This document shows positions 1-64,000 of a DNA stretch of 64,000 nt, one piece after another. Both the position numbers and the translations under genes were made by a program. Source of the DNA: Bradyrhizobium sp. CB82 (lineage in GTDB: Bacteria > Pseudomonadota > Alphaproteobacteria > Rhizobiales > Xanthobacteraceae); contig NZ_CP121651.1 in assembly GCF_029714405.1 (NCBI RefSeq), positions 744,001 through 808,000 on the forward strand, written 5' to 3'. Positions within the stretch are counted from its first letter, which is position 1. Each line of letters starts with the position of its first letter. Under the pieces are notes generated by a model that saw only the letters and a list, made by a program, of their open reading frames with translations, did not search any database and was not told the DNA's origin.

Positions 1-1559
1 CGGTGCCCCGCCTTGAACTGGTTGGCGGTCGCCAGGATCTGGATCTGGTATTCGACCACTTCCCCCGGAGTCACCGGAGCGATCGCGTCCTGCGTGAGCT
101 TATGGAATGGCTCCCAGGGCTTCGAACGCTTCTCATCGAGAGCCCTGTATGAGGCTTTCAGCCAGCCTCGCGTCAGCTCACGCTCGGGCAAATTCGATGG
201 AACATCCCGTTCGCCTTCGCGCGCGGTACGGACCGAGACATCCGGCCCCACATCCTTGAGCACGATGATCCAATTGGTGTCGTCTTGATCGATCGCGGCA
301 TAGAGCGTCAGCGTGATCGGGCCGGCGACGGTGACGTCATGCGGCAGAGGCTCGGTCATGTAGCGCAGGCGCTCGACCTTCGTCGTCCGCGTCACCGGCA
401 TCTGGGTGAAGACATCGGGCTCCCGTGCAGCAGCCCCAAGCTCAGCGGCAGGCCGCGGCGGCTCGGTCGACAAGCCTTCCCAATGGGAGAGATAGTATTT
501 GGTCCAGCGGGTCTCCGGCAGCGGCCAATCTGTTCCAGTTCGCCATTCGTTGGCGCCCATCAGCCAGTAACGGACCGCCGGCTCGCTCATGATGCCGGTG
601 TCCTGCCCCTTCAGCCAATGGTCATACCAGCGCAGGATCTCGTCGTGATATTGATGAAACGGCCGCTCGAGATGAGCCGGTCCGGTGAACAGCAGCTTCT
701 TGGGTACATCGACATTCTGGAAGTAATGCTGCGCGCCAAGCCAGTGAAGCTTGTAGGTGTAGGCATAGGCTCCCGAGCCCGTGTAGAACGGGATCTTGAT
801 TTTCTTGAAAGTCTCCTCCGCGCGCTCGACCGTTCCGTCGAACTCCCAGGGATGCGTCATCATGAGATACATGACGAAGGTGCGCTGTCCCTTCTGGGTG
901 AGGATGTTGTAGAGGTTGATGTACTGCTTGAAGTCCGGGTTCTGCATGGCCCGGCGCCAGAGGGCTTCCTCCGCGGCGGGAAGCTCGGCAGGCCGGTCAC
1001 GGGACTCGTGAACCGTGCTGAAGACGTCGAGCAAATAAGGGAAGGTGTGCAGGACACCGCCCGGATTGAAGTCGCGAAATCCGAACATGCCGCCATAGGC
1101 GCTGCACGCGTCGTACGGAAAGATGGCCTTGAGCGCCGGATGCCCTTGAGCTGCGGCACGCCATTGCTCGCCGGCATAGCCGGAGATGCCGACCATCCCG
1201 ACCTTGCCGTTGGACCACGGCTGCTGCGTGATCCATTCAATCGTGTCGTAGTGGTCCGTGTCCTCGTGGCCGTAATGCCCCTCCGACTTGGCAGAGCCTC
1301 TCGGCTGCGCGATCACATGGACGTAACCATTGGCAATGAAGCGTCGCGTATCGCCCGCTTCGATCGGACCGAACCAGAGTGGCGCGTGAGCCGGCTGCGG
1401 CGGCAGGATGTCGGCGATATCGGGCCCTTGAATGTCCTTGTTATGCAGCGCCGACGCATACAGCACCGGATACTTGCCGGGCATGTCCGGACGGTAGACG
1501 TCGACCGCCAGTCGCGTCCCGTCCCTCATGGCGACGCTGATGTCCCGTTCCTCGATCAT
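1..1559 (-). CDS. CocE/NonD family hydrolase (X-Pro dipeptidyl-peptidase-like), 3' end outside window
   Basis: Reading the minus strand from ATG at 1559 gives an uninterrupted frame to the window edge, about 519 residues. The N-terminus carries the family opening RDGTRLAVDVYRP, and a nucleophile region VGISGYAGEQW at about residue 125 holds the presumed catalytic serine. The end at the edge (QFKAGH) is the conserved C-terminal beta-sandwich motif, so only a few tens of residues are missing. Family members hydrolyse esters or amides (cocaine esterase, glutaryl-7-ACA acylase, X-Pro peptidases); the substrate cannot be read here. It lies 255 bases downstream of the molybdenum hydroxylase gene on the same strand and may serve the same catabolic unit. 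The serine is followed by Gly rather than the more common Tyr. Confidence 0.85.
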   Translation of the reverse strand, partial: MIEERDISVAMRDGTRLAVDVYRPDMPGKYPVLYASALHNKDIQGPDIADILPPQPAHAPLWFGPIEAGDTRRFIANGYVHVIAQPRGSAKSEGHYGHEDTDHYDTIEWITQQPWSNGKVGMVGISGYAGEQWRAAAQGHPALKAIFPYDACSAYGGMFGFRDFNPGGVLHTFPYLLDVFSTVHESRDRPAELPAAEEALWRRAMQNPDFKQYINLYNILTQKGQRTFVMYLMMTHPWEFDGTVERAEETFKKIKIPFYTGSGAYAYTYKLHWLGAQHYFQNVDVPKKLLFTGPAHLERPFHQYHDEILRWYDHWLKGQDTGIMSEPAVRYWLMGANEWRTGTDWPLPETRWTKYYLSHWEGLSTEPPRPAAELGAAAREPDVFTQMPVTRTTKVERLRYMTEPLPHDVTVAGPITLTLYAAIDQDDTNWIIVLKDVGPDVSVRTAREGERDVPSNLPERELTRGWLKASYRALDEKRSKPWEPFHKLTQDAIAPVTPGEVVEYQIQILATANQFKAGH

Positions 1560-1814
1560 GGTTTCATCCCGGCTTTTCGCGACGCTTTCGGGTCGACGTT
1601 TGACGCTTTCGTAAGGATGCAACTCCCTCGTCCGACGAGGCGCATTTTGCTGCGAAACTTTACGTTCGTAAAGTTCATTCCTCGGGTCGCGGATAGGACG
1701 GCCCGTCCTGCTGGTGGAACGGCGCGCGCGAGCGTGATCTGGGCGATGCGCGGCATCGCTCGCCGCGGGAGTCAATCCAGCTCGTCGCGTAACTCCTCGA
1801 TCCGCGCGTTGTGA

Positions 1815-4040
1815 TCAGGAAAGCGAGGCCTTCACGCGTTCCAGCGTCATCGGCAGGTCACGGAGGCGTCGTCCCGTCGCATGCGCGAAGGCATTGGCCA
1901 GGGCTGCGGATGTCGGCGGAAGAGCGCCTTCGCCGGCTCCGAGCGAGGGACCGCCTCGTTCCATCAGCATGATCTCGATGCTGGGCACGTCGGGAAACGC
2001 GAGGATCGGATAGCCCGACCAGTCACGGCTCGTGATCTCGCGCCTGTCGAAAGTGACCTGCTCCTTCAGCGCCAGACTGACCGCCTGCACGATGCCGCCT
2101 TCGAGCTGGTTCTTCGCACCATCGGGATTGACGACGACTCCGATATCCGCCGCCATCACGACGCGGGGGACCTTGATGAGGCCGGTCTTGCGGTCGACCT
2201 CCACGTCGACCACGACGGCCGCATACATTCCGATGTTCTTGTAGCGGCAGAAGGCCAGGCCCCGGCCATGCTGGCCATCGCCTCTCTTTCCCGGAATCCA
2301 GCCGGCCTTGTCGACGGCGGCTTGCAGCACGGCCCGCGCGCGGGAATCCCTGAGATGAGCCAGGCGAAATGCAAGCGGATCGCTGCCGGCGGCCTCGGCG
2401 AGCTCGTCCATGAAGGACTCTATGGCGAAGGTGTTGCCGTGCGATCCAAGCGTTCGGAACGAGCCGTTTCGCATCGGCGTATCGAGCAGGAGATGGTTCC
2501 GGATCTCCTTCCGCGGTAGCTCATAAGACGGCACCGCGTTGCGGTCACCATCGCCAAACGGCTGAGGGATATGCGGCGGAGGGGACTTCACGAAGGGGGT
2601 GCTCAAGTCCCATGCCGCAAGAAGATTGACGCCGCCGGCCTGGCCCGGCCGCATCGCGTGGCTGTTGCTCCAGACGTCGTACGACCAGTCGACGATCTTG
2701 CCGTCCGATCCAAGCGCCGCTTCGACCTTCATCGCCATTGCGGGACCGAGGGGAGCCCAGGCGAATTCGTCGTCGCGCATCCACTGAAGCTTGACCGGCG
2801 CGCCCGGGACGGCGCGCGCCACAAGCGCCGCGTCGAGCGCGACGTCGTCGGCGCCATTGTGCCCGTAGCATCCGGATCCTGGCGTATGGACGACGTCGAC
2901 CGCGTTGGCCTGCATGCCCAACACTTTGGCCAAGTCGCCCCTCAGGGGAAACGCGCCCTGCGTATGGGACCACACGGTCATGCGACCGTCCTTCAGCCAG
3001 GCGACCGCACAGGAAGGGCCGATGGCTGCATGCGACAAATAGGAACGGGAATATTCGGCGCTCACCCGTTTGGCTTGGTCTGGCGCGGGCGCGGACAGAC
3101 CGGCGGCGCCCACAACGATCGTCTCGGCGCGAAGCTTCTGGAGCTCTGCGCGCAAGCCGGTGATGTCGGGAAGCTGCACCGCGTCGTCGCTCCAACGCGC
3201 AACAGACGCGATCGCATTGCGGGCCGCGATCGCCTGCTCTTCGCGCCTGGCGGCCACGGCCAGAAAATTTCCGTCCCTGATGACCGCGATCACGCCCGGA
3301 AGCGAACGCACCGCGGCTTCGTCAAAGGAAAGCAGCTTCGCACCATAGCGCGGTGGGCGGACCACCCGCGCAAAGATCATTCCGGGAAGCCTCAGGTCCT
3401 GAACGTAGGACGGTGCTCCAGTCAGCTTTCCGGGCAGATCGATCCGATTGACTGACTTGCCGACAATTGAATAATCGCTCGGCTTCTTCGGCGCGGCGGC
3501 GAGCGCGATGTCGCCCTTCAACAGATCGGAACTCTCCTTCGCGAGTTCCCAAAACGTCGCGCGTCTCCCGTCCAACGCGGCGATCGTGCCATCTCTGACC
3601 TGTAGATCATCCGTGCGGCGGCCAAACCGACGCGCCGCCGCAGCAAGAAGAATGCCACGCGCCTCGGCACTTGCCGCACGGATGGCGCCTCCGCTCTGCT
3701 CGACCGATTGGCTGCCAAAGGTGTACTGCTCATCCGGTCCCCGCGAGGTGTCAGCGGAGATCATGCGGATCTTGTCGAACCGGACGTCGAGCTCCTCCGC
3801 CGCAATCTGCGCCAACGCGGTCAGGATCCCCTGCCCTAGCTCGGCCTTCCCCGTGAAGACCGTCACCGTCTCATCGGGCTCCAGGCGGATCCATCCCGCC
3901 AGTCTGCGATTGTTGCGCAGGCTGAATGGCACGTTGGTGGTCGCCTGGCCAAAGACAGGAGGAGACGGCAGCGCGAAGGTCGCGAGTACGACACCGAGCG
4001 ACTGCGTGACTTGCCTGCGGGAAAGCCTTGCAACGCTCAT
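1815..4040 (-). CDS. Molybdopterin-binding subunit of xanthine dehydrogenase/isoquinoline 1-oxidoreductase type (IorB-like)
   Basis: A 741-residue protein starting with ATG at 4040, whose first bases overlap the TGA of the 2Fe-2S subunit gene (ATGA), indicating translational coupling. It is the large catalytic subunit of a molybdenum hydroxylase: molybdopterin-binding aldehyde oxidase/xanthine dehydrogenase repeats fill the chain, and the C-terminal GAGEGALPPTSAAL contains the Glu that acts as base in this family. The N-terminus (SRRQVTQSLGVVL followed by a hydrophobic stretch and Pro/Ala residues) looks like a Tat signal, as in IorB-type enzymes that work in the periplasm without an FAD subunit. 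No FAD/CO-dehydrogenase medium subunit lies nearby, which fits the two-subunit IorAB layout. Likely hydroxylates an N-heteroaromatic or an aldehyde. Confidence 0.88.
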   Translation of the reverse strand: MSVARLSRRQVTQSLGVVLATFALPSPPVFGQATTNVPFSLRNNRRLAGWIRLEPDETVTVFTGKAELGQGILTALAQIAAEELDVRFDKIRMISADTSRGPDEQYTFGSQSVEQSGGAIRAASAEARGILLAAAARRFGRRTDDLQVRDGTIAALDGRRATFWELAKESSDLLKGDIALAAAPKKPSDYSIVGKSVNRIDLPGKLTGAPSYVQDLRLPGMIFARVVRPPRYGAKLLSFDEAAVRSLPGVIAVIRDGNFLAVAARREEQAIAARNAIASVARWSDDAVQLPDITGLRAELQKLRAETIVVGAAGLSAPAPDQAKRVSAEYSRSYLSHAAIGPSCAVAWLKDGRMTVWSHTQGAFPLRGDLAKVLGMQANAVDVVHTPGSGCYGHNGADDVALDAALVARAVPGAPVKLQWMRDDEFAWAPLGPAMAMKVEAALGSDGKIVDWSYDVWSNSHAMRPGQAGGVNLLAAWDLSTPFVKSPPPHIPQPFGDGDRNAVPSYELPRKEIRNHLLLDTPMRNGSFRTLGSHGNTFAIESFMDELAEAAGSDPLAFRLAHLRDSRARAVLQAAVDKAGWIPGKRGDGQHGRGLAFCRYKNIGMYAAVVVDVEVDRKTGLIKVPRVVMAADIGVVVNPDGAKNQLEGGIVQAVSLALKEQVTFDRREITSRDWSGYPILAFPDVPSIEIMLMERGGPSLGAGEGALPPTSAALANAFAHATGRRLRDLPMTLERVKASLS

Positions 4041-4501
4041 CGTGCGGCCTCCGTGGCGGCCCGGCGAACGGCGCGCACCACCCGATTGTGGACACCACAG
4101 CGGCAAAGCTGGTCCGCCAGCGCACCCCTGATCTCGTCTTCGCTTGGGTTTGGATTTTGATCCAGCAAGGCCTTCGCCGCCATGATCATGCCGTTGGAGC
4201 AGTAGCCGCACTGGGCCGCCTGCTCATCGATGAACGCCTTCTGGAGAGGATGCGGCTTCTCGGCCGTGCCCAATCCCTCGAGCGTGACGATCGGAGCATC
4301 TTCGACATCATGCAAAGCAATCGAGCAGGTCCTCACCAGCTTTCCGCCCATCAGGGCGGCGCAGGCCCCGCATTGCCTCAGGCCACAGCCGAACTTCGGA
4401 CCATTCAATCCGAGATCATTGCGCAGCACGTAGAGCAGCGGGGTCTCCGCAGCAGCGTCGACCACATGGGATTCGCCGTTGACCGAAATTCGGTGTGACA
4501 T
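4037..4501 (-). CDS. (2Fe-2S)-binding subunit of molybdenum hydroxylase (IorA-like)
   Basis: This 154-residue protein has the standard two-domain small subunit. The plant-type ferredoxin domain comes first, with the cluster motif GCGLRQCGAC and a fourth Cys in LVRTCS. The four-helix domain with the second cluster follows, with motifs QCGYCSNGM and LCRCGVH. It transfers electrons from the molybdenum centre of the next gene, which it overlaps by 4 bases. Length and cysteine pattern match IorA, CoxS and the XDH small subunit. The upstream gap to DoxX (4502-4640) could hold its own promoter, but all genes here run the same way, so co-transcription with pirin and DoxX is also possible. Confidence 0.92.
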   Translation of the reverse strand: MSHRISVNGESHVVDAAAETPLLYVLRNDLGLNGPKFGCGLRQCGACAALMGGKLVRTCSIALHDVEDAPIVTLEGLGTAEKPHPLQKAFIDEQAAQCGYCSNGMIMAAKALLDQNPNPSEDEIRGALADQLCRCGVHNRVVRAVRRAATEAAR

Positions 4502-4640
4502 CCTTCATCCACCGTCAGGCGCCGGCCGGCCCCGCGGTTTGCTGCGGAGTCCGGCTAACGATAAAGACTCTTGCAGGACGATGAGTTCCGAAGTCTTGGA
4601 CGAAACCGGCATCACCTGCCCGCGAAGACGTCGAGGTCGC

Positions 4641-5060
4641 TCAGCGCGCTGCCGCCGCGTTCGCAACGGAAACACTGCCCTTGGACAGTCGGTTGTCGAG
4701 GCTGAGGGTGCCCGCACCGAACGCTGCGATCTGAAGCAGACCACCCGCCATCATGACGTTCTTGAGGAAATGGATCATCTGGTTCTGATCGGCGAAGTTG
4801 TTGTGGAACGCCACGCCAGCGGCGATACAGAACACCGCCTGCGCGAGCGCGACGAAGCGCACCTGGTAACCTGCGATCAGCAGAATCCCGCCACCGAGCT
4901 CGAGCGCGACAGCCACGATGTAGGCAAGTGGCGGCACAGGCAGGCCGGCGGCGGCAATCATCGCGGTCGTCGGGCCGAAGGCGGCAAGCTTGCCGAGGCC
5001 GCTCATGACGAAAGGCAGGCCGATCAGCACGCGGCCAACGAGAGGAAGATAGCGGTTCAT
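4641..5060 (-). CDS. DoxX family membrane protein
   Basis: A 139-residue hydrophobic protein with four predicted transmembrane segments. It opens with the family pattern VGRVLIGLPFVMSGLGKL and keeps the second-segment motif LELGGGILLIAGY. DoxX proteins are small inner-membrane proteins of uncertain role, linked to oxidoreductase or redox-stress systems. It starts 26 bases downstream of the pirin stop on the same strand, a pairing often seen in proteobacteria with a LysR regulator nearby, as here. The C-terminal 25 residues are polar and probably cytoplasmic. No catalytic function should be assumed. Confidence 0.88.
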   Translation of the reverse strand: MNRYLPLVGRVLIGLPFVMSGLGKLAAFGPTTAMIAAAGLPVPPLAYIVAVALELGGGILLIAGYQVRFVALAQAVFCIAAGVAFHNNFADQNQMIHFLKNVMMAGGLLQIAAFGAGTLSLDNRLSKGSVSVANAAAAR

Positions 5061-5086
5061 GGTATTTGCTCCTTGGTGTGATGGGT

Positions 5087-5794
5087 TCAGGCGGCATCGA
5101 CGAGGATGAACTCCGCATCCTCGATTGCCGTGATGGTGAGTTCGGGTTCGTCGATGGCGGCGATGCCGTCGCCGACAGCAACCCGATGCCCGTTGACGAG
5201 AATCGCGCCCTGGGCAGGGGCGAGATAGGTGTGCCGCAGATGCGCCGACGGCGTGTGGGTCAGAGCGGTCCCGGCGAGCAGCGTGGCTCCCAGGATGCGG
5301 GCGTCGGCGCGGATCGTGAGCGCTTCGGGACTCTTCGGATCTCCGCTTGCGAGCTCGATGAGTCGCCCGGCGCGATCCGTTTTCGGGAACTTGCGCGTAT
5401 TCCAGCGGGGCGCTCCGCCGCTCTGACGCGGACGCAGCCAGATCTGGAATAGCTTGAGCGGATCCTCGTCACCGTTGTGCTCGGAATGACTGATACCCGT
5501 CCCGGCGCTCATGACCTGCACGTCGCCGGCCATGGTCCGGCCGACATTGCCGACGCTGTCCTCGTGCGTGACGGTACCCTGGCGCACATAGGTCACGATC
5601 TCCATGTTGGCGTGAGAATGTCGGCCGAAGCCCGTACCCGGCGCGATCTCGTCATCATTCCAGATCACGAGCGCGCCTAGCGGCGCATTTGCCGGATTGC
5701 CGTCTGCCGACACGATGAAATGGTGGCGCGCCTTGAGCCAGCCGCGGTCGGCGTGATCGAGCGTTTCCCTGGATCGAAGCTGCAACATGACCAT
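5087..5794 (-). CDS. Pirin family protein (YhhW-type bicupin)
   Basis: A 235-residue pirin. The N-terminal cupin has the metal-binding set GFGRHSHANMEIVTYV (two His, one Glu) and the later His in ISHSEHN; the C-terminal half is the shorter degenerate cupin seen in YhhW. Bacterial members have quercetin 2,3-dioxygenase-like activity or act as redox-responsive partners; the physiological substrate is generally unknown. The start may be Met1 at 5794 or Met3 two codons in. It is the first gene of a probable pirin-doxX transcript. An inverted repeat (5879-5902) lies 85 bases upstream, between it and the LysR gene, and is a candidate operator. Confidence 0.9.
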   Translation of the reverse strand: MVMLQLRSRETLDHADRGWLKARHHFIVSADGNPANAPLGALVIWNDDEIAPGTGFGRHSHANMEIVTYVRQGTVTHEDSVGNVGRTMAGDVQVMSAGTGISHSEHNGDEDPLKLFQIWLRPRQSGGAPRWNTRKFPKTDRAGRLIELASGDPKSPEALTIRADARILGATLLAGTALTHTPSAHLRHTYLAPAQGAILVNGHRVAVGDGIAAIDEPELTITAIEDAEFILVDAA

Positions 5795-5878
5795 TCCCTG
5801 TTTGGACTCGACGGGTGCCGTCTTGGGAATGGTTATGGGGCTAAACCCATCGCTTGATTAGTCGGCGGGATATGGACA

Positions 5879-5902
5879 CGTCGTTCTATCTGGTGAACGA
5901 CG
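5879..5902. promoter_or_regulatory. Inverted repeat, candidate operator of the pirin promoter
   Basis: CGTCGTTC at 5879-5886 and GAACGACG at 5895-5902 are perfect inverted 8-base arms around an 8-base spacer. The repeat sits between the LysR stop and the pirin start. There is no T-run after it on the minus strand, so it is a poor intrinsic terminator. Arm and spacing geometry would fit a LysR or TetR-type dimer site. Binding is inferred only. Confidence 0.4.
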
Positions 5903-5973
5903 ACCGACTGGCGAGCCCGTGAAGCTACCGGCGGTCTCACGACGGGCCCTGCGCACTCGACCTCCCTCTTCCG

Positions 5974-6876
5974 CTAAGAGGTGGCTGACGATTTCAACGT
6001 CTCGGCGACGAAATCAATCACCACCCTGACACTCGGCAGCATGCCGCGTCGCGAGGGAAAGACGAGATGAAGGATACCCTCGGTGCCGCTCCATTCGGGC
6101 AGCACGCGCACAAGGGCGCCGCTCGCAAGCGCATCCTGGCAATATCTGGCTGGAAGCAGGGTAATTCCGGCGCCTTGGCAGGCCGCCGCCATCAGAATGT
6201 CGAAGCTACCGCTCGCAAGCCGAGGCTCGATGGATACGCTGGCGGTCTCACCGTCTTCGGCCGTCAGATCCCAGGTACTCGTGCTCTGCTCGTCCTGGTG
6301 CAGGATCGGAAGTTTGGCAAGGTGGGCTGGCGTACTCGGAACGCCCGCCGTTGCGAGCAGGTCTGGACTCGCGACAAGGATACGCCGGCTCACACCGATC
6401 CGCTTCACCTGGAGATCGGCGTCAGTGTCGAGCCGCTCGCGAACGCGAATCGCAACGTCGACCCCTTCATGGATCAAATCGACGCGGCGATTGGTTGCGA
6501 TGCACTGGACGCGCAATTGAGGGTGGGCCGCAAGGAAATCCGGTAGACGGCCGGCAATGGCATCCTGAAGTCCGAGCGGGCAGCTCAGCCGAACCAGCCC
6601 GCGTGGCTCAGCCTGCATGCGGAGCGCGACCTCCTCTGCGGCGTCAGCCTCGATGACCGCGGCCCGCGCATGCTCGTAGACTTGTTGGCCGACCGGGGTC
6701 AGACCGACGCCGCGCGTCGTTCGATCGAGCAACCGCACGCCGAGCCGCTCCTCCAACAGTGCCACCCGGCGGCTGACAAGTGACTTGGGCACGCCAAGCG
6801 CGCGAGAAGCCGCCGAGAAACCCCGATGGAGGACGACGGAGACGAAGAACTGAAGATCGTTCAAATCGCGAGCCAT
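5974..6876 (-). CDS. LysR family transcriptional regulator
   Basis: A 300-residue regulator when read from ATG at 6876 (MARDLNDLQFFVSVV); a longer in-frame extension to 6966 lacks family similarity. Residues 1-60 form the winged helix-turn-helix (FSAASRALGVPKSLVSRRVALLEERLG, split here as FSAASRALGVPK and SLVSRRVALLEE). Residues about 90-295 are the periplasmic-binding-protein-like effector domain beginning PRGLVRLSCP. It follows the crotonase gene on the same strand and precedes pirin-doxX, so its likely target is the pirin promoter region, where an inverted repeat is present. The effector is unknown. Confidence 0.9.
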   Translation of the reverse strand: MARDLNDLQFFVSVVLHRGFSAASRALGVPKSLVSRRVALLEERLGVRLLDRTTRGVGLTPVGQQVYEHARAAVIEADAAEEVALRMQAEPRGLVRLSCPLGLQDAIAGRLPDFLAAHPQLRVQCIATNRRVDLIHEGVDVAIRVRERLDTDADLQVKRIGVSRRILVASPDLLATAGVPSTPAHLAKLPILHQDEQSTSTWDLTAEDGETASVSIEPRLASGSFDILMAAACQGAGITLLPARYCQDALASGALVRVLPEWSGTEGILHLVFPSRRGMLPSVRVVIDFVAETLKSSATS

Positions 6877-6975
6877 CTTCGATCCATGCCGTCCCGACCT
6901 GCTGAGACTATCCGCTCGTCCGGCAGGCGGACCTGTCCGGACGAGCGAGGATACGATCTCTACCAAGTCGTTCCA

Positions 6976-7764
6976 TCATCGGCCAGTGAAGGCGATCTTG
7001 GGCGGTTCGATCCCCTTCCTGATGGCCTCGGCCCGAGCCGTTCGGCCGCGCCGGGCGTCTTCAGAGCTGTGAAGCGCCATCGTGACGTCCAGGATCATCG
7101 CATCCGCCGAAGGCACACCGCCGCCCGACCATGCTTTCAGCAATGTTCGAATCGCCGCATAGGAACGGGTGGGACCGGTCGCAAGGTCTTGCACGAACTT
7201 CAACGCCGCAGCTTCGACATCGCTGGACGGCAACACCTGCGTTGCGAGACCCAATTGACCGGCGGTGGTACCCGACATCGCCTCGCAAAGCATCGCATAG
7301 CGCGCGGCGCGAGAACGGCCGATTCGTTCGGCCAATCTCTGCACTGCGCCGGCAACCGGCGCGGACCCGACGGAGGCCTCGATGCAGCGGAAGATCGCAT
7401 CTTCGGCCGCAATGATGAAGTCGCACGCGAGGGCGAGCTCGAAGGCGCCGCCGAACGCCGCCCCGCGAACGGCTGCGACCGTCGGAATCTGCAAGGCCTC
7501 AAGCGCACGGAATGACTGATTGCATTCGGCAATGAAGGTCCGGAACTGATTGGCGCTCTTCTCCAGGAAGTCGAGCACATCGCCTCCCTGGCTGAAATTC
7601 GGCCCCTCCGCACGCACGAGCAGGGCCCTGATGTCGGCCTCGCTGGCCTCGTGGACGGCCTGCTTGAGGGAATTGGAGAAGTTCGAGGCGATGAGATTTT
7701 TCGGCGGATTGGCCAGCACGATATGGCCGACCGTGTCTTGCTGCTCGAACCTGATGACTTGCAT
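6976..7764 (-). CDS. Enoyl-CoA hydratase/isomerase (crotonase) family protein
   Basis: A 262-residue crotonase-fold protein. The oxyanion-hole strand AAVRGAAFGGAFELALACDF carries the first conserved Glu. The segment that normally supplies the second catalytic Glu (usually PEVGLG) reads EASVGSAPVAG here, so the chemistry may be isomerase, hydrolase or a C-C cleaving variant rather than simple hydration. It is the last gene of the run VOC, LLM monooxygenase, flavin reductase, hydrolase, crotonase, only 15 bases after the hydrolase stop, so it probably acts on a CoA ester made by that oxidation route. Confidence 0.88.
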   Translation of the reverse strand: MQVIRFEQQDTVGHIVLANPPKNLIASNFSNSLKQAVHEASEADIRALLVRAEGPNFSQGGDVLDFLEKSANQFRTFIAECNQSFRALEALQIPTVAAVRGAAFGGAFELALACDFIIAAEDAIFRCIEASVGSAPVAGAVQRLAERIGRSRAARYAMLCEAMSGTTAGQLGLATQVLPSSDVEAAALKFVQDLATGPTRSYAAIRTLLKAWSGGGVPSADAMILDVTMALHSSEDARRGRTARAEAIRKGIEPPKIAFTGR

Positions 7765-7779
7765 CTAGACCTCCCTGTG

Positions 7780-8685
7780 TCAGGCGCCGATTGCGGCAGG
7801 CGTCTGGGTTTGTGTTTGGGCCACCATCTGACGAACGATGGAATTGAATGTGGCGGGAGCCTCGAGTTTGAGCATGTGGCCACAATCCTCGAACGAATGC
7901 CATGTTGCCCAGGGCGCCGCGGCGAGGAGCCGATCCGCGTGGTCCCGACGGGGCGCGACCTGGTCGCGCGTGCCGGAGAGTATGGCTATCGGGCACCTGA
8001 CCTCGGAAATAACGTCAGGGGTGTAGATGGTGAAGAGCGACCGTATCGCCTGGTGCCAGCCGTCGGTCGTCATTGCGTCCCGCAACGGCTCGATATGCTG
8101 CCGGACGGGACTCGGAGTGTCTGGCGTGAGGAGCCTGTCTGCGATCGCTGCACGCGAGACTGGGATCGTGGTATCTGCGGTACTCAGCCATGCAGCGAGC
8201 TCGGCGTCGCGCGCCTCGCCCACGAGATGACCTCTGGCGGCATTAGGAGCCGACAAGACCAGGCTACCGAGCAGCGACGGATAGCGCCTCGCGAAAGCCA
8301 GCGCGACGACGCTTCCCCACGAGCTGCCAACCAGGACGGAAATCCGCTTCACGCGAAGCGCGAGCACGAGGACTTCGAGTGCGTCCGCATAGTCCTCGAT
8401 GCGCGCATCGCGCCCCGCGACCGGCGAGCTGCCACCGAAGCCCGGCGCGTTCCAGGCGACCACGCGAAATTCGCGCGACAGCCCGGCGAATTGAGCACGG
8501 TATCCAGCCGAACTGGATCCAAGTCCATGAAGCATCAGCACCACGGGATTGCCTCCGCTTCCGGCGGCGCGATATTCGACCACTCCCCGCTGCCCCTCAT
8601 AGATCGGCGAGGTAACGCTCACCTGAGCAAGTTCCGGCAAGTCCTGCGCAAGGAGCTCGGCATCCAACAGAGACAATCCGGCCAT
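7780..8685 (-). CDS. Alpha/beta hydrolase
   Basis: A 301-residue alpha/beta-hydrolase. It shows the oxyanion motif MLHGLGSSS, the nucleophile elbow VGSSWGS (Gly-x-Ser-x-Gly), a late Asp in SGTRDQVAP and His in DCGHMLKLEAP, which together make a complete triad. This profile matches C-C bond or ester hydrolases of aromatic pathways, such as MhpC-like enzymes. It begins 3 bases after the flavin reductase stop and ends 15 bases before the crotonase start, so it is firmly within the operon. It may hydrolyse the product of the LLM monooxygenase. Exact substrate not deducible. Confidence 0.88.
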   Translation of the reverse strand: MAGLSLLDAELLAQDLPELAQVSVTSPIYEGQRGVVEYRAAGSGGNPVVLMLHGLGSSSAGYRAQFAGLSREFRVVAWNAPGFGGSSPVAGRDARIEDYADALEVLVLALRVKRISVLVGSSWGSVVALAFARRYPSLLGSLVLSAPNAARGHLVGEARDAELAAWLSTADTTIPVSRAAIADRLLTPDTPSPVRQHIEPLRDAMTTDGWHQAIRSLFTIYTPDVISEVRCPIAILSGTRDQVAPRRDHADRLLAAAPWATWHSFEDCGHMLKLEAPATFNSIVRQMVAQTQTQTPAAIGA

Positions 8686-8688
8686 CGC

Positions 8689-9273
8689 TCAGGCTCCAGC
8701 CTGGAGCTCAAGCCGCGCGGCCGGCTCGCGCCTTGCCTCGGAAGCATGGCTCGACGATTGTGCGCCGTCGGCGAGATCGTGGGGAGCGGTCGACAGGTAT
8801 TGACCGTTTCCGAAGGCAAGCGGCTTCCGATTGGCGTGATCGATCGCAAGGACTTCACCGACATAGATCGTGTGGTCGCCGCCCGGCACGCGGGAGATGA
8901 CCCGACATTGCAGGCGGGCGCTGCAATCGCGTAGCAGCGGCACGCCGCCGTCGCCAATGTCGACATCGACGCCTGAGAATTTCTCGTGTGAGGATTTCGC
9001 AAACCGCTTCGACAGCTCGATCTGGTCCTCGGCGAGGATGTTCACTGCAAAGCGTTCGGCTCCGGAGAACACCGGATGGCTGTGGCTCTTGACCGCCTGG
9101 CTCCAGAGAACCAAGGGCGGATCGAGCGACACCGAGCTGAACGAGTTGGCGGTGACCCCGTGAAACCGGCCCTCATCATCGGCCGTGGTGATCACGGTCA
9201 CGCCCGTGACGAAGGTGCCGAGCACGCGCCGCAGGTCGCGGCTGTCGAATAGACGGTCATCGGACATTTTCAC
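8689..9273 (-). CDS. Flavin reductase (DIM6/NTAB-type FMN-binding)
   Basis: A 194-residue member of the flavin reductase-like split-barrel family. Landmarks are the opening FVTGVTVITT, the flavin-binding VTANSFSSVSLDPPLVLW and the C-terminal histidine motif GGDHTIYVGEV. It would reduce FMN or FAD with NAD(P)H and hand it to the LLM-class monooxygenase encoded just upstream (27 bases away), the usual two-component arrangement. Either Met1 (9273) or Met3 (9267) could start translation. The last 30 residues are polar and unusual, with many Ser/Ala/Arg, and may be disordered. Confidence 0.9.
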   Translation of the reverse strand: MKMSDDRLFDSRDLRRVLGTFVTGVTVITTADDEGRFHGVTANSFSSVSLDPPLVLWSQAVKSHSHPVFSGAERFAVNILAEDQIELSKRFAKSSHEKFSGVDVDIGDGGVPLLRDCSARLQCRVISRVPGGDHTIYVGEVLAIDHANRKPLAFGNGQYLSTAPHDLADGAQSSSHASEARREPAARLELQAGA

Positions 9274-9300
9274 CTCCCGGTATTCGCCTCTGTTGCGCGG

Positions 9301-10329
9301 TCATGCGGCAACCGCTTCGGCGGTCGCGACATGAGGCATCACGTTCTCGGCGAAGCGACGGACCGAGGCCACGGCCTCCGTATGGGGCATGGTTCCGAAC
9401 ATGAAGCTGCCGATCACGTAGTTCACCCCTCCGGCCGCAACTTGATCGGAAAGCGCTTGCGCGACGGTTCTGGCCGACCCAGCAATGGCATGGCCGGATT
9501 CGGCAAGCTGATCGAAAGCAGGCGGCAGTTTGGCGTTGACGGGCTGCGTTCCGTGCTTGCGCCACAGCTTGATGAAGTTTTCGTAGAAGGCCGGCCAGGC
9601 TTTCCGACCCAGTTCGTGCGCCTCGCGATCCGTCTCGCCGACGATGATGTAGCGATTGATGCCGATGAGCGGTGACGGGTTCGATTGCACACCGGCCGCG
9701 GCCACTTCGTCGCGATATTGATCCGAGATCGCGCGCACGCGGGACACCGGCCCGCCGCAGACGACATTCACACCATTGCGCGCCGGCCAGACGACTGAAT
9801 CGGGCGAGCCGACGGCGTACCACATGGGCGGGCGCGGCCGCTGAAGCGGCTTCATTTCCACGACGTAGTCGTTCAGGCTCCAGAACTCCCCAGTGGTTGT
9901 GACGGTCTCCTGCGTGAAACAGCGCTGGATCGTGTCGAATGCCTCGGCGTACATCCTGGCAGCCTTCGTGGAATCGATCCCGAGCGCATCGAGCTCGTGG
10001 GGCGAGGCGCCACGGCCGATCCCGAACTCGAAGCGTCCACCGCTCAAATGATCGAGAATGCAGATCTCTTCATAGAGCCGCGCGGGATGATAGGTCGGCA
10101 GCAGGTAGACAAGCGGGCAGAGTCTCAATCGCTTCGTCCGCTGGGCCAGAGCCGCCATCCACACGCTCGGCGAGGGCGTCATGCTCAGCGAGGTGCCGTG
10201 GTGCTCGCTCATGTGGAAGGCGTGAAAACCCAGACGATCGTAGAGCTCGGCGAGAGCAAGCCGCTTCTCGTATTGCTCTGCCAAGGGAAGGCCGGAACGG
10301 TCGTTCTGGTCGAAGACACCGAATTTCAT
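9301..10329 (-). CDS. LLM-class flavin-dependent monooxygenase (bacterial luciferase-like)
   Basis: Read from ATG at 10329 (MKFGVFDQNDRSGLP), this is a 342-residue TIM-barrel monooxygenase. Conserved points are FHAFHMSEHHG near residue 43, LCPLVYLLPTYHP, and GGRFEFGIGRG around residue 105. AAAGGA lies about 10 bases upstream of the chosen start; a longer in-frame extension to 10620 runs into the VOC gene and is not credible. With the flavin reductase downstream it forms a two-component system that inserts one oxygen atom, as in Baeyer-Villiger or hydroxylation reactions. Its neighbours (VOC, hydrolase, crotonase) suggest oxidative opening of an organic acid or ester. Confidence 0.9.
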   Translation of the reverse strand: MKFGVFDQNDRSGLPLAEQYEKRLALAELYDRLGFHAFHMSEHHGTSLSMTPSPSVWMAALAQRTKRLRLCPLVYLLPTYHPARLYEEICILDHLSGGRFEFGIGRGASPHELDALGIDSTKAARMYAEAFDTIQRCFTQETVTTTGEFWSLNDYVVEMKPLQRPRPPMWYAVGSPDSVVWPARNGVNVVCGGPVSRVRAISDQYRDEVAAAGVQSNPSPLIGINRYIIVGETDREAHELGRKAWPAFYENFIKLWRKHGTQPVNAKLPPAFDQLAESGHAIAGSARTVAQALSDQVAAGGVNYVIGSFMFGTMPHTEAVASVRRFAENVMPHVATAEAVAA

Positions 10330-10385
10330 GATGAGCATCCTTTCGCGTGGCACCATTGACGCATGACTGGACCTGGCCGTGGGAC

Positions 10386-10736
10386 TTAGCTGCCTTGCCG
10401 GACATGGAGTTGGAACAGGTTGTTCTCGGGATCGGCGAAAGTTGCGACGCTGCCGTGCGAACCCATGTCGCGGGTCGCAAGATGGCGCCCACCGAGCCGC
10501 TCGATCCGCTGCGCGGTCAGGTCGACCGCATTGAAAACGACGATGCTGCCGCGCGCGCCTTGCGCAGCCTCGGCGCGTGAGCTCAGCGCAAACGAAACCT
10601 GCCCGGCCCTGAACTGACACCGGTTATCGCGATCCCGGAATGCCAACGGCAAATCGAGCGCGCTCGCGTAGAAGGCCTGCATGAAATTCATGTCGTTGGC
10701 GACCGTGTAGACGGTCCGGATTGTGCCGAGGGACAT
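10386..10736 (-). CDS. VOC family protein (glyoxalase/bleomycin resistance/dioxygenase fold)
   Basis: Translation from ATG at 10736 gives 116 residues with the VOC beta-alpha-beta-beta-beta pattern: TVYTVANDMNFMQAFYASAL at the front and VATFADPENNLFQLH at the end, the latter holding the Glu/His-type metal region. An upstream in-frame extension to 11048 overlaps the divergent IclR gene and is unlikely. It heads the operon that continues into the LLM monooxygenase 56 bases downstream. Single-domain VOC proteins of this kind include isomerases, lyases and binding proteins; the reaction is not evident. Confidence 0.85.
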   Translation of the reverse strand: MSLGTIRTVYTVANDMNFMQAFYASALDLPLAFRDRDNRCQFRAGQVSFALSSRAEAAQGARGSIVVFNAVDLTAQRIERLGGRHLATRDMGSHGSVATFADPENNLFQLHVRQGS

Positions 10737-10747
10737 CGTTTCCTCAT

Positions 10748-10764
10748 ATTCAATATAGTTGAAT
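10748..10764. promoter_or_regulatory. Palindrome in the VOC/IclR divergent promoter
   Basis: ATTCAA-TATAG-TTGAAT is a perfect 6-5-6 inverted repeat in an A/T-rich 111-base gap between the divergent VOC operon and the IclR gene. It lies 12 bases upstream of the VOC start codon. A site for the adjacent IclR protein, repressing the operon and possibly itself, is the simplest reading. This is inference from position and symmetry. Confidence 0.5.
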
Positions 10765-10847
10765 ACATAGCTTATTGTTGTATACTGCGCTCGTTGTACG
10801 TTTGTGTCAATCTGGGTCGCGATGATGTGATCAGTCGAAGGAAGCAC

Positions 10848-11630
10848 ATGCAGGAGAAGCAGCCGCGCCGAGGCATTCAGTCGGTCGAAATCGCCTTTCG
10901 GATTCTGAGCGTCATCCAAACGAGCCAGCATGCGATGGCCTTGAAGGACATCGCGCCGCTGGCGGGCCTGACGGCGAGCGCCGCAAACAACTACCTCGTC
11001 AGCCTGGTGAGGACCGGGCTTGCTGCCGCCGACGACAAACCGGGGCACTACCGCCTGGGCCCCGCGGCGCTGTCGCTTGGCGTCAGCGCGATACAGCAGA
11101 TCGACGGCTTCGAGATCGTCCGGCGCGAAGTCACGAGCCTGCGCGATGCGACGAAGCGAAGCGCGGCCGTCACCACCTGGAGCGATGACGGCCCGCTCAG
11201 CCTGTTCAAGCAGGACGGCGATCAGCGCGGCGCCTTTGAATTTCGTACCGGGCTGATCCCGATGCTGGGTTCTGCGGCCGGGAAAATCTATGCGGCCCGA
11301 CTGCCGTCAAACCTGACGACGCCCCTGATCGAGCGGGAATGGGCCGCGGTGATCGGTGGCAAGGCAGACGTCGCAAAATTCAGGGAGGATGCAGCGCGTG
11401 AGCTGAAGCGAAAGGGTTATACGACCATCGTCCGCTCCGACCTGACCGGCTACGTCTCCATCGCCGCCCCGGTTCTCGACTGGAACGGCGATGTTCGCTT
11501 TACCCTCAGTCTGGCCGGCACCAGGGCTTCGATGAAGATAGAGCCTTCGAGCGATCAGGTGAAAGCACTGCTTGCCGCTGCAACGAGCGCAACGCAAGCG
11601 CTTGGCGGCAAAGCCATCGGCCACGACTAG
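10848..11630 (+). CDS. IclR family transcriptional regulator
   Basis: From ATG at 10848 (GAAGGAAG just upstream) this is 260 residues; an earlier GTG-type start at 10794 would lie within the palindromic promoter and is less likely. The winged helix-turn-helix is at residues 11-65 (QSVEIAFRILSVIQ, then LKDIAPLAGLTASAANNYL), followed by the IclR effector domain to about 250 (YTTIVRSDLTGYVSIAAPV). It is divergent from the VOC-LLM-flavin reductase-hydrolase-crotonase operon and is the obvious local regulator. IclR proteins typically sense pathway intermediates of aromatic or acid catabolism. Confidence 0.9.
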   Translation: MQEKQPRRGIQSVEIAFRILSVIQTSQHAMALKDIAPLAGLTASAANNYLVSLVRTGLAAADDKPGHYRLGPAALSLGVSAIQQIDGFEIVRREVTSLRDATKRSAAVTTWSDDGPLSLFKQDGDQRGAFEFRTGLIPMLGSAAGKIYAARLPSNLTTPLIEREWAAVIGGKADVAKFREDAARELKRKGYTTIVRSDLTGYVSIAAPVLDWNGDVRFTLSLAGTRASMKIEPSSDQVKALLAAATSATQALGGKAIGHD

Positions 11631-11685
11631 CCGACGGTCGAGATCCGCCAAGCCGGCGTGCCCGGCGCCGAACGCAAACCCGTAC

Positions 11686-13299
11686 TCACATCCGAAAATT
11701 CTTCTGGATCGCCTTGTCGAGCGTCCCGCCGCCAACGAAGCGCTGACGCAACTCGCGCTTTAGCAGCTTGCCGGACGGATTCTTCGGCAGGCTGTCGACG
11801 AAGACGACGCGCTTGGGCACCTTGAAATGCGCCATTGAACCTGCGCAATGCTTGATGACCGCGTCCTCGTCGAGCCGCTCGCCGGTCTTCACCACGACGA
11901 TCGCGGTCACCGCCTCGATCCAGCGCGGATCGGGCAGGCCGACGATCGCGACCTCGGAGACTGCTGGTATTTTATAGATCGTCTCCTCGACCTCGCGGCT
12001 GGCGACGTTCTCGCCGCCGGTCTTGATCATGTCCTTCACGCGGTCGACGACGGTGATGTAGCCCTCCGCATCGACGGTGGCGAGATCGCCGGAGTGAAAC
12101 CAGCCGCCGGCGAACGCCGCCGCCGTTTTCACTGGATCGTTGTAGTAGCCGGACAGAAGATGCGGCGAGCGGTGCACAATCTCGCCGATCTCACCGACCT
12201 TCACATCCTCCATCGCGGTGTTGACCACGCGCGTCTCGACATTGATCGTTGGCTTGCCGGCGGAGCCTGCCTTACGAAGCTGATCCTCGGGCTGAAGCAC
12301 GGTCGCGAGCGGCGCGATCTCGGTCTGGCCGTAGAAGTTCCAGAACTTCACATTCGGCAGCCGCCGCTGCAATTCGAGCAGCACCTCCACCGGCATGATC
12401 GAGGCGCCGTAATAGCCCTTCTGCAGGGTCGACAGATCGGTCTTGTCGAAATTGGGCGAACGCAGCATGGCGATCCAGATCGTCGGCGGCGCGAAGAAGG
12501 CGGTGATCTTGTGGGCCTGGATCAGCGCGAGAATATTGTCGGCGGTCGGCTTGCCCGTGATCACACCGGACGCCGCGAGATAGATCTGCGGCCCCAGGAA
12601 CACGTCGAGCTGGGCGCAGTGATAGAGCGGCAGCGCGTGCAGCACGTTGTCGTCGGCGCTCATGCCGCCATCGATGATGCAGCTCACATACTGCCACATC
12701 ACCGCTTCATGGGTCAGCATCGCGCCCTTGGGCAGCGATTCCGTGCCGCTGGTGTAGACGATCTGCGCGAGATCGCGGCTGTCGACGGAGGCATCGACGA
12801 ACGAGCTGTCGGCATCGAGGAGGTCGTCGAAGGTCGTGAGCCCCGCCGGCGGCGGCGCCGGATCCTCCCCCGGCAGCCAGATCAGCTTTTCGACCGCGCA
12901 ATCCTTGCCGCTTGCGGCGCGCGCAGCATCGACGAAATCGGGACCGGTTGCGAGCAGCTTTGCGCCGGAACTCTTCAGGATGAAATTGATCTCATCCGGA
13001 TTGAGCATGAAATTGATCGGCACCAGCACCGCGCCGATCCGCACCACAGCGAAACGAAGCGCGGCGAAGGCGTGCGAATTGCGCGACAGCACGGCGAGAC
13101 GATCGCCTTTCCTGATGCCGAGGCCGAGCAGGCCGCGGGCGAGCCGGTTGCAGATCGCATCCAGCTCGGCAAAGGTCCAGCGCACGGCGCCGCAGCTCAA
13201 GGCGAGCTTGTTCGGCTCGCGTTGCGCGGAGCGGCGCAGGAGATCGCCGATCGAATGCTCGCGGGCTTTCGCGATGATCCGTGTGAGGTCTTGGGTCAT
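11686..13299 (-). CDS. Acyl-CoA synthetase / fatty-acid--CoA ligase (AMP-forming)
   Basis: A 537-residue ANL-superfamily ligase from ATG at 13299 (MTQDLTRIIAKAR). It has the P-loop YTSGTESLPKGAMLTH, in which Glu takes a place usually filled by Thr, the A5 motif FYGQTEIAPL, the hinge region SGDLATVDAEGY, VKDMIKTGGENVAS, and the catalytic Lys in PKNPSGKLLKREL. It would activate a carboxylic acid to its CoA thioester. It is divergent from the Liv importer, and a shared TCCATATGGT element (13382-13391) lies between them, so the imported acid may be its substrate. An in-frame extension to 13386 reaches into that promoter and is rejected. Confidence 0.9.
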   Translation of the reverse strand: MTQDLTRIIAKAREHSIGDLLRRSAQREPNKLALSCGAVRWTFAELDAICNRLARGLLGLGIRKGDRLAVLSRNSHAFAALRFAVVRIGAVLVPINFMLNPDEINFILKSSGAKLLATGPDFVDAARAASGKDCAVEKLIWLPGEDPAPPPAGLTTFDDLLDADSSFVDASVDSRDLAQIVYTSGTESLPKGAMLTHEAVMWQYVSCIIDGGMSADDNVLHALPLYHCAQLDVFLGPQIYLAASGVITGKPTADNILALIQAHKITAFFAPPTIWIAMLRSPNFDKTDLSTLQKGYYGASIMPVEVLLELQRRLPNVKFWNFYGQTEIAPLATVLQPEDQLRKAGSAGKPTINVETRVVNTAMEDVKVGEIGEIVHRSPHLLSGYYNDPVKTAAAFAGGWFHSGDLATVDAEGYITVVDRVKDMIKTGGENVASREVEETIYKIPAVSEVAIVGLPDPRWIEAVTAIVVVKTGERLDEDAVIKHCAGSMAHFKVPKRVVFVDSLPKNPSGKLLKRELRQRFVGGGTLDKAIQKNFRM

Positions 13300-13373
13300 T
13301 CCAGCTCCCTTCTCTTGACTGTTCCCTTGCCTGTTCGCCGGTTCGGCGCAGGTCGGCTTTTTCCACGTCTTGC

Positions 13374-13403
13374 ATAATTTTTCCATATGGTCTATTTTGT
13401 ATC
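13374..13403. promoter_or_regulatory. Candidate operator copy A (ligase/Liv divergent promoter)
   Basis: Core TCCATATGGT at 13382-13391 is flanked by A/T-rich sequence on both sides (ATAATTTT before, CTATTTTGTAT after). It is 82 bases from the ligase start and 65 from the Liv binding-protein start. Three related copies lie at 17995, 23934 and 24033. Here the A/T tail occurs in both orientations, suiting a divergent promoter. Confidence 0.5.
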
Positions 13404-13456
13404 AAGAGGTCCGCCAGAGACTTCGAGTAAGTCACCTTCCAGGGAGGATTGACGGC

Positions 13457-14620
13457 ATGATCGCCAGATTCGTGATCGTCGCCGCGGCGATGCTCGCCGC
13501 CACTGTTTCAGCTCGTGCAGAGGACCGGCCGCTCAAGATCGGCTGGCTCATGAGCTATACCGGTCCGGGCGCGGCCGCCGGTGCCGCATCCGATGCGGCA
13601 ATTGAGGTGTTCTTCCAGAAGTGCGGCAAGTCGGTCGCCGGTCGCAAGGTCGAGATCATCAAGCGCGATACCACGGGCCCGGCACCCGACGTCGCTCGCC
13701 GTCTCGCTCAGGAATTGATCGTGGGTGAGAAGGTCGATTTCCTCGCCGGAATGGACTTTACGCCGAATACGATGGCCGTAGCGCCGCTCTCGACCTCCGC
13801 CAAGGTGCCACTCCTCATCGTGAATTCCGCGACCTCTGGCATCCTGACCAAACATCCCTATGCCGTCCGGTTCGGCTTCACGACGACGGAAATGGCGCAG
13901 CAGCTTGCGGCCTATGCGAGCAAACAAGGGGTGAAATCTGTCTATACGTTCGTGCAGGAGTTCGAACCCGGCCTTGATGCCGAGGCGATGTTCATTCGCG
14001 AATATAAGGCGGCGGGTGGCACCATTGCAGGCTCCGTGCGAGCTCCGCTCAAGGCCACCGACTTTTCGGCCTACATCCAGAGGATCAAGGACGCCAATCC
14101 CGAGGCGGTCTTCGTGTTCATGACCGCGAGCGAGCTCCCGCCGATCTTCCTTCGCCAGTTCAAGGAGGCCGGGCTCGATCCCGCGAAAATCATCGGCATC
14201 GGCGACATCACCGACGAAGCCTCGCTCCCCTCGGCTGGTGACGCAGCATTGGATGTCGTGACCGCCTTCCATTATACGCAAACCCACGATTCAGCGGCCA
14301 ACAAGGAATTCACCCAGGCGTTCAAGGCGATCGCACCGGAGCGTCCCGTGAGTTTCGTGCCGGTCGTCACCTACGACGTGCTTCGGGCTATCTATCAGGT
14401 GGTCGAAGCCCAGAAGGGCGACCTCAATCCCGACCGGACCATGGAGCTTCTGAAACAGACGAAGTTCGAGAGTCCGCGCGGGCCGATTTCGATTGATCCT
14501 GCGACCCGCGACATCGTCCAGACGGTCTATTTCCGCAAGGTCGAGAAGCGCGACGGACAGGTTGTCAACGTCGAATTCGCATCCACAGCCGACGTCAAGG
14601 ATCCAGGTTCGGCACGCTAG
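13457..14620 (+). CDS. Branched-chain-amino-acid-type ABC transporter substrate-binding protein
   Basis: A 387-residue periplasmic protein from ATG at 13457, with AGGGAGG 9 bases upstream. Residues 1-22 (MIARFVIVAAAMLAATVSARA) form a Sec signal peptide with cleavage after ARA. The mature part is a LivK/Leu-Ile-Val-binding type I fold (KIGWLMSYTGPGAAAG, then VDFLAGMDFTPNTMAVAPL). In soil alphaproteobacteria many members bind aromatic acids rather than amino acids, and the setting among CoA ligase, P450 and ring-cleavage genes favours that. First gene of a five-gene importer operon. Confidence 0.92.
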   Translation: MIARFVIVAAAMLAATVSARAEDRPLKIGWLMSYTGPGAAAGAASDAAIEVFFQKCGKSVAGRKVEIIKRDTTGPAPDVARRLAQELIVGEKVDFLAGMDFTPNTMAVAPLSTSAKVPLLIVNSATSGILTKHPYAVRFGFTTTEMAQQLAAYASKQGVKSVYTFVQEFEPGLDAEAMFIREYKAAGGTIAGSVRAPLKATDFSAYIQRIKDANPEAVFVFMTASELPPIFLRQFKEAGLDPAKIIGIGDITDEASLPSAGDAALDVVTAFHYTQTHDSAANKEFTQAFKAIAPERPVSFVPVVTYDVLRAIYQVVEAQKGDLNPDRTMELLKQTKFESPRGPISIDPATRDIVQTVYFRKVEKRDGQVVNVEFASTADVKDPGSAR

Positions 14621-14628
14621 GTGACGCG

Positions 14629-15492
14629 ATGCTTGGCTTCGTCAATATCCTGCTTGGCGGCATTGCCTACGGATTCGTGCTGTTCCTGATGGCCGGCGGA
14701 CTCTCGATCACGCTTGGCCTCATGGGATTCGCCAACATGGCCCACGCCGCGCTGGCGATGGTTGGCGGCTACACGGCCGCGTTGCTGATCGGCAAGGCCG
14801 GCTGGCCCTTCCTGGCCGCCGTCGCCACGGCAGGTGCAACAGCGGCGCTGACGGGGGCGATCCTGGAACGTACCCTGTTCCGACGGCTTTATCAGGCATC
14901 CGAGCTCGAGCAGGTCTTGCTCACGATCGGCGTCGTGTACGTCGCGATCGCAGCCGCAACCTTCCTCGTCGGGCCCGAGCAGATGGCAATCGCGGTGCCC
15001 GCCTGGCTGGACGGCAATCTCCACCTTGGACCGGTCGATCTCAACCGCTATCGCCTCTTCCTGATCGTCTCCGGCCTTGTGCTGCTCGTCTCGCTGGTCC
15101 GCCTTATCGATCACACCACGTTCGGCGCCAAGATCAGGGCGGCCGTCTTCAACCGCCGGATGACGGCATCATGCGGTATCGATGTCGACAAGCTCTATGC
15201 GCTGGCCTTCGCACTCGGATCGGCGCTTGCCGGGATCGGGGGCGCGCTTAGCGTCAAATTGCTCGGATTGGATCCCAACTTCCCGATCAAGTTCTTGACC
15301 GAGCTGTTGATCGTCGTCAGCGTCGGCGGGCTGGGCTCGCTGCGCGGAACGTTTCTCGCCGCGATGTTGTTCGGGATCATCGATGTCGTCGGCAAGTACC
15401 TGCTGCCCGAGATCGGGGCCTTCATCATCTACGCCACTGCGCTTGCGTTGCTGACCGTACGACCGCAGGGCCTCATTGGGCGTCCGCGATGA
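14629..15492 (+). CDS. livH: ABC transporter permease LivH-type
   Basis: A 287-residue inner-membrane permease with about eight hydrophobic segments, opening LGFVNILLGGIAYGFVLFLMA and carrying the LivH signature GGLGSLRGTFLAAMLFGIID near the C-terminus (split here by function as GGLGSLRGT and AAMLFGIID). It starts 8 bases after the binding-protein stop and its end overlaps the start of livM by 4 bases. It forms the translocation pore with LivM. Confidence 0.92.
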   Translation: MLGFVNILLGGIAYGFVLFLMAGGLSITLGLMGFANMAHAALAMVGGYTAALLIGKAGWPFLAAVATAGATAALTGAILERTLFRRLYQASELEQVLLTIGVVYVAIAAATFLVGPEQMAIAVPAWLDGNLHLGPVDLNRYRLFLIVSGLVLLVSLVRLIDHTTFGAKIRAAVFNRRMTASCGIDVDKLYALAFALGSALAGIGGALSVKLLGLDPNFPIKFLTELLIVVSVGGLGSLRGTFLAAMLFGIIDVVGKYLLPEIGAFIIYATALALLTVRPQGLIGRPR

Positions 15493-16487
15493 CCGACATC
15501 ACGCTCGATCTCGCGCGAATGATGGTCGCGCGCCGCGCGCGGTGGACCGCCGTCGAGATCGCGTTCTGGGTAGCGGCCGCGGCCTGCTACTTTCTCTTTC
15601 CGGCCAAGCTCGTCCTGTTGACCCAGATGCTGATCGGCGGCCTCTTTGCCATGTCGCTCGATCTGTTGCTGGGCTATGGCGGGATCCCGTCGTTCGGCCA
15701 TGCCGCCTTTTTCGGACTGGGCGCCTATGCAGCGGGACTGCTCGCCGCCCACGGCTGGGGCGAACCACTCTCCGGTGTTCTCTTCGGCGGGCTGGCCGCC
15801 GGCGGACTCGGACTTGCGTTCAGCTCCGTGATCGCCAAGGTGCGTGGCGCGGCGGTGCTGATGGTCACGCTGTGCATCGGGCTGCTGCTGTTCGAGGCCG
15901 CAAGCCGCATGCCGTGGCTAACCGGCGGCGATACCGGGTTGCAAGGCATCGACATGTGGCCGCTGCTGGGCCTCTTTGAATTCGATCTCTTCGGCCGGAC
16001 CGCGTTCTGGTACGCCTACGCCGTCTCCTTCCTGCTCTATCTGGCGGCCCGGCGCTATGTTCATTCGCCCGAAGGGCTCGCGTTGAAGGGGATACGCGAG
16101 AACCACGATCGCGTTCCCATGCTCGGCGTATCGACCGCCCGCCGCAAGATGATCGCCTTCACGATCTCGGCGACCATCGCCGGCATGGCCGGTGCATTGC
16201 TCGCGCAGACCACCCAAATCGTCGCGTTGGAGACGTTGAGCTTCGAACGGTCGGTGGCTGCCCTGGTCATGCTGATCGTAGGCGGACTCGGCACGCTGAT
16301 CGGCGGCTTCATTGGCGCTGCGGCCTTCATCTGGGCGCGCGATGTGCTCTCCGCACTCAACCCCGTGTATTGGATGTTCTGGCTCGGGCTCATCTTGATC
16401 GCGCTCGTGCTGACGTCGCGCGGCGGCCTGGTCGGAACTCTGGCGCTGCTCGCGGACTACCTGGCGCGCAAGAGGCATCCACGATGA
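15489..16487 (+). CDS. livM: ABC transporter permease LivM-type
   Basis: A 332-residue permease. The ATG overlaps the livH stop as ATGA, and its own stop overlaps livG the same way. It contains the LivM pattern MSLDLLLGYGGIPSFGHAAF and the cytoplasmic coupling region RGIRENHDRVPMLG-like segment (here KGIRENHDRVPMLGV), then IVGGLGTLIGGFIGA. About ten hydrophobic segments are visible. It pairs with LivH. Confidence 0.92.
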   Translation: MTDITLDLARMMVARRARWTAVEIAFWVAAAACYFLFPAKLVLLTQMLIGGLFAMSLDLLLGYGGIPSFGHAAFFGLGAYAAGLLAAHGWGEPLSGVLFGGLAAGGLGLAFSSVIAKVRGAAVLMVTLCIGLLLFEAASRMPWLTGGDTGLQGIDMWPLLGLFEFDLFGRTAFWYAYAVSFLLYLAARRYVHSPEGLALKGIRENHDRVPMLGVSTARRKMIAFTISATIAGMAGALLAQTTQIVALETLSFERSVAALVMLIVGGLGTLIGGFIGAAAFIWARDVLSALNPVYWMFWLGLILIALVLTSRGGLVGTLALLADYLARKRHPR

Positions 16488-17236
16488 CTGCTCCAGCCCT
16501 CGAAACCAGAGCCCTTTGCAAGCAGTTTGGCGCCCTCAGGGTGACCAACGAGGTCAGCCTGCGGCTGAAGGTAGGCGGACGCCAAGCCTTGATTGGACCG
16601 AACGGCGCGGGAAAGAGCACACTGATCAATCTGCTCACCGGGGTGCTGGCGCCAAGCAGCGGCAGCATTCTGCTCAAGGGCGCGCCGATCAATCGCCTGA
16701 CCACCGATCAGCGTGTCGCGCTGGGCCTCGGCAGAACGTTCCAGATTAACGCGCTGTTTCCACATCTGTCGCCGCTGGAATCGATCATGCTGGCGGTGGC
16801 GCGGCGGAACGGCCGCCTCGGCCGGCCTCTCCAGGCGCTGCACGGAGAGTCCGAAACCACCGATGAAGCGTTCGCGCTGGCTTGCTCCGTCGGCCTCGGC
16901 CGAGACTGCCTGCGTCCGACCGCGGAGCTCGCCTACGGTCGCCAACGCCTGTTGGAGATCGCGCTCGCCCTCGCCGGCCGGCCACGGGTCCTGCTGCTGG
17001 ATGAACCGGCTGCGGGCGTTCCGGCCGGCGAGAGTTTTGAACTGATGCAGGCGATCGAAGCGCTGCCCCGCGAGGTCGCGATCCTTTTCATCGAACACGA
17101 TATGGATCTGGTCTTTCGATTTGCCGAGACCATCACCGTGCTCGTCGCAGGAACGGTATTGTGCGAGGGGACGCCGGGCGAGATCGCAAGGGATCCTGAG
17201 GTCCGCCGGGTCTATCTGGGAGTCGGCAGTGACTGA
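16484..17236 (+). CDS. livG: ABC transporter ATP-binding protein LivG-type
   Basis: A 250-residue ATPase starting at 16484 inside the end of livM. It has Walker A GPNGAGKST, a signature region AYGRQRLLEIALAL in which the usual LSxGxQ is reduced to LAYGRQ as is normal for LivG, Walker B VLLLDEPAAGV and the switch His in FIEHDMDLV. It energises the LivHM pore. An earlier in-frame start at 16370 lies within livM and lacks support. Confidence 0.92.
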   Translation: MTAPALETRALCKQFGALRVTNEVSLRLKVGGRQALIGPNGAGKSTLINLLTGVLAPSSGSILLKGAPINRLTTDQRVALGLGRTFQINALFPHLSPLESIMLAVARRNGRLGRPLQALHGESETTDEAFALACSVGLGRDCLRPTAELAYGRQRLLEIALALAGRPRVLLLDEPAAGVPAGESFELMQAIEALPREVAILFIEHDMDLVFRFAETITVLVAGTVLCEGTPGEIARDPEVRRVYLGVGSD

Positions 17237-17951
17237 GCCCTTGCTGGAGACCGAGAACCTCGACGTCGGCTACGGCGAGGGTGTCGTCGTCCATGGCCTG
17301 TCGCTGACGATCGCGGGTGGAGGCTCGCTCGCGCTTCTGGGCCGCAACGGCGCGGGAAAGTCGACCCTGATGCTCGCGATCGCCGGTCACCTCAGTCCGC
17401 GAGGAGGCCGGATTCGTTTCGGCGGCCAGGACATCACGACCATGCCGCCACACCAGCGCTGCCGCATGGGCATCGGTTGGGTGCCCCAGGGGCGCGAAGT
17501 GTTTGCGCCGCTGACCGTCGAAGAGAACCTGCGGATCGCTGCGACGCCGGGAACCTGGACGCTCGACCGCGTCTATGAGCTGTTCCCGAAGCTGAAGGAG
17601 CGGCGCACCAATTTCGGCAATCAATTGTCCGGAGGCGAGCAGCAAATGCTGGCCATCGGGCGCGCTCTGGTCACCAATCCGCGCCTTCTACTGCTGGACG
17701 AACCGCTGGAAGGCCTCGCGCCGGTCGTCGCGCAGGACGTCGCGCGTTGCATCACGGGAATCACGCAAAGTGGAAGCATCACAGTCGTCCTGATCGAGCA
17801 GCACGCCGCCTTCGCATTGGGACTGGCCCGGCATGCGGTCATCCTCGAACGAGGCGTGGCGGTCCGATCCGGGACGAGCAGCGCAGTCGCCGCCGACCGC
17901 GATGCGCTCGAGCAATACGTAGGTATCCGAAAGCCGGTCCGCGCCGCCTGA
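17229..17951 (+). CDS. livF: ABC transporter ATP-binding protein LivF-type
   Basis: The best start is GTG at 17229 (VTEPLLETENLDVGYG), overlapping the livG stop by 8 bases; this gives 240 residues, the usual LivF size. Walker A is GRNGAGKST, the signature LSGGEQQMLAIGRAL, Walker B LLLLDEPLEGLAP and the switch His in LIEQHAAF. It is the last gene of the importer. A 94-base gap with a candidate operator separates it from the P450 genes. Confidence 0.92.
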   Translation: MTEPLLETENLDVGYGEGVVVHGLSLTIAGGGSLALLGRNGAGKSTLMLAIAGHLSPRGGRIRFGGQDITTMPPHQRCRMGIGWVPQGREVFAPLTVEENLRIAATPGTWTLDRVYELFPKLKERRTNFGNQLSGGEQQMLAIGRALVTNPRLLLLDEPLEGLAPVVAQDVARCITGITQSGSITVVLIEQHAAFALGLARHAVILERGVAVRSGTSSAVAADRDALEQYVGIRKPVRAA

Positions 17952-17986
17952 AACAGGGGTACCGGCACGGACGATTGGCTTGCCCA

Positions 17987-18015
17987 TTATATTTTCCATA
18001 TGGTAGATTTAATCA
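17987..18015 (+). promoter_or_regulatory. Candidate operator copy B, upstream of the P450 pair
   Basis: Core TCCATATGGT at 17995-18004 is preceded by ATTATATTT and followed by AGATTTAATCA, 41 bases before the first P450 start codon. The core is identical to copy A. It implies that the P450s have their own promoter rather than only read-through from the Liv operon. Confidence 0.5.
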
Positions 18016-18045
18016 ACAGAAAACGACAAGAACCGGGAGGACCGC

Positions 18046-19206
18046 ATGGGCTTTCGCTTCGACCCCGAGGACCGCGACTTCGTCAATGACCCATACCCCA
18101 CCTACAAGATCCTGCGCGACGAGCACCCGGTCTACCGGCACGAGCCGAGCGGCTATTATGTGATCACGCGCAACGAGGACGTCGCCCGCATCCTCAATGA
18201 TTTCGAGACCTTCTCGTCATCGCGCGGCAATACGCTGGTCGATTCGCCGCTCCGGGTCGGCAAAACGCTGGGCACCACGGATCCGCCGCGTCACGACGAA
18301 CTGCGACGCGTCGTCATGAAAGGATTCACGCCGGCCCGAATCCAGTCGATGCAGCCTGCCATCGAACGCGACGTCAACCGCCTGCTGCGCGATTTCGGCG
18401 ATCGCCGCGAATGCGACTTCATGGCCGACATCAGCCGTCCCATTCTCTACGCCGCCCTTGGCCGCATGCTCGGCCTCGACGGAGATGCCGCGCGCCGCGC
18501 AGCCGAGCTGTCGCGAGATCTGTTCCATGCCGGGACCGGCGCGATGGGTCCCGTGTCGAAGCCGGGCGTGATGGAGGACGTCTTCGCCGTGCTCGGCGAA
18601 CAGCTCGAGCGCCGGCGCAAGGACCGCAGCGACGATCTGTTCTCGTTCCTGCTCGAGGCGCAGGAGGCCGGCGCGCCGCTCTCGGACCCGGAAATCCTAG
18701 GCAACATGTCGACGGTGCTGCTGGCTGGAAATGCCTCGATCGGCCACTACTTCTCGAACCTCGTCCATGCGCTCTGGCGCAATCCGGACGAACGCCGGAA
18801 ATTGCTGGCGGATCCGGCGAAGCTCGACGCTGCCGTCAATGAAGGTGTTCGCTGGGACACCTCGACGCAGTCATTTGCGCGCGAGACCACGAAGGACGTC
18901 TCCCTGCATGGGGTCATGATCCCCGCCGACAGCCGGCTCGTGGTCTGCTATGGCGCGGCCAATCGGGACGAGCGCGTGATTTCGGACCCTGATGCGTTCG
19001 ACATCGACCGCGGCAAGACGCGCCATTTCGGCTTCGGCTCTGGTCCTCACATCTGCCTCGGCGCGCCGACCGCGCGCGCGATGATGCGCACCATCATGAC
19101 TCCGCTGTTGCCGACGCTCGGCGAATACGAACTCGACATCGCGAACGCCGAGCGCGTCGCGCACATGATGGTGCGCGGCTTCTACAAGCTGACGATCCGC
19201 TGGTAG
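18046..19206 (+). CDS. Cytochrome P450 (first of tandem pair)
   Basis: A 386-residue soluble bacterial P450 starting at 18046 after GGGAGG. The heme-ligand loop is FGFGSGPHICLG with Cys337. The K-helix ExxR is EGVR just before the WDTSTQSFAR segment. The I-helix reads AGNAS (227-231), where most P450s have AG-x-(D/E)-T, so the acid/alcohol pair used for oxygen activation is absent or altered. A ferredoxin and reductase are not encoded beside it. It probably hydroxylates an intermediate of the same pathway. The next gene is a close paralogue with the same odd I-helix. Confidence 0.93.
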   Translation: MGFRFDPEDRDFVNDPYPTYKILRDEHPVYRHEPSGYYVITRNEDVARILNDFETFSSSRGNTLVDSPLRVGKTLGTTDPPRHDELRRVVMKGFTPARIQSMQPAIERDVNRLLRDFGDRRECDFMADISRPILYAALGRMLGLDGDAARRAAELSRDLFHAGTGAMGPVSKPGVMEDVFAVLGEQLERRRKDRSDDLFSFLLEAQEAGAPLSDPEILGNMSTVLLAGNASIGHYFSNLVHALWRNPDERRKLLADPAKLDAAVNEGVRWDTSTQSFARETTKDVSLHGVMIPADSRLVVCYGAANRDERVISDPDAFDIDRGKTRHFGFGSGPHICLGAPTARAMMRTIMTPLLPTLGEYELDIANAERVAHMMVRGFYKLTIRW

Positions 19207-19212
19207 GTGGCG

Positions 19213-20370
19213 ATGACCGCATTCGATCTCGCCAGCGATGCCTCCTTCGATGACCCCTATCCGACCTATCGGCGGATGCGAGCCGAACAGCCGGCCTATT
19301 ACTGCCCGCAGACCAGTCTCTGGTTCGTGAGCCGGCACCGCGACATCGCGGATGCCCTGGCGAGGCCCCATATGTTCTCGTCCTCAGCCGGCAACGCGCT
19401 CAGCGATTCTCCGCTCCGCGTCGGCAAGACGCTGGGCTCGATCGATCCGCCCCGCCATGACGAGCTGCGGCGCATCATCATCCGCGGCGTCACGCCGGCG
19501 CGGATCGAGCTGGTTCTCCCCTGGCTCCGAGCCGAGCTTGCCCGGCGGCTCGAAACGCTACAGCCTCGCCGCCAATGCGATTTCGTCACTGAGATCAGCC
19601 GCCCTCTGCTGTTCGGCGCCCTGGGCCGGATGCTCGGTCTCGGCCTCGAGTCTGCGCGGAAGGCCAGCGCGCTTTCGGAGCGGCTGTTCCGTGGACAAGC
19701 CGGTCCCGCAGGTCCCGCACTCGAGGAAGAAGAGCGAGCCCAGGTTATTGCCTTGCTGACGGAAGAGCTGGCGCGGCGTCGCGTCGAGCGCGACGATGAC
19801 CTGTTCTCGGTCCTGATCGCGGCCCAGACGGCAGGTGCGCCGCTCAGCGACGCCGAGATCGTAGCCAACATGATGACCGTGCTGCTGGCAGGGAATGCCT
19901 CGATCGGGCATTTCCTGCCCAACCTGATGCATGCGCTGTGGCGCCATCCCGATCAGCGCTCGCGCGTAACGACCGATCCGGCTTTGGTCGATGCCGCCAT
20001 CGAAGAAGCGGTGCGCTGGGACACGTCGACGCAGTGCTTCGCCCGGACGACGTCAGCGCCGACCGCGATTGCGGGAATGAACATTCCATCGGGCGCGAGG
20101 GTCGCCCTGCTCTACGCGTCGGCCAATCGCGACGAGACGGCGATTGCCGATGCCGATCGCTTCGACATCATGCGCGGCAAGGTCCGTCATTTCGGCTTCG
20201 GATTTGGACCGCATATTTGCCTGGGCGCCAGCGCAACGCGGTCCATGTTGCGCGCGATCCTGCCCGGCCTGCTCGCGGCGCTGGGCGACTTCGATGTCGA
20301 CGTCACAAAAGCCGAGCGTGTTCGTCACTTGATGGTGCGCGGCTTCAGGAGCTTGCCTATCGCTTGGTAG
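19213..20370 (+). CDS. Cytochrome P450 (second of tandem pair)
   Basis: This 385-residue P450 follows the first by a few bases; ATG at 19213 is preferred, with a GTG at 19207 possible. It keeps Cys336 in FGFGFGPHICLG, ExxR as EAVR, and the same AGNAS I-helix at 226-230. It aligns with the first P450 over its whole length, including SDSPLRVGKTLG and AGNASIGH, so the pair arose by tandem duplication. Its 3' end overlaps the convergent TetR gene by 14 bases. No redox partners are adjacent, so electrons must come from elsewhere in the genome. Confidence 0.93.
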   Translation: MTAFDLASDASFDDPYPTYRRMRAEQPAYYCPQTSLWFVSRHRDIADALARPHMFSSSAGNALSDSPLRVGKTLGSIDPPRHDELRRIIIRGVTPARIELVLPWLRAELARRLETLQPRRQCDFVTEISRPLLFGALGRMLGLGLESARKASALSERLFRGQAGPAGPALEEEERAQVIALLTEELARRRVERDDDLFSVLIAAQTAGAPLSDAEIVANMMTVLLAGNASIGHFLPNLMHALWRHPDQRSRVTTDPALVDAAIEEAVRWDTSTQCFARTTSAPTAIAGMNIPSGARVALLYASANRDETAIADADRFDIMRGKVRHFGFGFGPHICLGASATRSMLRAILPGLLAALGDFDVDVTKAERVRHLMVRGFRSLPIAW

Positions 20371-21097
20371 GACGTCTACCCCGCTTGCCGCGTGCCGGCA
20401 CCTCAGGCGGTTCGCGGAAAAACAAGGCACAGCAGGCCCGGACGTGCTCATCGACGAATTTCTTGGAAAAAGGCGAACGTCCCATCACCTGCTGGACTTC
20501 CGCCGTCAGCATGAAGATACGGGTCACGGCGCCGATGAACAGATATTGCAGATGATAGGGATCGCCCTCGACGTAACGCCCCTGCTTCTGCGCCGCCCGG
20601 ATCAACTTGGCCACGACGTCGAAATAGCTGCGCACCCGCTCCTCGACCAGCCAGGTCAGCCGATCGCTCTCGCGCTTGCCTTCATGCGACATCAGCCAGT
20701 GGAAGTTCGGGTTGGCGGCCGCAAAGCGGATGAACTGCTCCTGGAGCAGCCTGAGCTGCGCAACCTCGTCCTTCTCGGTCATTCCGGCGAGGTGACCCTG
20801 GAAATGCTGACCGAAGTTGAAGCTCGTGGTCGTCACGACCGCCTGCCAGAGCCCCTCCTTGCTCTTGAAATGATAGGTCACCAGCGGATGCTGGACCCCG
20901 GCCTTCGCCGCGACGTTGCGTGTCGAGGCGCCCTCGAAGCCGCGCTCGGCGAATTCCTCGAATGCCGCCTGGAGGATCCGCTCCCGCGTGTCGAGCGATC
21001 GCTGCTGGCGCCGCCGCTGGTTGACGATCTCGTCGAGAGTTTCCTTGGTGAGATCCGTTGTCAAAGCATCCCCGCGAGGCAAGCCATATCCGATCAA
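20357..21097 (-). CDS. TetR/AcrR family transcriptional regulator
   Basis: A 246-residue TetR protein. The DNA-binding domain spans roughly residues 35-85 (TRERILQAAFEEFAERGFEG, then VTYHFKSKEGLWQAV). A C-terminal helical ligand domain follows, and a basic tail (GKRGRRPTKR) ends it. The first 30 residues are an unconserved extension. It is convergent with the P450 pair, overlapping by 14 bases. It is the only TetR in the block carrying the four TCCAYWYGGT elements, so it is the best local candidate for binding them, although its own upstream region lacks a clear copy. Confidence 0.9.
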   Translation of the reverse strand: MIGYGLPRGDALTTDLTKETLDEIVNQRRRQQRSLDTRERILQAAFEEFAERGFEGASTRNVAAKAGVQHPLVTYHFKSKEGLWQAVVTTTSFNFGQHFQGHLAGMTEKDEVAQLRLLQEQFIRFAAANPNFHWLMSHEGKRESDRLTWLVEERVRSYFDVVAKLIRAAQKQGRYVEGDPYHLQYLFIGAVTRIFMLTAEVQQVMGRSPFSKKFVDEHVRACCALFFREPPEVPARGKRGRRPTKR

Positions 21098-21149
21098 AGG
21101 CTATCCGCCCGGTCACCGGATTTGTCAACCGCGCGAGGGCGCAAGAACC

Positions 21150-21806
21150 TCAGCGCGCCGGCTTGGATTGGAGGGCGTGATACCGCAGACGCTCGCGCGC
21201 CTTGTCCAGGCGTTCGCCGGCGACGACCGCATCCCTGATCCTGGCCTCGGCGGCCGCGATCTGACGGGCCGTGGCGAGGATCTCCTCGAGCCGGGACGCC
21301 GGCAGCGCGACAATTCCGTCCCCGTCACCGACCAACCAGTCTCCCGGCGCGATTCGGACGCCGGCAACCTGGACCGCAACGTTCATGGCGTCGGCGGTTA
21401 CGCGGTCCTTGCCAGTGCGCATGGCGTTTCCGCGCGCGAAAATCGGATAGCCGAGCTCGAGGCTACGATCGATGTCGCGGCAGACACCGTCGATCACGGT
21501 GCCGCCGATGCCGCGGCGGGAGGCGACCATGGTGAGGATATCGCCCCAGACGGTCGCGTCGAGCCGCCCGTCATTGTCGATCACCACGATCTGGCCGGGG
21601 GCAACGTCGTCGATGTAGTCCCCGACCGAACCGCCATGAACACCGACCGGCAGCATTCGAATAGTGAAGGCAGGTCCGGCAAGCCGCATCTGGTGATCGA
21701 ACGGCTTGATGCCCAGGCACTGGCCCTCGATGCCGAGACGGTCGAGCGCATCGGACAATGTGGTGGTGCCGATCTCCTTCAATTCATCGGCGATCGCGGA
21801 TGACAT
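21150..21806 (-). CDS. RraA family protein, probable HMG/CHA-type aldolase (copy 1)
   Basis: A 218-residue protein of the RraA/4-hydroxy-4-methyl-2-oxoglutarate aldolase family. The segment WGDILTMVASRRGIGG is followed by VIDGVCRDID, giving the Arg-Asp pair that binds substrate and metal. Such enzymes (for example LigK/GalC) split 4-carboxy-4-hydroxy-2-oxoadipate to pyruvate and oxaloacetate at the end of protocatechuate 4,5-cleavage or gallate routes. It begins directly after the stop of a second RraA-type gene and sits downstream of a LigJ-like hydratase, which supports that role. Confidence 0.87.
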   Translation of the reverse strand: MSSAIADELKEIGTTTLSDALDRLGIEGQCLGIKPFDHQMRLAGPAFTIRMLPVGVHGGSVGDYIDDVAPGQIVVIDNDGRLDATVWGDILTMVASRRGIGGTVIDGVCRDIDRSLELGYPIFARGNAMRTGKDRVTADAMNVAVQVAGVRIAPGDWLVGDGDGIVALPASRLEEILATARQIAAAEARIRDAVVAGERLDKARERLRYHALQSKPAR

Positions 21807-22463
21807 TCAGGCCTCCCGTTTGAGCATGTCTTCATAGTCGCCGCTCAAGACCTCGCCGATCGCGCGGCCCGCGTCGATGGCCTTGGCCATCTGCTGCTCG
21901 CGCGCATGGATGTCTTCAGCGGTCGAAATGATCTCTTCGGCGCGCGCCTGATCGACGAACACGATGCCGCTGCCGTCTGCGATCACGAGATCTCCGGGTT
22001 TCACGGCCACGCTGGCGAAGGTGATCGGCTCCTGGCAGGAGTGTTCGGCAACGCGTCCGCGTGCCGTCACCGGCACCGCCGTCCGCGCGAAGACCGGCAG
22101 ACCGAGCGCGCGGCTCTCGTCGACGTCCCGGCAGGCGCCATCCACCAGCACGGCGGCAACGCCGCGGCGAACGGCGCCCCGGCTCAAGAGCCCGCCCCAG
22201 CCCGAGACGTCGGCGCGGCCACGGTGCTCGACCACGATCACGTCCCCCGGAGTCGACGCCATGACCGCACCCGCGCCGAGATGCCGTTTCGGCAGGCCCG
22301 GCAACGGCGCTCCCAATTTCGTGGTGACCGCACGTCCGGCGATCTTGGCAGGACCGGTGAGTGCGGAGATGCCGACAACCGCGCCGGGGAGCCCGAGCTT
22401 GTCGAGAGCGTCCGACACCGCGCAGGTGTCGAGAACGGCGAGCCGCACAATCAGAGGGTCCAT
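21807..22463 (-). CDS. RraA family protein, probable aldolase or subunit (copy 2)
   Basis: Also 218 residues and homologous to the next gene. It retains the Arg-Asp pair in LVDGACRDVD but has WGGLLSRGAVRRG where copy 1 has WGD, so a conserved acidic residue is replaced by Gly. The two genes abut without a gap. They could be a heteromeric enzyme, or copy 2 could have a divergent specificity. A C-terminal helix (AEEIISTAEDIHAREQQMAK) resembles oligomerisation helices in the family. It is 9 bases downstream of the RidA gene. Confidence 0.87.
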   Translation of the reverse strand: MDPLIVRLAVLDTCAVSDALDKLGLPGAVVGISALTGPAKIAGRAVTTKLGAPLPGLPKRHLGAGAVMASTPGDVIVVEHRGRADVSGWGGLLSRGAVRRGVAAVLVDGACRDVDESRALGLPVFARTAVPVTARGRVAEHSCQEPITFASVAVKPGDLVIADGSGIVFVDQARAEEIISTAEDIHAREQQMAKAIDAGRAIGEVLSGDYEDMLKREA

Positions 22464-22472
22464 GGCACGACC

Positions 22473-22868
22473 TCAGACACCGTCGAGAACGGCTGTGGCG
22501 TCGCATTGCACGAGCATGTTGGCCGGCAAATGATCGTTCTGGAACGTGTGACGTGCCGGACGCGACGCCGCATCCGGGAACGCGACGAGCCATTGCGTGT
22601 TCACGGCCCCCCGCGCCTCCGGCACCTTCACATAGACCGTCATCTTGACGATCTGGTCGAGGCTGGCGCCGCCCGCCTCCATGATCCGCTTCAGATTTGC
22701 AAACATCAACTCGGCCTGCCGGCCGACGTCGTCGGGGATCTTTCCGCTTGCCGGATCTAATCCGTAGACGCCGCCGGTCATGATGATGTTGCCGACCCGT
22801 GCAGCGGCGGGAATTGGCTGCCCGCCATGACTGAAGCCTTCGACCTCGATGCTTCGTCGTGCACCCAT
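22473..22868 (-). CDS. RidA/YjgF/UK114 family protein
   Basis: A 131-residue RidA-fold protein with VGNIIMTGGVYGLDPASG at the front and the conserved Arg in ARHTFQNDHLP. The position of the second active-site residue (Glu in VEIEA of enamine/imine deaminases) is Gln here (LVQCDA), so standard imine deaminase activity is doubtful. Related proteins in aromatic catabolic operons are proposed hydrolases of ring-cleavage products. It lies between the LigJ-like amidohydrolase (17-base gap) and the RraA pair, all on one strand. Confidence 0.88.
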   Translation of the reverse strand: MGARRSIEVEGFSHGGQPIPAAARVGNIIMTGGVYGLDPASGKIPDDVGRQAELMFANLKRIMEAGGASLDQIVKMTVYVKVPEARGAVNTQWLVAFPDAASRPARHTFQNDHLPANMLVQCDATAVLDGV

Positions 22869-22885
22869 GCTGATCTCCCTCCTGC

Positions 22886-23890
22886 TCAGGCGTCGAGACG
22901 GGTGAAGAATTTGCGCGCGTTGCTCTCGAAGATCGCCTTCTTGTCAGCCGACGTCAGCTCGGCGATGGATTCGATCACCGGCTTGAGATCATCGTACGGC
23001 CGGCCTGTTTCCGGATCGATGCCGCCGCCGCTGCCCGGCCGCTCCGTGCCGAACATGCAGCGATCTATTCCGACCACGTCGAACAGCAGCTCCAGCGATT
23101 TCTTGTTGTGCACGACCGTATCGAACCAGAAGCGCTTCAGGCTTGCATCGAAGCTCTCGGTGTCTTTCGGCAGGCGGCCGGCCGCAATCGCCATCTGCCG
23201 GTTGGACCGCCAGCGTCCGACCTGGAACGGAACCGATCCCCCGCCGTGACTGACCATGAGCTTCAGCGTTGGATAGCGCTTGAACACATCCGAGCGGGTG
23301 ATCGCAGTGATGGCGAGGCTCTCCTCGGTGATGAAATGCTCGTCATAGGTTTCCCGGCCGCAGCAGGCGCAACTGTGAATGTGCGCCGGAATGTCGTGTT
23401 TGCAGAGAAATTCATAGAGCGGGTACCAATAGGGATCGGCGAGAGTCGGGCTCTTCCCCATGCCCTCTGACGGATCGGGGTTGAGCAGGACGCCGATGAA
23501 CCCAAGCTTCTCGATGCACCGCTTGATCTCGTCGAACATCGTCTCGACGGGAGCGCCGACCGCTTGCGGCAGTCCGCCGACGCCACGAAAGCGCCTGGGA
23601 TGCATCTTCACCGTGCGGGCGATGATGTCGTTGTTGTCCTCGGCCCAGGTGACCACATCCTCCCAGCGGTTTTCGCCGTGCACCATCATGAAGGGTCGCG
23701 GCGACAGCACCTGCAAATCGGTACCGACGCCATCCATGATGGCGACGTTTTGAGCCGCGGATTTCTCGAGCTCCGCGTCGGAAATCGAGGCCGGATATTT
23801 GCCGTACTGACCGCGCGCGACGACCAGATTGCTGCGATGGGCATAGAGCGAGGCAGGCGCGACGAGATGGGCATGGGCGTCGATGATCAT
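22886..23890 (-). CDS. Amidohydrolase family, 4-oxalomesaconate hydratase (LigJ)-like
   Basis: A 334-residue metal-dependent TIM-barrel protein of the ACMSD/LigJ branch. It starts IIDAHAHLVAP (metal-binding His-x-His), has a third His in IPAHIHS, a fourth in LMVSHGGGSVP, and FGTERPG near residue 285 where ACMSD-type decarboxylases have Asp. The Glu is what I recall for LigJ-type hydratases. Length fits LigJ. Together with two RraA-type aldolases downstream and a LigB-type dioxygenase upstream, it would complete meta-cleavage of a protocatechuate- or gallate-like ring. First gene of the operon; a TCCACTTGGT element lies 43 bases upstream. Confidence 0.85.
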   Translation of the reverse strand: MIIDAHAHLVAPASLYAHRSNLVVARGQYGKYPASISDAELEKSAAQNVAIMDGVGTDLQVLSPRPFMMVHGENRWEDVVTWAEDNNDIIARTVKMHPRRFRGVGGLPQAVGAPVETMFDEIKRCIEKLGFIGVLLNPDPSEGMGKSPTLADPYWYPLYEFLCKHDIPAHIHSCACCGRETYDEHFITEESLAITAITRSDVFKRYPTLKLMVSHGGGSVPFQVGRWRSNRQMAIAAGRLPKDTESFDASLKRFWFDTVVHNKKSLELLFDVVGIDRCMFGTERPGSGGGIDPETGRPYDDLKPVIESIAELTSADKKAIFESNARKFFTRLDA

Positions 23891-23925
23891 GGGCGCGATC
23901 TCTCCCTGGGCCAGGGGCCTGATTA

Positions 23926-23953
23926 TTAATTAGTCCACTTGGTATATATAAGA
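23926..23953 (-). promoter_or_regulatory. Candidate operator copy C, upstream of the LigJ-like operon
   Basis: Core TCCACTTGGT at 23934-23943. Read in the direction of the downstream minus-strand gene it is CCAAGTGG followed by ACTAATTAATAAT, matching the A/T tail of copies B and D. It lies 43 bases before the start codon, nearly the same spacing as copy B. Confidence 0.45.
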
Positions 23954-24025
23954 TCGACAAACTTGCAAGCGGATTTTCGCTCCGTCCCTCGCCTGGTTCC
24001 GATTGCAGCCCCGACGCCGACGTGC

Positions 24026-24056
24026 AATATTGTCCATACGGTCAAATTAAATATTG
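24026..24056 (+). promoter_or_regulatory. Candidate operator copy D, upstream of the extradiol dioxygenase
   Basis: Core TCCATACGGT at 24033-24042, followed by CAAATTAAATATT, 26 bases before the dioxygenase start. It lies about 100 bases from copy C in the same divergent intergenic region (23891-24068), so the two ring-cleavage transcripts may be controlled together. Confidence 0.45.
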
Positions 24057-24068
24057 GGAGAATCGCCG

Positions 24069-25061
24069 ATGGCCGAGATCGTGTTCAGCTTTGCTGTGTC
24101 GCACACGCCGATGCTGGCGCTCGAAGGAAAACGCTGGAGCGAGCGCGCGGAAGACGACAAGAAGAACAAGGCGCTGAACCTGTCTGACGGCAGGTACGTC
24201 AGCTACGACGATCTAGCCAAGGAGAACGGCGCGCCCTACGGCAACGTCGCTACGGAAGCCAAATTTCTCGAAATCGAGGCGGCCTCGCAGAAGGCGCTTG
24301 ATAGGATCGCCGACCGGCTTGCGGCTGCCGCACCTGATGTCGTCATCATCATCGGCGACGATCAGGCCGAGCTATTCAGCCACGCCAACATGCCCGCGAT
24401 CTCGATCTTCTATGGCGAAGAGATCCTGACCCATGAAAAACACCTCACGCCGCAGACGCCCGGTTGGGTTGGAACGGTCATGAAGGGCTACGCCATGGAT
24501 GCGGTCCACAGCTTTCCCGGGCATCCTCAACTTGCGCTCGAACTGATCCGCGGCCTGATCGATCAGGACGTGGACATCGGAGCCGCTGCGAAGGTGGAAG
24601 ATCCGCTCAAGGCCGGCTTCGGCCACGCCTATGGCTTCATCATCGAGCGACTGTTCAGAGGGCGCGCGATTCCGGTGGTGCCTGTGCTGCTCAACACCTA
24701 TTATCCGCCGAACGCGCCGACCGCGCGGCGCTGCTACGACGTCGGTGCCAAGCTCGCGCGCATTATCGAGAGCTCGCCGAGCAACCTGCGCGTAGCTGTG
24801 GCCGCAAGCGGCGGCCTGAGCCACTTCGTCGTCGACGAGCAGCTCGATCGCAAGGTGCTCAACGCGATTCGCTGCAAGCATCCGCAAGTTCTGCGCGGCC
24901 TGACGCGAGGCGAATTGAACTCCGGCTCGTCCGAGATTCTCAATTGGATCATGACGGCAGGCGCGTCCGAACACCTGACGAATGACTGGTCCGACTACTA
25001 TCCCGCCTATCGCACGCCGGCTGGGACCGGGACGGGTATTGCGTTTGCGACGTGGTCCTGA
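24069..25061 (+). CDS. Class III (LigB-type) extradiol ring-cleavage dioxygenase
   Basis: A 330-residue protein from ATG at 24069 (TTGGGAGAA upstream). The N-terminal AVSHTPMLAL has the His at position 12 expected for an iron ligand. GDDQAELFSH, GFGHAYGF and the C-terminal AASGGLSHFVV supply further conserved His/acid positions of the LigB superfamily. It would open a catechol-type ring next to a hydroxyl group with O2 and Fe(II). The size suits single-chain enzymes of the MhpB or gallate-dioxygenase type rather than the two-chain LigAB. It is divergent from the LigJ-RidA-RraA operon and followed by a convergent SDR. Confidence 0.87.
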   Translation: MAEIVFSFAVSHTPMLALEGKRWSERAEDDKKNKALNLSDGRYVSYDDLAKENGAPYGNVATEAKFLEIEAASQKALDRIADRLAAAAPDVVIIIGDDQAELFSHANMPAISIFYGEEILTHEKHLTPQTPGWVGTVMKGYAMDAVHSFPGHPQLALELIRGLIDQDVDIGAAAKVEDPLKAGFGHAYGFIIERLFRGRAIPVVPVLLNTYYPPNAPTARRCYDVGAKLARIIESSPSNLRVAVAASGGLSHFVVDEQLDRKVLNAIRCKHPQVLRGLTRGELNSGSSEILNWIMTAGASEHLTNDWSDYYPAYRTPAGTGTGIAFATWS

Positions 25062-25075
25062 GCGTCCCCACGCTC
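25060..25075. terminator. Hairpin between convergent genes, possible bidirectional terminator
   Basis: GAGCGT-CCCC-ACGCTC is a perfect 6-base stem with a 4-base loop that begins within the dioxygenase stop codon. It lies between the convergent dioxygenase and SDR genes, which end 22 bases apart. There is no T-run on either side, so termination strength is uncertain. Confidence 0.4.
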
Positions 25076-25083
25076 CGGCGCAT

Positions 25084-25809
25084 CTAGATCCGATGGTGGC
25101 CGGCGGCCTGCCCGCCATCGACGTGGAGGATCTCGCCGGTCACAAAGCCTGCGCCATCGAGGTAGAGCACCGCATCGACAATGTCGGATATCTTCCCCAT
25201 CCGGCCCATGGGATGGAGTGCGGCCAATGCCTGATGGGCCTCCGGCGGATGCATCGGCGTCTTGATGATTCCCGGCGACACCGCGTTGATGCGCACTCCC
25301 GCGCTCGCATACTCGATCGCGAGCGCCCGGGTGGCCGCGTTCAGGGCTCCTTTCGTGAGAGACGCCAGGGCGGCCGGGACGCTATTCATAGGCTGGTCAA
25401 CAAGGCTCGTCGTGATCGTGACGACGTGGCCGCGCCCCTGCTTGCCCATGATGTCGAGCGCATACTGGCTCATGTGAAAGAAGCCCGTGACGTTCGTCGA
25501 CAGGTAGGCCTCGTAGTCGTTCCGCGTGTAGGCGGTGAACGCCTTTGCCATGAACATGCCGGCGTTGTTGACGAGCGTGTCGACCCGGCCGAAACGCTCG
25601 ATCGCAGCGCTGAACACAAGCTGCGCCGTCTGGGGATCGCCGACGTCGCCTGGCACCGCCAGGAGGTCGCCATCGGTGGTCGACTTGATCGATCGCGACG
25701 TCGCAACGATCTGATAGTTTCGCTGCCGGAACGCCTCGACAATCCCCGCACCAATTCCCTGAGATGCCCCCGTCACGACGACGACTTTCTGTTCTGCGCT
25801 CATGACCAC
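25084..25809 (-). CDS. SDR family protein lacking the catalytic Tyr
   Basis: A 241-residue short-chain dehydrogenase/reductase fold. The cofactor motif VTGASQGIGAG and the NNAG motif (LVNNAGMFMAKA) are intact, and TITTSLVDQ keeps the Ser region. The usual YxxxK is replaced by ALASLTK: the Lys is there but the Tyr position (about residue 150) is Ala, verified on the DNA as GCG. Such proteins may be inactive, non-redox or use another acid. The C-terminus (TGEILHVDGG) is normal. It starts 5 bases after the stop of an acyl-CoA dehydrogenase gene and is the last gene of the long minus-strand run. Confidence 0.88.
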   Translation of the reverse strand: MVMSAEQKVVVVTGASQGIGAGIVEAFRQRNYQIVATSRSIKSTTDGDLLAVPGDVGDPQTAQLVFSAAIERFGRVDTLVNNAGMFMAKAFTAYTRNDYEAYLSTNVTGFFHMSQYALDIMGKQGRGHVVTITTSLVDQPMNSVPAALASLTKGALNAATRALAIEYASAGVRINAVSPGIIKTPMHPPEAHQALAALHPMGRMGKISDIVDAVLYLDGAGFVTGEILHVDGGQAAGHHRI

Positions 25810-25814
25810 CTCGC

Positions 25815-27059
25815 TTACATCGCGCCGCTTGCCGCAAGCGGATCGTAGTCTCCTTGCCGGAACATCATGTGCAGTTGCCGCCGCCTGACGCCCATGTTGC
25901 CGCCGTCGAAGATGGGCAGCGCGAGCGCGTCCTGGAGCAGGCGAGCGAACGGCGCCTCATGATCGTAGCTGTCGACGCCGACCACGCGCATCAGATCGGT
26001 GATCACGCGCACCGCGGCCTCCGAGCCATAGATCTTCGCCTCGATGGCAAGCTCGTCGGCCCCCGGCGACTGGGTATCGACCGCGTGACAGGCGCGCCAA
26101 CTGAGATAGCGCGCGGCTTCGATCGTGGTCTTGGCATCGGCCAGAGCGTATCCGACCGCCTGATGCTCGATGATCGGGTGGACGCCGCCGCGCTTTTCGG
26201 TACGGGCAAAATGAAGCGCGAACTCGAAGGCCGCGCGCATCAACGCCACGCCAAAGATGCCGACGAGCGCTGCGGTTCCGGTAAAGGCTGCCGCTGTCAG
26301 CGCGAGCCCTGCTCCCTGCTGGCCCAGCAGATTGTGGTGAGGTGTCGCAACATTCTGCAACCCGAACTGTGGCACGAGATGCGCGCGATGGCCGATCGCG
26401 TCGATGGCACGCTCGAAAACAAGCCCTCTGACCGGTCCTTCGACCGCAATGATCGAGATCGCTTCATTGGGAGGCGCGGCGGAATCGGTTCGGCACACGA
26501 CGCACAGGACATCGGCGCCTTCGCGGTTCCAACCCGTGGCCGAGGACACCCATTTCTTGCGGCCGTTGATCACCCAATGGTCAGCCTCTCGCCTCGCGGT
26601 CGTGCGGACACCTTCGCCGGGCGGAGGCGAGCCGGAATTTGCGCTGCCACCCGGCTCGCTGGAGCAGAATCCTGCCAGCGGCGCACCACTCGCCCTCAGA
26701 AACGGAACCAGCAGGCGCTTGCACTGATCCGGCGTGCCGCCGAGCAAAATCGGCAACAGGCCAAGCACCGTGCCGAGCATCGTGAGCGTCACGCTGGCGT
26801 TCACGCTGTAGAATTCCTCGGCCAGGATCGCCATATCGATCAAGCCTGCATTATCGCCACCCGCCGGCGCCGGAATGCACTTGCGCAAATAGCCGGCAGC
26901 GACCATCGCTTCGTAAGTGGGCTTCGTCGCAAGGAAGCGCTCTTCCGGTGTCACCAGCAACTCGGCCCGCCGGGCCTCACTGAGCACCTCCTTGGCGAAT
27001 TTGCGCGAAGCGCGCTGGAGATCCCGCTGTTGGGTCGTGAGCGTGAAATCGATCGCCAT
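25815..27059 (-). CDS. Acyl-CoA dehydrogenase family protein (Glu-to-Asp variant)
   Basis: A 414-residue flavoprotein with the three-domain ACAD layout: N-terminal helices, a flavin-binding mid-domain (LAGFCSSEPGGSANSG, then HWVINGRKKWVSSATG) and a C-terminal helical domain. The active-site segment usually written YEGT is FDGGNMGVRR here, putting Asp where the catalytic Glu of medium-chain enzymes lies. It may still dehydrogenate, or may belong to a monooxygenase-like subgroup. It sits between the AraC gene (112-base gap) and the SDR (5 bases). Confidence 0.87.
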   Translation of the reverse strand: MAIDFTLTTQQRDLQRASRKFAKEVLSEARRAELLVTPEERFLATKPTYEAMVAAGYLRKCIPAPAGGDNAGLIDMAILAEEFYSVNASVTLTMLGTVLGLLPILLGGTPDQCKRLLVPFLRASGAPLAGFCSSEPGGSANSGSPPPGEGVRTTARREADHWVINGRKKWVSSATGWNREGADVLCVVCRTDSAAPPNEAISIIAVEGPVRGLVFERAIDAIGHRAHLVPQFGLQNVATPHHNLLGQQGAGLALTAAAFTGTAALVGIFGVALMRAAFEFALHFARTEKRGGVHPIIEHQAVGYALADAKTTIEAARYLSWRACHAVDTQSPGADELAIEAKIYGSEAAVRVITDLMRVVGVDSYDHEAPFARLLQDALALPIFDGGNMGVRRRQLHMMFRQGDYDPLAASGAM

Positions 27060-27171
27060 GGCGATGTCCTCTGGTCCGGGATGGCAGCCGTCGGAGCATG
27101 GCTATCCCGGGACTCAAAGAAAATCTTGGACGGCAGCGTCCGATCTCTTGGCGTGGAGTGAACCAGGTCAG

Positions 27172-28116
27172 TCAGCGTGCGGTGGTCGCACGGCGGAACT
27201 CTCGCGGAGCCAGGCCATGACTGCGCTTGAACAAACGGTTGAAATGCGAGATGTCGCGAAAGCCCGCGGCAAAGGCGATTTCGGCAACAGTCCGGTGAGC
27301 GGAATCGGGATCAAGCAGCCGGCGCGCGCATGCGGCAATCCGCCGATCATTGACGTGTTCGTTGACCGAGCGGCCCGTCATTGCGAAGAGACGGTGGACG
27401 TAGCGCTCGGAGCAGCGGAACTTCACGGCAAGCGCCGCCGCGCCAAGCCCGGAATCCTCGCTGTGGCGTTCGACATGGTCGATCATCATCGACAGCAGCA
27501 CAGGGATGTGCACGCGCTCCGCGGATAAGTCAGTGAGCACGTCGGACGCATGCGCGATCAGATCGATCACGTGCGTACCGATCAGGGCCGAGGCCATTGA
27601 GCGCTGATGGTCGGCCAGGCAGATTTCGGCATAGCCGGCAAGGGTCTTGGAGAGCGCGCGGCCGGCTTCGGTCCGAGACAAATTGAGCCGCGGACGATTC
27701 AGTAGCTCATTCGGCAGCAGCCGCCGCGGAACGGCGAAGCAGAAGAGCTTAAAGTCGTGGCAGTTGGCGATCTCGAATGGCTCCGTCGTATCCGCGACAG
27801 CGAGGTCACCGGGCGCACAGGTCTGCTCGTGGTGGCGTTGCGTGGTTCGCCCGAGCCCCTCGAGCTGAAGATTGACGAAGCAAAGATCGTCGGTGCTCAG
27901 CGCAATGTGCGAGGCAAGACGAAGCACCGTGTGCCGGGTCGCCGTCACCAGCGATATCTGGATCGGAGCGGCATCAGCCCTGGAAATTGCACCTTCGAAG
28001 GGCTGGTCAGCAATCCTGCGCGGCTCAAGGCGTACGAAGGCCTCGGCAAGGTCGTCCGCCCAGCTTCCAAAGGGCTGATCCGCGCGTCGCGGCCTGGTCG
28101 ACCATTCCATGAGCAC
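27172..28116 (-). CDS. AraC family transcriptional regulator (AraC-binding-like N-terminal domain)
   Basis: A 314-residue regulator. Residues about 30-200 resemble the cupin-like AraC-binding-like domain, with the motif CAPGDLAVADTTEPFEI. The C-terminal 100 residues contain two helix-turn-helix motifs, ending IAFAAGFRDISHFNRLFKRS and GLAPREFRR. It lies inside the long minus-strand catabolic run, between a TPP enzyme (83 bases upstream) and an acyl-CoA dehydrogenase, and may activate one of these units. Start at 28116 or at Met3. Confidence 0.9.
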   Translation of the reverse strand: MLMEWSTRPRRADQPFGSWADDLAEAFVRLEPRRIADQPFEGAISRADAAPIQISLVTATRHTVLRLASHIALSTDDLCFVNLQLEGLGRTTQRHHEQTCAPGDLAVADTTEPFEIANCHDFKLFCFAVPRRLLPNELLNRPRLNLSRTEAGRALSKTLAGYAEICLADHQRSMASALIGTHVIDLIAHASDVLTDLSAERVHIPVLLSMMIDHVERHSEDSGLGAAALAVKFRCSERYVHRLFAMTGRSVNEHVNDRRIAACARRLLDPDSAHRTVAEIAFAAGFRDISHFNRLFKRSHGLAPREFRRATTAR

Positions 28117-28199
28117 CCCGAACTAGCTGCAATCGCAAAAGGGCACCGGCGAGCCAACGATATCGCCGGCCAGAAGCGGGGTCAAACCTTCCGGCCGGC

Positions 28200-29744
28200 T
28201 TACAAAACGACCTCAACGAGACGAGGACCGCGATTTTTCATTGCGCTGCCGAATTGGCTCGCAAACTCCTCCACCGTACCCGCTCGGCTCGCCTCGACAC
28301 CCATTCCGGATGCAAGCTTGACCCAATCGAGCACGGGGTTGTGCAAATCGAGCATCGAAAACGCCTTTGGACCGGCCTTGCCGGCACCGACGCGCGCGAG
28401 CTCGATATTGAGAATCGCGTAGGAGCGGTTGGCAAAGATCACGGTGGTGACGTCGAGCGATTCCCGCGCCTGCGTCCACAATGCCTGCAGCGTGTACATC
28501 GCTCCGCCGTCGCCGTGGAGACAGATGACCTTCCTGTCCGGGCAGGCCACTGCGGCACCGGTGGCGACCGGAATACCCTGCCCGATCGCGCCGCCGGTCA
28601 AGGCAAGGTGGTCGTGCGGCGCGATCGTGGCTGCAAATCGATGCATACCTCCGCCTGCCGTCGCGCCCTCGTCGGAGATGATGGCATTGTCGGGCAGGAA
28701 ATGCGCGACGACCTGTCCGGCCGTCTCCGGAGTCAGCGGTCCGGTCGGAATGTCGGGCCTGCTCGACGCACCCACATGCAACGGCTGCCTGGCTGCCTTC
28801 ACGGCGTCGGCGAGAGCTTCGAGGGCAGCCGGACCATCCTCGTGCGCATGAGCAAGGTAGCTGATTTTGCAGTCCGCGGGCGTGCACCAGGACGGCTTGT
28901 TCGGATATGCGAAGAAGCTCACCGGCGGGCTCGCGCCGACCAGGATCAATTGCTCCGTTCCCTTCATGAATTCGACGATCTGCTCGGCGAAATACGGGAT
29001 GCGCTCGACCGCCACGCGCCCGGCGCCGCGCTGGCAGCGTGGCGCGAAGGTGTCGCACGCGATCCTGGCGCCGGTGGTCGCTGAGATGCGGCCCGCCGCA
29101 TTGAGTCCAGCTTCCCTCAGTGCGGCTCCGCGGATCAGCAGCATGGTTTTGCGACCAGATTTGAGCGACGCCGCGACCTGGTCGATCGCTTCGGTCGATA
29201 CCGTCGCCGCCATGGACCTCGGCAGTGCGGGCGCCGGGTGGTCGGCTTCCATCCAGGCCGTGTCAGCAGGCAAGATCAGCGTCGCGATCTGACCCGGATA
29301 TTGCAGCGCGGCCTGCACCGCTCGCGCACCATCCGCGGCAACCGTCCTGGCGCTGGCCGACGAATGCACCCAGCCGGAGACCGGCCGCGCGAAGCCATGG
29401 ACGTCGGAGGCGAGCGGCGCGTCGTACTGAGCGTGATAGGTCGCGTGGTCACCTACGATATTGACGATCGGCGTCGCCGCGCGACGTGCGTTATGGAGAT
29501 TAGCGAGGCCATTCGCGAGCCCTGGACCGAGGTGCAGCAGGGTCGCGGCAGGTTTCTCCGCCATACGACCATAGCCGTCGGCCATTCCGGTTACCGCGCC
29601 TTCGAACAGGCCGAGCACGGTCCGCATGCCATCGACCCTGTCGAGTGCGGCGACGAAGTGCATTTCCGATGTGCCGGGATTGCCGAAACAGACCTCGACG
29701 CCGGATCCGACCAGCGTCCGCAACAGACTCTCTGCGCCATTCAT
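28200..29744 (-). CDS. Thiamine-diphosphate-dependent enzyme (acetolactate synthase/benzoylformate decarboxylase family)
   Basis: A 514-residue TPP enzyme. The N-terminal pyrimidine domain has GNPGTSEMHFVAALD and the catalytic Glu in LFEGAVTGMADGYGR. A central domain follows, and the C-terminal PP domain has the TPP motif from GDGGAMYTLQALW to FANRSY. It lacks the His pair of benzoylformate decarboxylase in the obvious places and is closer to the generic acetolactate-synthase-like group. It may decarboxylate or carboligate a 2-oxo acid. It is 59 bases downstream of the second acyl-CoA dehydrogenase in the minus-strand run. Confidence 0.87.
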   Translation of the reverse strand: MNGAESLLRTLVGSGVEVCFGNPGTSEMHFVAALDRVDGMRTVLGLFEGAVTGMADGYGRMAEKPAATLLHLGPGLANGLANLHNARRAATPIVNIVGDHATYHAQYDAPLASDVHGFARPVSGWVHSSASARTVAADGARAVQAALQYPGQIATLILPADTAWMEADHPAPALPRSMAATVSTEAIDQVAASLKSGRKTMLLIRGAALREAGLNAAGRISATTGARIACDTFAPRCQRGAGRVAVERIPYFAEQIVEFMKGTEQLILVGASPPVSFFAYPNKPSWCTPADCKISYLAHAHEDGPAALEALADAVKAARQPLHVGASSRPDIPTGPLTPETAGQVVAHFLPDNAIISDEGATAGGGMHRFAATIAPHDHLALTGGAIGQGIPVATGAAVACPDRKVICLHGDGGAMYTLQALWTQARESLDVTTVIFANRSYAILNIELARVGAGKAGPKAFSMLDLHNPVLDWVKLASGMGVEASRAGTVEEFASQFGSAMKNRGPRLVEVVL

Positions 29745-29803
29745 GCTGCTTCCCCGTCCTGCTGTTGATCTCCCCCCGCTGCGATGCCTCGAATTGTAGC
29801 ACG

Positions 29804-31021
29804 TCAGACGAAGGCGCTCAGCCCGGTGATCGACTTGCCGACGATCAGGGTGTTCATCTCCCTGGTGCCTTCATAGGAGTAGATCGCCTCGGCATCGGCC
29901 ACGAAACGCCCGATGTGGTTCTCGAGCAGAATGCCGTTGCCGCCGAGCAGCTCGCGCGCATAGCCGACCGTCTCTCGGCACTTGACCGTGCAGAATGCCT
30001 TCGCGAGCGAGGCATGTTCGTCGCGCATCACGCCTTCGTCCTGAAGCTGGGCGAGGCGCAGCATCATCGCCTGGGTCGACGTGACGTTGCCGAGCATGCG
30101 CACCAGGAGATCCTGGACGAGCTGGAATCCGCCGATCGGCCGTCCGAACTGGACGCGCTCGGTCGCGTAGCGCAGCGCGTGCTCGTATGCGCCCATCTGG
30201 CATCCGACCGCGAACCAGGCCACGCCAGTGCGGGTCATGCGCAAGACCCTGGCGGTATCCTTGAAGGAGTTGGCGTTCTGGAGACGATCCGCCTCCGGCA
30301 CGCGGCAGTCCTTCAAGGTGATCAGCCCGTTCTGCACGACGCGGAGAGCCATCTTGGTCCTGATCTTCTCGACGGAAAAACCCGGATTGTCCTTGCCGAC
30401 GACGAAGCCCTTGACCAGGTTCGATCCCTCCTCGCGTGCCCAGATTACATTGATATCGGCGAAGGTCGCATTGCCGATCCACTTCTTCTGGCCGTTGAGT
30501 GTCCAGACGTCGCCCTCGCGGCGGCAGGTCGTCAGCATGCCGCCCGACGTGGCGGAGCCGACCAAGGGCTCGGTCAGGCCGAACGAGCCGATCTTCTCGA
30601 AGCGCATCATCGACGGCAGCCAGCGCTGCTTCTGCGCCTCGTCGCCGCACAGATAGATTGAGCCCGCCGACAGGCCGGTGTGTACGCCCCAGAACGTCGC
30701 AACTGAGGCATCGACCCGGGCCAGTTCCATCGCGACGAGGCCATTCAACAGCCAGTTGCCGCCCGCCGCGCCATAGCCCTGGTAGCCGACGCCGCCGATG
30801 CCGATCTCGGCCATCTTCGGAATGATTGCGAAAGGGAATTCGTCCCGCCCCCAATATTCCTCGATCACGGGCGCAACGACGCCTTCCGTGAACGCGCGCA
30901 CACGCTTGAGCAACCCGCGTTCGCTCTCGCTCACCACTTTCGCAATCGCATAGAAGTCGCCGTCGATCGGCGGCGGCACATAGTCGGGCCGCCCCGTTCG
31001 TGTCGCCTGCGGGTTCGCCAT
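29804..31021 (-). CDS. Acyl-CoA dehydrogenase (glutaryl-CoA dehydrogenase-like)
   Basis: From ATG at 31021 (MANPQATRTGRPD) this is a 405-residue ACAD. It has the flavin motif IGSFGLTEPLVGSATSGG, WTLNGQKKWIGNATFAD, and the catalytic Glu in IYSYEGTREMN near the C-terminus. The LLGGNGILLENHIGR and EGTREMNTLIVG segments are like those of glutaryl-CoA dehydrogenase. Unlike the ACAD at 25815, the active-site Glu is intact. A longer in-frame reading to 31162 overlaps the hydrolase gene and is not needed. It follows the PHA-depolymerase-like hydrolase by 25 bases. Confidence 0.9.
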   Translation of the reverse strand: MANPQATRTGRPDYVPPPIDGDFYAIAKVVSESERGLLKRVRAFTEGVVAPVIEEYWGRDEFPFAIIPKMAEIGIGGVGYQGYGAAGGNWLLNGLVAMELARVDASVATFWGVHTGLSAGSIYLCGDEAQKQRWLPSMMRFEKIGSFGLTEPLVGSATSGGMLTTCRREGDVWTLNGQKKWIGNATFADINVIWAREEGSNLVKGFVVGKDNPGFSVEKIRTKMALRVVQNGLITLKDCRVPEADRLQNANSFKDTARVLRMTRTGVAWFAVGCQMGAYEHALRYATERVQFGRPIGGFQLVQDLLVRMLGNVTSTQAMMLRLAQLQDEGVMRDEHASLAKAFCTVKCRETVGYARELLGGNGILLENHIGRFVADAEAIYSYEGTREMNTLIVGKSITGLSAFV

Positions 31022-31046
31022 GGTTCTCTCCCTGCTGCGCGTCTGC

Positions 31047-31985
31047 TTAGGCTTGACGGCCTCCATCTTCGGATGTCGGATCGATATCTCCGGTGCGACC
31101 GGCCGTCCGCGAACGCGACGCTGGTTCACCCTGCCCGCTTTCATCGGCCAGAAACGCCTCAATCAGAGCGGCCGTCTCAGCCGGTCGCGTCACCATGAAC
31201 AGGTGCCCGTCATCGATCATGCGCAGCTCGGCATTCGGGATCAGCCTTGCCAGAATGCGACCATTGATCGGAGGCACCAGCGGATCGTCGCGGCCCATCA
31301 GCACGAGCGTCGGCTGCGATAGCGACCACAGCCATGGCAGGCTGGTCCACCCGGCCACGGCGAGGAGCTGATACAAATAGCCGAGATTTCGCGTGCCATG
31401 CATCGCGGCAGCGTGCCGGCCGATCAGCAACGGGTCGTCGCGAAATGCGCCGCCATAGATGTCGGCCGCAATCCGGTTCATGTAGAGCTTGTCCGTATAG
31501 CGCCGGGGCGTCGCCATCTTCCACAACACCGCCGGGCTCGCCGGCACCATCGTGAAACCGGGCGCCGTCGCGGCCAGCACCAGCCGGCGACATAGCTTCG
31601 GATATTGATACGCGAATTGCTGCGCGATCCCGCCGCCCCAGGACACGCCGGCGACGTCAACCTCTTTGTACCCCAACTCGGCGACCAGGCCGGCCGCCAG
31701 CCGCGCCAGCGTCGATGGGCGATACGGAAAAGCTGGCCTCGGCGAGGCGCCAACGCCGGGCACATCGAAGATAATTGCCGTAGTGGTCGAGAATCCCTCG
31801 ATAAGCGGCTTGGCCAGCTCCCAGTTGGCACCGATCCCGTTGAACAGCAACAGCGGCGGCTGCCGTGCGCGACAATGCCTGATCGCAACCCCAAGCGATT
31901 GCCCGTTGATCACGATTTGCCGCACTTCGAACTCGCCCGGCTGCCCGGTCGCGGATTCCTTGGCGGGGTGCACCTTCGTCATCAT
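31047..31985 (-). CDS. Alpha/beta hydrolase, intracellular PHA depolymerase-like
   Basis: Translation starts at ATG 31985 (or 31982), one base after the PHA synthase stop, giving 312 residues. The nucleophile elbow is VAGVSWGGG, the acid GRDDPLVPP and the His DDGHLFMVTRP. The pattern LLLFNGIGANWELAKPLIEG, then FDVPGVGASP, is typical of PhaZ-type medium-chain PHA depolymerases of pseudomonads. Adjacent to a PHA synthase, it likely mobilises stored polyester or edits its precursors. The last 30 residues are polar and non-conserved. Confidence 0.85.
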   Translation of the reverse strand: MMTKVHPAKESATGQPGEFEVRQIVINGQSLGVAIRHCRARQPPLLLFNGIGANWELAKPLIEGFSTTTAIIFDVPGVGASPRPAFPYRPSTLARLAAGLVAELGYKEVDVAGVSWGGGIAQQFAYQYPKLCRRLVLAATAPGFTMVPASPAVLWKMATPRRYTDKLYMNRIAADIYGGAFRDDPLLIGRHAAAMHGTRNLGYLYQLLAVAGWTSLPWLWSLSQPTLVLMGRDDPLVPPINGRILARLIPNAELRMIDDGHLFMVTRPAETAALIEAFLADESGQGEPASRSRTAGRTGDIDPTSEDGGRQA

Positions 31986-31986
31986 C

Positions 31987-33687
31987 TCACTCAAAGACGT
32001 ATGTTCCCGGAGCTTGAGCCAGGACGGGATGGCGCGTGCTGCCGAGGGACGTCCGCGCATCCACGTCCTCACCTGATCGCGCGTGAAGCCAATCCCGCCA
32101 GTCGAGCCACCAGCTTCCCTTCCGCTTCTCAGAGGCGGCCAGGAACGCGTCGGGTCCGCCTGCATTGACGGACCCGATCATGAAGGACGCCTTCGGATTG
32201 GTCGGCGGGTTCAAAAGGCTCTGAAGGTGACCGCTGTTCGAGAGCACGAAAGTCGTGCCCGGTCCCATGATCTGCGCCGTCCTATGCACCCCCTTCCACG
32301 GCGTGATGTGGTCGGTAACACCGGCAACGACATAGCAGTCGGCCTTGGCCTTGCTCATATCGATCGTCTTGTCGTTCAGCGTGAGCTTTCCGGCATTGAC
32401 GAACGGGTTCGTGAAATAGAGATCGAGATAATCGCCGTGAAGGCGGGCAGGAAGCCGCGTCGTGTCAGCGTTCCAGTACAGGATGTCGAACGCGGGCGGC
32501 TGATTGCCGAGCAGATAGTTGTTGACCCAATAGTTCCAGATCAGGTCGTTCGGCCGCATCCAGGCGAACATCCGCGCCAGCTCGTGACCGTCGACCAGAC
32601 CGCGGAGGCGCGAAGTCTCTTTGGCCGCCCGCATGGTCTCCGGGGTCATCAGGCAGCCAAACGCACTCTCGTCGGCCGTATTGGGATCGAGCAGGCAGAC
32701 GGCCAGCACCATGTTCCTGATCTTCTGCGCGGCGCTGCCAAGCGTTGCGAAATACGCCGTCGACGTGATGCCGCCGGAACAGGATCCCATCATCGAGATA
32801 TCGTCGCTGCCGGTGACTTCGCGCGCTGCGTCGACGGCCTCGTCGAGCGCAGCGACGTAGCTGTCGAGGCCGACGTCGCGATCGGCAGCGGTCGGATTGC
32901 GCCAGCTCACGCAAAACACCTGAATGCCGCTCTCGAGCAGGAAGCGGACCATGCTCTTGTCGGGAGAGAGATCGAGCGCGTAGTACTTGTTGATCTGCGG
33001 CGGCGTGATGACCAAAGGGCGCTTCCACACCTTGGCTGTCATCGGTGCATACTGGATCAGCTCCAGCAGCTCGTTGCGAAGGATCACCGCGCCCGGCGTC
33101 GTCGCGAGATTCTCACCGACCTTGAATGCGTCGCGATCGACCACAGACGGCATGCCGCCGTTCCGGGTGAGATCGTCGACATAGTTCTTCAAACCGTGCC
33201 AGACGCTGCGGCCGCCGGTGTCGACGAATTTGCGCAGCGCGGCCGGATTGGTCAGCATTGCATTCGTCGGGGCGACCGCGTCGATCAGGATCTCCGTGAC
33301 CAAATGCGCCCGCGCCTTGTCGATGTCGCTCAGGCTCGTCTTGTCGACGAAGCCGCTGACGGCCTCGCCCCAGGCGAGATAGGCCTTGAGCAAGCCGCTG
33401 TGCAGCGCGCTCTCCTTCCAGGTGGCATCGGAAAAGCGCCGGTCGCCTGCCCGCGGCGCACGCTCGGACTTGCCGGCAACGATCGAGCCGAGCTCGCCGA
33501 GGAAGGACAGCCATTGCTCGGTTGCAACCTTCGGCTCGTTGACGACGGCCTTGAACAGGACGCCCGCGCTGTCGAGGAGATCCTCGCCCCGGATGCCGAC
33601 GAGCGGATTGAGCGCGAGGGTATTCCGAGAGGCATCCTCGGAGATGCCCTCGACAGACGGGATTGGCTGACGGTTCTCGGCGTTCAT
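31987..33687 (-). CDS. phaC: Class I/II poly(3-hydroxyalkanoate) synthase
   Basis: A 566-residue PHA synthase. The lipase-like box is MMGSCSGG with Cys303 as nucleophile; Asp at about 458 (GVTDHITPW) and His at about 486 (SNSGHLQSLLNPP) complete the triad. The N-terminal domain and PPQINKYYALDLSPDKSM are characteristic. The box resembles the class II (medium-chain) type GACSGG more than class I GYCVGG. It polymerises hydroxyacyl-CoA. It overlaps the MaoC gene by 4 bases and is followed by a depolymerase-like gene one base later, so storage is built into this catabolic transcript. No phasin or PhaR is adjacent. Confidence 0.93.
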   Translation of the reverse strand: MNAENRQPIPSVEGISEDASRNTLALNPLVGIRGEDLLDSAGVLFKAVVNEPKVATEQWLSFLGELGSIVAGKSERAPRAGDRRFSDATWKESALHSGLLKAYLAWGEAVSGFVDKTSLSDIDKARAHLVTEILIDAVAPTNAMLTNPAALRKFVDTGGRSVWHGLKNYVDDLTRNGGMPSVVDRDAFKVGENLATTPGAVILRNELLELIQYAPMTAKVWKRPLVITPPQINKYYALDLSPDKSMVRFLLESGIQVFCVSWRNPTAADRDVGLDSYVAALDEAVDAAREVTGSDDISMMGSCSGGITSTAYFATLGSAAQKIRNMVLAVCLLDPNTADESAFGCLMTPETMRAAKETSRLRGLVDGHELARMFAWMRPNDLIWNYWVNNYLLGNQPPAFDILYWNADTTRLPARLHGDYLDLYFTNPFVNAGKLTLNDKTIDMSKAKADCYVVAGVTDHITPWKGVHRTAQIMGPGTTFVLSNSGHLQSLLNPPTNPKASFMIGSVNAGGPDAFLAASEKRKGSWWLDWRDWLHARSGEDVDARTSLGSTRHPVLAQAPGTYVFE

Positions 33688-34163
33688 TGTGGTCGCGCTC
33701 CGGCCGCAGGGATCAGAAGCGCCAGCGTCTCGGCGACAAGAGCCGGCCTGTCCGATCCCTCAACTTCCAGGGTGTTCTGGGTTCTCATAATCACCTGCCC
33801 GCCGTCCTTGGGCTCAATTCCGGTGAGTACGACGCGCAGCCTCACGCGCGCGCCGGCCGGCACCGGCGCGAGGAAGCGAACCTTGTCGATCCCGTAGTTC
33901 AGCCCGGCCGCGGCGTCCCGCGGGATGACCCCGATCTCCATGGCGAGCGGAGCCACCATCGCCAGCGTGAGGTAGCCGTGGGCGACGGGACCACGGAAAG
34001 GACTTTCGCGCTTCGCCCGCTCGACATCGACGTGAATCCATTGCCGATCGCCGGTACAGGACGCAAACGTGTCGATGCGCGCCTGGTCGATCGGAACCCA
34101 GGCCGAGACACCGAGTTCCCGTCCCACCATCTCGTTCAGGCCAGCAAGAGTGAGATTGCTCAC
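33684..34163 (-). CDS. MaoC-like (R)-specific enoyl-CoA hydratase
   Basis: A 159-residue hot-dog fold protein with the hydratase-2 motif: Asp in CTGDRQWIHVD and His in GPVAHGYLTL, with FRGPVAHG typical of MaoC-like dehydratases. It would convert trans-2-enoyl-CoA to (R)-3-hydroxyacyl-CoA, the monomer used by the PHA synthase encoded immediately downstream with a 4-base overlap, a PhaJ-like role. It lies 33 bases after the acyl-CoA ligase stop. Confidence 0.9.
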   Translation of the reverse strand: MSNLTLAGLNEMVGRELGVSAWVPIDQARIDTFASCTGDRQWIHVDVERAKRESPFRGPVAHGYLTLAMVAPLAMEIGVIPRDAAAGLNYGIDKVRFLAPVPAGARVRLRVVLTGIEPKDGGQVIMRTQNTLEVEGSDRPALVAETLALLIPAAGARPQ

Positions 34164-34196
34164 GGTCTCCTCCTCGTTCGTGGCTACAGCGGACGG

Positions 34197-35849
34197 CTAC
34201 ATATTCCCGTAGCGCTCACGCAGCTCCTTCTTGTTGATCTTGCCGACGCTGGTCTTGGGGATCGTCTCGATGAAGAGAATCTGCTCTGGAATGCCGTATT
34301 TCGAGATGACGCCCTTGTCCGAGAAGATCTTGAGGTGATCCTTGATGATCGCGGCGCTGACGCCGTTCGTCTCGGACTCCTGCTTGACCACGAGCGCCAG
34401 CGGGCGCTCGCCCCATTTGTCGTCCTTGACGCCAATGACGGCCGCGTCGGCAACACCGGGGCATTGCGAGATCAGGTCCTCGATCTGCAACGACGACACC
34501 CATTCGCCGCCGGTCTTGATGACGTCCTTCATGCGATCCGTGATGTGCACATAGCCGTCCGGACTCACCACCGCGATATCGCTGGTGTGCAGATAACCCC
34601 CGGCCCAGAGCTGCTCGGAGCTTTCAGGGTTGTTGAAGTAGCCCTGCGTGAGCCAGGGCGCGCGCAAGACGATCTCACCGGCGGACTTGCCGTCATGTGG
34701 CACGTCCTTCATGTCGTCGTCCACGATGTGCAAATCGACCAGCGGCCCTGCCATGCCGGCCCTGGTGCGGAATTCGACTTCCCCTTCAGCGTCACCGGAC
34801 AGATCCTTCGATCTGACGTGGGACACCGCAGCAAGGGGGCCGGTCTCCGACATGCCATAGCCTGCGAAGATATCAACGCCTGCAGCAAGCGCCTGCTTGG
34901 CCAGGGCCTTCGGCAAGGCGGAACCGCCGATCACCATCTTGAGACCCTTGAGATCGACATTCGCCTTGGCGGCGGCGTCGAGCAACATCCTCAAAATGGT
35001 CGGCACGCCGTGGGTGAAGGTCACGCCTTCGTCCTTGATCAACTTGACCAGCATCGCCGGCTCGTAGCGCCCGGGATAGACCTGCTTGGCCCCGGCGAGT
35101 GTCGCCGACCAGGGGAAACCCCAGGCGTGGACGTGGAACATCGGCGTGATCGGCATGTAGACGTCGTCGCGCGAGAAGCGGCCCTGCGTTCCCGCAATCC
35201 CGAACATCGCAAGCCCGGCCAGCGTGTGGAGCACGAGTTGCCGGTGACTGTAATAGACCCCCTTGGGTAGACCAGTCGTTCCGGTCGTGTAGAAGGTGGT
35301 CGCCTGCGTATTCTCGTCGAAGTCTGGAAAATCGTAGTCGGGCGATGCCGCAGCAAGCAGACTCTCGTATTCGCCGATGAAGGACAGGACGCCCGTCCGC
35401 GGGGCTGGCCCGTCCGACATTACGATCAGCCGCTTAACCCTCGGCAATTGGGACTTCAATCCTTCCAACAGTCCGACGAACTCGTCGTTCACCAGCAGCG
35501 TCGACGCGCCGGCATGATCGATCGTGTAGGCGACCTGCTCGGGCGACAGCCGGACGTTCACCGTCTGGAGCACGGACCCCATCATGGGGATCGCGAAGAA
35601 CGCCTCGAGGAAACGATGGCTGTCCCAGTCGAGGACGCCGACGGTGTCGCCAGGCTCAACGCCCGCTTTGCTCAGGGCCGATGCCAGACGGCCAATGCGC
35701 TCCCGGATCTGGCGATATGTGAAGCGCTTGAGATCGCGGTACACGATCTCCTGGTCCGGTGCCTGTACCCGCGGCGTGTGCCACAACTGCTTGAAGATCA
35801 AAGGGAACTGATAAGCGGATTTGGCGGTCTGAATCAGCCTTCCCACCAT
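34197..35849 (-). CDS. Fatty-acid/long-chain acyl-CoA ligase (AMP-forming)
   Basis: A 550-residue ANL ligase starting MVGRLIQTAKSAY at 35849, where GGAGG lies 5 bases upstream. An in-frame Met at 35861 and a further extension to 36107 are less supported. The P-loop is YTTGTTGLPKGVYYSH, the A5 motif YGMSETGPL, hinge TSDIAVVSPDGY, MKDVIKTGGEWVSS, and the catalytic Lys lies in PKTSVGKINKKEL. It resembles medium-chain acyl-CoA ligases of the AlkK type. First gene of the PHA-linked run; it supplies acyl-CoA to the dehydrogenase, MaoC and PhaC steps. Confidence 0.92.
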   Translation of the reverse strand: MVGRLIQTAKSAYQFPLIFKQLWHTPRVQAPDQEIVYRDLKRFTYRQIRERIGRLASALSKAGVEPGDTVGVLDWDSHRFLEAFFAIPMMGSVLQTVNVRLSPEQVAYTIDHAGASTLLVNDEFVGLLEGLKSQLPRVKRLIVMSDGPAPRTGVLSFIGEYESLLAAASPDYDFPDFDENTQATTFYTTGTTGLPKGVYYSHRQLVLHTLAGLAMFGIAGTQGRFSRDDVYMPITPMFHVHAWGFPWSATLAGAKQVYPGRYEPAMLVKLIKDEGVTFTHGVPTILRMLLDAAAKANVDLKGLKMVIGGSALPKALAKQALAAGVDIFAGYGMSETGPLAAVSHVRSKDLSGDAEGEVEFRTRAGMAGPLVDLHIVDDDMKDVPHDGKSAGEIVLRAPWLTQGYFNNPESSEQLWAGGYLHTSDIAVVSPDGYVHITDRMKDVIKTGGEWVSSLQIEDLISQCPGVADAAVIGVKDDKWGERPLALVVKQESETNGVSAAIIKDHLKIFSDKGVISKYGIPEQILFIETIPKTSVGKINKKELRERYGNM

Positions 35850-36166
35850 GGCGGCCTCCATCGACGTCTCATCCCCGCGGCCCTGGTCATGTCCGCAGTT
35901 CTGAACGCGCGGATCGCCAGGCCGGCTTGCCTCACGACGAACCCGTCGCACGACACGGGCACAAGCCTCGCGCGCGGCCTCGTCCTTGTGAAGGTCCGGA
36001 ACGGACGGCGCCCGGTCCGGGCCGGACAGGCTGCGCCGTGAACCCTGATGCGTCTTGAACAAAACCGCTGCTATTTGACCAGGAGAGGCCGTCTCTTTGC
36101 GCCGCACAACGGGCGATCCGGCGAGCCTTTAGACGATCGAAAAACCGCTATTCTGTCTCGACAACA
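35850..36166. other. Divergent intergenic region between CoA ligase and AraC gene
   Basis: About 317 bases with no supportable gene. It should contain promoters for the leftward ligase-MaoC-PhaC run and the rightward AraC gene. I saw no copy of the TCCAYWYGGT element and no strong symmetric operator. The ligase frame stays open through part of it, which is expected of high-GC DNA. Confidence 0.5.
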
Positions 36167-37294
36167 ATGCAGCATATGCTGATCTTCGAGCCATGCCGGC
36201 TCGCGCGCCACGACGGTGTCCATAGGCAGGTTCAGTTGAGCGATTCCAGGCAGCCCGGCAAGACGATCGATGCGAAGAACGTGCTCGTCGTCGGAATGGA
36301 CGAACGCGTCTATGAATCAACCAAGCTCGCGGCTGTGTTCGATGTGCTGGCGGCTCAGGGCACACCTGCCAACGAGATCCTGAGAAACATCGCACTCCAG
36401 GTGCCGGAGGTGCACTCTCCAAAGACCCGGATCTCGCTCACGGAATTGATGACGGCTTGCGAGAACGCCATTCGGCTCTCGAGCGACCGGCGCCTGCCCT
36501 ACCGCATCGGCGCCTCCATCCACATCTCGACCTACGGCATGTATGGGTTTGCCATTCTCTGCTGCCCCGACTTTCGCGACGCGATGTCCTTTGCATGGCG
36601 CTATCACTCGCTTGCCGCGCCGCTTGCAACGATAGAGTTCAGGGAAGAGAAGGGATTCGCGAGCTGGACAATTGAGCCCAACGCGATCGACCCACGGGTC
36701 TACCGCTTCATCACGGAGATGCAGATTGGCATCCACATTTCGCTGATGCGCGACATCATGGGCGCGGCGTTCGTCCCGCATCATATCAGCCTCACCTATC
36801 CGGAAGCCGACGATTTCCGCCTGCCCGCCGATCAGATCGGATGTCCCATCCGCTTCTCCAATGGATCCAATCGGATTGTCTTTCGTTCGGACTGGCTGGA
36901 CCAGGTCGCACGTCTCGGCAACAAGACGACCTATCCGATGATCGTGGCGCTCTGCGATGAGCTTCTCGATGAGCTGAAATTGCGGGTTGGGCTCGCCGGC
37001 GAGATCCGCGCACTTCTGCTGCGGGATATCGCCAACCCGCCGACGCTCGCCGACGTCGCGAAGCTGCTCGATATCAGCGATCGCTCGCTGCGGCGCCAGC
37101 TTCGACAGCAGGGCATTTCCTTCCGAGGCCTTCTGGATGAGCTTCGGAGCCACATGGCACTGAAATATTTGCGCACGACGAAGCTCGCCAACGAGGATAT
37201 CGCGCTGGCGCTTGGATTCAGCGACGCGGCAAATTTCCGCCGCGCCTTTCGCCGCTGGACGAAGAAATCACCGAGCGAGATCAGAACCGAATAG
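36167..37294 (+). CDS. AraC family transcriptional regulator (OruR/ArgR-like, Arabinose_bd-type N-terminus)
   Basis: Up to 375 residues; the true start may be later (GTG 36281 or ATG 36296), because its paralogue at 61331 begins only six residues before the equivalent of DERVYESTKLA. No convincing ribosome site precedes 36167. Residues after about 45 form the Arabinose_bd-type sensing domain (KTRISLTELMTACENA, then ISTYGMYGFAILCC). The C-terminal HTH region (TLADVAKLLDISDRSLRRQL, ALGFSDAANFRRAFRRW) is clear. It diverges from the PHA-linked run and is followed by the minus-strand fusion gene, and may activate the ligase-PhaC operon. Confidence 0.87.
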   Translation: MQHMLIFEPCRLARHDGVHRQVQLSDSRQPGKTIDAKNVLVVGMDERVYESTKLAAVFDVLAAQGTPANEILRNIALQVPEVHSPKTRISLTELMTACENAIRLSSDRRLPYRIGASIHISTYGMYGFAILCCPDFRDAMSFAWRYHSLAAPLATIEFREEKGFASWTIEPNAIDPRVYRFITEMQIGIHISLMRDIMGAAFVPHHISLTYPEADDFRLPADQIGCPIRFSNGSNRIVFRSDWLDQVARLGNKTTYPMIVALCDELLDELKLRVGLAGEIRALLLRDIANPPTLADVAKLLDISDRSLRRQLRQQGISFRGLLDELRSHMALKYLRTTKLANEDIALALGFSDAANFRRAFRRWTKKSPSEIRTE

Positions 37295-37321
37295 CCTGCG
37301 GGCTGCCGAAGCGGTTTCAGC

Positions 37322-38956
37322 TCACTGCTTTGCGTATTGCTTGGCCTTCGGGAGAGTGCCGCTGCCATGCAGCCCCTCGATCTCGGCGGCGCTGAAGCCG
37401 AGCTGTTGAAGAACCTCCTCGTTGTGCTCGCCGAGCGCCGGAGCCCGCTTGGCCGGTACCTTGGCGACGCCGTGGAGCTGGATCGGACTGCTGATCGTCG
37501 AGGTGAGCTTGCCGCCGGCGCCTTCGAGTGGAACGACAATCTCGTTCGCGCGCAGTTGCGGATCGTCGATCACCTCCTGCGGCCCGCGCACGGCGCCGAA
37601 CGTGACATGGACGCCGCTGAAGACCTCGTACCAGTACGCCATGTGCTGAGCGCAAAAGACTTCGTCGAAGATGGTCGAGAGCGCCGGCATGTTCGCCATC
37701 AGCTTGGCCGGATCGGAGAACCTCGGATCGGTCAAGAGGTCCGGACGGCCGATGGCCTTCGCCACGGCTTCGAGCTTGTCGGCGGTGATGATGAGCACGA
37801 ACCAGGTGCCGTCCTTGGCGCGATAGACGTTCATCGCCGCGTTCGCCGGGTGCGTGCGATCGTGCAGGGGGTAGAACTTAGCCTCGCACAGCGCGGCCTG
37901 GATCGACACGCTCGCCGACCAGACGCCTTCGGCGAGCAGCGATGTCGTGACATGGGCGCCTTGCCCGGTTCGTTCGCGACGATAGAGAGCCGTGACGATC
38001 GCGGAATAGAGCCCGACCGCAGTCGCGTTGTCGCCGCTGCCGGCCACCGGCCAGGTCGGAGGCGCGCCGGCGTCACGCGTCAACGACAACAACCCGCTTC
38101 GGGCCCAATATGAGGTGATGTCGAAGCCCGGAAGATCCGCATCCGGACCTTTGTCGCCGAACCCCGTGATATCGGCATAGATAAGGCGCGGATTGCCGCC
38201 GAGCTCGAGCACGACAGGCTTGAGATACTTGGCGCAGACCCCGGCGATGATCTTGCCGACACGGGTCGAGCCGGTGAAATTCACGCGCCGGACCGCCGGC
38301 TCGGCGATGATCGCCTCGACGACCGAGGCTGCATCCTTCGGCGCGTTCGTCACGTAGTTGACGACGCCGGCAGGGAAGCCGGCTTCGCGAAATGCCTCGA
38401 CGATCAGGCCGTGGGTCGCTGGGCAGAGCTCCGAGCCTTTTAGAATCACCGTATTGCCGCAAGCCAGCGGCAATGCGATCGCGCGCACTCCGAGGATGAC
38501 CGGCGCGTTCCACGGCGCCATGCCGAGAACCACGCCAGCCGGCTGGCGCACGCCGATCGCAAAGCTCCCCGGCACGTCGGACGGAATGACCTCGCCGCCG
38601 ATCTGCGTCGTCATCGCGGCTGCCTCGAACAGCATGCCCGCGGCCAGGTGAACGTTGAAGCCGCTCCACAGCGCCGAGCCCCCAGTTTCGGCGGCAATTG
38701 CCGCGGCGAAGGCGTCGGCCTTGGCCTCGAGCCGATGCGCAGCCTTGGTCAGGAGCGCACGGCGCTCGGAGGGACCGATGGCGGACCAGGAAGGAAAGGC
38801 GCGTGCCGCGGCATGGACTGCAGCGACAGCATCTGCCGCCGTTGCCGCAGGGGCCCGTGTCGCGACGGTTGAGTCGAGCGGATTCTTGCGCTCGAAGTTC
38901 GCACCGCCGACGGCCTGCCGCGGCTCCCCGTCGATCAGCATGGAAATCGCGTTCAT
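37322..38956 (-). CDS. In-frame chimera: N-terminal aldehyde dehydrogenase half fused to C-terminal CaiB/BaiF CoA-transferase
   Basis: One open frame of 544 residues joins two unrelated families. Residues 1-255 are an NAD-dependent aldehyde dehydrogenase (APWNAPVILG with the oxyanion Asn, FTGSTRVGK, and LELGGN with the general-base Glu), but it stops before the catalytic Cys. From about residue 255 (NPRLIYADITGFGDKGPDAD) it is a class III CoA-transferase lacking about the first 115 residues; its catalytic Asp seems present in AGSGDNATA. The junction is near 38190-38200. The simplest origin is a deletion between two adjacent genes. The dehydrogenase half cannot be active; the transferase half is probably not. 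It follows the benzoylformate decarboxylase gene by 24 bases, so the lost enzyme may have been a benzaldehyde dehydrogenase. Confidence 0.9.
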   Translation of the reverse strand: MNAISMLIDGEPRQAVGGANFERKNPLDSTVATRAPAATAADAVAAVHAAARAFPSWSAIGPSERRALLTKAAHRLEAKADAFAAAIAAETGGSALWSGFNVHLAAGMLFEAAAMTTQIGGEVIPSDVPGSFAIGVRQPAGVVLGMAPWNAPVILGVRAIALPLACGNTVILKGSELCPATHGLIVEAFREAGFPAGVVNYVTNAPKDAASVVEAIIAEPAVRRVNFTGSTRVGKIIAGVCAKYLKPVVLELGGNPRLIYADITGFGDKGPDADLPGFDITSYWARSGLLSLTRDAGAPPTWPVAGSGDNATAVGLYSAIVTALYRRERTGQGAHVTTSLLAEGVWSASVSIQAALCEAKFYPLHDRTHPANAAMNVYRAKDGTWFVLIITADKLEAVAKAIGRPDLLTDPRFSDPAKLMANMPALSTIFDEVFCAQHMAYWYEVFSGVHVTFGAVRGPQEVIDDPQLRANEIVVPLEGAGGKLTSTISSPIQLHGVAKVPAKRAPALGEHNEEVLQQLGFSAAEIEGLHGSGTLPKAKQYAKQ

Positions 38957-38980
38957 GGTTCTCTCCCCACTTTTCTCAAC

Positions 38981-40519
38981 TCATTTGGACGAAGGGCGGT
39001 CGTCGACTTCGACGTCGATCAGCATCGGCCGATGGGACGCGAAGGCGGAGTCCAGAGCTTTGTGCAGAGCTTCGCCATCCTGCACGCGGACCGCGAGACA
39101 GCCCATTCCGGTTGCGATCGACACCAAGTCGAGGTCTGTCAGGTCGGTGCCTTGAACCGGCTCCTGCGCCGCAAATCCGAATGCCGGAGCGAAATCCTGC
39201 AAAGCGGCGTAGCGGCGATTGTTCAGGATGACGAACGTGATCGGAAGCGCCAGTCGCGCCGCGCTCCAGATCGCCTGGATGGAGTAAAGGCTCGAGCCAT
39301 CGCCGATGATGCCGATCACCCGCCTGCCCGGCTTTCCCAGCGCGACGCCGACGGCCGCCGGCATGCCATAGCCAAGGCCGCCGCTGTCCATCGTGTAGAA
39401 CCCCTCGCTGACGAGGATGGGCAGATGCGCCTGCATCACCGGCCGGGCACTGGGTGCCTCCTCGGCGATGATGCTCTCGGCCGGTCTCATCTGCGCGAGC
39501 GACTGCAGGACATAGGCTGTCGACAGGAGCGCTGTCGGGCGTGCCCTCGGCGCAGCCGCGCGCGCCGGCGGCAACGCACGTACCGGCGGCTTCGTCCGCG
39601 CCAACAAATCGATCAGGCCGAGCCGTATGCTACCGACGGCGGCCATACCCTCCGGCGTCCACGAGGCGGTCTGGGAATCGTCGGTCAACTGGACGAGCTT
39701 CGCGCCGGGCGGTACGTGTGGCCCGAATCCTTCGACGTGATAGGTGAACGCCGGCGCGCCGATCACGAAGACGAGGTCCGAGCCGGCGAGGAGGCCGACG
39801 ATCCTCTCACGCATGGCCGGCAGGAATCCTGCGAACAGGCGATGGTCTTCAGGAAAACTGCAGCGGCCGGTCATCTGGGCGACGAACACCCCGGCATTGT
39901 GCGCTTCCGCAAGGCGCACGACCTCTTCGAATGCCTCGTCCCGATCGATGGCGCCACCGACGATGAACGCCGGCCGCGTCGCGGCGTCGAGAGCCCGCGC
40001 GATCTGATCGAGCACAGCAGGATCGGGCCGAACCTGTTGGCTGACGAGGCGGACCGGCAGGAAGTCTGCCGGACGATCCCAGTCGTCGACCGGGACCGAG
40101 ACCAGCACGGGCCCGCGCGGCGGCATCAGGGCAAGGTAATAGGCGCGCGCGATCGCGTGCGGTACATCCTCGGCACGCGCTGGTTCGACGCTCCACTTCA
40201 CATAGGGCTTGGGGAGCTCGACGGCCTCGCGCGAAGCGAGGAACGGATCGAAGGGAAGCATGGAGCGGGCCTGCTGCCCGGCCGTGATGACCATCGGCGT
40301 GCGGTTCTTGAACGCCGTGAGGATGTTGCCCATGGCATTGCCGACGCCGGCCGCCGAATGCAGGTTGACGAAGGCGGCATTGCGGGTCGCCTGCGCGTAG
40401 CCGTCCGCCATTCCGACCACAACCGCCTCTTGAAGGCCAAGCACATAGCGGAAGTCGTCGGGAAAATTGCGGAACAGCGGCAGCTCCGTCGACCCCGGAT
40501 TGCCGAACACCGTGGTCAT
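38981..40519 (-). CDS. mdlC: Benzoylformate decarboxylase-like TPP enzyme, 5' end truncated
   Basis: A 512-residue protein collinear with Pseudomonas putida MdlC as I recall it. It keeps the active-site Ser in GNPGSTELP, Glu in LQEAVVVG, His in VNLHSAAG, and the second His in GAPAFTYHVEGF, plus the TPP motif GDGSSLYSIQAIW to LNNRRY. The only in-frame Met (40519) corresponds to about residue 17 of MdlC; the first helix is missing, and upstream codons have no similarity beyond RDG. Directly next to this point is the end of an IS1182-type transposase, so the gene lost its start and promoter by insertion or deletion. Expression and activity are doubtful. Confidence 0.85.
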   Translation of the reverse strand: MTTVFGNPGSTELPLFRNFPDDFRYVLGLQEAVVVGMADGYAQATRNAAFVNLHSAAGVGNAMGNILTAFKNRTPMVITAGQQARSMLPFDPFLASREAVELPKPYVKWSVEPARAEDVPHAIARAYYLALMPPRGPVLVSVPVDDWDRPADFLPVRLVSQQVRPDPAVLDQIARALDAATRPAFIVGGAIDRDEAFEEVVRLAEAHNAGVFVAQMTGRCSFPEDHRLFAGFLPAMRERIVGLLAGSDLVFVIGAPAFTYHVEGFGPHVPPGAKLVQLTDDSQTASWTPEGMAAVGSIRLGLIDLLARTKPPVRALPPARAAAPRARPTALLSTAYVLQSLAQMRPAESIIAEEAPSARPVMQAHLPILVSEGFYTMDSGGLGYGMPAAVGVALGKPGRRVIGIIGDGSSLYSIQAIWSAARLALPITFVILNNRRYAALQDFAPAFGFAAQEPVQGTDLTDLDLVSIATGMGCLAVRVQDGEALHKALDSAFASHRPMLIDVEVDDRPSSK

Positions 40520-40896
40520 GCCGTCGCGAGACGGTCGAGCATCCGTTCGGCACGCTGAAGATGCGCATGGGCGCGACGCACTTCCTGACGAAGCGCTTGC
40601 CGAAGGTCGCCACTGAGATGGCGCTGCACGTGCTCGCCTACAATCTCACGCGCGTGATGAACATCATGGGTGCTGGTGCGTTGATCGCGGCGATTCAGGC
40701 GTGAGCCAGGAGCGCTGTCGCGCGCGTGCCACCAACCTCATCATCGATTATAGTGGCTCGGGCAAGCCATTGGGCTGGCTTCCGGGGCCTCGCCGGAAAT
40801 TATGCCATTTCGGCGCCAATCCGCGACCCCATGGGGCTGTTCAAAGCGCCGCCCCCGCATTGAAACGTTTTCACGCGGCCAAGACCCATTACGGGA
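40519..40896 (+). mobile_element. IS1182-family insertion sequence remnant (transposase C-terminus plus right end)
   Basis: From about 40519 to 40704 the plus strand encodes the end of a DDE transposase: RRETVEHPFGTLK, then MGATHFLTKRLPKVATEM and HVLAYNLTRVMNIMG, ending in TGA. This is the conserved C-terminus of IS1182-type transposases. The remainder of the gene is gone. About 190 bases of noncoding sequence follow, to ACGTTTTCACGCGGCCAAGA (40866-40885), which resembles the outer end of such elements. I did not find a matching left inverted repeat, consistent with a deletion derivative whose left side now touches the mdlC-like gene. Confidence 0.75.
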
Positions 40897-41105
40897 GAGG
40901 TCGGCTTTTCAGGGCGAGCGCGCTAAGCCTTCGCATAACTCCATCATCCCTTTAGATGCTCGACGTTTACCTACGGTTTAATTGAACCGCCGGTCGCGAT
41001 CGTCCTAGGCTGCATTTGTCCGGAAAGCACGCAGGCTTATGAACTGCGACAGTGAAAATAGGATGATCGACGAACAGCTGCGATAAAGCCAAGAGGAGAT
41101 TTACA

Positions 41106-41327
41106 ATGCCCACCTGCTCCGAAAGTCTTAGATCTGGCAGAGCCGCGCGGTGCGCAGTTTGTGATGGCAAGTTTGGTCTCGTCCGGCACTACTCGTGGCG
41201 AACCCCGCTCTGTTCCAAGAAGTGCGTCGATCGCCTCAGAGCTCGCAGGGAAAGTGACCGCAATTGGGTAGGCTGGCTCCTGACCGCCTTCAACCAGCTG
41301 CCAGAAAACCGTACGAGGGCTTTGTGA
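41106..41327 (+). CDS. Small Cys-pair protein, hypothetical
   Basis: A 73-residue protein with a strong ribosome site (AAGAGGAG 7 bases before ATG). It holds CAVCDGKFG and LCSKKCVDR, a C-x2-C plus C-x3-C arrangement about 20 residues apart that could bind zinc. The rest is basic. The stop overlaps the next start by one base (TGATG), so the two are translationally coupled. I do not recognise a named family; function unknown. Confidence 0.65.
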   Translation: MPTCSESLRSGRAARCAVCDGKFGLVRHYSWRTPLCSKKCVDRLRARRESDRNWVGWLLTAFNQLPENRTRAL

Positions 41328-41539
41328 TGGTGCAGATATCACAACGAGGCAAGGCATACTTGGAGACAGCACGGACTTTGCTCCGCGCTGCGCAAACCGT
41401 GACCGACCATGCGATTGCGGGTCAGCTCAAGGCCCTTGCCGACGGCTACGAGCGGCGAGCTGAGAAGGCTTCGCTTGTTGATGCGGCCAAAGCATCGGCT
41501 CGCTCGGCCACCAGCTCTGAGCGTGAATGGCGTACATGA
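41327..41539 (+). CDS. Small helical hypothetical protein
   Basis: 70 residues from ATG at 41327, overlapping the stop of the Cys-pair gene by one base. The sequence (GKAYLETARTLLRAAQTVTD, then QLKALADGYERRAEKAS) is predicted to be mostly alpha-helical with no membrane segment. Short helical proteins of this sort are frequent in bradyrhizobial accessory DNA. The coupling and codon usage support it as a real gene; role unknown. Confidence 0.6.
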   Translation: MVQISQRGKAYLETARTLLRAAQTVTDHAIAGQLKALADGYERRAEKASLVDAAKASARSATSSEREWRT

Positions 41540-41559
41540 CCTGATGGGTAGCCTCGAGC

Positions 41560-41757
41560 ATGCTTCTCGAATTCTGCACCATTGAAGCGCTGAACCTACG
41601 TCCCGGCTCCAAGGAGCTGGAAGCATTCAACGTCGAGCGGGTGCGCGGCTACCTTGAGCGCAATCTCGGCTGCAAGAAGAAGGAAGTGATCCACGCGCTA
41701 GGCCTGAATCCGCGCACAGTGGCCAAGGCCATCATGATGATCCGGGCACGATCATGA
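41560..41757 (+). CDS. Small hypothetical protein with HTH-like C-terminus
   Basis: 65 residues beginning 20 bases after the preceding gene. The C-terminal half (VRGYLERNLGCKKKEVIHAL, then LNPRTVAKAIMMI) has the look of a helix-turn-helix. The ribosome site is weak. It may be the third member of a small operon from 41106. A DNA-binding role is a guess from the pattern only. Confidence 0.45.
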   Translation: MLLEFCTIEALNLRPGSKELEAFNVERVRGYLERNLGCKKKEVIHALGLNPRTVAKAIMMIRARS

Positions 41758-42024
41758 ACTTTTGGCCCGTCGCGCCTGGGCTACGAAACTGCAGCTCGCC
41801 ATGAAACGGTAGTGTAGATGGTCGCCACGACGGCGCAGAGCGCTTATCTGAATCAAAGATTCTTCCACGTATGTTTCCGCCAGGCTTGGGCATAATTCCT
41901 CCTTGCCGACCACTTCGCCGGCGCGCGCGACCACAACAGGACAAAAATATCGAAGGGCGCGGCCTCCAATCTGGGCGGATGCCGAAGTGATGAATGATTG
42001 CGCCCCGCCTGCCGGGATTTTCAT
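41752..42024 (-). pseudogene. Decayed winged-helix (OmpR/CadC-type) regulator fragment
   Basis: Minus-strand codons read IGGRALRYFCPVVVARAG, then EVVGKEEL, ETYVEESLIQISALRRRGDH and a tail with YRF. These match the winged-helix domain found at the front of the 58168 regulator (LGSRALDILIALLDRPGEL, AALRRALGD), but with substitutions, missing residues in the recognition region and no downstream ATPase. The fragment ends at a stop after about 90 residues. It is best read as a remnant of a homologous gene, in the 466-base gap before the giant kinase. Confidence 0.6.
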
Positions 42025-42223
42025 CTCAAACGGGCAGGGAGACAGTCCTATTATTCTAGCCGGGCCAATGATAATCCTCTTTGGGCGCCCTAGAACTGAC
42101 GGTCGCCGAGCGCTCGCTCAAGAGGGCGAGCGGGGTCGTTCCGCTCGGCGGAGGGGCCAGTGATATATCTTTGGCCCCCATTCAAGCAGCCTTGGAGCTG
42201 GCTCTATCGCCGGGGGCGCAGGA

Positions 42224-45200
42224 ATGTCCTTGACCTCCTCTCAGCCTGCAAGCGCCGCGCCGGTTGCGGGCGGAGTACAAGATTCCGCCAAGCTGTTCAG
42301 CGCGGATGAGACTAGCAAGTTGCATATCCTATGGGAGGACGGCGAACGCCTCTTCTGCCGAGGAGAACGTCACGCTGACTCTGATCACGCCGGTGTGCTG
42401 GTCGTGCTGCCCACAGCTGAACATCCAGCACCTGCTACTCTAGATCGTCTCGCTCATGAATATGGATTGAAGGACCAGCTGGACCGTGCATGGGCGGTAC
42501 AGCCTCTTCAGCTCGTCCGCGAAGGCGGACGAACCGTGCTGGTCCTCGAGGATCCCGGCGGCCAGCCGTTGGATCGGCATCTCGGCCGTCCGATGGAGGT
42601 AGGGCAGTTCTTGCGGTTTGCAATCCGCTTAGCGGCCGCGCTTCGCGGGTTACACGAACGCGGTATCATTCATAAGGATATCAAGCCGGCCAATGTGCTC
42701 GTCAATTTGGCTACCGAACAAGTCTGGCTGACGGGCTTTGGCATCGCGTCGCGCCTACCGCGCGAGCGCCAGGCGCCTGCCCCGCCAGAGGTCATCGCCG
42801 GCACGCTCGCCTATATGGCGCCCGAGCAGACCGGACGAATGAACAGGTCAATCGATTCACGCAGTGATTTGTACGCCCTCGGCATCACGCTGTATCAGAT
42901 GCTTACGGGGCAGCTCCCGTTCACCGCGTCCGACCCGATGGAATGGGTACACTGTCATATTGCCAGACGGCCGGACGCGCCCGGCGAGCGGCTAAAGGAA
43001 GTGCCCGGCGCCGTCTCGGCCATCATCATGAAGCTGCTCGCCAAGACTGCCGAGGAACGTTATCAGACGGCCTCTGGTCTGGAGAGCGACCTCAAGCACT
43101 GCCTTGCCTCATGGGAGGCTCAGCATCGGATCGACGCCTTCCCACTTGCCGAGCACGACACGCCCGACCGGTTGCTGATCCCCGAAAAACTGTACGGGCG
43201 GGCGCGCGAGGTCGAGATTTTGCTCGCCTCTTTCGACCGTATCGTTAGCGGCGGGGGACCGGAGTTGGTGCTGGTCTCCGGCTATTCCGGCATCGGCAAG
43301 TCCGCCGTCGTGCACGAGCTGCATAAGGCGCTCGTGCCGCCGCGCGGACTGTTCGCCGCCGGCAAGTTCGACCAGTACAAGCGCGACATTCCCTATGCGA
43401 CAGTCGCCGAGGCTTTTCAGAGCCTCGTGCGGCTGCTGCTCGGCAAAAGTGAGGCCGACTTAGCGAGTTGGCGCGACGCCCTTCTGGAGGCGCTCGGCTC
43501 GAACGGGCGGCTCATGATCGACCTCGTTCCCGAGCTCAAGCTCATCATCGGCGACCAGCCACCAGTGTCAGAGCTTCCGTCACAAGACGCGCAACGGCGC
43601 TTCCAGCTGGTGTTTCGGCGCTTCATTGGCGTGTTCGCCCGGCCGGAGCATCCGCTGGCGCTTTTCCTCGACGATCTGCAATGGCTGGATGCAGCGACGC
43701 TTGACTTGCTCGACAATCTGCTAACTGGATCGGATCTGACGAACCTGCTGCTGATCGGCGCCTATCGCAGCAACGAGGTCGACGCCACCCATCCGCTGAG
43801 GCGCAAGCTCGATGCCATTACGAGCGCCGGCGGAAGGGTTGAGGAGATCACGCTTGCGCCGCTTGCCGGTGAGCATTTCGGGCATTTGATAGCGGATACG
43901 CTGCGTTGCGAGCCGGCACGCGCCGCGCCGCTGGCGCGGCTGGTGCACGAGAAGGCCGGTGGCAATCCGTTCTTCGCGATTCAGTTTCTTTACGCGCTTG
44001 CCGAACAGCAACTGCTCAGCTTCGATCACGACGCTGCGCGGTGGTCGTGGAACCTCGAGGGCATTCACGCCAAGGGGTACACCGACAATGTCGTCGATCT
44101 CATGGTTGGGAAGCTGGCCCGCCTGCCCGCCAAAACCCAGGAGGCATTGCAGCAGCTCGCCTGTCTCGGAAACACCGCTGATATCGCGACAGTTTCGCTC
44201 GTCCTTGGGACGTCTGAGGAAGAGGTCCACGCATTGCTGTGGGAGGCGGCGCGCCAGGAACTGGTCCATCGGCGCGCGTTCGCCTATCAGTTCGCCCACG
44301 ATCGCATTCAGGAAGCCGTCTATTCGCTGATACCGCAAGCGTCACGTCCCGAGGCGCACCTTCGCATTGGCAGGCTGCTTGCGAGCCAGATGCCTCCCGA
44401 ACAGCAGGAGGAGGCGATCTTCGAGATCGTCAACCAGCTCAACCGCGGCGCGGCTTTGATCACGTCGCGGGAGGAGCGCGAGCGCCTCGCCGAACGGAAC
44501 CTGATCGCTGGCAGGCGCGCCAAGGCCTCGACCGCCTATTCTTCGGCGTGCCGCTATCTAGCAGCGGCGAGGGCGAATCTGGGCCAGCAAGGGTGGTTGG
44601 ACTGCTACGACTTGGCGTTCAACGTGTGCATCGAACTGGCGGAATGTGAGGTCCTAAGCTCCAATTTCGAGGAAGCCGCTCGGTGGATCGAAGAGCTGCT
44701 GATCCGCGCACGTTCAAAAGTCGAGCGCGCCCAGACGTATCGGCTCAGAATGGTGCTCCAGTTGGTGCATGCCGACAATGCAGCGGCAATCCGAACAGGG
44801 GTCGAGTGTTTGCAGACGTTTGGCATTCAACTACCGGAACGCCCAACGAATGATCAGGTAACGGCCGAGTATGACGCGATGTGGTCCAACCTGGGCGCGC
44901 GTGCGATTGGAAGCCTTCTTGACCTCCCGATGATGGAAAATCCAAATATGCGCGAGGTCATGAACGTCTTCACCATGCTATTCCTCTCTGCCTATTTCAT
45001 CGATAGCAATCTCCGCCAAACGATCGTGTGCCGAATGGTGCGTGTGACACTGGACCACGGCACGACGGCTTCGGGCGGCACGGCTTATGGATTTCTGTCC
45101 ATTTTTTTGGGGCCGTTTTTCCAGCGCTACAAGGAAGGCGAGGAATTCGCTCAATTGGCCTTTGCGGTGGCGGAAAAGCATGGATTTAAGGAGCAAAAAG

Positions 45201-48200
45201 CGGCCGCAAACTTCCTAAAGCAGATGGCGGTTGTCTGGACGCGGCCCATCGAGGTCGCCCTGACGTGCCTCGATGACGCGATCGCCGCTGCCCAAGAGAC
45301 TGGAGATATCATTTGGGCCTGCTACAGCTTGGAACACCGCCTGACGGATTGCTTGGTCCGCGGGGATCACCTCGACCAGATTTGGTCCGAATCGGGGAAG
45401 GCAGTGGAGCTTATCGAGCGATTCAAGTTCCGCCATGTGGCCGATATCGTGTGCAGCATTCGGCTTTTCGTCCAGAAGCTTCGGGGGCAAGCGGATGGCG
45501 CTGCCGTTGTGGCGGAATCAGCTCTTGAAACTCGGCTGCTGGAAAATGGCGTTGCGGTTGTCCTCTGCTTCCATTGGATATTGCAGATTCAGCGGCACCT
45601 GCTGCTTGGCAATCCCGAGAGGGCGCTTGAGTATGCAGAGAAAGCCAAACCACTCCTTTGGTCCGCTCGTTGCCACATTCAGTTCGCGAACTATTGCCTC
45701 TATAAGGCATTCGCGCTTGCGGCAGTTTATGGCACGGCTTCGCCCGAGAAACGGGCTGAAATCCGCTCGGAGCTCTCCTCGAATGCTCAAGCATTCGAAC
45801 GCTGGGCCGAAAGTTGCCCTGTGACTTTCAGCCAGAAGCACCTTCTCGTTTGTGGAGAGCTGGCCCGCGTGGAAGGGCGCGCCATAGAAGCCATGCAGCT
45901 TTATGAGCGTGCCGCTAGGACTGCGGCCGAACATGGCTTCGTTCAGGACCAAGCGTTGGCAAACGAGTTAGCGGGGCAGTGTTGTCTGGCCTCTGGCCTC
46001 GAGCATGCGGCGCATGCCTATTTCCGCGAAGCGCGCCACTGCTATCTGTGCTGGGGAGCCAATGGCAAGGTCAGGCAACTGGACGAGTTGTATCCCCACC
46101 TCAGGGACGACGAACCGACGCCCAGTGTGACGAGGACAATCAGAGCGCCCATTGAGCATCTCGACCTCGCGACCGTCGTTAAAGTCTCGCAAGCGATCTC
46201 GGGTGAGATCGTGCTGCAACCGTTAGTCGATACGCTTATGCGCATGGCCCTTGAGCAGGCGGGCGCCGAGCGGGGTCTGCTGATTGTTGCGCGCGGGGCT
46301 ATGCCGCAGATCGAAGCGGAAGCCACGAGCAGCGGCAATACGATCATCTTGCAGCAGGGCGGCCAGCCCATAACCGCTGCGGTGCTGCCCGAATCCGTAA
46401 TTCACTATGTGCTGCGCAGCCGTGAAAGCCTCATCCTTGGTGATGCCGCAACTCAATCCCCGTTTGATGCCGATCCTTATGTCCGCGAGCGCCAAGCGCG
46501 GTCCATTCTCTGTCTGCCCCTGATCACCCAGACCAAGCTTATCGGCGTGCTCTATCTCGAGAACAATCTCACCCCCCACGTCTTCGCGCCGGCCCGCATC
46601 GCCGTACTGAAGCTGGTGGCGTCGCAGGCAGCCATCGCGCTGGAGAATTCACGTCTTTACCGGGATCTTCAGGAGCGGGAGGCAAAGATCCGGCGCCTGG
46701 TCGACGCCAATATCATCGGAATTTTCATCTGGGACTTCGAAGGTCGCGTACTTGAGGCCAACGACGAATTTCTTCGCATGGTGGGCTACGATCGCGAAGA
46801 CCTGGTGTCGGGCCGCATAAGGTGGGCGGACCTGACGCCGCCTCACTGGCGCGACAAGAATAATGCGAAGATCGAACAGCAAAAATGCGGCGGACGGTTT
46901 GAGCCATTCGAAAAAGAATACTTGAGAAAAGACGGTAGCCGTGTGCCCGCGCTGATTGGCGGGGCAACGTTTGAAGAGGGCGGCGACGAGGGCGTTGCGT
47001 TTGTCCTCGATCTGACGGAGCGCAAATGCGCCGAGGAAGCCCTTCGGGAAAGCGAATACAAACTGCGTCAAATCATCGAAACAGTGCCAGGCTTGCTCTG
47101 GTCAGTGGACCCCAACGGCGAACCGACCCATATCAATCAGCGCACGTTGGACTATAGCGGCATGCGAATTGAGGATCTCAAGCAAGGTGGCTGGCGCGCG
47201 CTCCTGCACCCTGACGACCTCCCGGAAACTTTGCGGGCCTTCTCTCACGCAATTGAGACTGGCAGTTCGTATCAGCACGTGAGCCGTCTCCGGCGGGCGG
47301 ACGGCGAGTTTCGTTGGCACGATACTCGCGGAGAGCCTCTGCGCGATCGGGAGGGACGCGTCATCCAGTGGTATGGCCTGTCTGTCGATATCGATGAAGG
47401 CAAGAAGGCCGAAGACCGGCTGCGCCGCAGCGAAGCCTATCTGGCGGAAGCACAGAGGCTGAGCCACACCGGCACCGCGGTCTATAATGCGACGGAAATT
47501 CTTTATTGGTCCGAGGAGGCTTCCCGCATCTGGGGGCTTCCGCCGCAAGGTATTCCGAGCCGGGAAGCGGTATGGCAACGGATCCATCCAGACGACGTAG
47601 ACAGGGTGAACCAAAACATCGAGCAAGGATTGCGCGAAAAGAGAAGCTTCTCGAACGAATTCAGAATCATACTACCCGATAGAACAGTAAAACATGTCGA
47701 AGCGACTAACTACCCTGTGTTCTCGGCAAACGGAGAGCTTGTTGAGATTGTCGCCACGGGCGTCGACGTGACAGAGCGCAAGCGCGCCGAGCAAGCATTG
47801 CGGCAAAGCGAAGCAAGGTTCCAGCGTCTGGTCGATTCCAACATCATCGGAATTTTCATTTGGGATTTCGACGGTCGCATTCTTGGGGCCAACGACGAAT
47901 TTCTTCGCATGGTGGGTTACGCCCGCGAAGACCTGGTCGCGGGCAGCGTCTGGTGGTCGGAAATGACGCCGCCCGACTGGCGCGACAGGAATAACGCAAG
48001 GATCGAACAGCAAAAAGCCAGCGGTCGGTTCCAACCATTCGAAAAGGAATTCAGCAGGAAAGACGGTAGTCGTGTGCCGATACTGATCGGTGGGGCAACG
48101 TTTGAAGAGGGCGGTAACCAGGGCATCGCATTCGTGCTCGATCTGACGGAGCGCAAGCGCGCAGAGGAACGCCTCCGCGTGCAGCACACTGTTGTGCAGA

Positions 48201-49789
48201 TTTTGGCGGAAGCGGCCACGATCGAAGAGGCCACTCCGAGAATACTGCGGGCCATGGGCGAGTGTCTGGGATGGGATGTGGGCGTGCTCTGGCGCGTGGA
48301 CCGGGAGGCCGAGGCGCTGCGCTGTGTGGAGTTTTGGCATAAAGCGTCGATAAGAGTCCCGGAATTTGAAAGAGCCAGCCGGGAGTTTACTTTCGTTCCG
48401 GGCTTGGGACTACCGGGCCGGGTGTGGTCCGGCCTTGAGCCCGAATACATTCCCGATGTCGTTTCTGACGAAAACTTTCCGCGCGCACCCATCGCCGAAC
48501 GCGAAGGACTACACGAGGCCTTCGGCTTTCCTATCCTGCTCGGCGGGGAAGTCTTGGGCGTGGTCGAGTTTTTCAGCCGCAAGATCGGGCAACCCGATAA
48601 GGAGCTGCTCAAGATGCTGGCCGTTATCGGCAGCCAGATCGGTCAGTTCATCGAGCGCAAGCGCGCCGAGGAGGCCTTACAGCGAAGCGAGGGCTATTTG
48701 GCCGAAGCGGAGAAGCTGACGCATACGGGCAGTTGGGCTTGGGATCCCCGCACCCAAAAGGTGCTGTACTGCTCCGAGGAAATGTTCCGAATTTTCGGAT
48801 TAGATCCGCGGGAGAGCTCACCTTCCCGAGACAATTTTCGACAGCAAATTCACCCCGAGGATCGCGATTGGGTAAGGAAGAGATTTGAGAAGTCGATTCG
48901 CGAAAGAGTCGATACCTACGCCGAGTACAGGGTTCTTCTGCCAGACGGAACAGTCAGGCACATCAATGCCTCGGGTCATCCGGTTCTCAATGAAGACGGC
49001 AAGCTCATCGAGTTTATTGGTACGGCTGTAGATGTGACAGAGCGTATGCGCGCCTCGGAAGCTCTGCGCAAGGCGCAACTGGAACTCGCGCACGCCAATC
49101 GCGTGAGCACGATGGGAGAGTTCGCTGCATCGCTGTCTCACGAAATCTTGCATCCTATCGCGACCGCCCGCAACAACGCCCGTGCAGGAATGCGTTTCTT
49201 GGAAATGAATCCGCCGAATCTGGATGAGGCCAGGGAAGCGTTCGCCTGTGTTGTCAGGGACGCAGACCGAGGTAAGGATATCATCGGACGGATGCGAGAT
49301 CACATCAAGAAAGCGCCGCCGCGAAAAGAGTGTTTTGGCCTCAATGAAGCGATCAACGAGGTGGTTGTTATGGTACGAAGCGCAATCGCCGACAACAGTG
49401 TCTCGGTCAAGACTCGCCTCGCGGAGGGTGCGCTCGCCATTCATGGGGATCGCGTTCAACTGCAACAAGTCTTGCTGAACCTGATCCTCAACGCGGTTGA
49501 AGCAATGGGCTCGGTTGAGGCGGGAGCACGAGAGCTAATGGTCAGCACAGAGCAAGACCACACAGGCGTTCTCGTGGCCGTGCGCGATTCCGGGCCGGGC
49601 ATCGATGCGACGCAATTGGACCGCGTCTTCGAGGCTTTTTACACTACCAAATCCGGTGGAACAGGAATGGGGCTGTCGATCTGCCGGTCCATCATCGATG
49701 CTCATGGGGGCAAGCTATGGGCAGAGGCAAACGAGCCGCGCGGCGCTGTATTTCAGTTCACCTTGCCCGCGGCCCAAGAGGACTCATGA
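42224..49789 (+). CDS. Giant Ser/Thr kinase-like / AAA ATPase / GAF-PAS sensor histidine kinase
   Basis: A 2521-residue multidomain signalling protein. Order: protein-kinase fold (about 30-300; HKDIKPANV at 150-158, but the DFG Asp is Gly171 in TGFGIAS, and APE region MAPEQTGRM); AAA/STAND-type ATPase (Walker A SGYSGIGKSAV near 350, Walker B LALFLDDLQW near 478); a long helical TPR-like region (about 650-1290); GAF (about 1335-1472); PAS repeats at about 1486-1602, 1609-1726, 1736-1853 and 1863-1980; a second GAF (1986-2143); a PAS (2156-2276); HisKA with His2306 in SLSHEILHP; and HATPase to the C-terminus (DSGPGID, GTGMGLSI). No transmembrane segment is evident, so it senses internally. A single-domain response regulator is convergent at its end and a FixJ-type regulator follows. 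Confidence 0.93.
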   Translation: MSLTSSQPASAAPVAGGVQDSAKLFSADETSKLHILWEDGERLFCRGERHADSDHAGVLVVLPTAEHPAPATLDRLAHEYGLKDQLDRAWAVQPLQLVREGGRTVLVLEDPGGQPLDRHLGRPMEVGQFLRFAIRLAAALRGLHERGIIHKDIKPANVLVNLATEQVWLTGFGIASRLPRERQAPAPPEVIAGTLAYMAPEQTGRMNRSIDSRSDLYALGITLYQMLTGQLPFTASDPMEWVHCHIARRPDAPGERLKEVPGAVSAIIMKLLAKTAEERYQTASGLESDLKHCLASWEAQHRIDAFPLAEHDTPDRLLIPEKLYGRAREVEILLASFDRIVSGGGPELVLVSGYSGIGKSAVVHELHKALVPPRGLFAAGKFDQYKRDIPYATVAEAFQSLVRLLLGKSEADLASWRDALLEALGSNGRLMIDLVPELKLIIGDQPPVSELPSQDAQRRFQLVFRRFIGVFARPEHPLALFLDDLQWLDAATLDLLDNLLTGSDLTNLLLIGAYRSNEVDATHPLRRKLDAITSAGGRVEEITLAPLAGEHFGHLIADTLRCEPARAAPLARLVHEKAGGNPFFAIQFLYALAEQQLLSFDHDAARWSWNLEGIHAKGYTDNVVDLMVGKLARLPAKTQEALQQLACLGNTADIATVSLVLGTSEEEVHALLWEAARQELVHRRAFAYQFAHDRIQEAVYSLIPQASRPEAHLRIGRLLASQMPPEQQEEAIFEIVNQLNRGAALITSREERERLAERNLIAGRRAKASTAYSSACRYLAAARANLGQQGWLDCYDLAFNVCIELAECEVLSSNFEEAARWIEELLIRARSKVERAQTYRLRMVLQLVHADNAAAIRTGVECLQTFGIQLPERPTNDQVTAEYDAMWSNLGARAIGSLLDLPMMENPNMREVMNVFTMLFLSAYFIDSNLRQTIVCRMVRVTLDHGTTASGGTAYGFLSIFLGPFFQRYKEGEEFAQLAFAVAEKHGFKEQKAAANFLKQMAVVWTRPIEVALTCLDDAIAAAQETGDIIWACYSLEHRLTDCLVRGDHLDQIWSESGKAVELIERFKFRHVADIVCSIRLFVQKLRGQADGAAVVAESALETRLLENGVAVVLCFHWILQIQRHLLLGNPERALEYAEKAKPLLWSARCHIQFANYCLYKAFALAAVYGTASPEKRAEIRSELSSNAQAFERWAESCPVTFSQKHLLVCGELARVEGRAIEAMQLYERAARTAAEHGFVQDQALANELAGQCCLASGLEHAAHAYFREARHCYLCWGANGKVRQLDELYPHLRDDEPTPSVTRTIRAPIEHLDLATVVKVSQAISGEIVLQPLVDTLMRMALEQAGAERGLLIVARGAMPQIEAEATSSGNTIILQQGGQPITAAVLPESVIHYVLRSRESLILGDAATQSPFDADPYVRERQARSILCLPLITQTKLIGVLYLENNLTPHVFAPARIAVLKLVASQAAIALENSRLYRDLQEREAKIRRLVDANIIGIFIWDFEGRVLEANDEFLRMVGYDREDLVSGRIRWADLTPPHWRDKNNAKIEQQKCGGRFEPFEKEYLRKDGSRVPALIGGATFEEGGDEGVAFVLDLTERKCAEEALRESEYKLRQIIETVPGLLWSVDPNGEPTHINQRTLDYSGMRIEDLKQGGWRALLHPDDLPETLRAFSHAIETGSSYQHVSRLRRADGEFRWHDTRGEPLRDREGRVIQWYGLSVDIDEGKKAEDRLRRSEAYLAEAQRLSHTGTAVYNATEILYWSEEASRIWGLPPQGIPSREAVWQRIHPDDVDRVNQNIEQGLREKRSFSNEFRIILPDRTVKHVEATNYPVFSANGELVEIVATGVDVTERKRAEQALRQSEARFQRLVDSNIIGIFIWDFDGRILGANDEFLRMVGYAREDLVAGSVWWSEMTPPDWRDRNNARIEQQKASGRFQPFEKEFSRKDGSRVPILIGGATFEEGGNQGIAFVLDLTERKRAEERLRVQHTVVQILAEAATIEEATPRILRAMGECLGWDVGVLWRVDREAEALRCVEFWHKASIRVPEFERASREFTFVPGLGLPGRVWSGLEPEYIPDVVSDENFPRAPIAEREGLHEAFGFPILLGGEVLGVVEFFSRKIGQPDKELLKMLAVIGSQIGQFIERKRAEEALQRSEGYLAEAEKLTHTGSWAWDPRTQKVLYCSEEMFRIFGLDPRESSPSRDNFRQQIHPEDRDWVRKRFEKSIRERVDTYAEYRVLLPDGTVRHINASGHPVLNEDGKLIEFIGTAVDVTERMRASEALRKAQLELAHANRVSTMGEFAASLSHEILHPIATARNNARAGMRFLEMNPPNLDEAREAFACVVRDADRGKDIIGRMRDHIKKAPPRKECFGLNEAINEVVVMVRSAIADNSVSVKTRLAEGALAIHGDRVQLQQVLLNLILNAVEAMGSVEAGARELMVSTEQDHTGVLVAVRDSGPGIDATQLDRVFEAFYTTKSGGTGMGLSICRSIIDAHGGKLWAEANEPRGAVFQFTLPAAQEDS
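46695..47026 (+). repeat. Intragenic repeat, first PAS module
   Basis: This 332-base stretch within the giant kinase gene recurs 1131 bases (377 codons) downstream at 47826-48157. Both encode a PAS module with IIGIFIWDF, ANDEFLRMVGY, and GGATFEEGG, and blocks of identical DNA remain, for example around 46761 and 47892. The pair reflects duplication within the gene. Confidence 0.8.
47826..48157 (+). repeat. Intragenic repeat, fourth PAS module
   Basis: This is the second copy of the PAS module at 46695-47026, in the same frame and orientation. Differences are mostly conservative (for example ADLTPPHWRDKNN versus SEMTPPDWRDRNN), so the duplication is not recent, but both are kept in frame. Confidence 0.8.
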
Positions 49790-50176
49790 ATTGTCTTCGA
49801 TCGGCGTACCGGGCTGCAGAGCCGAACGCAGGCATCGCTCCAGATGGTCGTCGTCCACTGGCTTGCTGAGGTAGCAAACAACCCCGTCCTTTAGGGCCCG
49901 ATCCCTGACGACTTCATCGGAATATGCAGTAACGATAATCGTCGGGATCGCGTACCCGCTGTTGACCAAATGCCTATGCAATTCAACTCCAGTCATGCCA
50001 GGCATGTGAACGTCGGCGACCAAGCAGGCGGTTTCAGGCACGAGACGCGATGCGAGGAAATCGGCTGCTGACGGAAACGCTTCGACAGTGTAGCCCAGCA
50101 ATGTTACGAGTTTTCGCATTGATTCGCGAAAGTGCTGGTCATCATCGACGATGGATATCAGCGCACGGTTCGACAT
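49784..50176 (-). CDS. Single-domain response regulator (CheY-like)
   Basis: A 130-residue receiver domain with acidic pair IVDDDQ, phosphoacceptor Asp in CLVADVHMPG, Thr in IIVTAYSDE and Lys in YLSKPVDDD. There is no output domain. Its 3' end overlaps the convergent giant kinase gene by 6 bases, and it is divergent from the FixJ-type regulator. It could accept phosphate from the histidine kinase and act as a shuttle or sink, as with other stand-alone receivers. Convergent genes of this kind may interfere at the transcript ends. Confidence 0.9.
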   Translation of the reverse strand: MSNRALISIVDDDQHFRESMRKLVTLLGYTVEAFPSAADFLASRLVPETACLVADVHMPGMTGVELHRHLVNSGYAIPTIIVTAYSDEVVRDRALKDGVVCYLSKPVDDDHLERCLRSALQPGTPIEDNS

Positions 50177-50280
50177 TGCAACTTCACCTTCTGCGCTCCA
50201 CCTACCGGCAGTCTAATATCTCGCGCAGCGTGCAACTTGTACTATCAGTGACATTCCCCAACAATGCAATATCGGCGCCC

Positions 50281-50317
50281 CTAAGCGATGGCTTAGGCCT
50301 TTGGGCCATCCGCTTAG
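50281..50317. promoter_or_regulatory. Palindrome CTAAGCGATGGCTTAG with extra half-site
   Basis: CTAAGC-GATG-GCTTAG occupies 50281-50296, followed by GCCTTTGGGCC and another GCTTAG half-site near 50311. It lies in the 231-base gap between the divergent receiver gene and the FixJ-type regulator, about 110 bases before the latter. The identical 16-mer recurs at 51188, before the AraC gene, which argues for a protein-binding site. Confidence 0.55.
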
Positions 50318-50407
50318 GCAATAATACTATTCATCTCGACAGATTGTGCGTAGAATGGCGTCGTTCCAATAGGAAGAATGCGGTTCCTCTAACGCAGGAT
50401 ACCGGGA

Positions 50408-51043
50408 ATGGGTAACGCAAATCCCAGTGTCTCGGTCATTGATGACGATCCCGCGTTTCGCGACTCGGTCGTGCGGCTGCTGCGGACGGTCGGCATCCAT
50501 ACCCGCCAATTTTCGTCTGTTCACGATTTTCTCGAGGTCGATCCGCCGGAGGGCCCGACTTGCCTGGTGCTCGACGTGAGAATGCCGGGGCGAAGCGGTC
50601 TTGACCTTCAGCGCGATCTTGCCGCCGCAAATAGGCAAGTGCCGATCATCTTCATCACAGCTCATGCCGACGTGCCAATGACCGTGCAGGCGATGAAAGG
50701 GGGGGCGATAGAGTTCCTTACAAAGCCGTTCCGTGATCAGGATCTTCTCGACGCCGTCGAGATCGGTCTCGCTCGCGACCGTGTCCGTCAGGAGAGTGAA
50801 CGGGTATTGGCCATGCTCAGGGAGCGCTTCGACACGCTCAGCTCCCGCGAGCGTGAGGTCATGCTCCATGTCGTGGTGGGCCGCCTAAACAAACAAATTG
50901 CCAACGCTGTCGGCATCACCGAGTCTACGGTGAAGGTGCATCGTACCCACCTGATGCGAAAGATGAAGGCGCGTTCGCTTCCCGAGCTCAGCCGGATGGC
51001 GGACATCCTCAACGTGAGAGCACAGCAGCCACACGACTCCTAA
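50408..51043 (+). CDS. FixJ/NarL-type response regulator with LuxR HTH
   Basis: A 211-residue two-domain regulator. The receiver (1-120) has VIDDDPAFRDS, phosphoacceptor in CLVLDVRMPG, FITAHADVPMTVQAMKGGA and FLTKPF, a strongly FixJ-like pattern. The LuxR-type HTH (145-205) has LSSREREVMLHVVVGRLNKQ and STVKVHRTHLMRKM. It probably receives phosphate from the giant histidine kinase upstream. A CTAAGCGATGGCTTAG palindrome lies before it and before the next gene, so it may regulate itself and the AraC gene. Confidence 0.93.
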   Translation: MGNANPSVSVIDDDPAFRDSVVRLLRTVGIHTRQFSSVHDFLEVDPPEGPTCLVLDVRMPGRSGLDLQRDLAAANRQVPIIFITAHADVPMTVQAMKGGAIEFLTKPFRDQDLLDAVEIGLARDRVRQESERVLAMLRERFDTLSSREREVMLHVVVGRLNKQIANAVGITESTVKVHRTHLMRKMKARSLPELSRMADILNVRAQQPHDS

Positions 51044-51187
51044 GTCGGCCCGAAGGTACCGCCTCAAGCGTTTTCGCACGAAGGTACTGTCTCTGCGAGC
51101 TACTTGCCATCTACCTCGGGCATTACGTGCTCATCCGGCCAACGGATGGAAAAGCTCGGGGTTGGAGATCTCGCGCCCGCATCGCTT

Positions 51188-51203
51188 CTAAGCGATGGCT
51201 TAG
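51188..51203. promoter_or_regulatory. Second copy of palindrome CTAAGCGATGGCTTAG
   Basis: The 16 bases are identical to 50281-50296 and lie 124 bases before the AraC start at 51328, within the 284-base gap after the FixJ-type regulator. Symmetry (6-4-6) and perfect recurrence in two promoters suggest one dimeric regulator controls both. Confidence 0.55.
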
Positions 51204-51327
51204 CACAAACAGCCACAAGCGAACCTCACACTACCACCGCGCAATCGACGGCGGCACGCCAAACCGTCAAAACCTGTCTTGTCGGTTTCGTCAGGGAATT
51301 GCCCTCCTCCACGCACGCGAGGATATA

Positions 51328-51975
51328 ATGCACGCATCAGAATCGATCGCACTTTCCGAACGCTTGGCACTATCTCGTCATCTCCACCCCGGGCTTCAAA
51401 CTACAATACCAGAACCCTCCTTTGCAGCTGATCAACAGCTCCACCTGGTTGCACACGGCCTGGCCGAACTGCTCGAAACTGCAAGGCGAGAGCTAGAGCG
51501 CGACAGAGAGGTGGCCAAGGCGTCACTGATTAAGGCATCGCGCATCTTGCACGTGGAGATCGAGCGTTGTTATGGCGCTAATGGCTGCGCAAGAGGCGGT
51601 CTGGTGGCTTGGCAGATCGCCAGCGTGCGAACTTACATTGACAGCAACTTACATCGCGTCATTCATATCCGGGATCTCAGTTCGGTCGCGCGTCGGAGCC
51701 GCGCGCACTTCGCTCGACAATTCAAGTTGGCATTCGGCGAGCCGCCACATGCCTACGTCGTGAGAAGGCGTCTGAAGAAAGCGTGCCACCTGATGATGAC
51801 CAGCGCGACGTCCCTAAGTGAAATAGCGCTGAGCGTCGGGCTTTCGGATCAATCGCATTTGTGCAGGCTTTTCAAGCGAGCCTATGGGCAAAGTCCAAAC
51901 AGTTGGCGCCGCGAATACGAGGTCCTTATAGCCGACCAATCTCGTCGAGCCGCAAGTGTGCGAGATGTGATTTGA
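51328..51975 (+). CDS. AraC family transcriptional regulator (short type)
   Basis: 215 residues from ATG at 51328, with GAGGATATA as ribosome site; the longer in-frame reading from 51127 crosses the palindrome and is unlikely. The N-terminal half (HLVAHGLAELLETARRELER, then DREVAKASL) is a short helical region with no cupin. The C-terminal half is a double HTH (SRAHFARQFKLAFGEPPHAY, SLSEIALSVGLSDQSHLCRL, FKRAYGQSPNSWRRE). It is a paralogue of the AraC gene at 56970-57533. Confidence 0.88.
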   Translation: MHASESIALSERLALSRHLHPGLQTTIPEPSFAADQQLHLVAHGLAELLETARRELERDREVAKASLIKASRILHVEIERCYGANGCARGGLVAWQIASVRTYIDSNLHRVIHIRDLSSVARRSRAHFARQFKLAFGEPPHAYVVRRRLKKACHLMMTSATSLSEIALSVGLSDQSHLCRLFKRAYGQSPNSWRREYEVLIADQSRRAASVRDVI

Positions 51976-52171
51976 ATCGAAGCAGGCCGGACTTCTGGAG
52001 CCTGGATATGGAGGAGACGATTTGCAGGTCGCCGCCATCGTAGTTGAAGCCGTCGCCATGATGTTGGCGCGTTAGAGGCGGTCGTCGATCTGAGAAAACG
52101 TCGGCACCCCGAGCGGCCAGAGTGTTGATCTGCGAGTCGTGCGGTGGCCTGCTGTCGGGTCGCGCCACTTC

Positions 52172-53713
52172 TCAGCGGTTGTGCTTTTCATCTCTAGCGA
52201 TCCGGCCAGCGCGGACCTCGCGCAGGCCGTCGGGCGATGCCGACGCCACTGGCGTTTCAACTTCGCGGCGCGGCCAGGTAAAATCGTCGGCGCGACCAGC
52301 CGGCGCCGACAACGCCTCACCTTTGATCATGACCCGCGCAGCGAGCGCGTCGACTGCAGCCGGCGGCGTACCCGGGCCGCCGAGCAATTGGTCGCTGTTA
52401 ACGGTGGCGGCGACCAGCGGTACGATCGGCCCCGCCAGCGGACGCGGCGCGGGCTGACCGGGGACCGCATTGGTGTCGCGACTCGCAGGCTCAGTTTGTA
52501 CCGCAATCGGCTCCGAGCGCCCGGCAAGAAGACGGATGATCTCCCGCTCGACATAGTGGGCGAGTTTGCGCGCGCCGGGCTTGGTGAAATAGACGCCGTC
52601 ATAAGTGCGCAACTGGCGGATCTGGCCTTCGAGATCGGGCCCTTTCTGCACGAAGGCCCCGGCCTCGTCGACAAATCCATCCCAGGTATCGACGTAGGTG
52701 ATCCCGGCGCGACCCGAGGCGGCGCGGTAGAGCGCGTCGAGAAATTGCATCTCAGAGGTGCTCTTCCGTCCGAAGATCGCAGGCAGTCCCACCCAGACCA
52801 CCGGCACGCCCTTCGACTTCACGACCGTGATCATCTCGTCGATCTTCCTGCTGTAGAGCTCGACCCAGCGGTCGTCGCGAAACTGGTAGATGTCATTTGG
52901 CGAGCGCGTGCTCTTCTCGGTCGCCACCCGCGGTGCGTCGGTATTCTCTACATCGTCCCCAGGCAATTCGCTGTCGGCCGCCTTGTCGTCGGCTTTGGCC
53001 ACGGTGTTGTCCGGATTGTCGTTCGACTTCGCATCTCCGGGCTTGTTGTCTGGCTTTCGCACATTCCTGTCGTTCTTCTTGTCGGCCGGCCTCTCGCCCT
53101 TCTCGGCAGTTGGCTCGCGGATCGTCATGCGATCGTTGAGGCCTAGCATCACCACGATGACGTCGGGCTTTTCCTTGGTTAGGATGTTGCTCGCAGCGGC
53201 CGCCCAATCGGCAGGCGCGCCCTTGGGCTGGTACTGGATCAGGCCGGAGATGGTCTTCACCTTCCGGATCACGCCGATGTCGGGCTGCTCGGTATACGCG
53301 TCCTCCAGGCCGTAAGCGAGCCAGTCGGCCATGCCGTCGCCGAACACGAGCACGTTGCGTTCGTGCACTGTGCCGCGCCTTCCAGGCGGTGGGGCCCTTG
53401 AAGAATCTTCGCGCATGGGCGTCGCGGCTCTCCGCCTATGCCACTGAGGCTGCGGCGCGCGCTGCTGAAACGGACCAAAAGCGTCGTTACCAAACCAGCC
53501 GCCACCGGACCCGTCGCCACTGCGTTGCGGCGGCCGTTGCTGAAATCCGCCAAAATTGAAGAACTGTGCCGAGGCAGGTCCGCCGAGGCTGATCAACATC
53601 AACGTCGCAATTGCCAACGCGATCAGCGGGCCGCTTCGGGTCGAGATGCCCATTTCCGCCTTGTCGAACACGCTCTTTAGCCGCACGAAGATGCTGCCCC
53701 AACCAAGCCGCAC
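52172..53713 (-). CDS. DUF459/SGNH-type hydrolase, secreted or periplasmic
   Basis: A 513-residue protein. A hydrophobic segment near residues 25-50 (SGPLIALAIATLMLISLGG, then PASA) acts as signal peptide or anchor. A Gln/Pro-rich linker follows. The SGNH-like domain starts VLVFGDGMADWLAYGL, with the Asn-type block VVMLGLNDRM and a late YFTKPGARKLAHYVE. A Lys/Asp-rich insert (about 205-270) interrupts the domain. DUF459 proteins are linked to cell-envelope polysaccharide acylation in rhizobia by analogy with other SGNH proteins; the substrate is not known. It is convergent with the AraC gene at 51328. Confidence 0.88.
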   Translation of the reverse strand: MRLGWGSIFVRLKSVFDKAEMGISTRSGPLIALAIATLMLISLGGPASAQFFNFGGFQQRPPQRSGDGSGGGWFGNDAFGPFQQRAPQPQWHRRRAATPMREDSSRAPPPGRRGTVHERNVLVFGDGMADWLAYGLEDAYTEQPDIGVIRKVKTISGLIQYQPKGAPADWAAAASNILTKEKPDVIVVMLGLNDRMTIREPTAEKGERPADKKNDRNVRKPDNKPGDAKSNDNPDNTVAKADDKAADSELPGDDVENTDAPRVATEKSTRSPNDIYQFRDDRWVELYSRKIDEMITVVKSKGVPVVWVGLPAIFGRKSTSEMQFLDALYRAASGRAGITYVDTWDGFVDEAGAFVQKGPDLEGQIRQLRTYDGVYFTKPGARKLAHYVEREIIRLLAGRSEPIAVQTEPASRDTNAVPGQPAPRPLAGPIVPLVAATVNSDQLLGGPGTPPAAVDALAARVMIKGEALSAPAGRADDFTWPRREVETPVASASPDGLREVRAGRIARDEKHNR

Positions 53714-54385
53714 ATGCAGATCCCTTACTGCCTTTTCGGTGAATGCCTGCCCTTGCTCAACTCACGTGACGATGGCTTGCCCGCGTGCGGACTTATTGCT
53801 CGTTTGTGCTCTGATTTGTTTCCGATGCGTGAGCTGCGGGGGTGACCGGCGCCGCCTCAGAGCCAATCTACGTCTCCGAGCACGACGAGCCCGCCTTGCT
53901 GCCAATGAGCCGACGTCAAGCCGACGTAGCATCTGGTCAACTGCGGGCGACATCCGGACTCATGTCGCGCAGCAACGCCAAAGCCAAGTGTATCATGGGC
54001 AACCATGACTTAATGTCTGGCGGGTTCCTTTTGCTAACGACCGCGGGCTTCGTGCTGCTTTGCTCGAACTTGCTGACGTTCGCGTTCATCTGAGCGTCGC
54101 TTTGGAGTCCCCAGCTTTGGTCCGCGGTGGACTCCACCGGTGGAGGTGAGCCTGGGGTAGGAGCATCGATCAGGCCGCGCTGCGACCACGTCCGGTCCAG
54201 CCCTCGAGACCGACACAACACCGCAATTCGGGTTCAGGATGTCCTTCACAGCGCCCCGTCTTCGATTGGCTGCTCACTGATGTCCACGCCGCGGCACTTT
54301 TGTTCAATTACTTGAGTGGGATCACCGCTAGTATTCTGCAGCAAGGTATCGCGTCTTCATCCCACACAACGCCTGTCGCAGCGAT
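53714..54385. other. Gene-poor stretch
   Basis: About 670 bases without a supportable gene. Short frames occur on both strands (for example 53842-54093 plus, with a hydrophobic end LLLTTAGFVLLCSNLLTFAF) but lack ribosome sites and recognisable domains. A 14-base palindrome CTCCACCGGTGGAG lies at 54132-54145. Composition is lower in GC than the catabolic region, consistent with decayed accessory DNA. Confidence 0.4.
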
Positions 54386-54670
54386 ATGCGCGAGGTGATC
54401 GCCGCCTCGTATGCTTCAGATGAGGGCTGGGACAACTTTGAGCTGGAGAGCAAGGTGAAAGAGGTTGCTAGTCTCGGTACGGTCGCGATCGTAGCCTTAC
54501 TATTCCTGGCGTTCTTAACAACCTTAAGACCAATTGCGATCGTCGCGGCACAAGGCGAGACGGTGATAGATGTCCGCGCCAATGAAGCAGCCACATTGGC
54601 GCACTCGGAAGATCCCTCACGAACCGGAACCCCGTCCAAGACGCCGGTGCTGACGGGTCAGCCAAGATAA
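54386..54670 (+). CDS. Hypothetical single-pass membrane protein
   Basis: 94 residues with one clear transmembrane segment (LGTVAIVALLFLAFLTTLRP) between a short acidic N-terminus and a polar C-terminus. No good ribosome site is visible and no family is recognised. It might be a real small membrane protein or a chance frame; the hydrophobic helix with flanking charges is the only positive sign. Confidence 0.3.
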   Translation: MREVIAASYASDEGWDNFELESKVKEVASLGTVAIVALLFLAFLTTLRPIAIVAAQGETVIDVRANEAATLAHSEDPSRTGTPSKTPVLTGQPR

Positions 54671-54993
54671 CCAACGCCCACTCGGCGCGCCCGGCGAGCG
54701 GTTGCACGAGGTTCGCTTTGCGAAGGTGCAGCAGCGCGCTCCAGCGTCCGCCCCGGTGCTGGTCTATTGCGCGACTGCAAATGTAGCCACTCGATCATGA
54801 CGGACGCCGATTACTGGCTCGAGAGCTTGCGATCCTTGAGGATCGCTTCGTTTGCCGGAAGTGCGCGAAGTGAATGGGCTGACTTCGACCGGAGTTCGGT
54901 ACGCCATTGTATTTCGGCTCCGAATGTTGCCTCTTCTTGCAGGCTCGTGACAGTACCTTCGATGATCTTTCGTATGACGCAGCTGAGGCGGCG

Positions 54994-55455
54994 GTGGTCC
55001 TAGAGTTGATCTTGCGGTTCGTCACGTTGGGAAGCGTGGTGACGAGCTTGATTGCGATCGTGGTGGCGCTTCGGACGCACAATCGACAGCTAGGTGCTCA
55101 AGTCTTCTTGAATTACAGCGAGAGGATTGACTCGCTCCGCCGAGGTTTTCTTACACCAACGTATCTGAGCGGAGAGACGCTGGCGTCGCGCGCACTAACC
55201 GACGACGAGCGCAGATTGGTGCATGAAGCCTTCTATCTGATATTCGAATTTCACGCCCTAAGGCATCACGGATACGTGGGATCTAGCATCTGGCGCATCT
55301 GGGAACCTGACATACAACGGCTGCTGACGTCTCCAACGTTCCGTCGAGAATGGCCCATCATGAAAGCGACATTTCAGCCGCATCCTAAATTCGTTGCTTG
55401 GGTGTCTCGCGTGCAGCATCGAGGAACGGCTTCCCACCAACATCCTTCCGAGTGA
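54994..55455 (+). CDS. Hypothetical protein with N-terminal membrane segment
   Basis: The likely start is GTG at 54994 (GAGG five bases upstream), giving 153 residues; a TTG at 54907 would lengthen it. A transmembrane helix (LGSVVTSLIAIVVAL) is followed by a cytosolic domain (QLGAQVFLNYSERIDSLRRG, then LTDDERRLVHEAFYLIFEFH and WRIWEPDIQRLL). This layout recalls small bacterial membrane proteins of the DUF4760-like kind, but I cannot assign it. Codon use and composition look genuine. Confidence 0.55.
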   Translation: MVLELILRFVTLGSVVTSLIAIVVALRTHNRQLGAQVFLNYSERIDSLRRGFLTPTYLSGETLASRALTDDERRLVHEAFYLIFEFHALRHHGYVGSSIWRIWEPDIQRLLTSPTFRREWPIMKATFQPHPKFVAWVSRVQHRGTASHQHPSE

Positions 55456-55999
55456 CGAGCGGACCTTACCAATAATTGCGCGGTCCGCTTCTTCTGAGAA
55501 TCTGCCGTGTTGATCGGCGCGCCATGAGCCCGCAACCGAGCGCCGAAGCGTTTAACACGCCCTGCAAACCGGTCCAGCCGAGCAATCGATACGCTTGCCT
55601 CCGCTTTAGACAACCGCGATGCCTGACAATGGCCCTTTATCGGCGCGCAACCTTACCGCTGCTTGGCATGCTCTTGCGTTCCGTGAGATCCCGGCAATCG
55701 AGGAAGAACAAAAAGATAAGGCCGACAGATGGCGGCCTCACTTTCAATTTATCTCCGGGAAATGCCATCCTATCCAAGAGTTACGGCGCGCGACGTGCTT
55801 ACGCGATGCAGCTTTCGACGTTGTTCGCCCATCCGTCCACTCAAACCGACAACACTCCTCATCCGCTTCCAATCTCCGTCGCTTGTTGGGTGTATAAGAT
55901 CTCGCCACTTGAGTAGATGGAACGCCCTGGCTGTCTCACGATTGGCTCGCGCGCGCGGGCGATAGACGACGACTGGTCGCGCATCAGGTCTTGGCTTTA
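55456..55999. other. Gene-poor stretch
   Basis: About 540 bases with only overlapping short frames in all phases (for example 55619-55897 plus) that have no ribosome site, no hydrophobic or domain pattern and mutually exclusive reading. I see no RNA gene or strong repeat. Probably noncoding or degraded. Confidence 0.35.
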
Positions 56000-56332
56000 C
56001 TATGGGGTAGTTCGCTTGGGCGTCAGCGCTCGTTTGATTTGATATTTCACGAGGTAGCTGCTCGACCAACTGCTGGGCCGGCGCCGCCTCAATGGCGGTG
56101 GTGAGAACGAGAACGTTGGCTGATTGGTGTCAAAGACGACCTTATCCGGCCATTTGTGCGCGGATCTGATCCGGATAGTGGCACTTTCGATGATCGCCGA
56201 CCGATCAAGAGAACTCTCCTGGGGCTCCGGCACGCCCCAGCCGGCTATCAACAGAAGAACGGCAAGTGCGCTTCCGACAACCACAAAATACCTGGCTATG
56301 GGCACAGCCAACAGCGCCCGCGATTTGAGCAA
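56000..56332 (-). CDS. Small hypothetical protein with N-terminal signal/anchor
   Basis: 110 residues; the frame opens with TTG at 56332, as no ATG is available. The N-terminus (LLAVPIARYFVVVGSALAVL) is a hydrophobic anchor. The soluble part (SAIIESATIRIRSAHKWPDK, then VVFDTNQPTF) resembles a short exported protein that I recall as common in Bradyrhizobium. The Arg/Ser-rich end may be beyond the original stop. Function unknown. Confidence 0.5.
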   Translation of the reverse strand: MLKSRALLAVPIARYFVVVGSALAVLLLIAGWGVPEPQESSLDRSAIIESATIRIRSAHKWPDKVVFDTNQPTFSFSPPPLRRRRPSSWSSSYLVKYQIKRALTPKRTTP

Positions 56333-56530
56333 TCTCGGTCAGCCTGTGACGGCGACGATTGACCACGCTGATGCTGCGCGGCAAATCGACAACCGCTTGG
56401 CGCTTGCAATCGACGAAGCCGTCGCCAAAGTCGTCAAACCGTTGCCGAAACAGCGGCAGCGATCCCGGTGAACCGAAAGATGATCTGGAGCCAACGCAAG
56501 GCGGAGCAGAACTTCGAGCTTTTTAAGAGG

Positions 56531-56785
56531 CTAGCGGCCTCGCGGCGGCGGCGATTTTTGCGGCTGCTTGGATGCATCGAAGACCGCGCGGCACTGCGAG
56601 CTGAGCTGACCCAATTGAGCGGCCATGCAATCCCTGATCTGAGCGCGGTCGGGAATGTAGGCGGCACAGAGGCGCAGGGCATCGCCCATGCACGCCTCCC
56701 GTTGGACAGCCTCACTCGACCCGGACTGAGCAAGGACCGGCGTGATCGTTGCGCTCAGCAGAACTAGGACAAGACGACACTTCAT
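56531..56785 (-). CDS. Small secreted Cys-containing protein
   Basis: 84 residues from ATG at 56785, with GAGAGAG upstream. Residues 1-20 (MKCRLVLVLLSATITPVLAQ) are a signal peptide. The mature part has four cysteines (REACMGDALRLCAAYIP, then DCMAAQLGQLSSQCRAVFD), probably two disulfides. This resembles small periplasmic proteins that recur in rhizobia. A longer frame upstream to 57001 has no similarity. Role unknown. Confidence 0.65.
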   Translation of the reverse strand: MKCRLVLVLLSATITPVLAQSGSSEAVQREACMGDALRLCAAYIPDRAQIRDCMAAQLGQLSSQCRAVFDASKQPQKSPPPRGR

Positions 56786-56969
56786 GGAAACTCTCTCTCC
56801 GGTTGGATCTTCGGCGACGGGAATTCGCTCGATCACCGCTCGCTTGGCCGAGGTGGCTAGCGCGAAGCCGACCGGACTGCGTATTCGGGACGGCTCGCCG
56901 CTGCGAGGCAACCAAATGGACGAGGACACAGTGGCTCGTTTGGCCGAGCGCTTGCAACGGTTGTCGCTG

Positions 56970-57533
56970 TTACGGCCCGGCTGTCGCGGTCGTTGTCGCA
57001 TCGCGTTCGCGACGCCAGTTCGCCGGGCTTTGACCGAAGGCTTGCCTGAACTTTCTGCACAGATGTGACTGATCTGAAAAGCCGACGCTTAGCGCTATCT
57101 CGCTCAATGGCGCGGAGCTCGTTAGCATCAGATGACAAGCCACCTCCAACCGCTTTCGCACGATATAGGCGTGCGGTCCTTCGCCAAACGCCTGCTTGAA
57201 CGAACGCGAGAAGTGAGCCCGGCTCCGCTGCGCGACAACACCAAGTTCCGTGATATGGATCGTGCGATGCAAGTTCCTCTCAATGAATTTTCGCACGCGC
57301 GTGACCTGCCAGCCAGCCAATGCGCACGGCTTTGAGCCGTCAGCGCCCAAGTGCCGCTCCATCTCCATTTGCAGGATGGACGATGCTGTGGCGAGTGACG
57401 CTTTCGCCGCTTCCCTATCGTGCTCGAGCTCACGTGTTGCTATCTCAAGCAACCGGGCCAGGCTGTTCGCCAGACAGTATTGCAAACCAGTTGGAGCGAG
57501 TGAATCCCGTGCTGTTACCTGAAGAGCTTTCAT
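56970..57533 (-). CDS. AraC family transcriptional regulator (short type), paralogue of 51328
   Basis: 187 residues. The N-terminal helical part (LARLLEIATRELEHDREAAK) and the double HTH (SRAHFSRSFKQAFGEGPHAY, PLSEIALSVGFSDQSHLCRK, FRQAFGQSPANWRRE) align with the AraC protein at 51328-51975 along the whole length. The two lie about 5 kb apart in opposite orientation. Upstream is the large intergenic region before the winged-helix regulator, from which it diverges. Target unknown. Confidence 0.88.
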   Translation of the reverse strand: MKALQVTARDSLAPTGLQYCLANSLARLLEIATRELEHDREAAKASLATASSILQMEMERHLGADGSKPCALAGWQVTRVRKFIERNLHRTIHITELGVVAQRSRAHFSRSFKQAFGEGPHAYIVRKRLEVACHLMLTSSAPLSEIALSVGFSDQSHLCRKFRQAFGQSPANWRRERDATTTATAGP

Positions 57534-58167
57534 AGTCGAATCTCGGCACCATCTTCTTGTTCAGAGACGCCGAAAGAATGGTTCAATCCGCGCCAAAGCG
57601 TTGCTTTGAGTCCCGAAGTCCTACAAATTTTCGCAAATCTGGGAGCGAGCCCCTAAGCCCCATGGAGACAATGATGTGAGCTGCACGATCGCCGAAGCAC
57701 CCGCATACTACCTGACGATGCAGCATTGCCAAATACGCAACTCAGGTAGCGAACTAAGGAGAGCGATACGGCTGGGCCGAAGTTGACGCAAATCCGGTAA
57801 AGGCGACTTTTTATCTCGAGTAGTGAAGTGGCCATTAGCAAGCCCGCCAATGACCGTTTCTCGTCTTCACAAGTGCTAGGAGGAGCGGCAGGTTGCCGCG
57901 CCAGACAGTGCGTCGCAACTCCGCCGCGGGACCGACGAGCCGGGCAGCGCCTAGCAGGATAAGAGTGGAACGTCCGAAAGAATGCCGATAGCAAGGCTAA
58001 TTTGACTTTGGTATGGGGATGTCCGCTGGTAGGCAAACCCTAGAGTGGTGGTGGGGCCGTCAGAGCGAACAACGATGCGGTCTCTGTCGTCGGGAAAAAT
58101 CGGAGTAGCTGGATCCGAAAGCAAAAACACGCGGGATGAGGCGCAGCCTCTAGGGGCAGGTGACCGG
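57534..58167. other. Divergent intergenic region
   Basis: About 630 bases between the AraC gene (minus) and the winged-helix/ATPase regulator (plus). No supportable gene: a 127-codon minus frame at 57653-58036 shows no domain and poor codon use. A CTAAGC half-site of the palindrome seen at 50281 occurs near 57652. The part from 58045 is open in the regulator frame, so the true start of that gene may be earlier than 58168. Confidence 0.4.
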
Positions 58168-60990
58168 ATGCCGCGGAGGATCCTCTCTTTCGGTCAATTT
58201 CGCCTGCTTAGGTTTGAGCGTCTACTTTTGGATGGCACCAGAGCTGTTCGCCTCGGTAGCCGCGCCTTGGACATCCTGATTGCTCTTCTCGATCGGCCGG
58301 GTGAACTGATCACAAAGCGAGAGCTCATGCGAACCGTGTGGCCGGACATTTCGGTCGTCGAGGCAAACCTTACGGTCCACGTCGCCGCACTACGTCGGGC
58401 ACTAGGCGATGGGCAAGCCGGTTCGCGCTATATCCTCAACGTGTCCGGCCGGGGCTATCGATTTGTAGCGCCGGTCACCATTGAGGACAAATTTGAGTCC
58501 TCGGCGTTGAGAGAGACGCCGACGGCCCCGCCCCACAATCTCCCGGTCCAGCTTACACGGCCTATCGGACGTGACGAGATCATCGCTTCCCTCGGTCAGC
58601 GGCTAACCACGCACCGGCTCCTGACGATTACCGGAGCCGGCGGCATTGGCAAGTCCACCGTTGCCCTCAGCCTGGCAGAGAGCTTCATTGCGAAGTTTTC
58701 GGATGGCGTTTGGTGCATTGATCTATCCTCTTGTGCCGATCCAGGTCTCGTACCCACAGCGTTGGCTACAGCTCTGCGATTGGAGATCCGGTCCGAAGAT
58801 CCGTTGCCGAGCCTTGTCTCAGCGCTCAGAAACAAGACGATGCTGCTCGTCCTTGATGGCTGCGAGCATGTGATAGAAGCAACCGCGAACCTCGTCTCAA
58901 GCGTGCTGAGTGGCGCAAGCAGCGTCAAGATATTGGCAACCAGTCGGGAGCCTCTGGGGTTGCCTAGTGAGCGGGTCTATCGTCTGCCGAGTCTAGAGTG
59001 GTCCGCCCCCTCGAGCTGTCGGACCGTGGCCGAGATCTTGAAGTTTCCTGCCGCTCAATTGCTGGTCGATCGGGCAACAGCAGCCGTGGCTGAATTTGAA
59101 TTGTCCGACGCAGATGCTCCCTTCGTCGCTGACCTCTGTCGGAATTTGGACGGGATTCCGCTCGCCATCGAGTTCGCGGCCGCTCGGGTGGAAGCCTTCG
59201 GCGTTCGCGGAGTCGGAAGTCGATTGAACGATATGCTGCTCCTACTTGGGCGTTCGCACCGCGCTATTCCGCGCAGACACCGAACAATTGAGGCTACCCT
59301 CGACTGGAGCTATCAAATTCTGGGGCCTGATGAACAAATCGTGCTCAAGCGTTTGGCGGTCTTTGTCGGCGGATTCACGCTTGATTCCGCGAGTACCGTA
59401 CTCGCGGACGGCACTATTGCAGATATCCCGGAAATAGTCGCCAACCTTGTTCTTAAATCGCTTGTGGCTGCGGATGTCGCTGACGGGAGCGCGCGGTTCC
59501 GCCTGCTCGAGACCACGAGAGCTTTCGCGCTCGCTAAACTCTCAACTGCCGAGCTAGATTCCCTTCGACGACGTCATGCACGACATTATGGCGATTTGCT
59601 TGGAACGACATCGATCCGCACGACGGCAACCGAAGTTGCGACTTTACGCCGGTCGGAGATTGGCAATATACGTGCTGCGCTGGAGTGGTCGTTTTCGGAA
59701 CAAGGCGACAACGCCATTGGCGTGCTTCTTGCTATCGCTTCGCGCTCAATCTGGCTGGGATCATCTCTATTGACGGAATGCCACAAGTGGACCGAAGCAG
59801 CCATCGCACATCTGGATTCCCTCGAAAGCAATGACCGCGAAGAAATGATGTTGCAAGCGGCTCTCGGCATCTCGCAGATGTTTACCCATGGAACGAGCGA
59901 GGAAGCTCATTCCGCACTCCTTAGGGCAAATCAGCTAGCCGAGCACCTCGGGGATACCGAATATCAGTTACGAACGCTCGCGGTCCTCACCCTCTTCAAT
60001 ATTCGTCGCGGTGAATGGCGCCATTCTCGTGCGCTGGGAAGGCGTCTCGCCGAGGTCGCATCCAATTCGGCCGATCCGGTAGCGATCTCGACGGCCGACG
60101 CCATGCTCGCCTCGATCTCAGCGGGCCACGGCGAGCCCACAGAGGCCATCAAGCACGCCGAGCGCGCGCTGCAAGGAAGCACGACTTCTGTTCGAGACGC
60201 TCAGATTGCACGATCTGGCCTGGACCACTCTGTCCAAGCGCGAATTGTGCTGGCTCAATCGCACTGGCATCTTGGCCAGCTCGCTCAGTCGGCCAGCGCG
60301 ATCGACAACGTGCTTAATGAAGCGGAGGATTATGAACATTCAGTATCGTTTGGAGTTGGCGTGACTTGGTGTCTCTTGACCATCTCGCTCGGGCGCAATC
60401 TCCATTCATACGGATCCTGGATTACCCGGCTGAAGGAGCATACTCAGCGTCATTCACTTGCAAGCTATTACGGGTGCGCGCTCGGATTTGAAGGAAAAAT
60501 GGCGACAGATCGCGGACAACACGATGATGGCGTAGGATTGATGCGGGCCGCCTTAGCGCGTCTTCGGTCACGTCACTATGGCATTCTCTACACGCCGTTC
60601 CTCAGCTATCTGGCCGAAGCTCTTGCGGCAGCGGGACACCTTGGCGAAGCACTTATCGCTGCCGAGGAATCGCTTTTGCGAACAGAGCAACAAGGGGCAC
60701 TTTGGTGGATTCCAGAAGCCATGCGAACCAAGGCCGACATACTCGCATCCCTGGACGAGAGCGACGGAGAAGAGGCAGAGACGCTTCTGTTGCGCGCGCT
60801 TGACGCCGCCCGCGCCCAACAAGCTCTTTCTTTCGAGCTGCGCACTTCGCTAAGCCTGGCGCGTCTCCTGCGTTATCGCGGGCAGACCGCGGAGGCGCGT
60901 GCCCTTCTTGATGCCGTTTATGTGCGTTGTGAGGATTTCGATGCAGTCGACCTTCGGTCTGCAAGACAATTTCTGAGTGAGTGCTCGTAG
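58168..60990 (+). CDS. Winged-helix transcriptional regulator with NB-ARC-type ATPase and TPR region
   Basis: 940 residues from ATG at 58168 (MPRRILSFGQFRLL); in-frame starts at 58075 or 58045 (GTG) are possible. Residues about 3-105 are an OmpR/CadC-type winged helix (LGSRALDILIALLDRPGEL, AALRRALGDG, GRGYRFVAPV). An ATPase follows, with Walker A TGAGGIGKST near 157, Walker B LLVLDGCEHV near 226, ATSREPLG sensor and GIPLAIEFAAARV, as in NB-ARC/AfsR-like predicted ATPases. The C-terminal 450 residues are helical TPR-like repeats. No membrane segment or receiver domain. Likely a ligand- or protein-sensing switch regulator. A decayed relative of its winged helix lies at 41752. Confidence 0.9.
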   Translation: MPRRILSFGQFRLLRFERLLLDGTRAVRLGSRALDILIALLDRPGELITKRELMRTVWPDISVVEANLTVHVAALRRALGDGQAGSRYILNVSGRGYRFVAPVTIEDKFESSALRETPTAPPHNLPVQLTRPIGRDEIIASLGQRLTTHRLLTITGAGGIGKSTVALSLAESFIAKFSDGVWCIDLSSCADPGLVPTALATALRLEIRSEDPLPSLVSALRNKTMLLVLDGCEHVIEATANLVSSVLSGASSVKILATSREPLGLPSERVYRLPSLEWSAPSSCRTVAEILKFPAAQLLVDRATAAVAEFELSDADAPFVADLCRNLDGIPLAIEFAAARVEAFGVRGVGSRLNDMLLLLGRSHRAIPRRHRTIEATLDWSYQILGPDEQIVLKRLAVFVGGFTLDSASTVLADGTIADIPEIVANLVLKSLVAADVADGSARFRLLETTRAFALAKLSTAELDSLRRRHARHYGDLLGTTSIRTTATEVATLRRSEIGNIRAALEWSFSEQGDNAIGVLLAIASRSIWLGSSLLTECHKWTEAAIAHLDSLESNDREEMMLQAALGISQMFTHGTSEEAHSALLRANQLAEHLGDTEYQLRTLAVLTLFNIRRGEWRHSRALGRRLAEVASNSADPVAISTADAMLASISAGHGEPTEAIKHAERALQGSTTSVRDAQIARSGLDHSVQARIVLAQSHWHLGQLAQSASAIDNVLNEAEDYEHSVSFGVGVTWCLLTISLGRNLHSYGSWITRLKEHTQRHSLASYYGCALGFEGKMATDRGQHDDGVGLMRAALARLRSRHYGILYTPFLSYLAEALAAAGHLGEALIAAEESLLRTEQQGALWWIPEAMRTKADILASLDESDGEEAETLLLRALDAARAQQALSFELRTSLSLARLLRYRGQTAEARALLDAVYVRCEDFDAVDLRSARQFLSECS

Positions 60991-61170
60991 ACGCGGGCTA
61001 CGACCGTCATGTCAGGATACCGGCGAAGCAACTCGGGCAGAATCGGCGCGATCCAGCGTGCCAAGGACATCGGCGGCGCGAGCTTCACGAGGCCTCGCGG
61101 GCGAGTGCTGACATTGACATTCCTGCAACGATGGCTTCATCCATCAAGCGCTCTCGCCGGGCTATGGCTT
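60990..61170 (-). pseudogene. LysR-type regulator fragment with frameshift
   Basis: On the minus strand, one frame reads ERLMDEAIVAGMSMSALARE and then hits a stop, while a second frame continues directly with RPRGLVKLAPPMSLARW and IAPILPELLRRYPD. Put together these are the linker helix and start of the effector domain of a LysR regulator. The frame change, missing DNA-binding domain and missing remainder show it is a remnant. It lies in the gap between the winged-helix regulator and the AraC gene. Confidence 0.7.
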
Positions 61171-61330
61171 GCCCCTCTCCGCCAGCAGCGGCCGCTGGTC
61201 GTTTCGACTGCTCCGCACGCGGGGCCACGTTCAAAGCTCCTTTCGTCCAAATCCCAGCACGGCGATACAGGACGAATTCCAGCGCTCCACTGAGAATCGT
61301 CCCCATGCGATAGGCAATTGGAGGTTTGAA

Positions 61331-62407
61331 ATGAGCCTCCCGGGACCGAACGAGCGGCTGTTCTCGGTCATAAAGATAAAGGCGGTCGTTGATTCCCTTG
61401 TAGCGGAAGGCATATCCGAGCGCGACGCTCTCAGCGGCACTCTTGTCTCTCCAGCGGATCTGCGCTCACCCAAGACGCGCGTTTCCCTAAATCAAGTGAT
61501 CCAGTGCTACAAAAACGCTCTTGGTAGCTGCTCAAAGCCAGGATTCGCGTTTCGCACCGGCTTACGTTGCACCGTCAGCACATATGGATTGTATGGGTTC
61601 GCGATCTTCAGCAGCACGAGCTTCCGGCGATCCATGCGGTTTACCGTGCAATACCATCAGCTCGCGTGTCCGGTCGCCGATATTTGCTTCAGCGAGAGCG
61701 GTCAAAACGCAAACTGGGCCGTCACGCCGGCGTTCCTTCCCCAGGTCGATATCGCGCTTTACAGATTTATTGTCGAGCAGCAGTTCGGCATTCAGATCTC
61801 GCTTCATCGCGACATCATGGGACCATCGTTTGAACCGCGAGATCTGCGCGTTACATATTCCCCGGCCTATGAGGAGCATGAATATCAAAGCGCCTTTGGC
61901 TACCCCCTGCTCTTCAATCAGCCAGAGAATGCGCTCTCGTTCGACCGGGATTGGCTGGACAAGACACCAAAATACGGCGACGAGCTTACTTATGAAACAA
62001 TGCGAGAGCATTGTATTGACCTTCTTGACGATATGCGGCTCAAGACTGGCGTCGCCGGGAAAGTGCGTCACGCTCTGTTGCCGGACTTGGCCAGACCAAC
62101 TACATTTTCCGAGATGGCAATTCGCCTAGGAATGTCTGACAGAACATTGCGTCGTCGATTGCAGCTGGAAGGCACGTCTTTCCGCGATCTGATTGACGAG
62201 TTGCGAATGGAGGTTGCAATAAGGTACCTCCGCGACACAACGCTTTCGGTCGAAGATATTTCCACCTCACTCGGGTTCAGTGATCCAACACACTTTCGAC
62301 AAGCATTTCGCCGCTGGACTGGCTCCTCGCCAGGAGTATTTCAAACGAACGCGCAACGCGCCTTCAGTCAGGTGATCGATGAGGCGGCAAACGGAGGTCG
62401 TTCGTAG
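61331..62407 (+). CDS. AraC family transcriptional regulator (OruR/ArgR-like), paralogue of 36167
   Basis: 358 residues from ATG at 61331 with a strong ribosome site (GGAGG, 7 bases upstream); the frame extends up to 61169 without similarity. The sensing domain (KTRVSLNQVIQCYKNAL, then VSTYGLYGFAIFSS, and HRDIMGPSFEPRDLRVTY) and HTH region (MAIRLGMSDRTLRRRLQLEG, SLGFSDPTHFRQAFRRW) match the AraC gene at 36167-37294 throughout. It precedes a 3-hydroxyacyl-CoA dehydrogenase gene in the same direction by 282 bases and may control it. Confidence 0.9.
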   Translation: MSLPGPNERLFSVIKIKAVVDSLVAEGISERDALSGTLVSPADLRSPKTRVSLNQVIQCYKNALGSCSKPGFAFRTGLRCTVSTYGLYGFAIFSSTSFRRSMRFTVQYHQLACPVADICFSESGQNANWAVTPAFLPQVDIALYRFIVEQQFGIQISLHRDIMGPSFEPRDLRVTYSPAYEEHEYQSAFGYPLLFNQPENALSFDRDWLDKTPKYGDELTYETMREHCIDLLDDMRLKTGVAGKVRHALLPDLARPTTFSEMAIRLGMSDRTLRRRLQLEGTSFRDLIDELRMEVAIRYLRDTTLSVEDISTSLGFSDPTHFRQAFRRWTGSSPGVFQTNAQRAFSQVIDEAANGGRS

Positions 62408-62689
62408 AGCCCCCGGGATCCAGCATGGTTTGAATTTGCTGTAACCTGGTGCCTTAGCATCATCTCGATGATCCGGATTCCCTCAACGTTCTCGCTTTGG
62501 ATTGCGCGACCAGTCTCGCACGGCGGCGTTCCGGAAGATTTGCGATCCTTTGGATTTCTTTCCAAGACTTCTGTTTCCGAGAGCACTCCAACGCGTTACT
62601 CCTCAAGAGCCCGAGGTACAAACCGGCGTGTGCTGCTGGCTGACGAGGCGCGTGTTCTATCAGCTTGATGAAGCGAGGGGGAGCGTCTC

Positions 62690-63538
62690 GTGTCGATGCA
62701 GACTGTTGCGATAGTAGGTACCGGATCTCTGAGCACGGAGCTGGGTAAGCTCGCCCTTACAGCAGGTCTGAGTGTGCTCTTGGTTGGCCCGAGTCGGTCC
62801 GTTGTCACCAGGGATTCGGAACTGATCAGAGCAGCCCTTGGTGAGCTCGTTAGCAACAGCTCGATACCAGCTTCAAAATTGGATCTGCTTCTCTCTCATT
62901 TAAGCGTTTCGGACTCATATGAGGCTCTCATAGCGGCGGACGTCGTGTTCGACGTCAGCACCACCGGTCCGGAGGCAAGCGCAGAGTTACTTAGGAGAAT
63001 CGATCCGTTCCTGGCTCCGGATGCAGTCGTCGCATCAACAACCTGCCTGGCTTGTATAACGCGCTTGGCATCCGTTATTTCTCGGCCGGACCGCTTTGTT
63101 GGGATGCACTTCCTTCAACCTATTGGGACGTGTCAGTTGGTTGAGATCGTTCGAGCCTTGCAAACCAGTGACGCGGCCTGTGCTATCGCGGAAACTCTGG
63201 CTTCCATGTTGGGCAAAACGCCCATCGCTGTCAGGAACACACCAGGTTTCATAGTTGCTCGTATCCTTGCACTGATGCTCAACGAAGCCTTCTTCATTCT
63301 TGGCGAAAGCGACGTCTGTGCGTCTGACATCGATGAAGCAGTCAGGCTGGCATTCAGCTGCCCATTTGGACCGTTTGAATTTGCTGACAGCGTTGGACTC
63401 GACGTGGTCCTATCAGCTGTCCGATCACTTCATGAAGATCTTGGTGATCCAAAATACCGTCCAGCGCCCAGCCTCAAGGAAATGGTCGCGGCCGGCTATA
63501 TTGGTCAACGGTCAGGAAGAGGAGTCTATAGGTACTAA
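62690..63538 (+). CDS. 3-hydroxyacyl-CoA dehydrogenase family protein
   Basis: 282 residues from GTG at 62690 (GGGGGAG upstream; ATG at 62696 possible). The NAD-binding motif is VAIVGTGSLSTELG. The catalytic His in VGMHFLQP and Glu in QLVEIVRA are present. The Asn usually found in GFIVNR is Ala here (PGFIVARI), and the Ser region is STTCLACIT. The C-terminal helical domain ends GYIGQRSGRGVYRY, normal for the family (3HBDH-like). It would oxidise a 3-hydroxyacyl-CoA, though the altered residue may affect activity. It stands apart from the main catabolic operons. Confidence 0.87.
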   Translation: MSMQTVAIVGTGSLSTELGKLALTAGLSVLLVGPSRSVVTRDSELIRAALGELVSNSSIPASKLDLLLSHLSVSDSYEALIAADVVFDVSTTGPEASAELLRRIDPFLAPDAVVASTTCLACITRLASVISRPDRFVGMHFLQPIGTCQLVEIVRALQTSDAACAIAETLASMLGKTPIAVRNTPGFIVARILALMLNEAFFILGESDVCASDIDEAVRLAFSCPFGPFEFADSVGLDVVLSAVRSLHEDLGDPKYRPAPSLKEMVAAGYIGQRSGRGVYRY

Positions 63539-63647
63539 CATAGTCACTTCCGAAACTGGCCGATGCATGCTCCGATTAGGGCGTGGGAGTCATTAACGCG
63601 CGCCGTGGCCTGATTGACCCAAGTTGGACGAAGGCGAGAAGCCATTA

Positions 63648-63949
63648 GAGACGGCCGGGACGCGCGATCCGGGCCGCACTCGAGGCCGAAGTATCTGTTG
63701 CTAAGCGTGGGGTGCGGATCCGAGCGGGAGTGCATGCGGGAGAAATCGAGCTGATTGATGGACACGTTATAGGAGTCGCGGTTCATGCGGCTGCACGGGT
63801 TTTGGGGCAGGCCGACGCTGATGAATCCTGATCTCAAGAGTAGTTAGTTAAGGATCTTGTTACAGGAGGCGATTTCCGATTGTCGCACAGGGCGTTCCGA
63901 CTTGAAGGGCTTCCCTGAAAAGTGGGACCTCTACTCCGTATCCATCTAG
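63648..63949 (+). pseudogene. Adenylate/guanylate cyclase (class III) C-terminal remnant
   Basis: The plus strand reads RPGRAIRAALEAEVSVAKRG, VRIRAGVHAGEIELIDGHVI, GVAVHAAARVLGQADADES and then TGA; after another stop (TAG) the same frame continues LVKDLVTGGDFRLSHRAFR, and a further shift of frame gives PEKWDLYSVSI. These are the end of a class III cyclase catalytic domain (RAGVHTGE, GIAVHIAARV, VKDLV, LKGVP-x-W-x-LY). Two stops and a frameshift, and loss of the front, show it is broken. Confidence 0.72.
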
Positions 63950-64000
63950 CCAGAAAAACGCGATGAAGGAGTGCCGACCCGCTTGGCTGCGGATCTCGAC

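What the first reader, a model, noticed from the sequence alone, without database searches (positions are those of the whole stretch)
37322..38956. In-frame fusion of an aldehyde dehydrogenase front half to a CaiB/BaiF CoA-transferase back half
Seen: residues 1-255 are ALDH up to LELGGN, then residues from NPRLIYADITGFG are a class III CoA-transferase starting at about its residue 115. The ALDH lacks its Cys; the transferase retains the apparent catalytic Asp (AGSGDNATA) but lacks its first subdomain. Inference: a deletion of roughly 1.1-1.2 kb fused two neighbouring genes, or it is an assembly collapse. The intact open frame over 1.6 kb means it is recent, or selected for some function.
Basis: partly seen in the sequence, partly recalled or inferred. 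Interest (0 to 1): 0.72.

Follow-up and report, generated by a model that had tools for sequence, protein, structure and literature searches.

The report
Chance fusion of two broken genes
A bacterial genome carries an unusual open reading frame in which the front half of one metabolic gene is joined to the back half of another; it appears to be recent rearrangement debris beside a transposon remnant, not a new kind of enzyme.

Summary
Window 37322-38956(-) is one open frame. Codons 1-254 are the N-terminal half of a benzaldehyde-type aldehyde dehydrogenase (ALDH); codons 255-544 are a class III CoA-transferase (CoAT) lacking its first ~119-124 residues. I found the join nowhere else: 0 of 264 other genomes of the genus, and only itself among the listed hits of two protein searches.

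One short deletion between neighbouring genes looks too simple. The CoAT half belongs to a PhaC-MaoC-FadD/AraC/enoyl-CoA-hydratase/CoAT cluster, intact in a sister genome with no ALDH there. The ALDH half belongs to an mdlC (benzoylformate decarboxylase)-ALDH unit, found intact elsewhere with no close CoAT beside it. In the window the mdlC-ALDH piece (~2.33 kb) is broken at both ends: mdlC has lost its N-terminus and abuts the last 370 bp of an insertion sequence, and ALDH runs into CoAT. The hydratase gene is also gone. The two joins share only 2 and about 4 bases, pointing to illegitimate recombination.

The ALDH half lacks its cysteine, the CoAT half its N-terminal region. Neither shows relaxed selection, so the join is young or constrained. 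Most likely a recent chimeric pseudogene; low interest.

The parts
38195..38956 (-). N-terminal 254 codons of a benzaldehyde-type NAD aldehyde dehydrogenase; lacks about 229 C-terminal residues including the Cys
   Evidence: Pfam PF00171; 230 of 254 identical to P0121, 483 aa; lost length
37322..38194 (-). C-terminal 290 codons of a class III (CaiB/BaiF) CoA-transferase; lacks its first ~119-124 residues
   Evidence: Pfam PF02515 profile positions 111-366; 90% DNA identity to G055 over 37340-38194
38193..38194 (-). Junction J2 ALDH|CoA-transferase; only AA (first two bases of the Asn codon) fits both parental relatives
   Evidence: DNA of relatives aligned across the join
38981..40519 (-). mdlC-type benzoylformate decarboxylase missing its N-terminus (37 residues of the L146 open frame as read from its first possible start); in frame with the ALDH start, with a TGA at 38981-38983 between
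   Evidence: NCBIfam NF005485; comparison with L146, L101, L102
40520..40889 (+). Last 370 bp of a ~1.69-kb insertion sequence: tail of a DDE transposase (stop 40702-40704) plus the right end; J3 with mdlC at 40520-40523 (GCCG fits both sides)
   Evidence: Pfam PF01609; nearly full-length copies elsewhere in the genome; junction
37294..37339 (.). J1: 46 bp where the sister genome G055 has about 1.0 kb holding an enoyl-CoA hydratase gene
   Evidence: Alignment to L038 resumes at 37340 after skipping L038 8373-9376; hydratase ORF L038 8500-9279 (name is my reading of the translation)
36167..37294 (+). AraC-family regulator (QhpR-like), collinear with G055
   Evidence: Pfam PF12625, PF12833; QhpR model matched below its cut-off; 90% aa to G055
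31987..36107 (-). Collinear host cluster: PhaC-like synthase, MaoC-like protein, long-chain-fatty-acid-CoA ligase
   Evidence: MaoC label is my reading

Best explanation
A young chimeric pseudogene made by illegitimate recombination. A ~2.33-kb piece of an mdlC-ALDH unit (mandelate or benzoylformate breakdown, by the gene names) came to lie beside a decaying PhaC/FadD/AraC/CoA-transferase cluster and an insertion sequence on the 900-kb contig. Breaks with 2-4 bp of overlap cut mdlC at its 5' end into the insertion sequence, and cut the ALDH in its middle into the CoA-transferase. The join happened to be in frame (one chance in three), so one long ORF remains. The product lacks the ALDH cysteine and C-terminal half, and lacks the CoA-transferase N-terminal region, so it is most likely inactive for both reactions. 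Shown: the anatomy, relatives of both parents, the two extra breaks, uniqueness in the collections searched, and no detectable relaxed selection. Inferred: the order of events, the mechanism of breakage, and loss of activity.
For: Domain switch within one codon. Relatives of the parents are intact in different neighbourhoods: CoA-transferase with enoyl-CoA hydratase and acyl-CoA dehydrogenase genes in G055 and B. iriomotense; mdlC with full-length ALDH in 9 of 10 fetched loci and as neighbouring annotated genes on two Burkholderiales plasmids. J2 overlap 2 bp; J3 overlap about 4 bp inside an insertion sequence. Enoyl-CoA hydratase gene missing. Join in 1 of 265 genomes of the genus, the window's own. 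In the whole-length protein search the other 119 listed hits cover only 52-53% of the query. Window-branch N/S is like that of the sister branch: CoA-transferase 0.237 vs 0.227, ALDH 0.264 vs 0.284. Paralogues remain in the genome: CoA-transferases at 87% and 84%, an ALDH at 61% over the shared half.
Against: The ORF has no stop or frameshift and shows no relaxed selection, which also fits a retained function. No reads are available to exclude an assembly error. No relative with a half-way state was found, so the order of events is inferred. The host-cluster context rests on two relatives only (AraC and FadD beside the CoA-transferase in L038 and L044). Activity and expression were not tested.
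Confidence: 0.82

Rival explanations
1. One simple deletion of 1.1-1.2 kb between directly adjacent, complete ALDH and CoA-transferase genes.
For: The missing coding parts sum to about 1.06 kb (229 ALDH codons and 124 CoA-transferase codons), and both genes point the same way.
Against: No locus with the two genes side by side was found: 0 of 62 CoA-transferase loci and 0 of 10 mdlC loci. Extra breaks at 40520 and 37294-37339 show a more complex history.
Confidence: 0.08
2. Assembly or library chimera: the join does not exist in the cell.
For: It is known from this genome only; no reads could be inspected. The insertion sequence next to mdlC is repeated in the genome.
Against: The genome is in 2 contigs. 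The join itself shares only 2 bp between the parents, so it is not a repeat at which assemblers collapse. The ALDH C-terminal half (sought with the Burkholderia ALDH of L102) and the matching CoA-transferase N-terminal part were not found elsewhere in the genome at comparable identity.
Confidence: 0.06
3. A functional new two-domain protein kept by selection, for example using the NAD-binding part of ALDH as a scaffold.
For: Open frame and low Ka/Ks in both halves (0.069 and 0.058), with no excess of amino-acid changes on the window branch.
Against: Low Ka/Ks can be inherited from the intact parents; a recent neutral join predicts the same, since a neutral period of a few percent of the branch would not be visible. 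Cys lost; CoA-transferase N-terminal region lost; no second occurrence found.
Confidence: 0.04

Closest known systems
mdlC-linked benzaldehyde/salicylaldehyde/vanillin-type NAD aldehyde dehydrogenases (best solved matches 6qhn, 9ihb, 4jz6)
   Same: Residues 1-254, same gene order after mdlC, Glu of LELGG kept
   Different: No C-terminal half, no Cys of NSGQIC
Class III CoA-transferases, CaiB/BaiF family (solved matches 10uh, 4hl6, 1p5h)
   Same: C-terminal part from profile position 111 on, Asp aligned
   Different: First ~119-124 residues replaced by ALDH sequence
Natural decarboxylase-ALDH fusions (P0240, 1037 aa; the 1041-aa ORF of L146)
   Same: Same mdlC and ALDH genes in the same frame
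   Different: There both enzymes are present at full length; in the window a TGA lies between them and each has lost an end
Rearrangement-born chimeric ORFs and gene remnants beside insertion sequences (general class, recalled)
   Same: Non-homologous joins with a few bp of overlap, single occurrence
   Different: Here the frame happens to be kept over 1.6 kb

Membership tests
Aldehyde dehydrogenase (PF00171) | Match along the profile including the catalytic domain | tested here: not met
   Only profile positions 8-243 of 461
Aldehyde dehydrogenase (PF00171) | Nucleophilic Cys (role recalled) | tested here: not met
   SGQIC absent; C285 in P0121
Aldehyde dehydrogenase (PF00171) | Conserved Glu of LELGG (role recalled) | tested here: met
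   E251 present
Class III CoA-transferase (PF02515) | Complete N-terminal region (holds most CoA contacts; recalled) | tested here: not met
   Profile positions 1-110 missing; starts at residue 120 of P0002
Class III CoA-transferase (PF02515) | Conserved Asp (role recalled) | tested here: met
   D309, aligned to an Asp of 4hl6
Class III CoA-transferase (PF02515) | Interlocked dimer and CoA transfer activity | not testable with these tools
   Needs protein work
A true ALDH-CoA-transferase fusion family | Same two-domain architecture in other genomes | tested here: not met
   0 of 99 other genomes in the listed rows (list cut, 14 candidates scored per genome as a rule); 0 of 264 others in the genus at 3 or fewer mismatches over the join; only itself among the 120 listed of about 8000 scored in each

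The most novel reading that the evidence does not exclude
The chimera is translated and has been captured by selection as a new protein, caught so early that only one lineage carries it.
Probability: 0.04. Interest if true: 0.5.

Novelty: new member of a known kind. Interest (0 to 1): 0.15.

Why it matters
It shows how rearrangement beside an insertion sequence can leave a long, clean-looking ORF that annotation would call a two-domain enzyme. It warns against inferring an ALDH-CoA-transferase pathway link from this gene. If the protein were made and folded, it would be an example of a gene fusion at birth.

Tried and rejected
True fusion family: rejected, no second example found. In one search a few rows reach up to residue 212, and one locus, L076, was reported from query residue 217. 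For L076, searches found no ALDH-half match (E 1e-20, 1e-5), so I treat that extension as chance; the rows reaching 212 were not examined further.

Reciprocal exchange inside the genome: looked for the missing ALDH C-terminal half (with the Burkholderia ALDH of L102 as query) and the CoA-transferase N-terminal part elsewhere in the genome. Only paralogues were found: best other ALDH 64%; best CoA-transferase cluster DNA 75-82% against 90% at the window.

Foreign base composition of the mdlC-ALDH piece: GC 0.66-0.68 and GC3 about 0.81, against 0.60-0.66 and 0.76-0.82 in the five neighbouring segments measured, so uninformative.

Structure prediction: alignment A1 was built but not folded, because its ALDH rows also align over the CoA-transferase half and a model would not decide the question.

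Literature: four searches, seen as listings and openings of abstracts only: 10 of 38 papers listed; 0 papers; 8 of 9 listed; 5 of 5 listed. By title none is about this fusion; no paper was opened.

Full report
Check. The ORF 37322-38956(-) exists and has the two domains claimed. The switch falls between codons 254 and 255. Before it the protein is 230 of 254 identical to the 483-aa ALDH P0121; after it, 4 of 30. From N255 it follows the CoA-transferase P0002 from residue 120. The DNA up to GGCGGCAA fits the ALDH relatives and from AATCCG fits the CoA-transferase relatives, so only the two bases AA are shared (the closest ALDH DNA that I held, L146, agrees). The window lies on the 900-kb contig of a two-contig, 10.14-Mb genome.

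Where the back half comes from. In G055 (locus L038) the order is PhaC, MaoC, FadD, AraC, enoyl-CoA hydratase, full CoA-transferase (ORF 413 aa from its first possible start), a second enoyl-CoA hydratase, acyl-CoA dehydrogenase (names of the genes after AraC, and of MaoC, are my reading of the translations). The stretch of the window that I compared (from 30001) is collinear in two blocks, 30008-31039 and 31107-37293, at about 88% DNA identity, skips the first hydratase, and resumes at 37340-38194 at 90%. B. iriomotense (L044) has AraC, FadD and MaoC beside a full CoA-transferase and the hydratase too, with one more ORF between the hydratase and AraC. These are the only two of 62 CoA-transferase loci with the AraC gene at E 1e-20, so the ancestral context rests on two relatives. 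The window's own contig carries two further clusters of this kind, at C2:818-824 kb and C2:837-845 kb, at 75-82% DNA identity to G055.

Where the front half comes from. mdlC and an aldehyde dehydrogenase are annotated side by side on plasmids of Variovorax and Burkholderia. In the genus, 11 of 265 genomes, the window's own included, have mdlC at 71% identity or more among the listed matches. I fetched the other 10. In 9 of 10 a full-length ALDH lies next to mdlC; in 0 of 10 is there a close CoA-transferase in the 12 kb. One, L147, has a 36% partial match elsewhere in its stretch. G055 was among the 265; its best match has E 2.3e-151, the level of the ~51%-identical paralogue that the genus shares, so it seems to lack this mdlC.

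A second break next door. The mdlC ORF starts at an internal Met: the three relatives compared (L101, L102, L146) have 23 to 37 further residues upstream. At 40520 it meets the last 370 bp of an insertion sequence. Nearly full-length copies (1.63-1.69 kb) lie at six other places in the genome, and one other copy, L157, is also reduced to its tail. The family name IS1182 comes to mind from recall only. GCCG at 40520-40523 fits both sides, using L146 as stand-in for the lost mdlC parent. The mdlC-ALDH piece is therefore a fragment cut at both ends.

Uniqueness. A 42-base pattern over J2 with up to 3 mismatches was found in 1 of 265 genomes, the window's own. In one search, 0 of 99 other genomes gave a match covering both halves among the listed rows; that list was cut, but a true fusion should rank near the top. 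In some searches the 120 best of about 8000 scored proteins were listed; only the window's protein has both Pfam families. These collections hold one genome per species or 90% clusters, so near-identical strains may be hidden.

Selection. Pairwise Ka/Ks is 0.069 for the ALDH half against L146 and 0.058 for the CoA-transferase half against L038, similar to relative-to-relative values (0.089 and 0.059) and to neighbouring genes against L038 (0.074-0.206). A three-point split gives nearly the same N/S on the window branch as on the sister branch; it uses raw counts with outgroups at Ks above 0.8, so it is rough. If the fusion had been neutral for 5% of the branch, 18 or fewer amino-acid changes would be seen with probability 0.02 to 0.11, and for 10% with 0.0001 to 0.009, for an assumed neutral N/S of 3.2 down to 2. 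So the fusion is young if neutral, or else constrained; the data cannot separate the two.

Function. The ALDH half keeps E251 but ends 31 residues before the position of the cysteine (C285 in P0121). The CoA-transferase half keeps D309 but lacks the N-terminal ~119-124 residues. From general knowledge of both families neither active site should form; this was not tested. The DNA upstream of mdlC has also been replaced by insertion-sequence DNA; promoters and expression were not examined.

Verdict. A real, single-occurrence, in-frame chimeric ORF; most likely a recent pseudogene of rearrangement.

Noticed in passing
window 38957-38983; L146 4508-7633; P0240: In G149 (L146) and in P0240 (1037 aa, 39 member sequences) mdlC and ALDH form one continuous protein that would join two consecutive steps (benzoylformate to benzaldehyde to benzoate; roles from the gene names). 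In the window the two genes are in the same frame with a similar linker and a TGA between. More distant TPP-enzyme-ALDH fusions of about 960-1110 aa are also listed.
   Followed up: partly
G000:C2 about 717219 (L157 position 1488) and window 40520: Two copies of the same insertion sequence have lost their left part at points only 13 bp apart, beside a small inverted repeat CCGTC-GCGA-GACGG at window 40521-40534. Possibly a breakage hotspot, possibly chance.
   Followed up: partly
window 42224-49789 (+): A 2521-aa protein with protein kinase, AAA ATPase, GAF, several PAS, HisKA and HATPase domains: a giant hybrid sensor kinase next to the debris.
   Followed up: no
P0124 (Bradyrhizobium MAG, 645 aa): mdlC-ALDH fusion fragment in which about 30 residues around LELGG, the very place of the window's break, are missing (read by eye against P0121); may be an assembly fault.
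   Followed up: no
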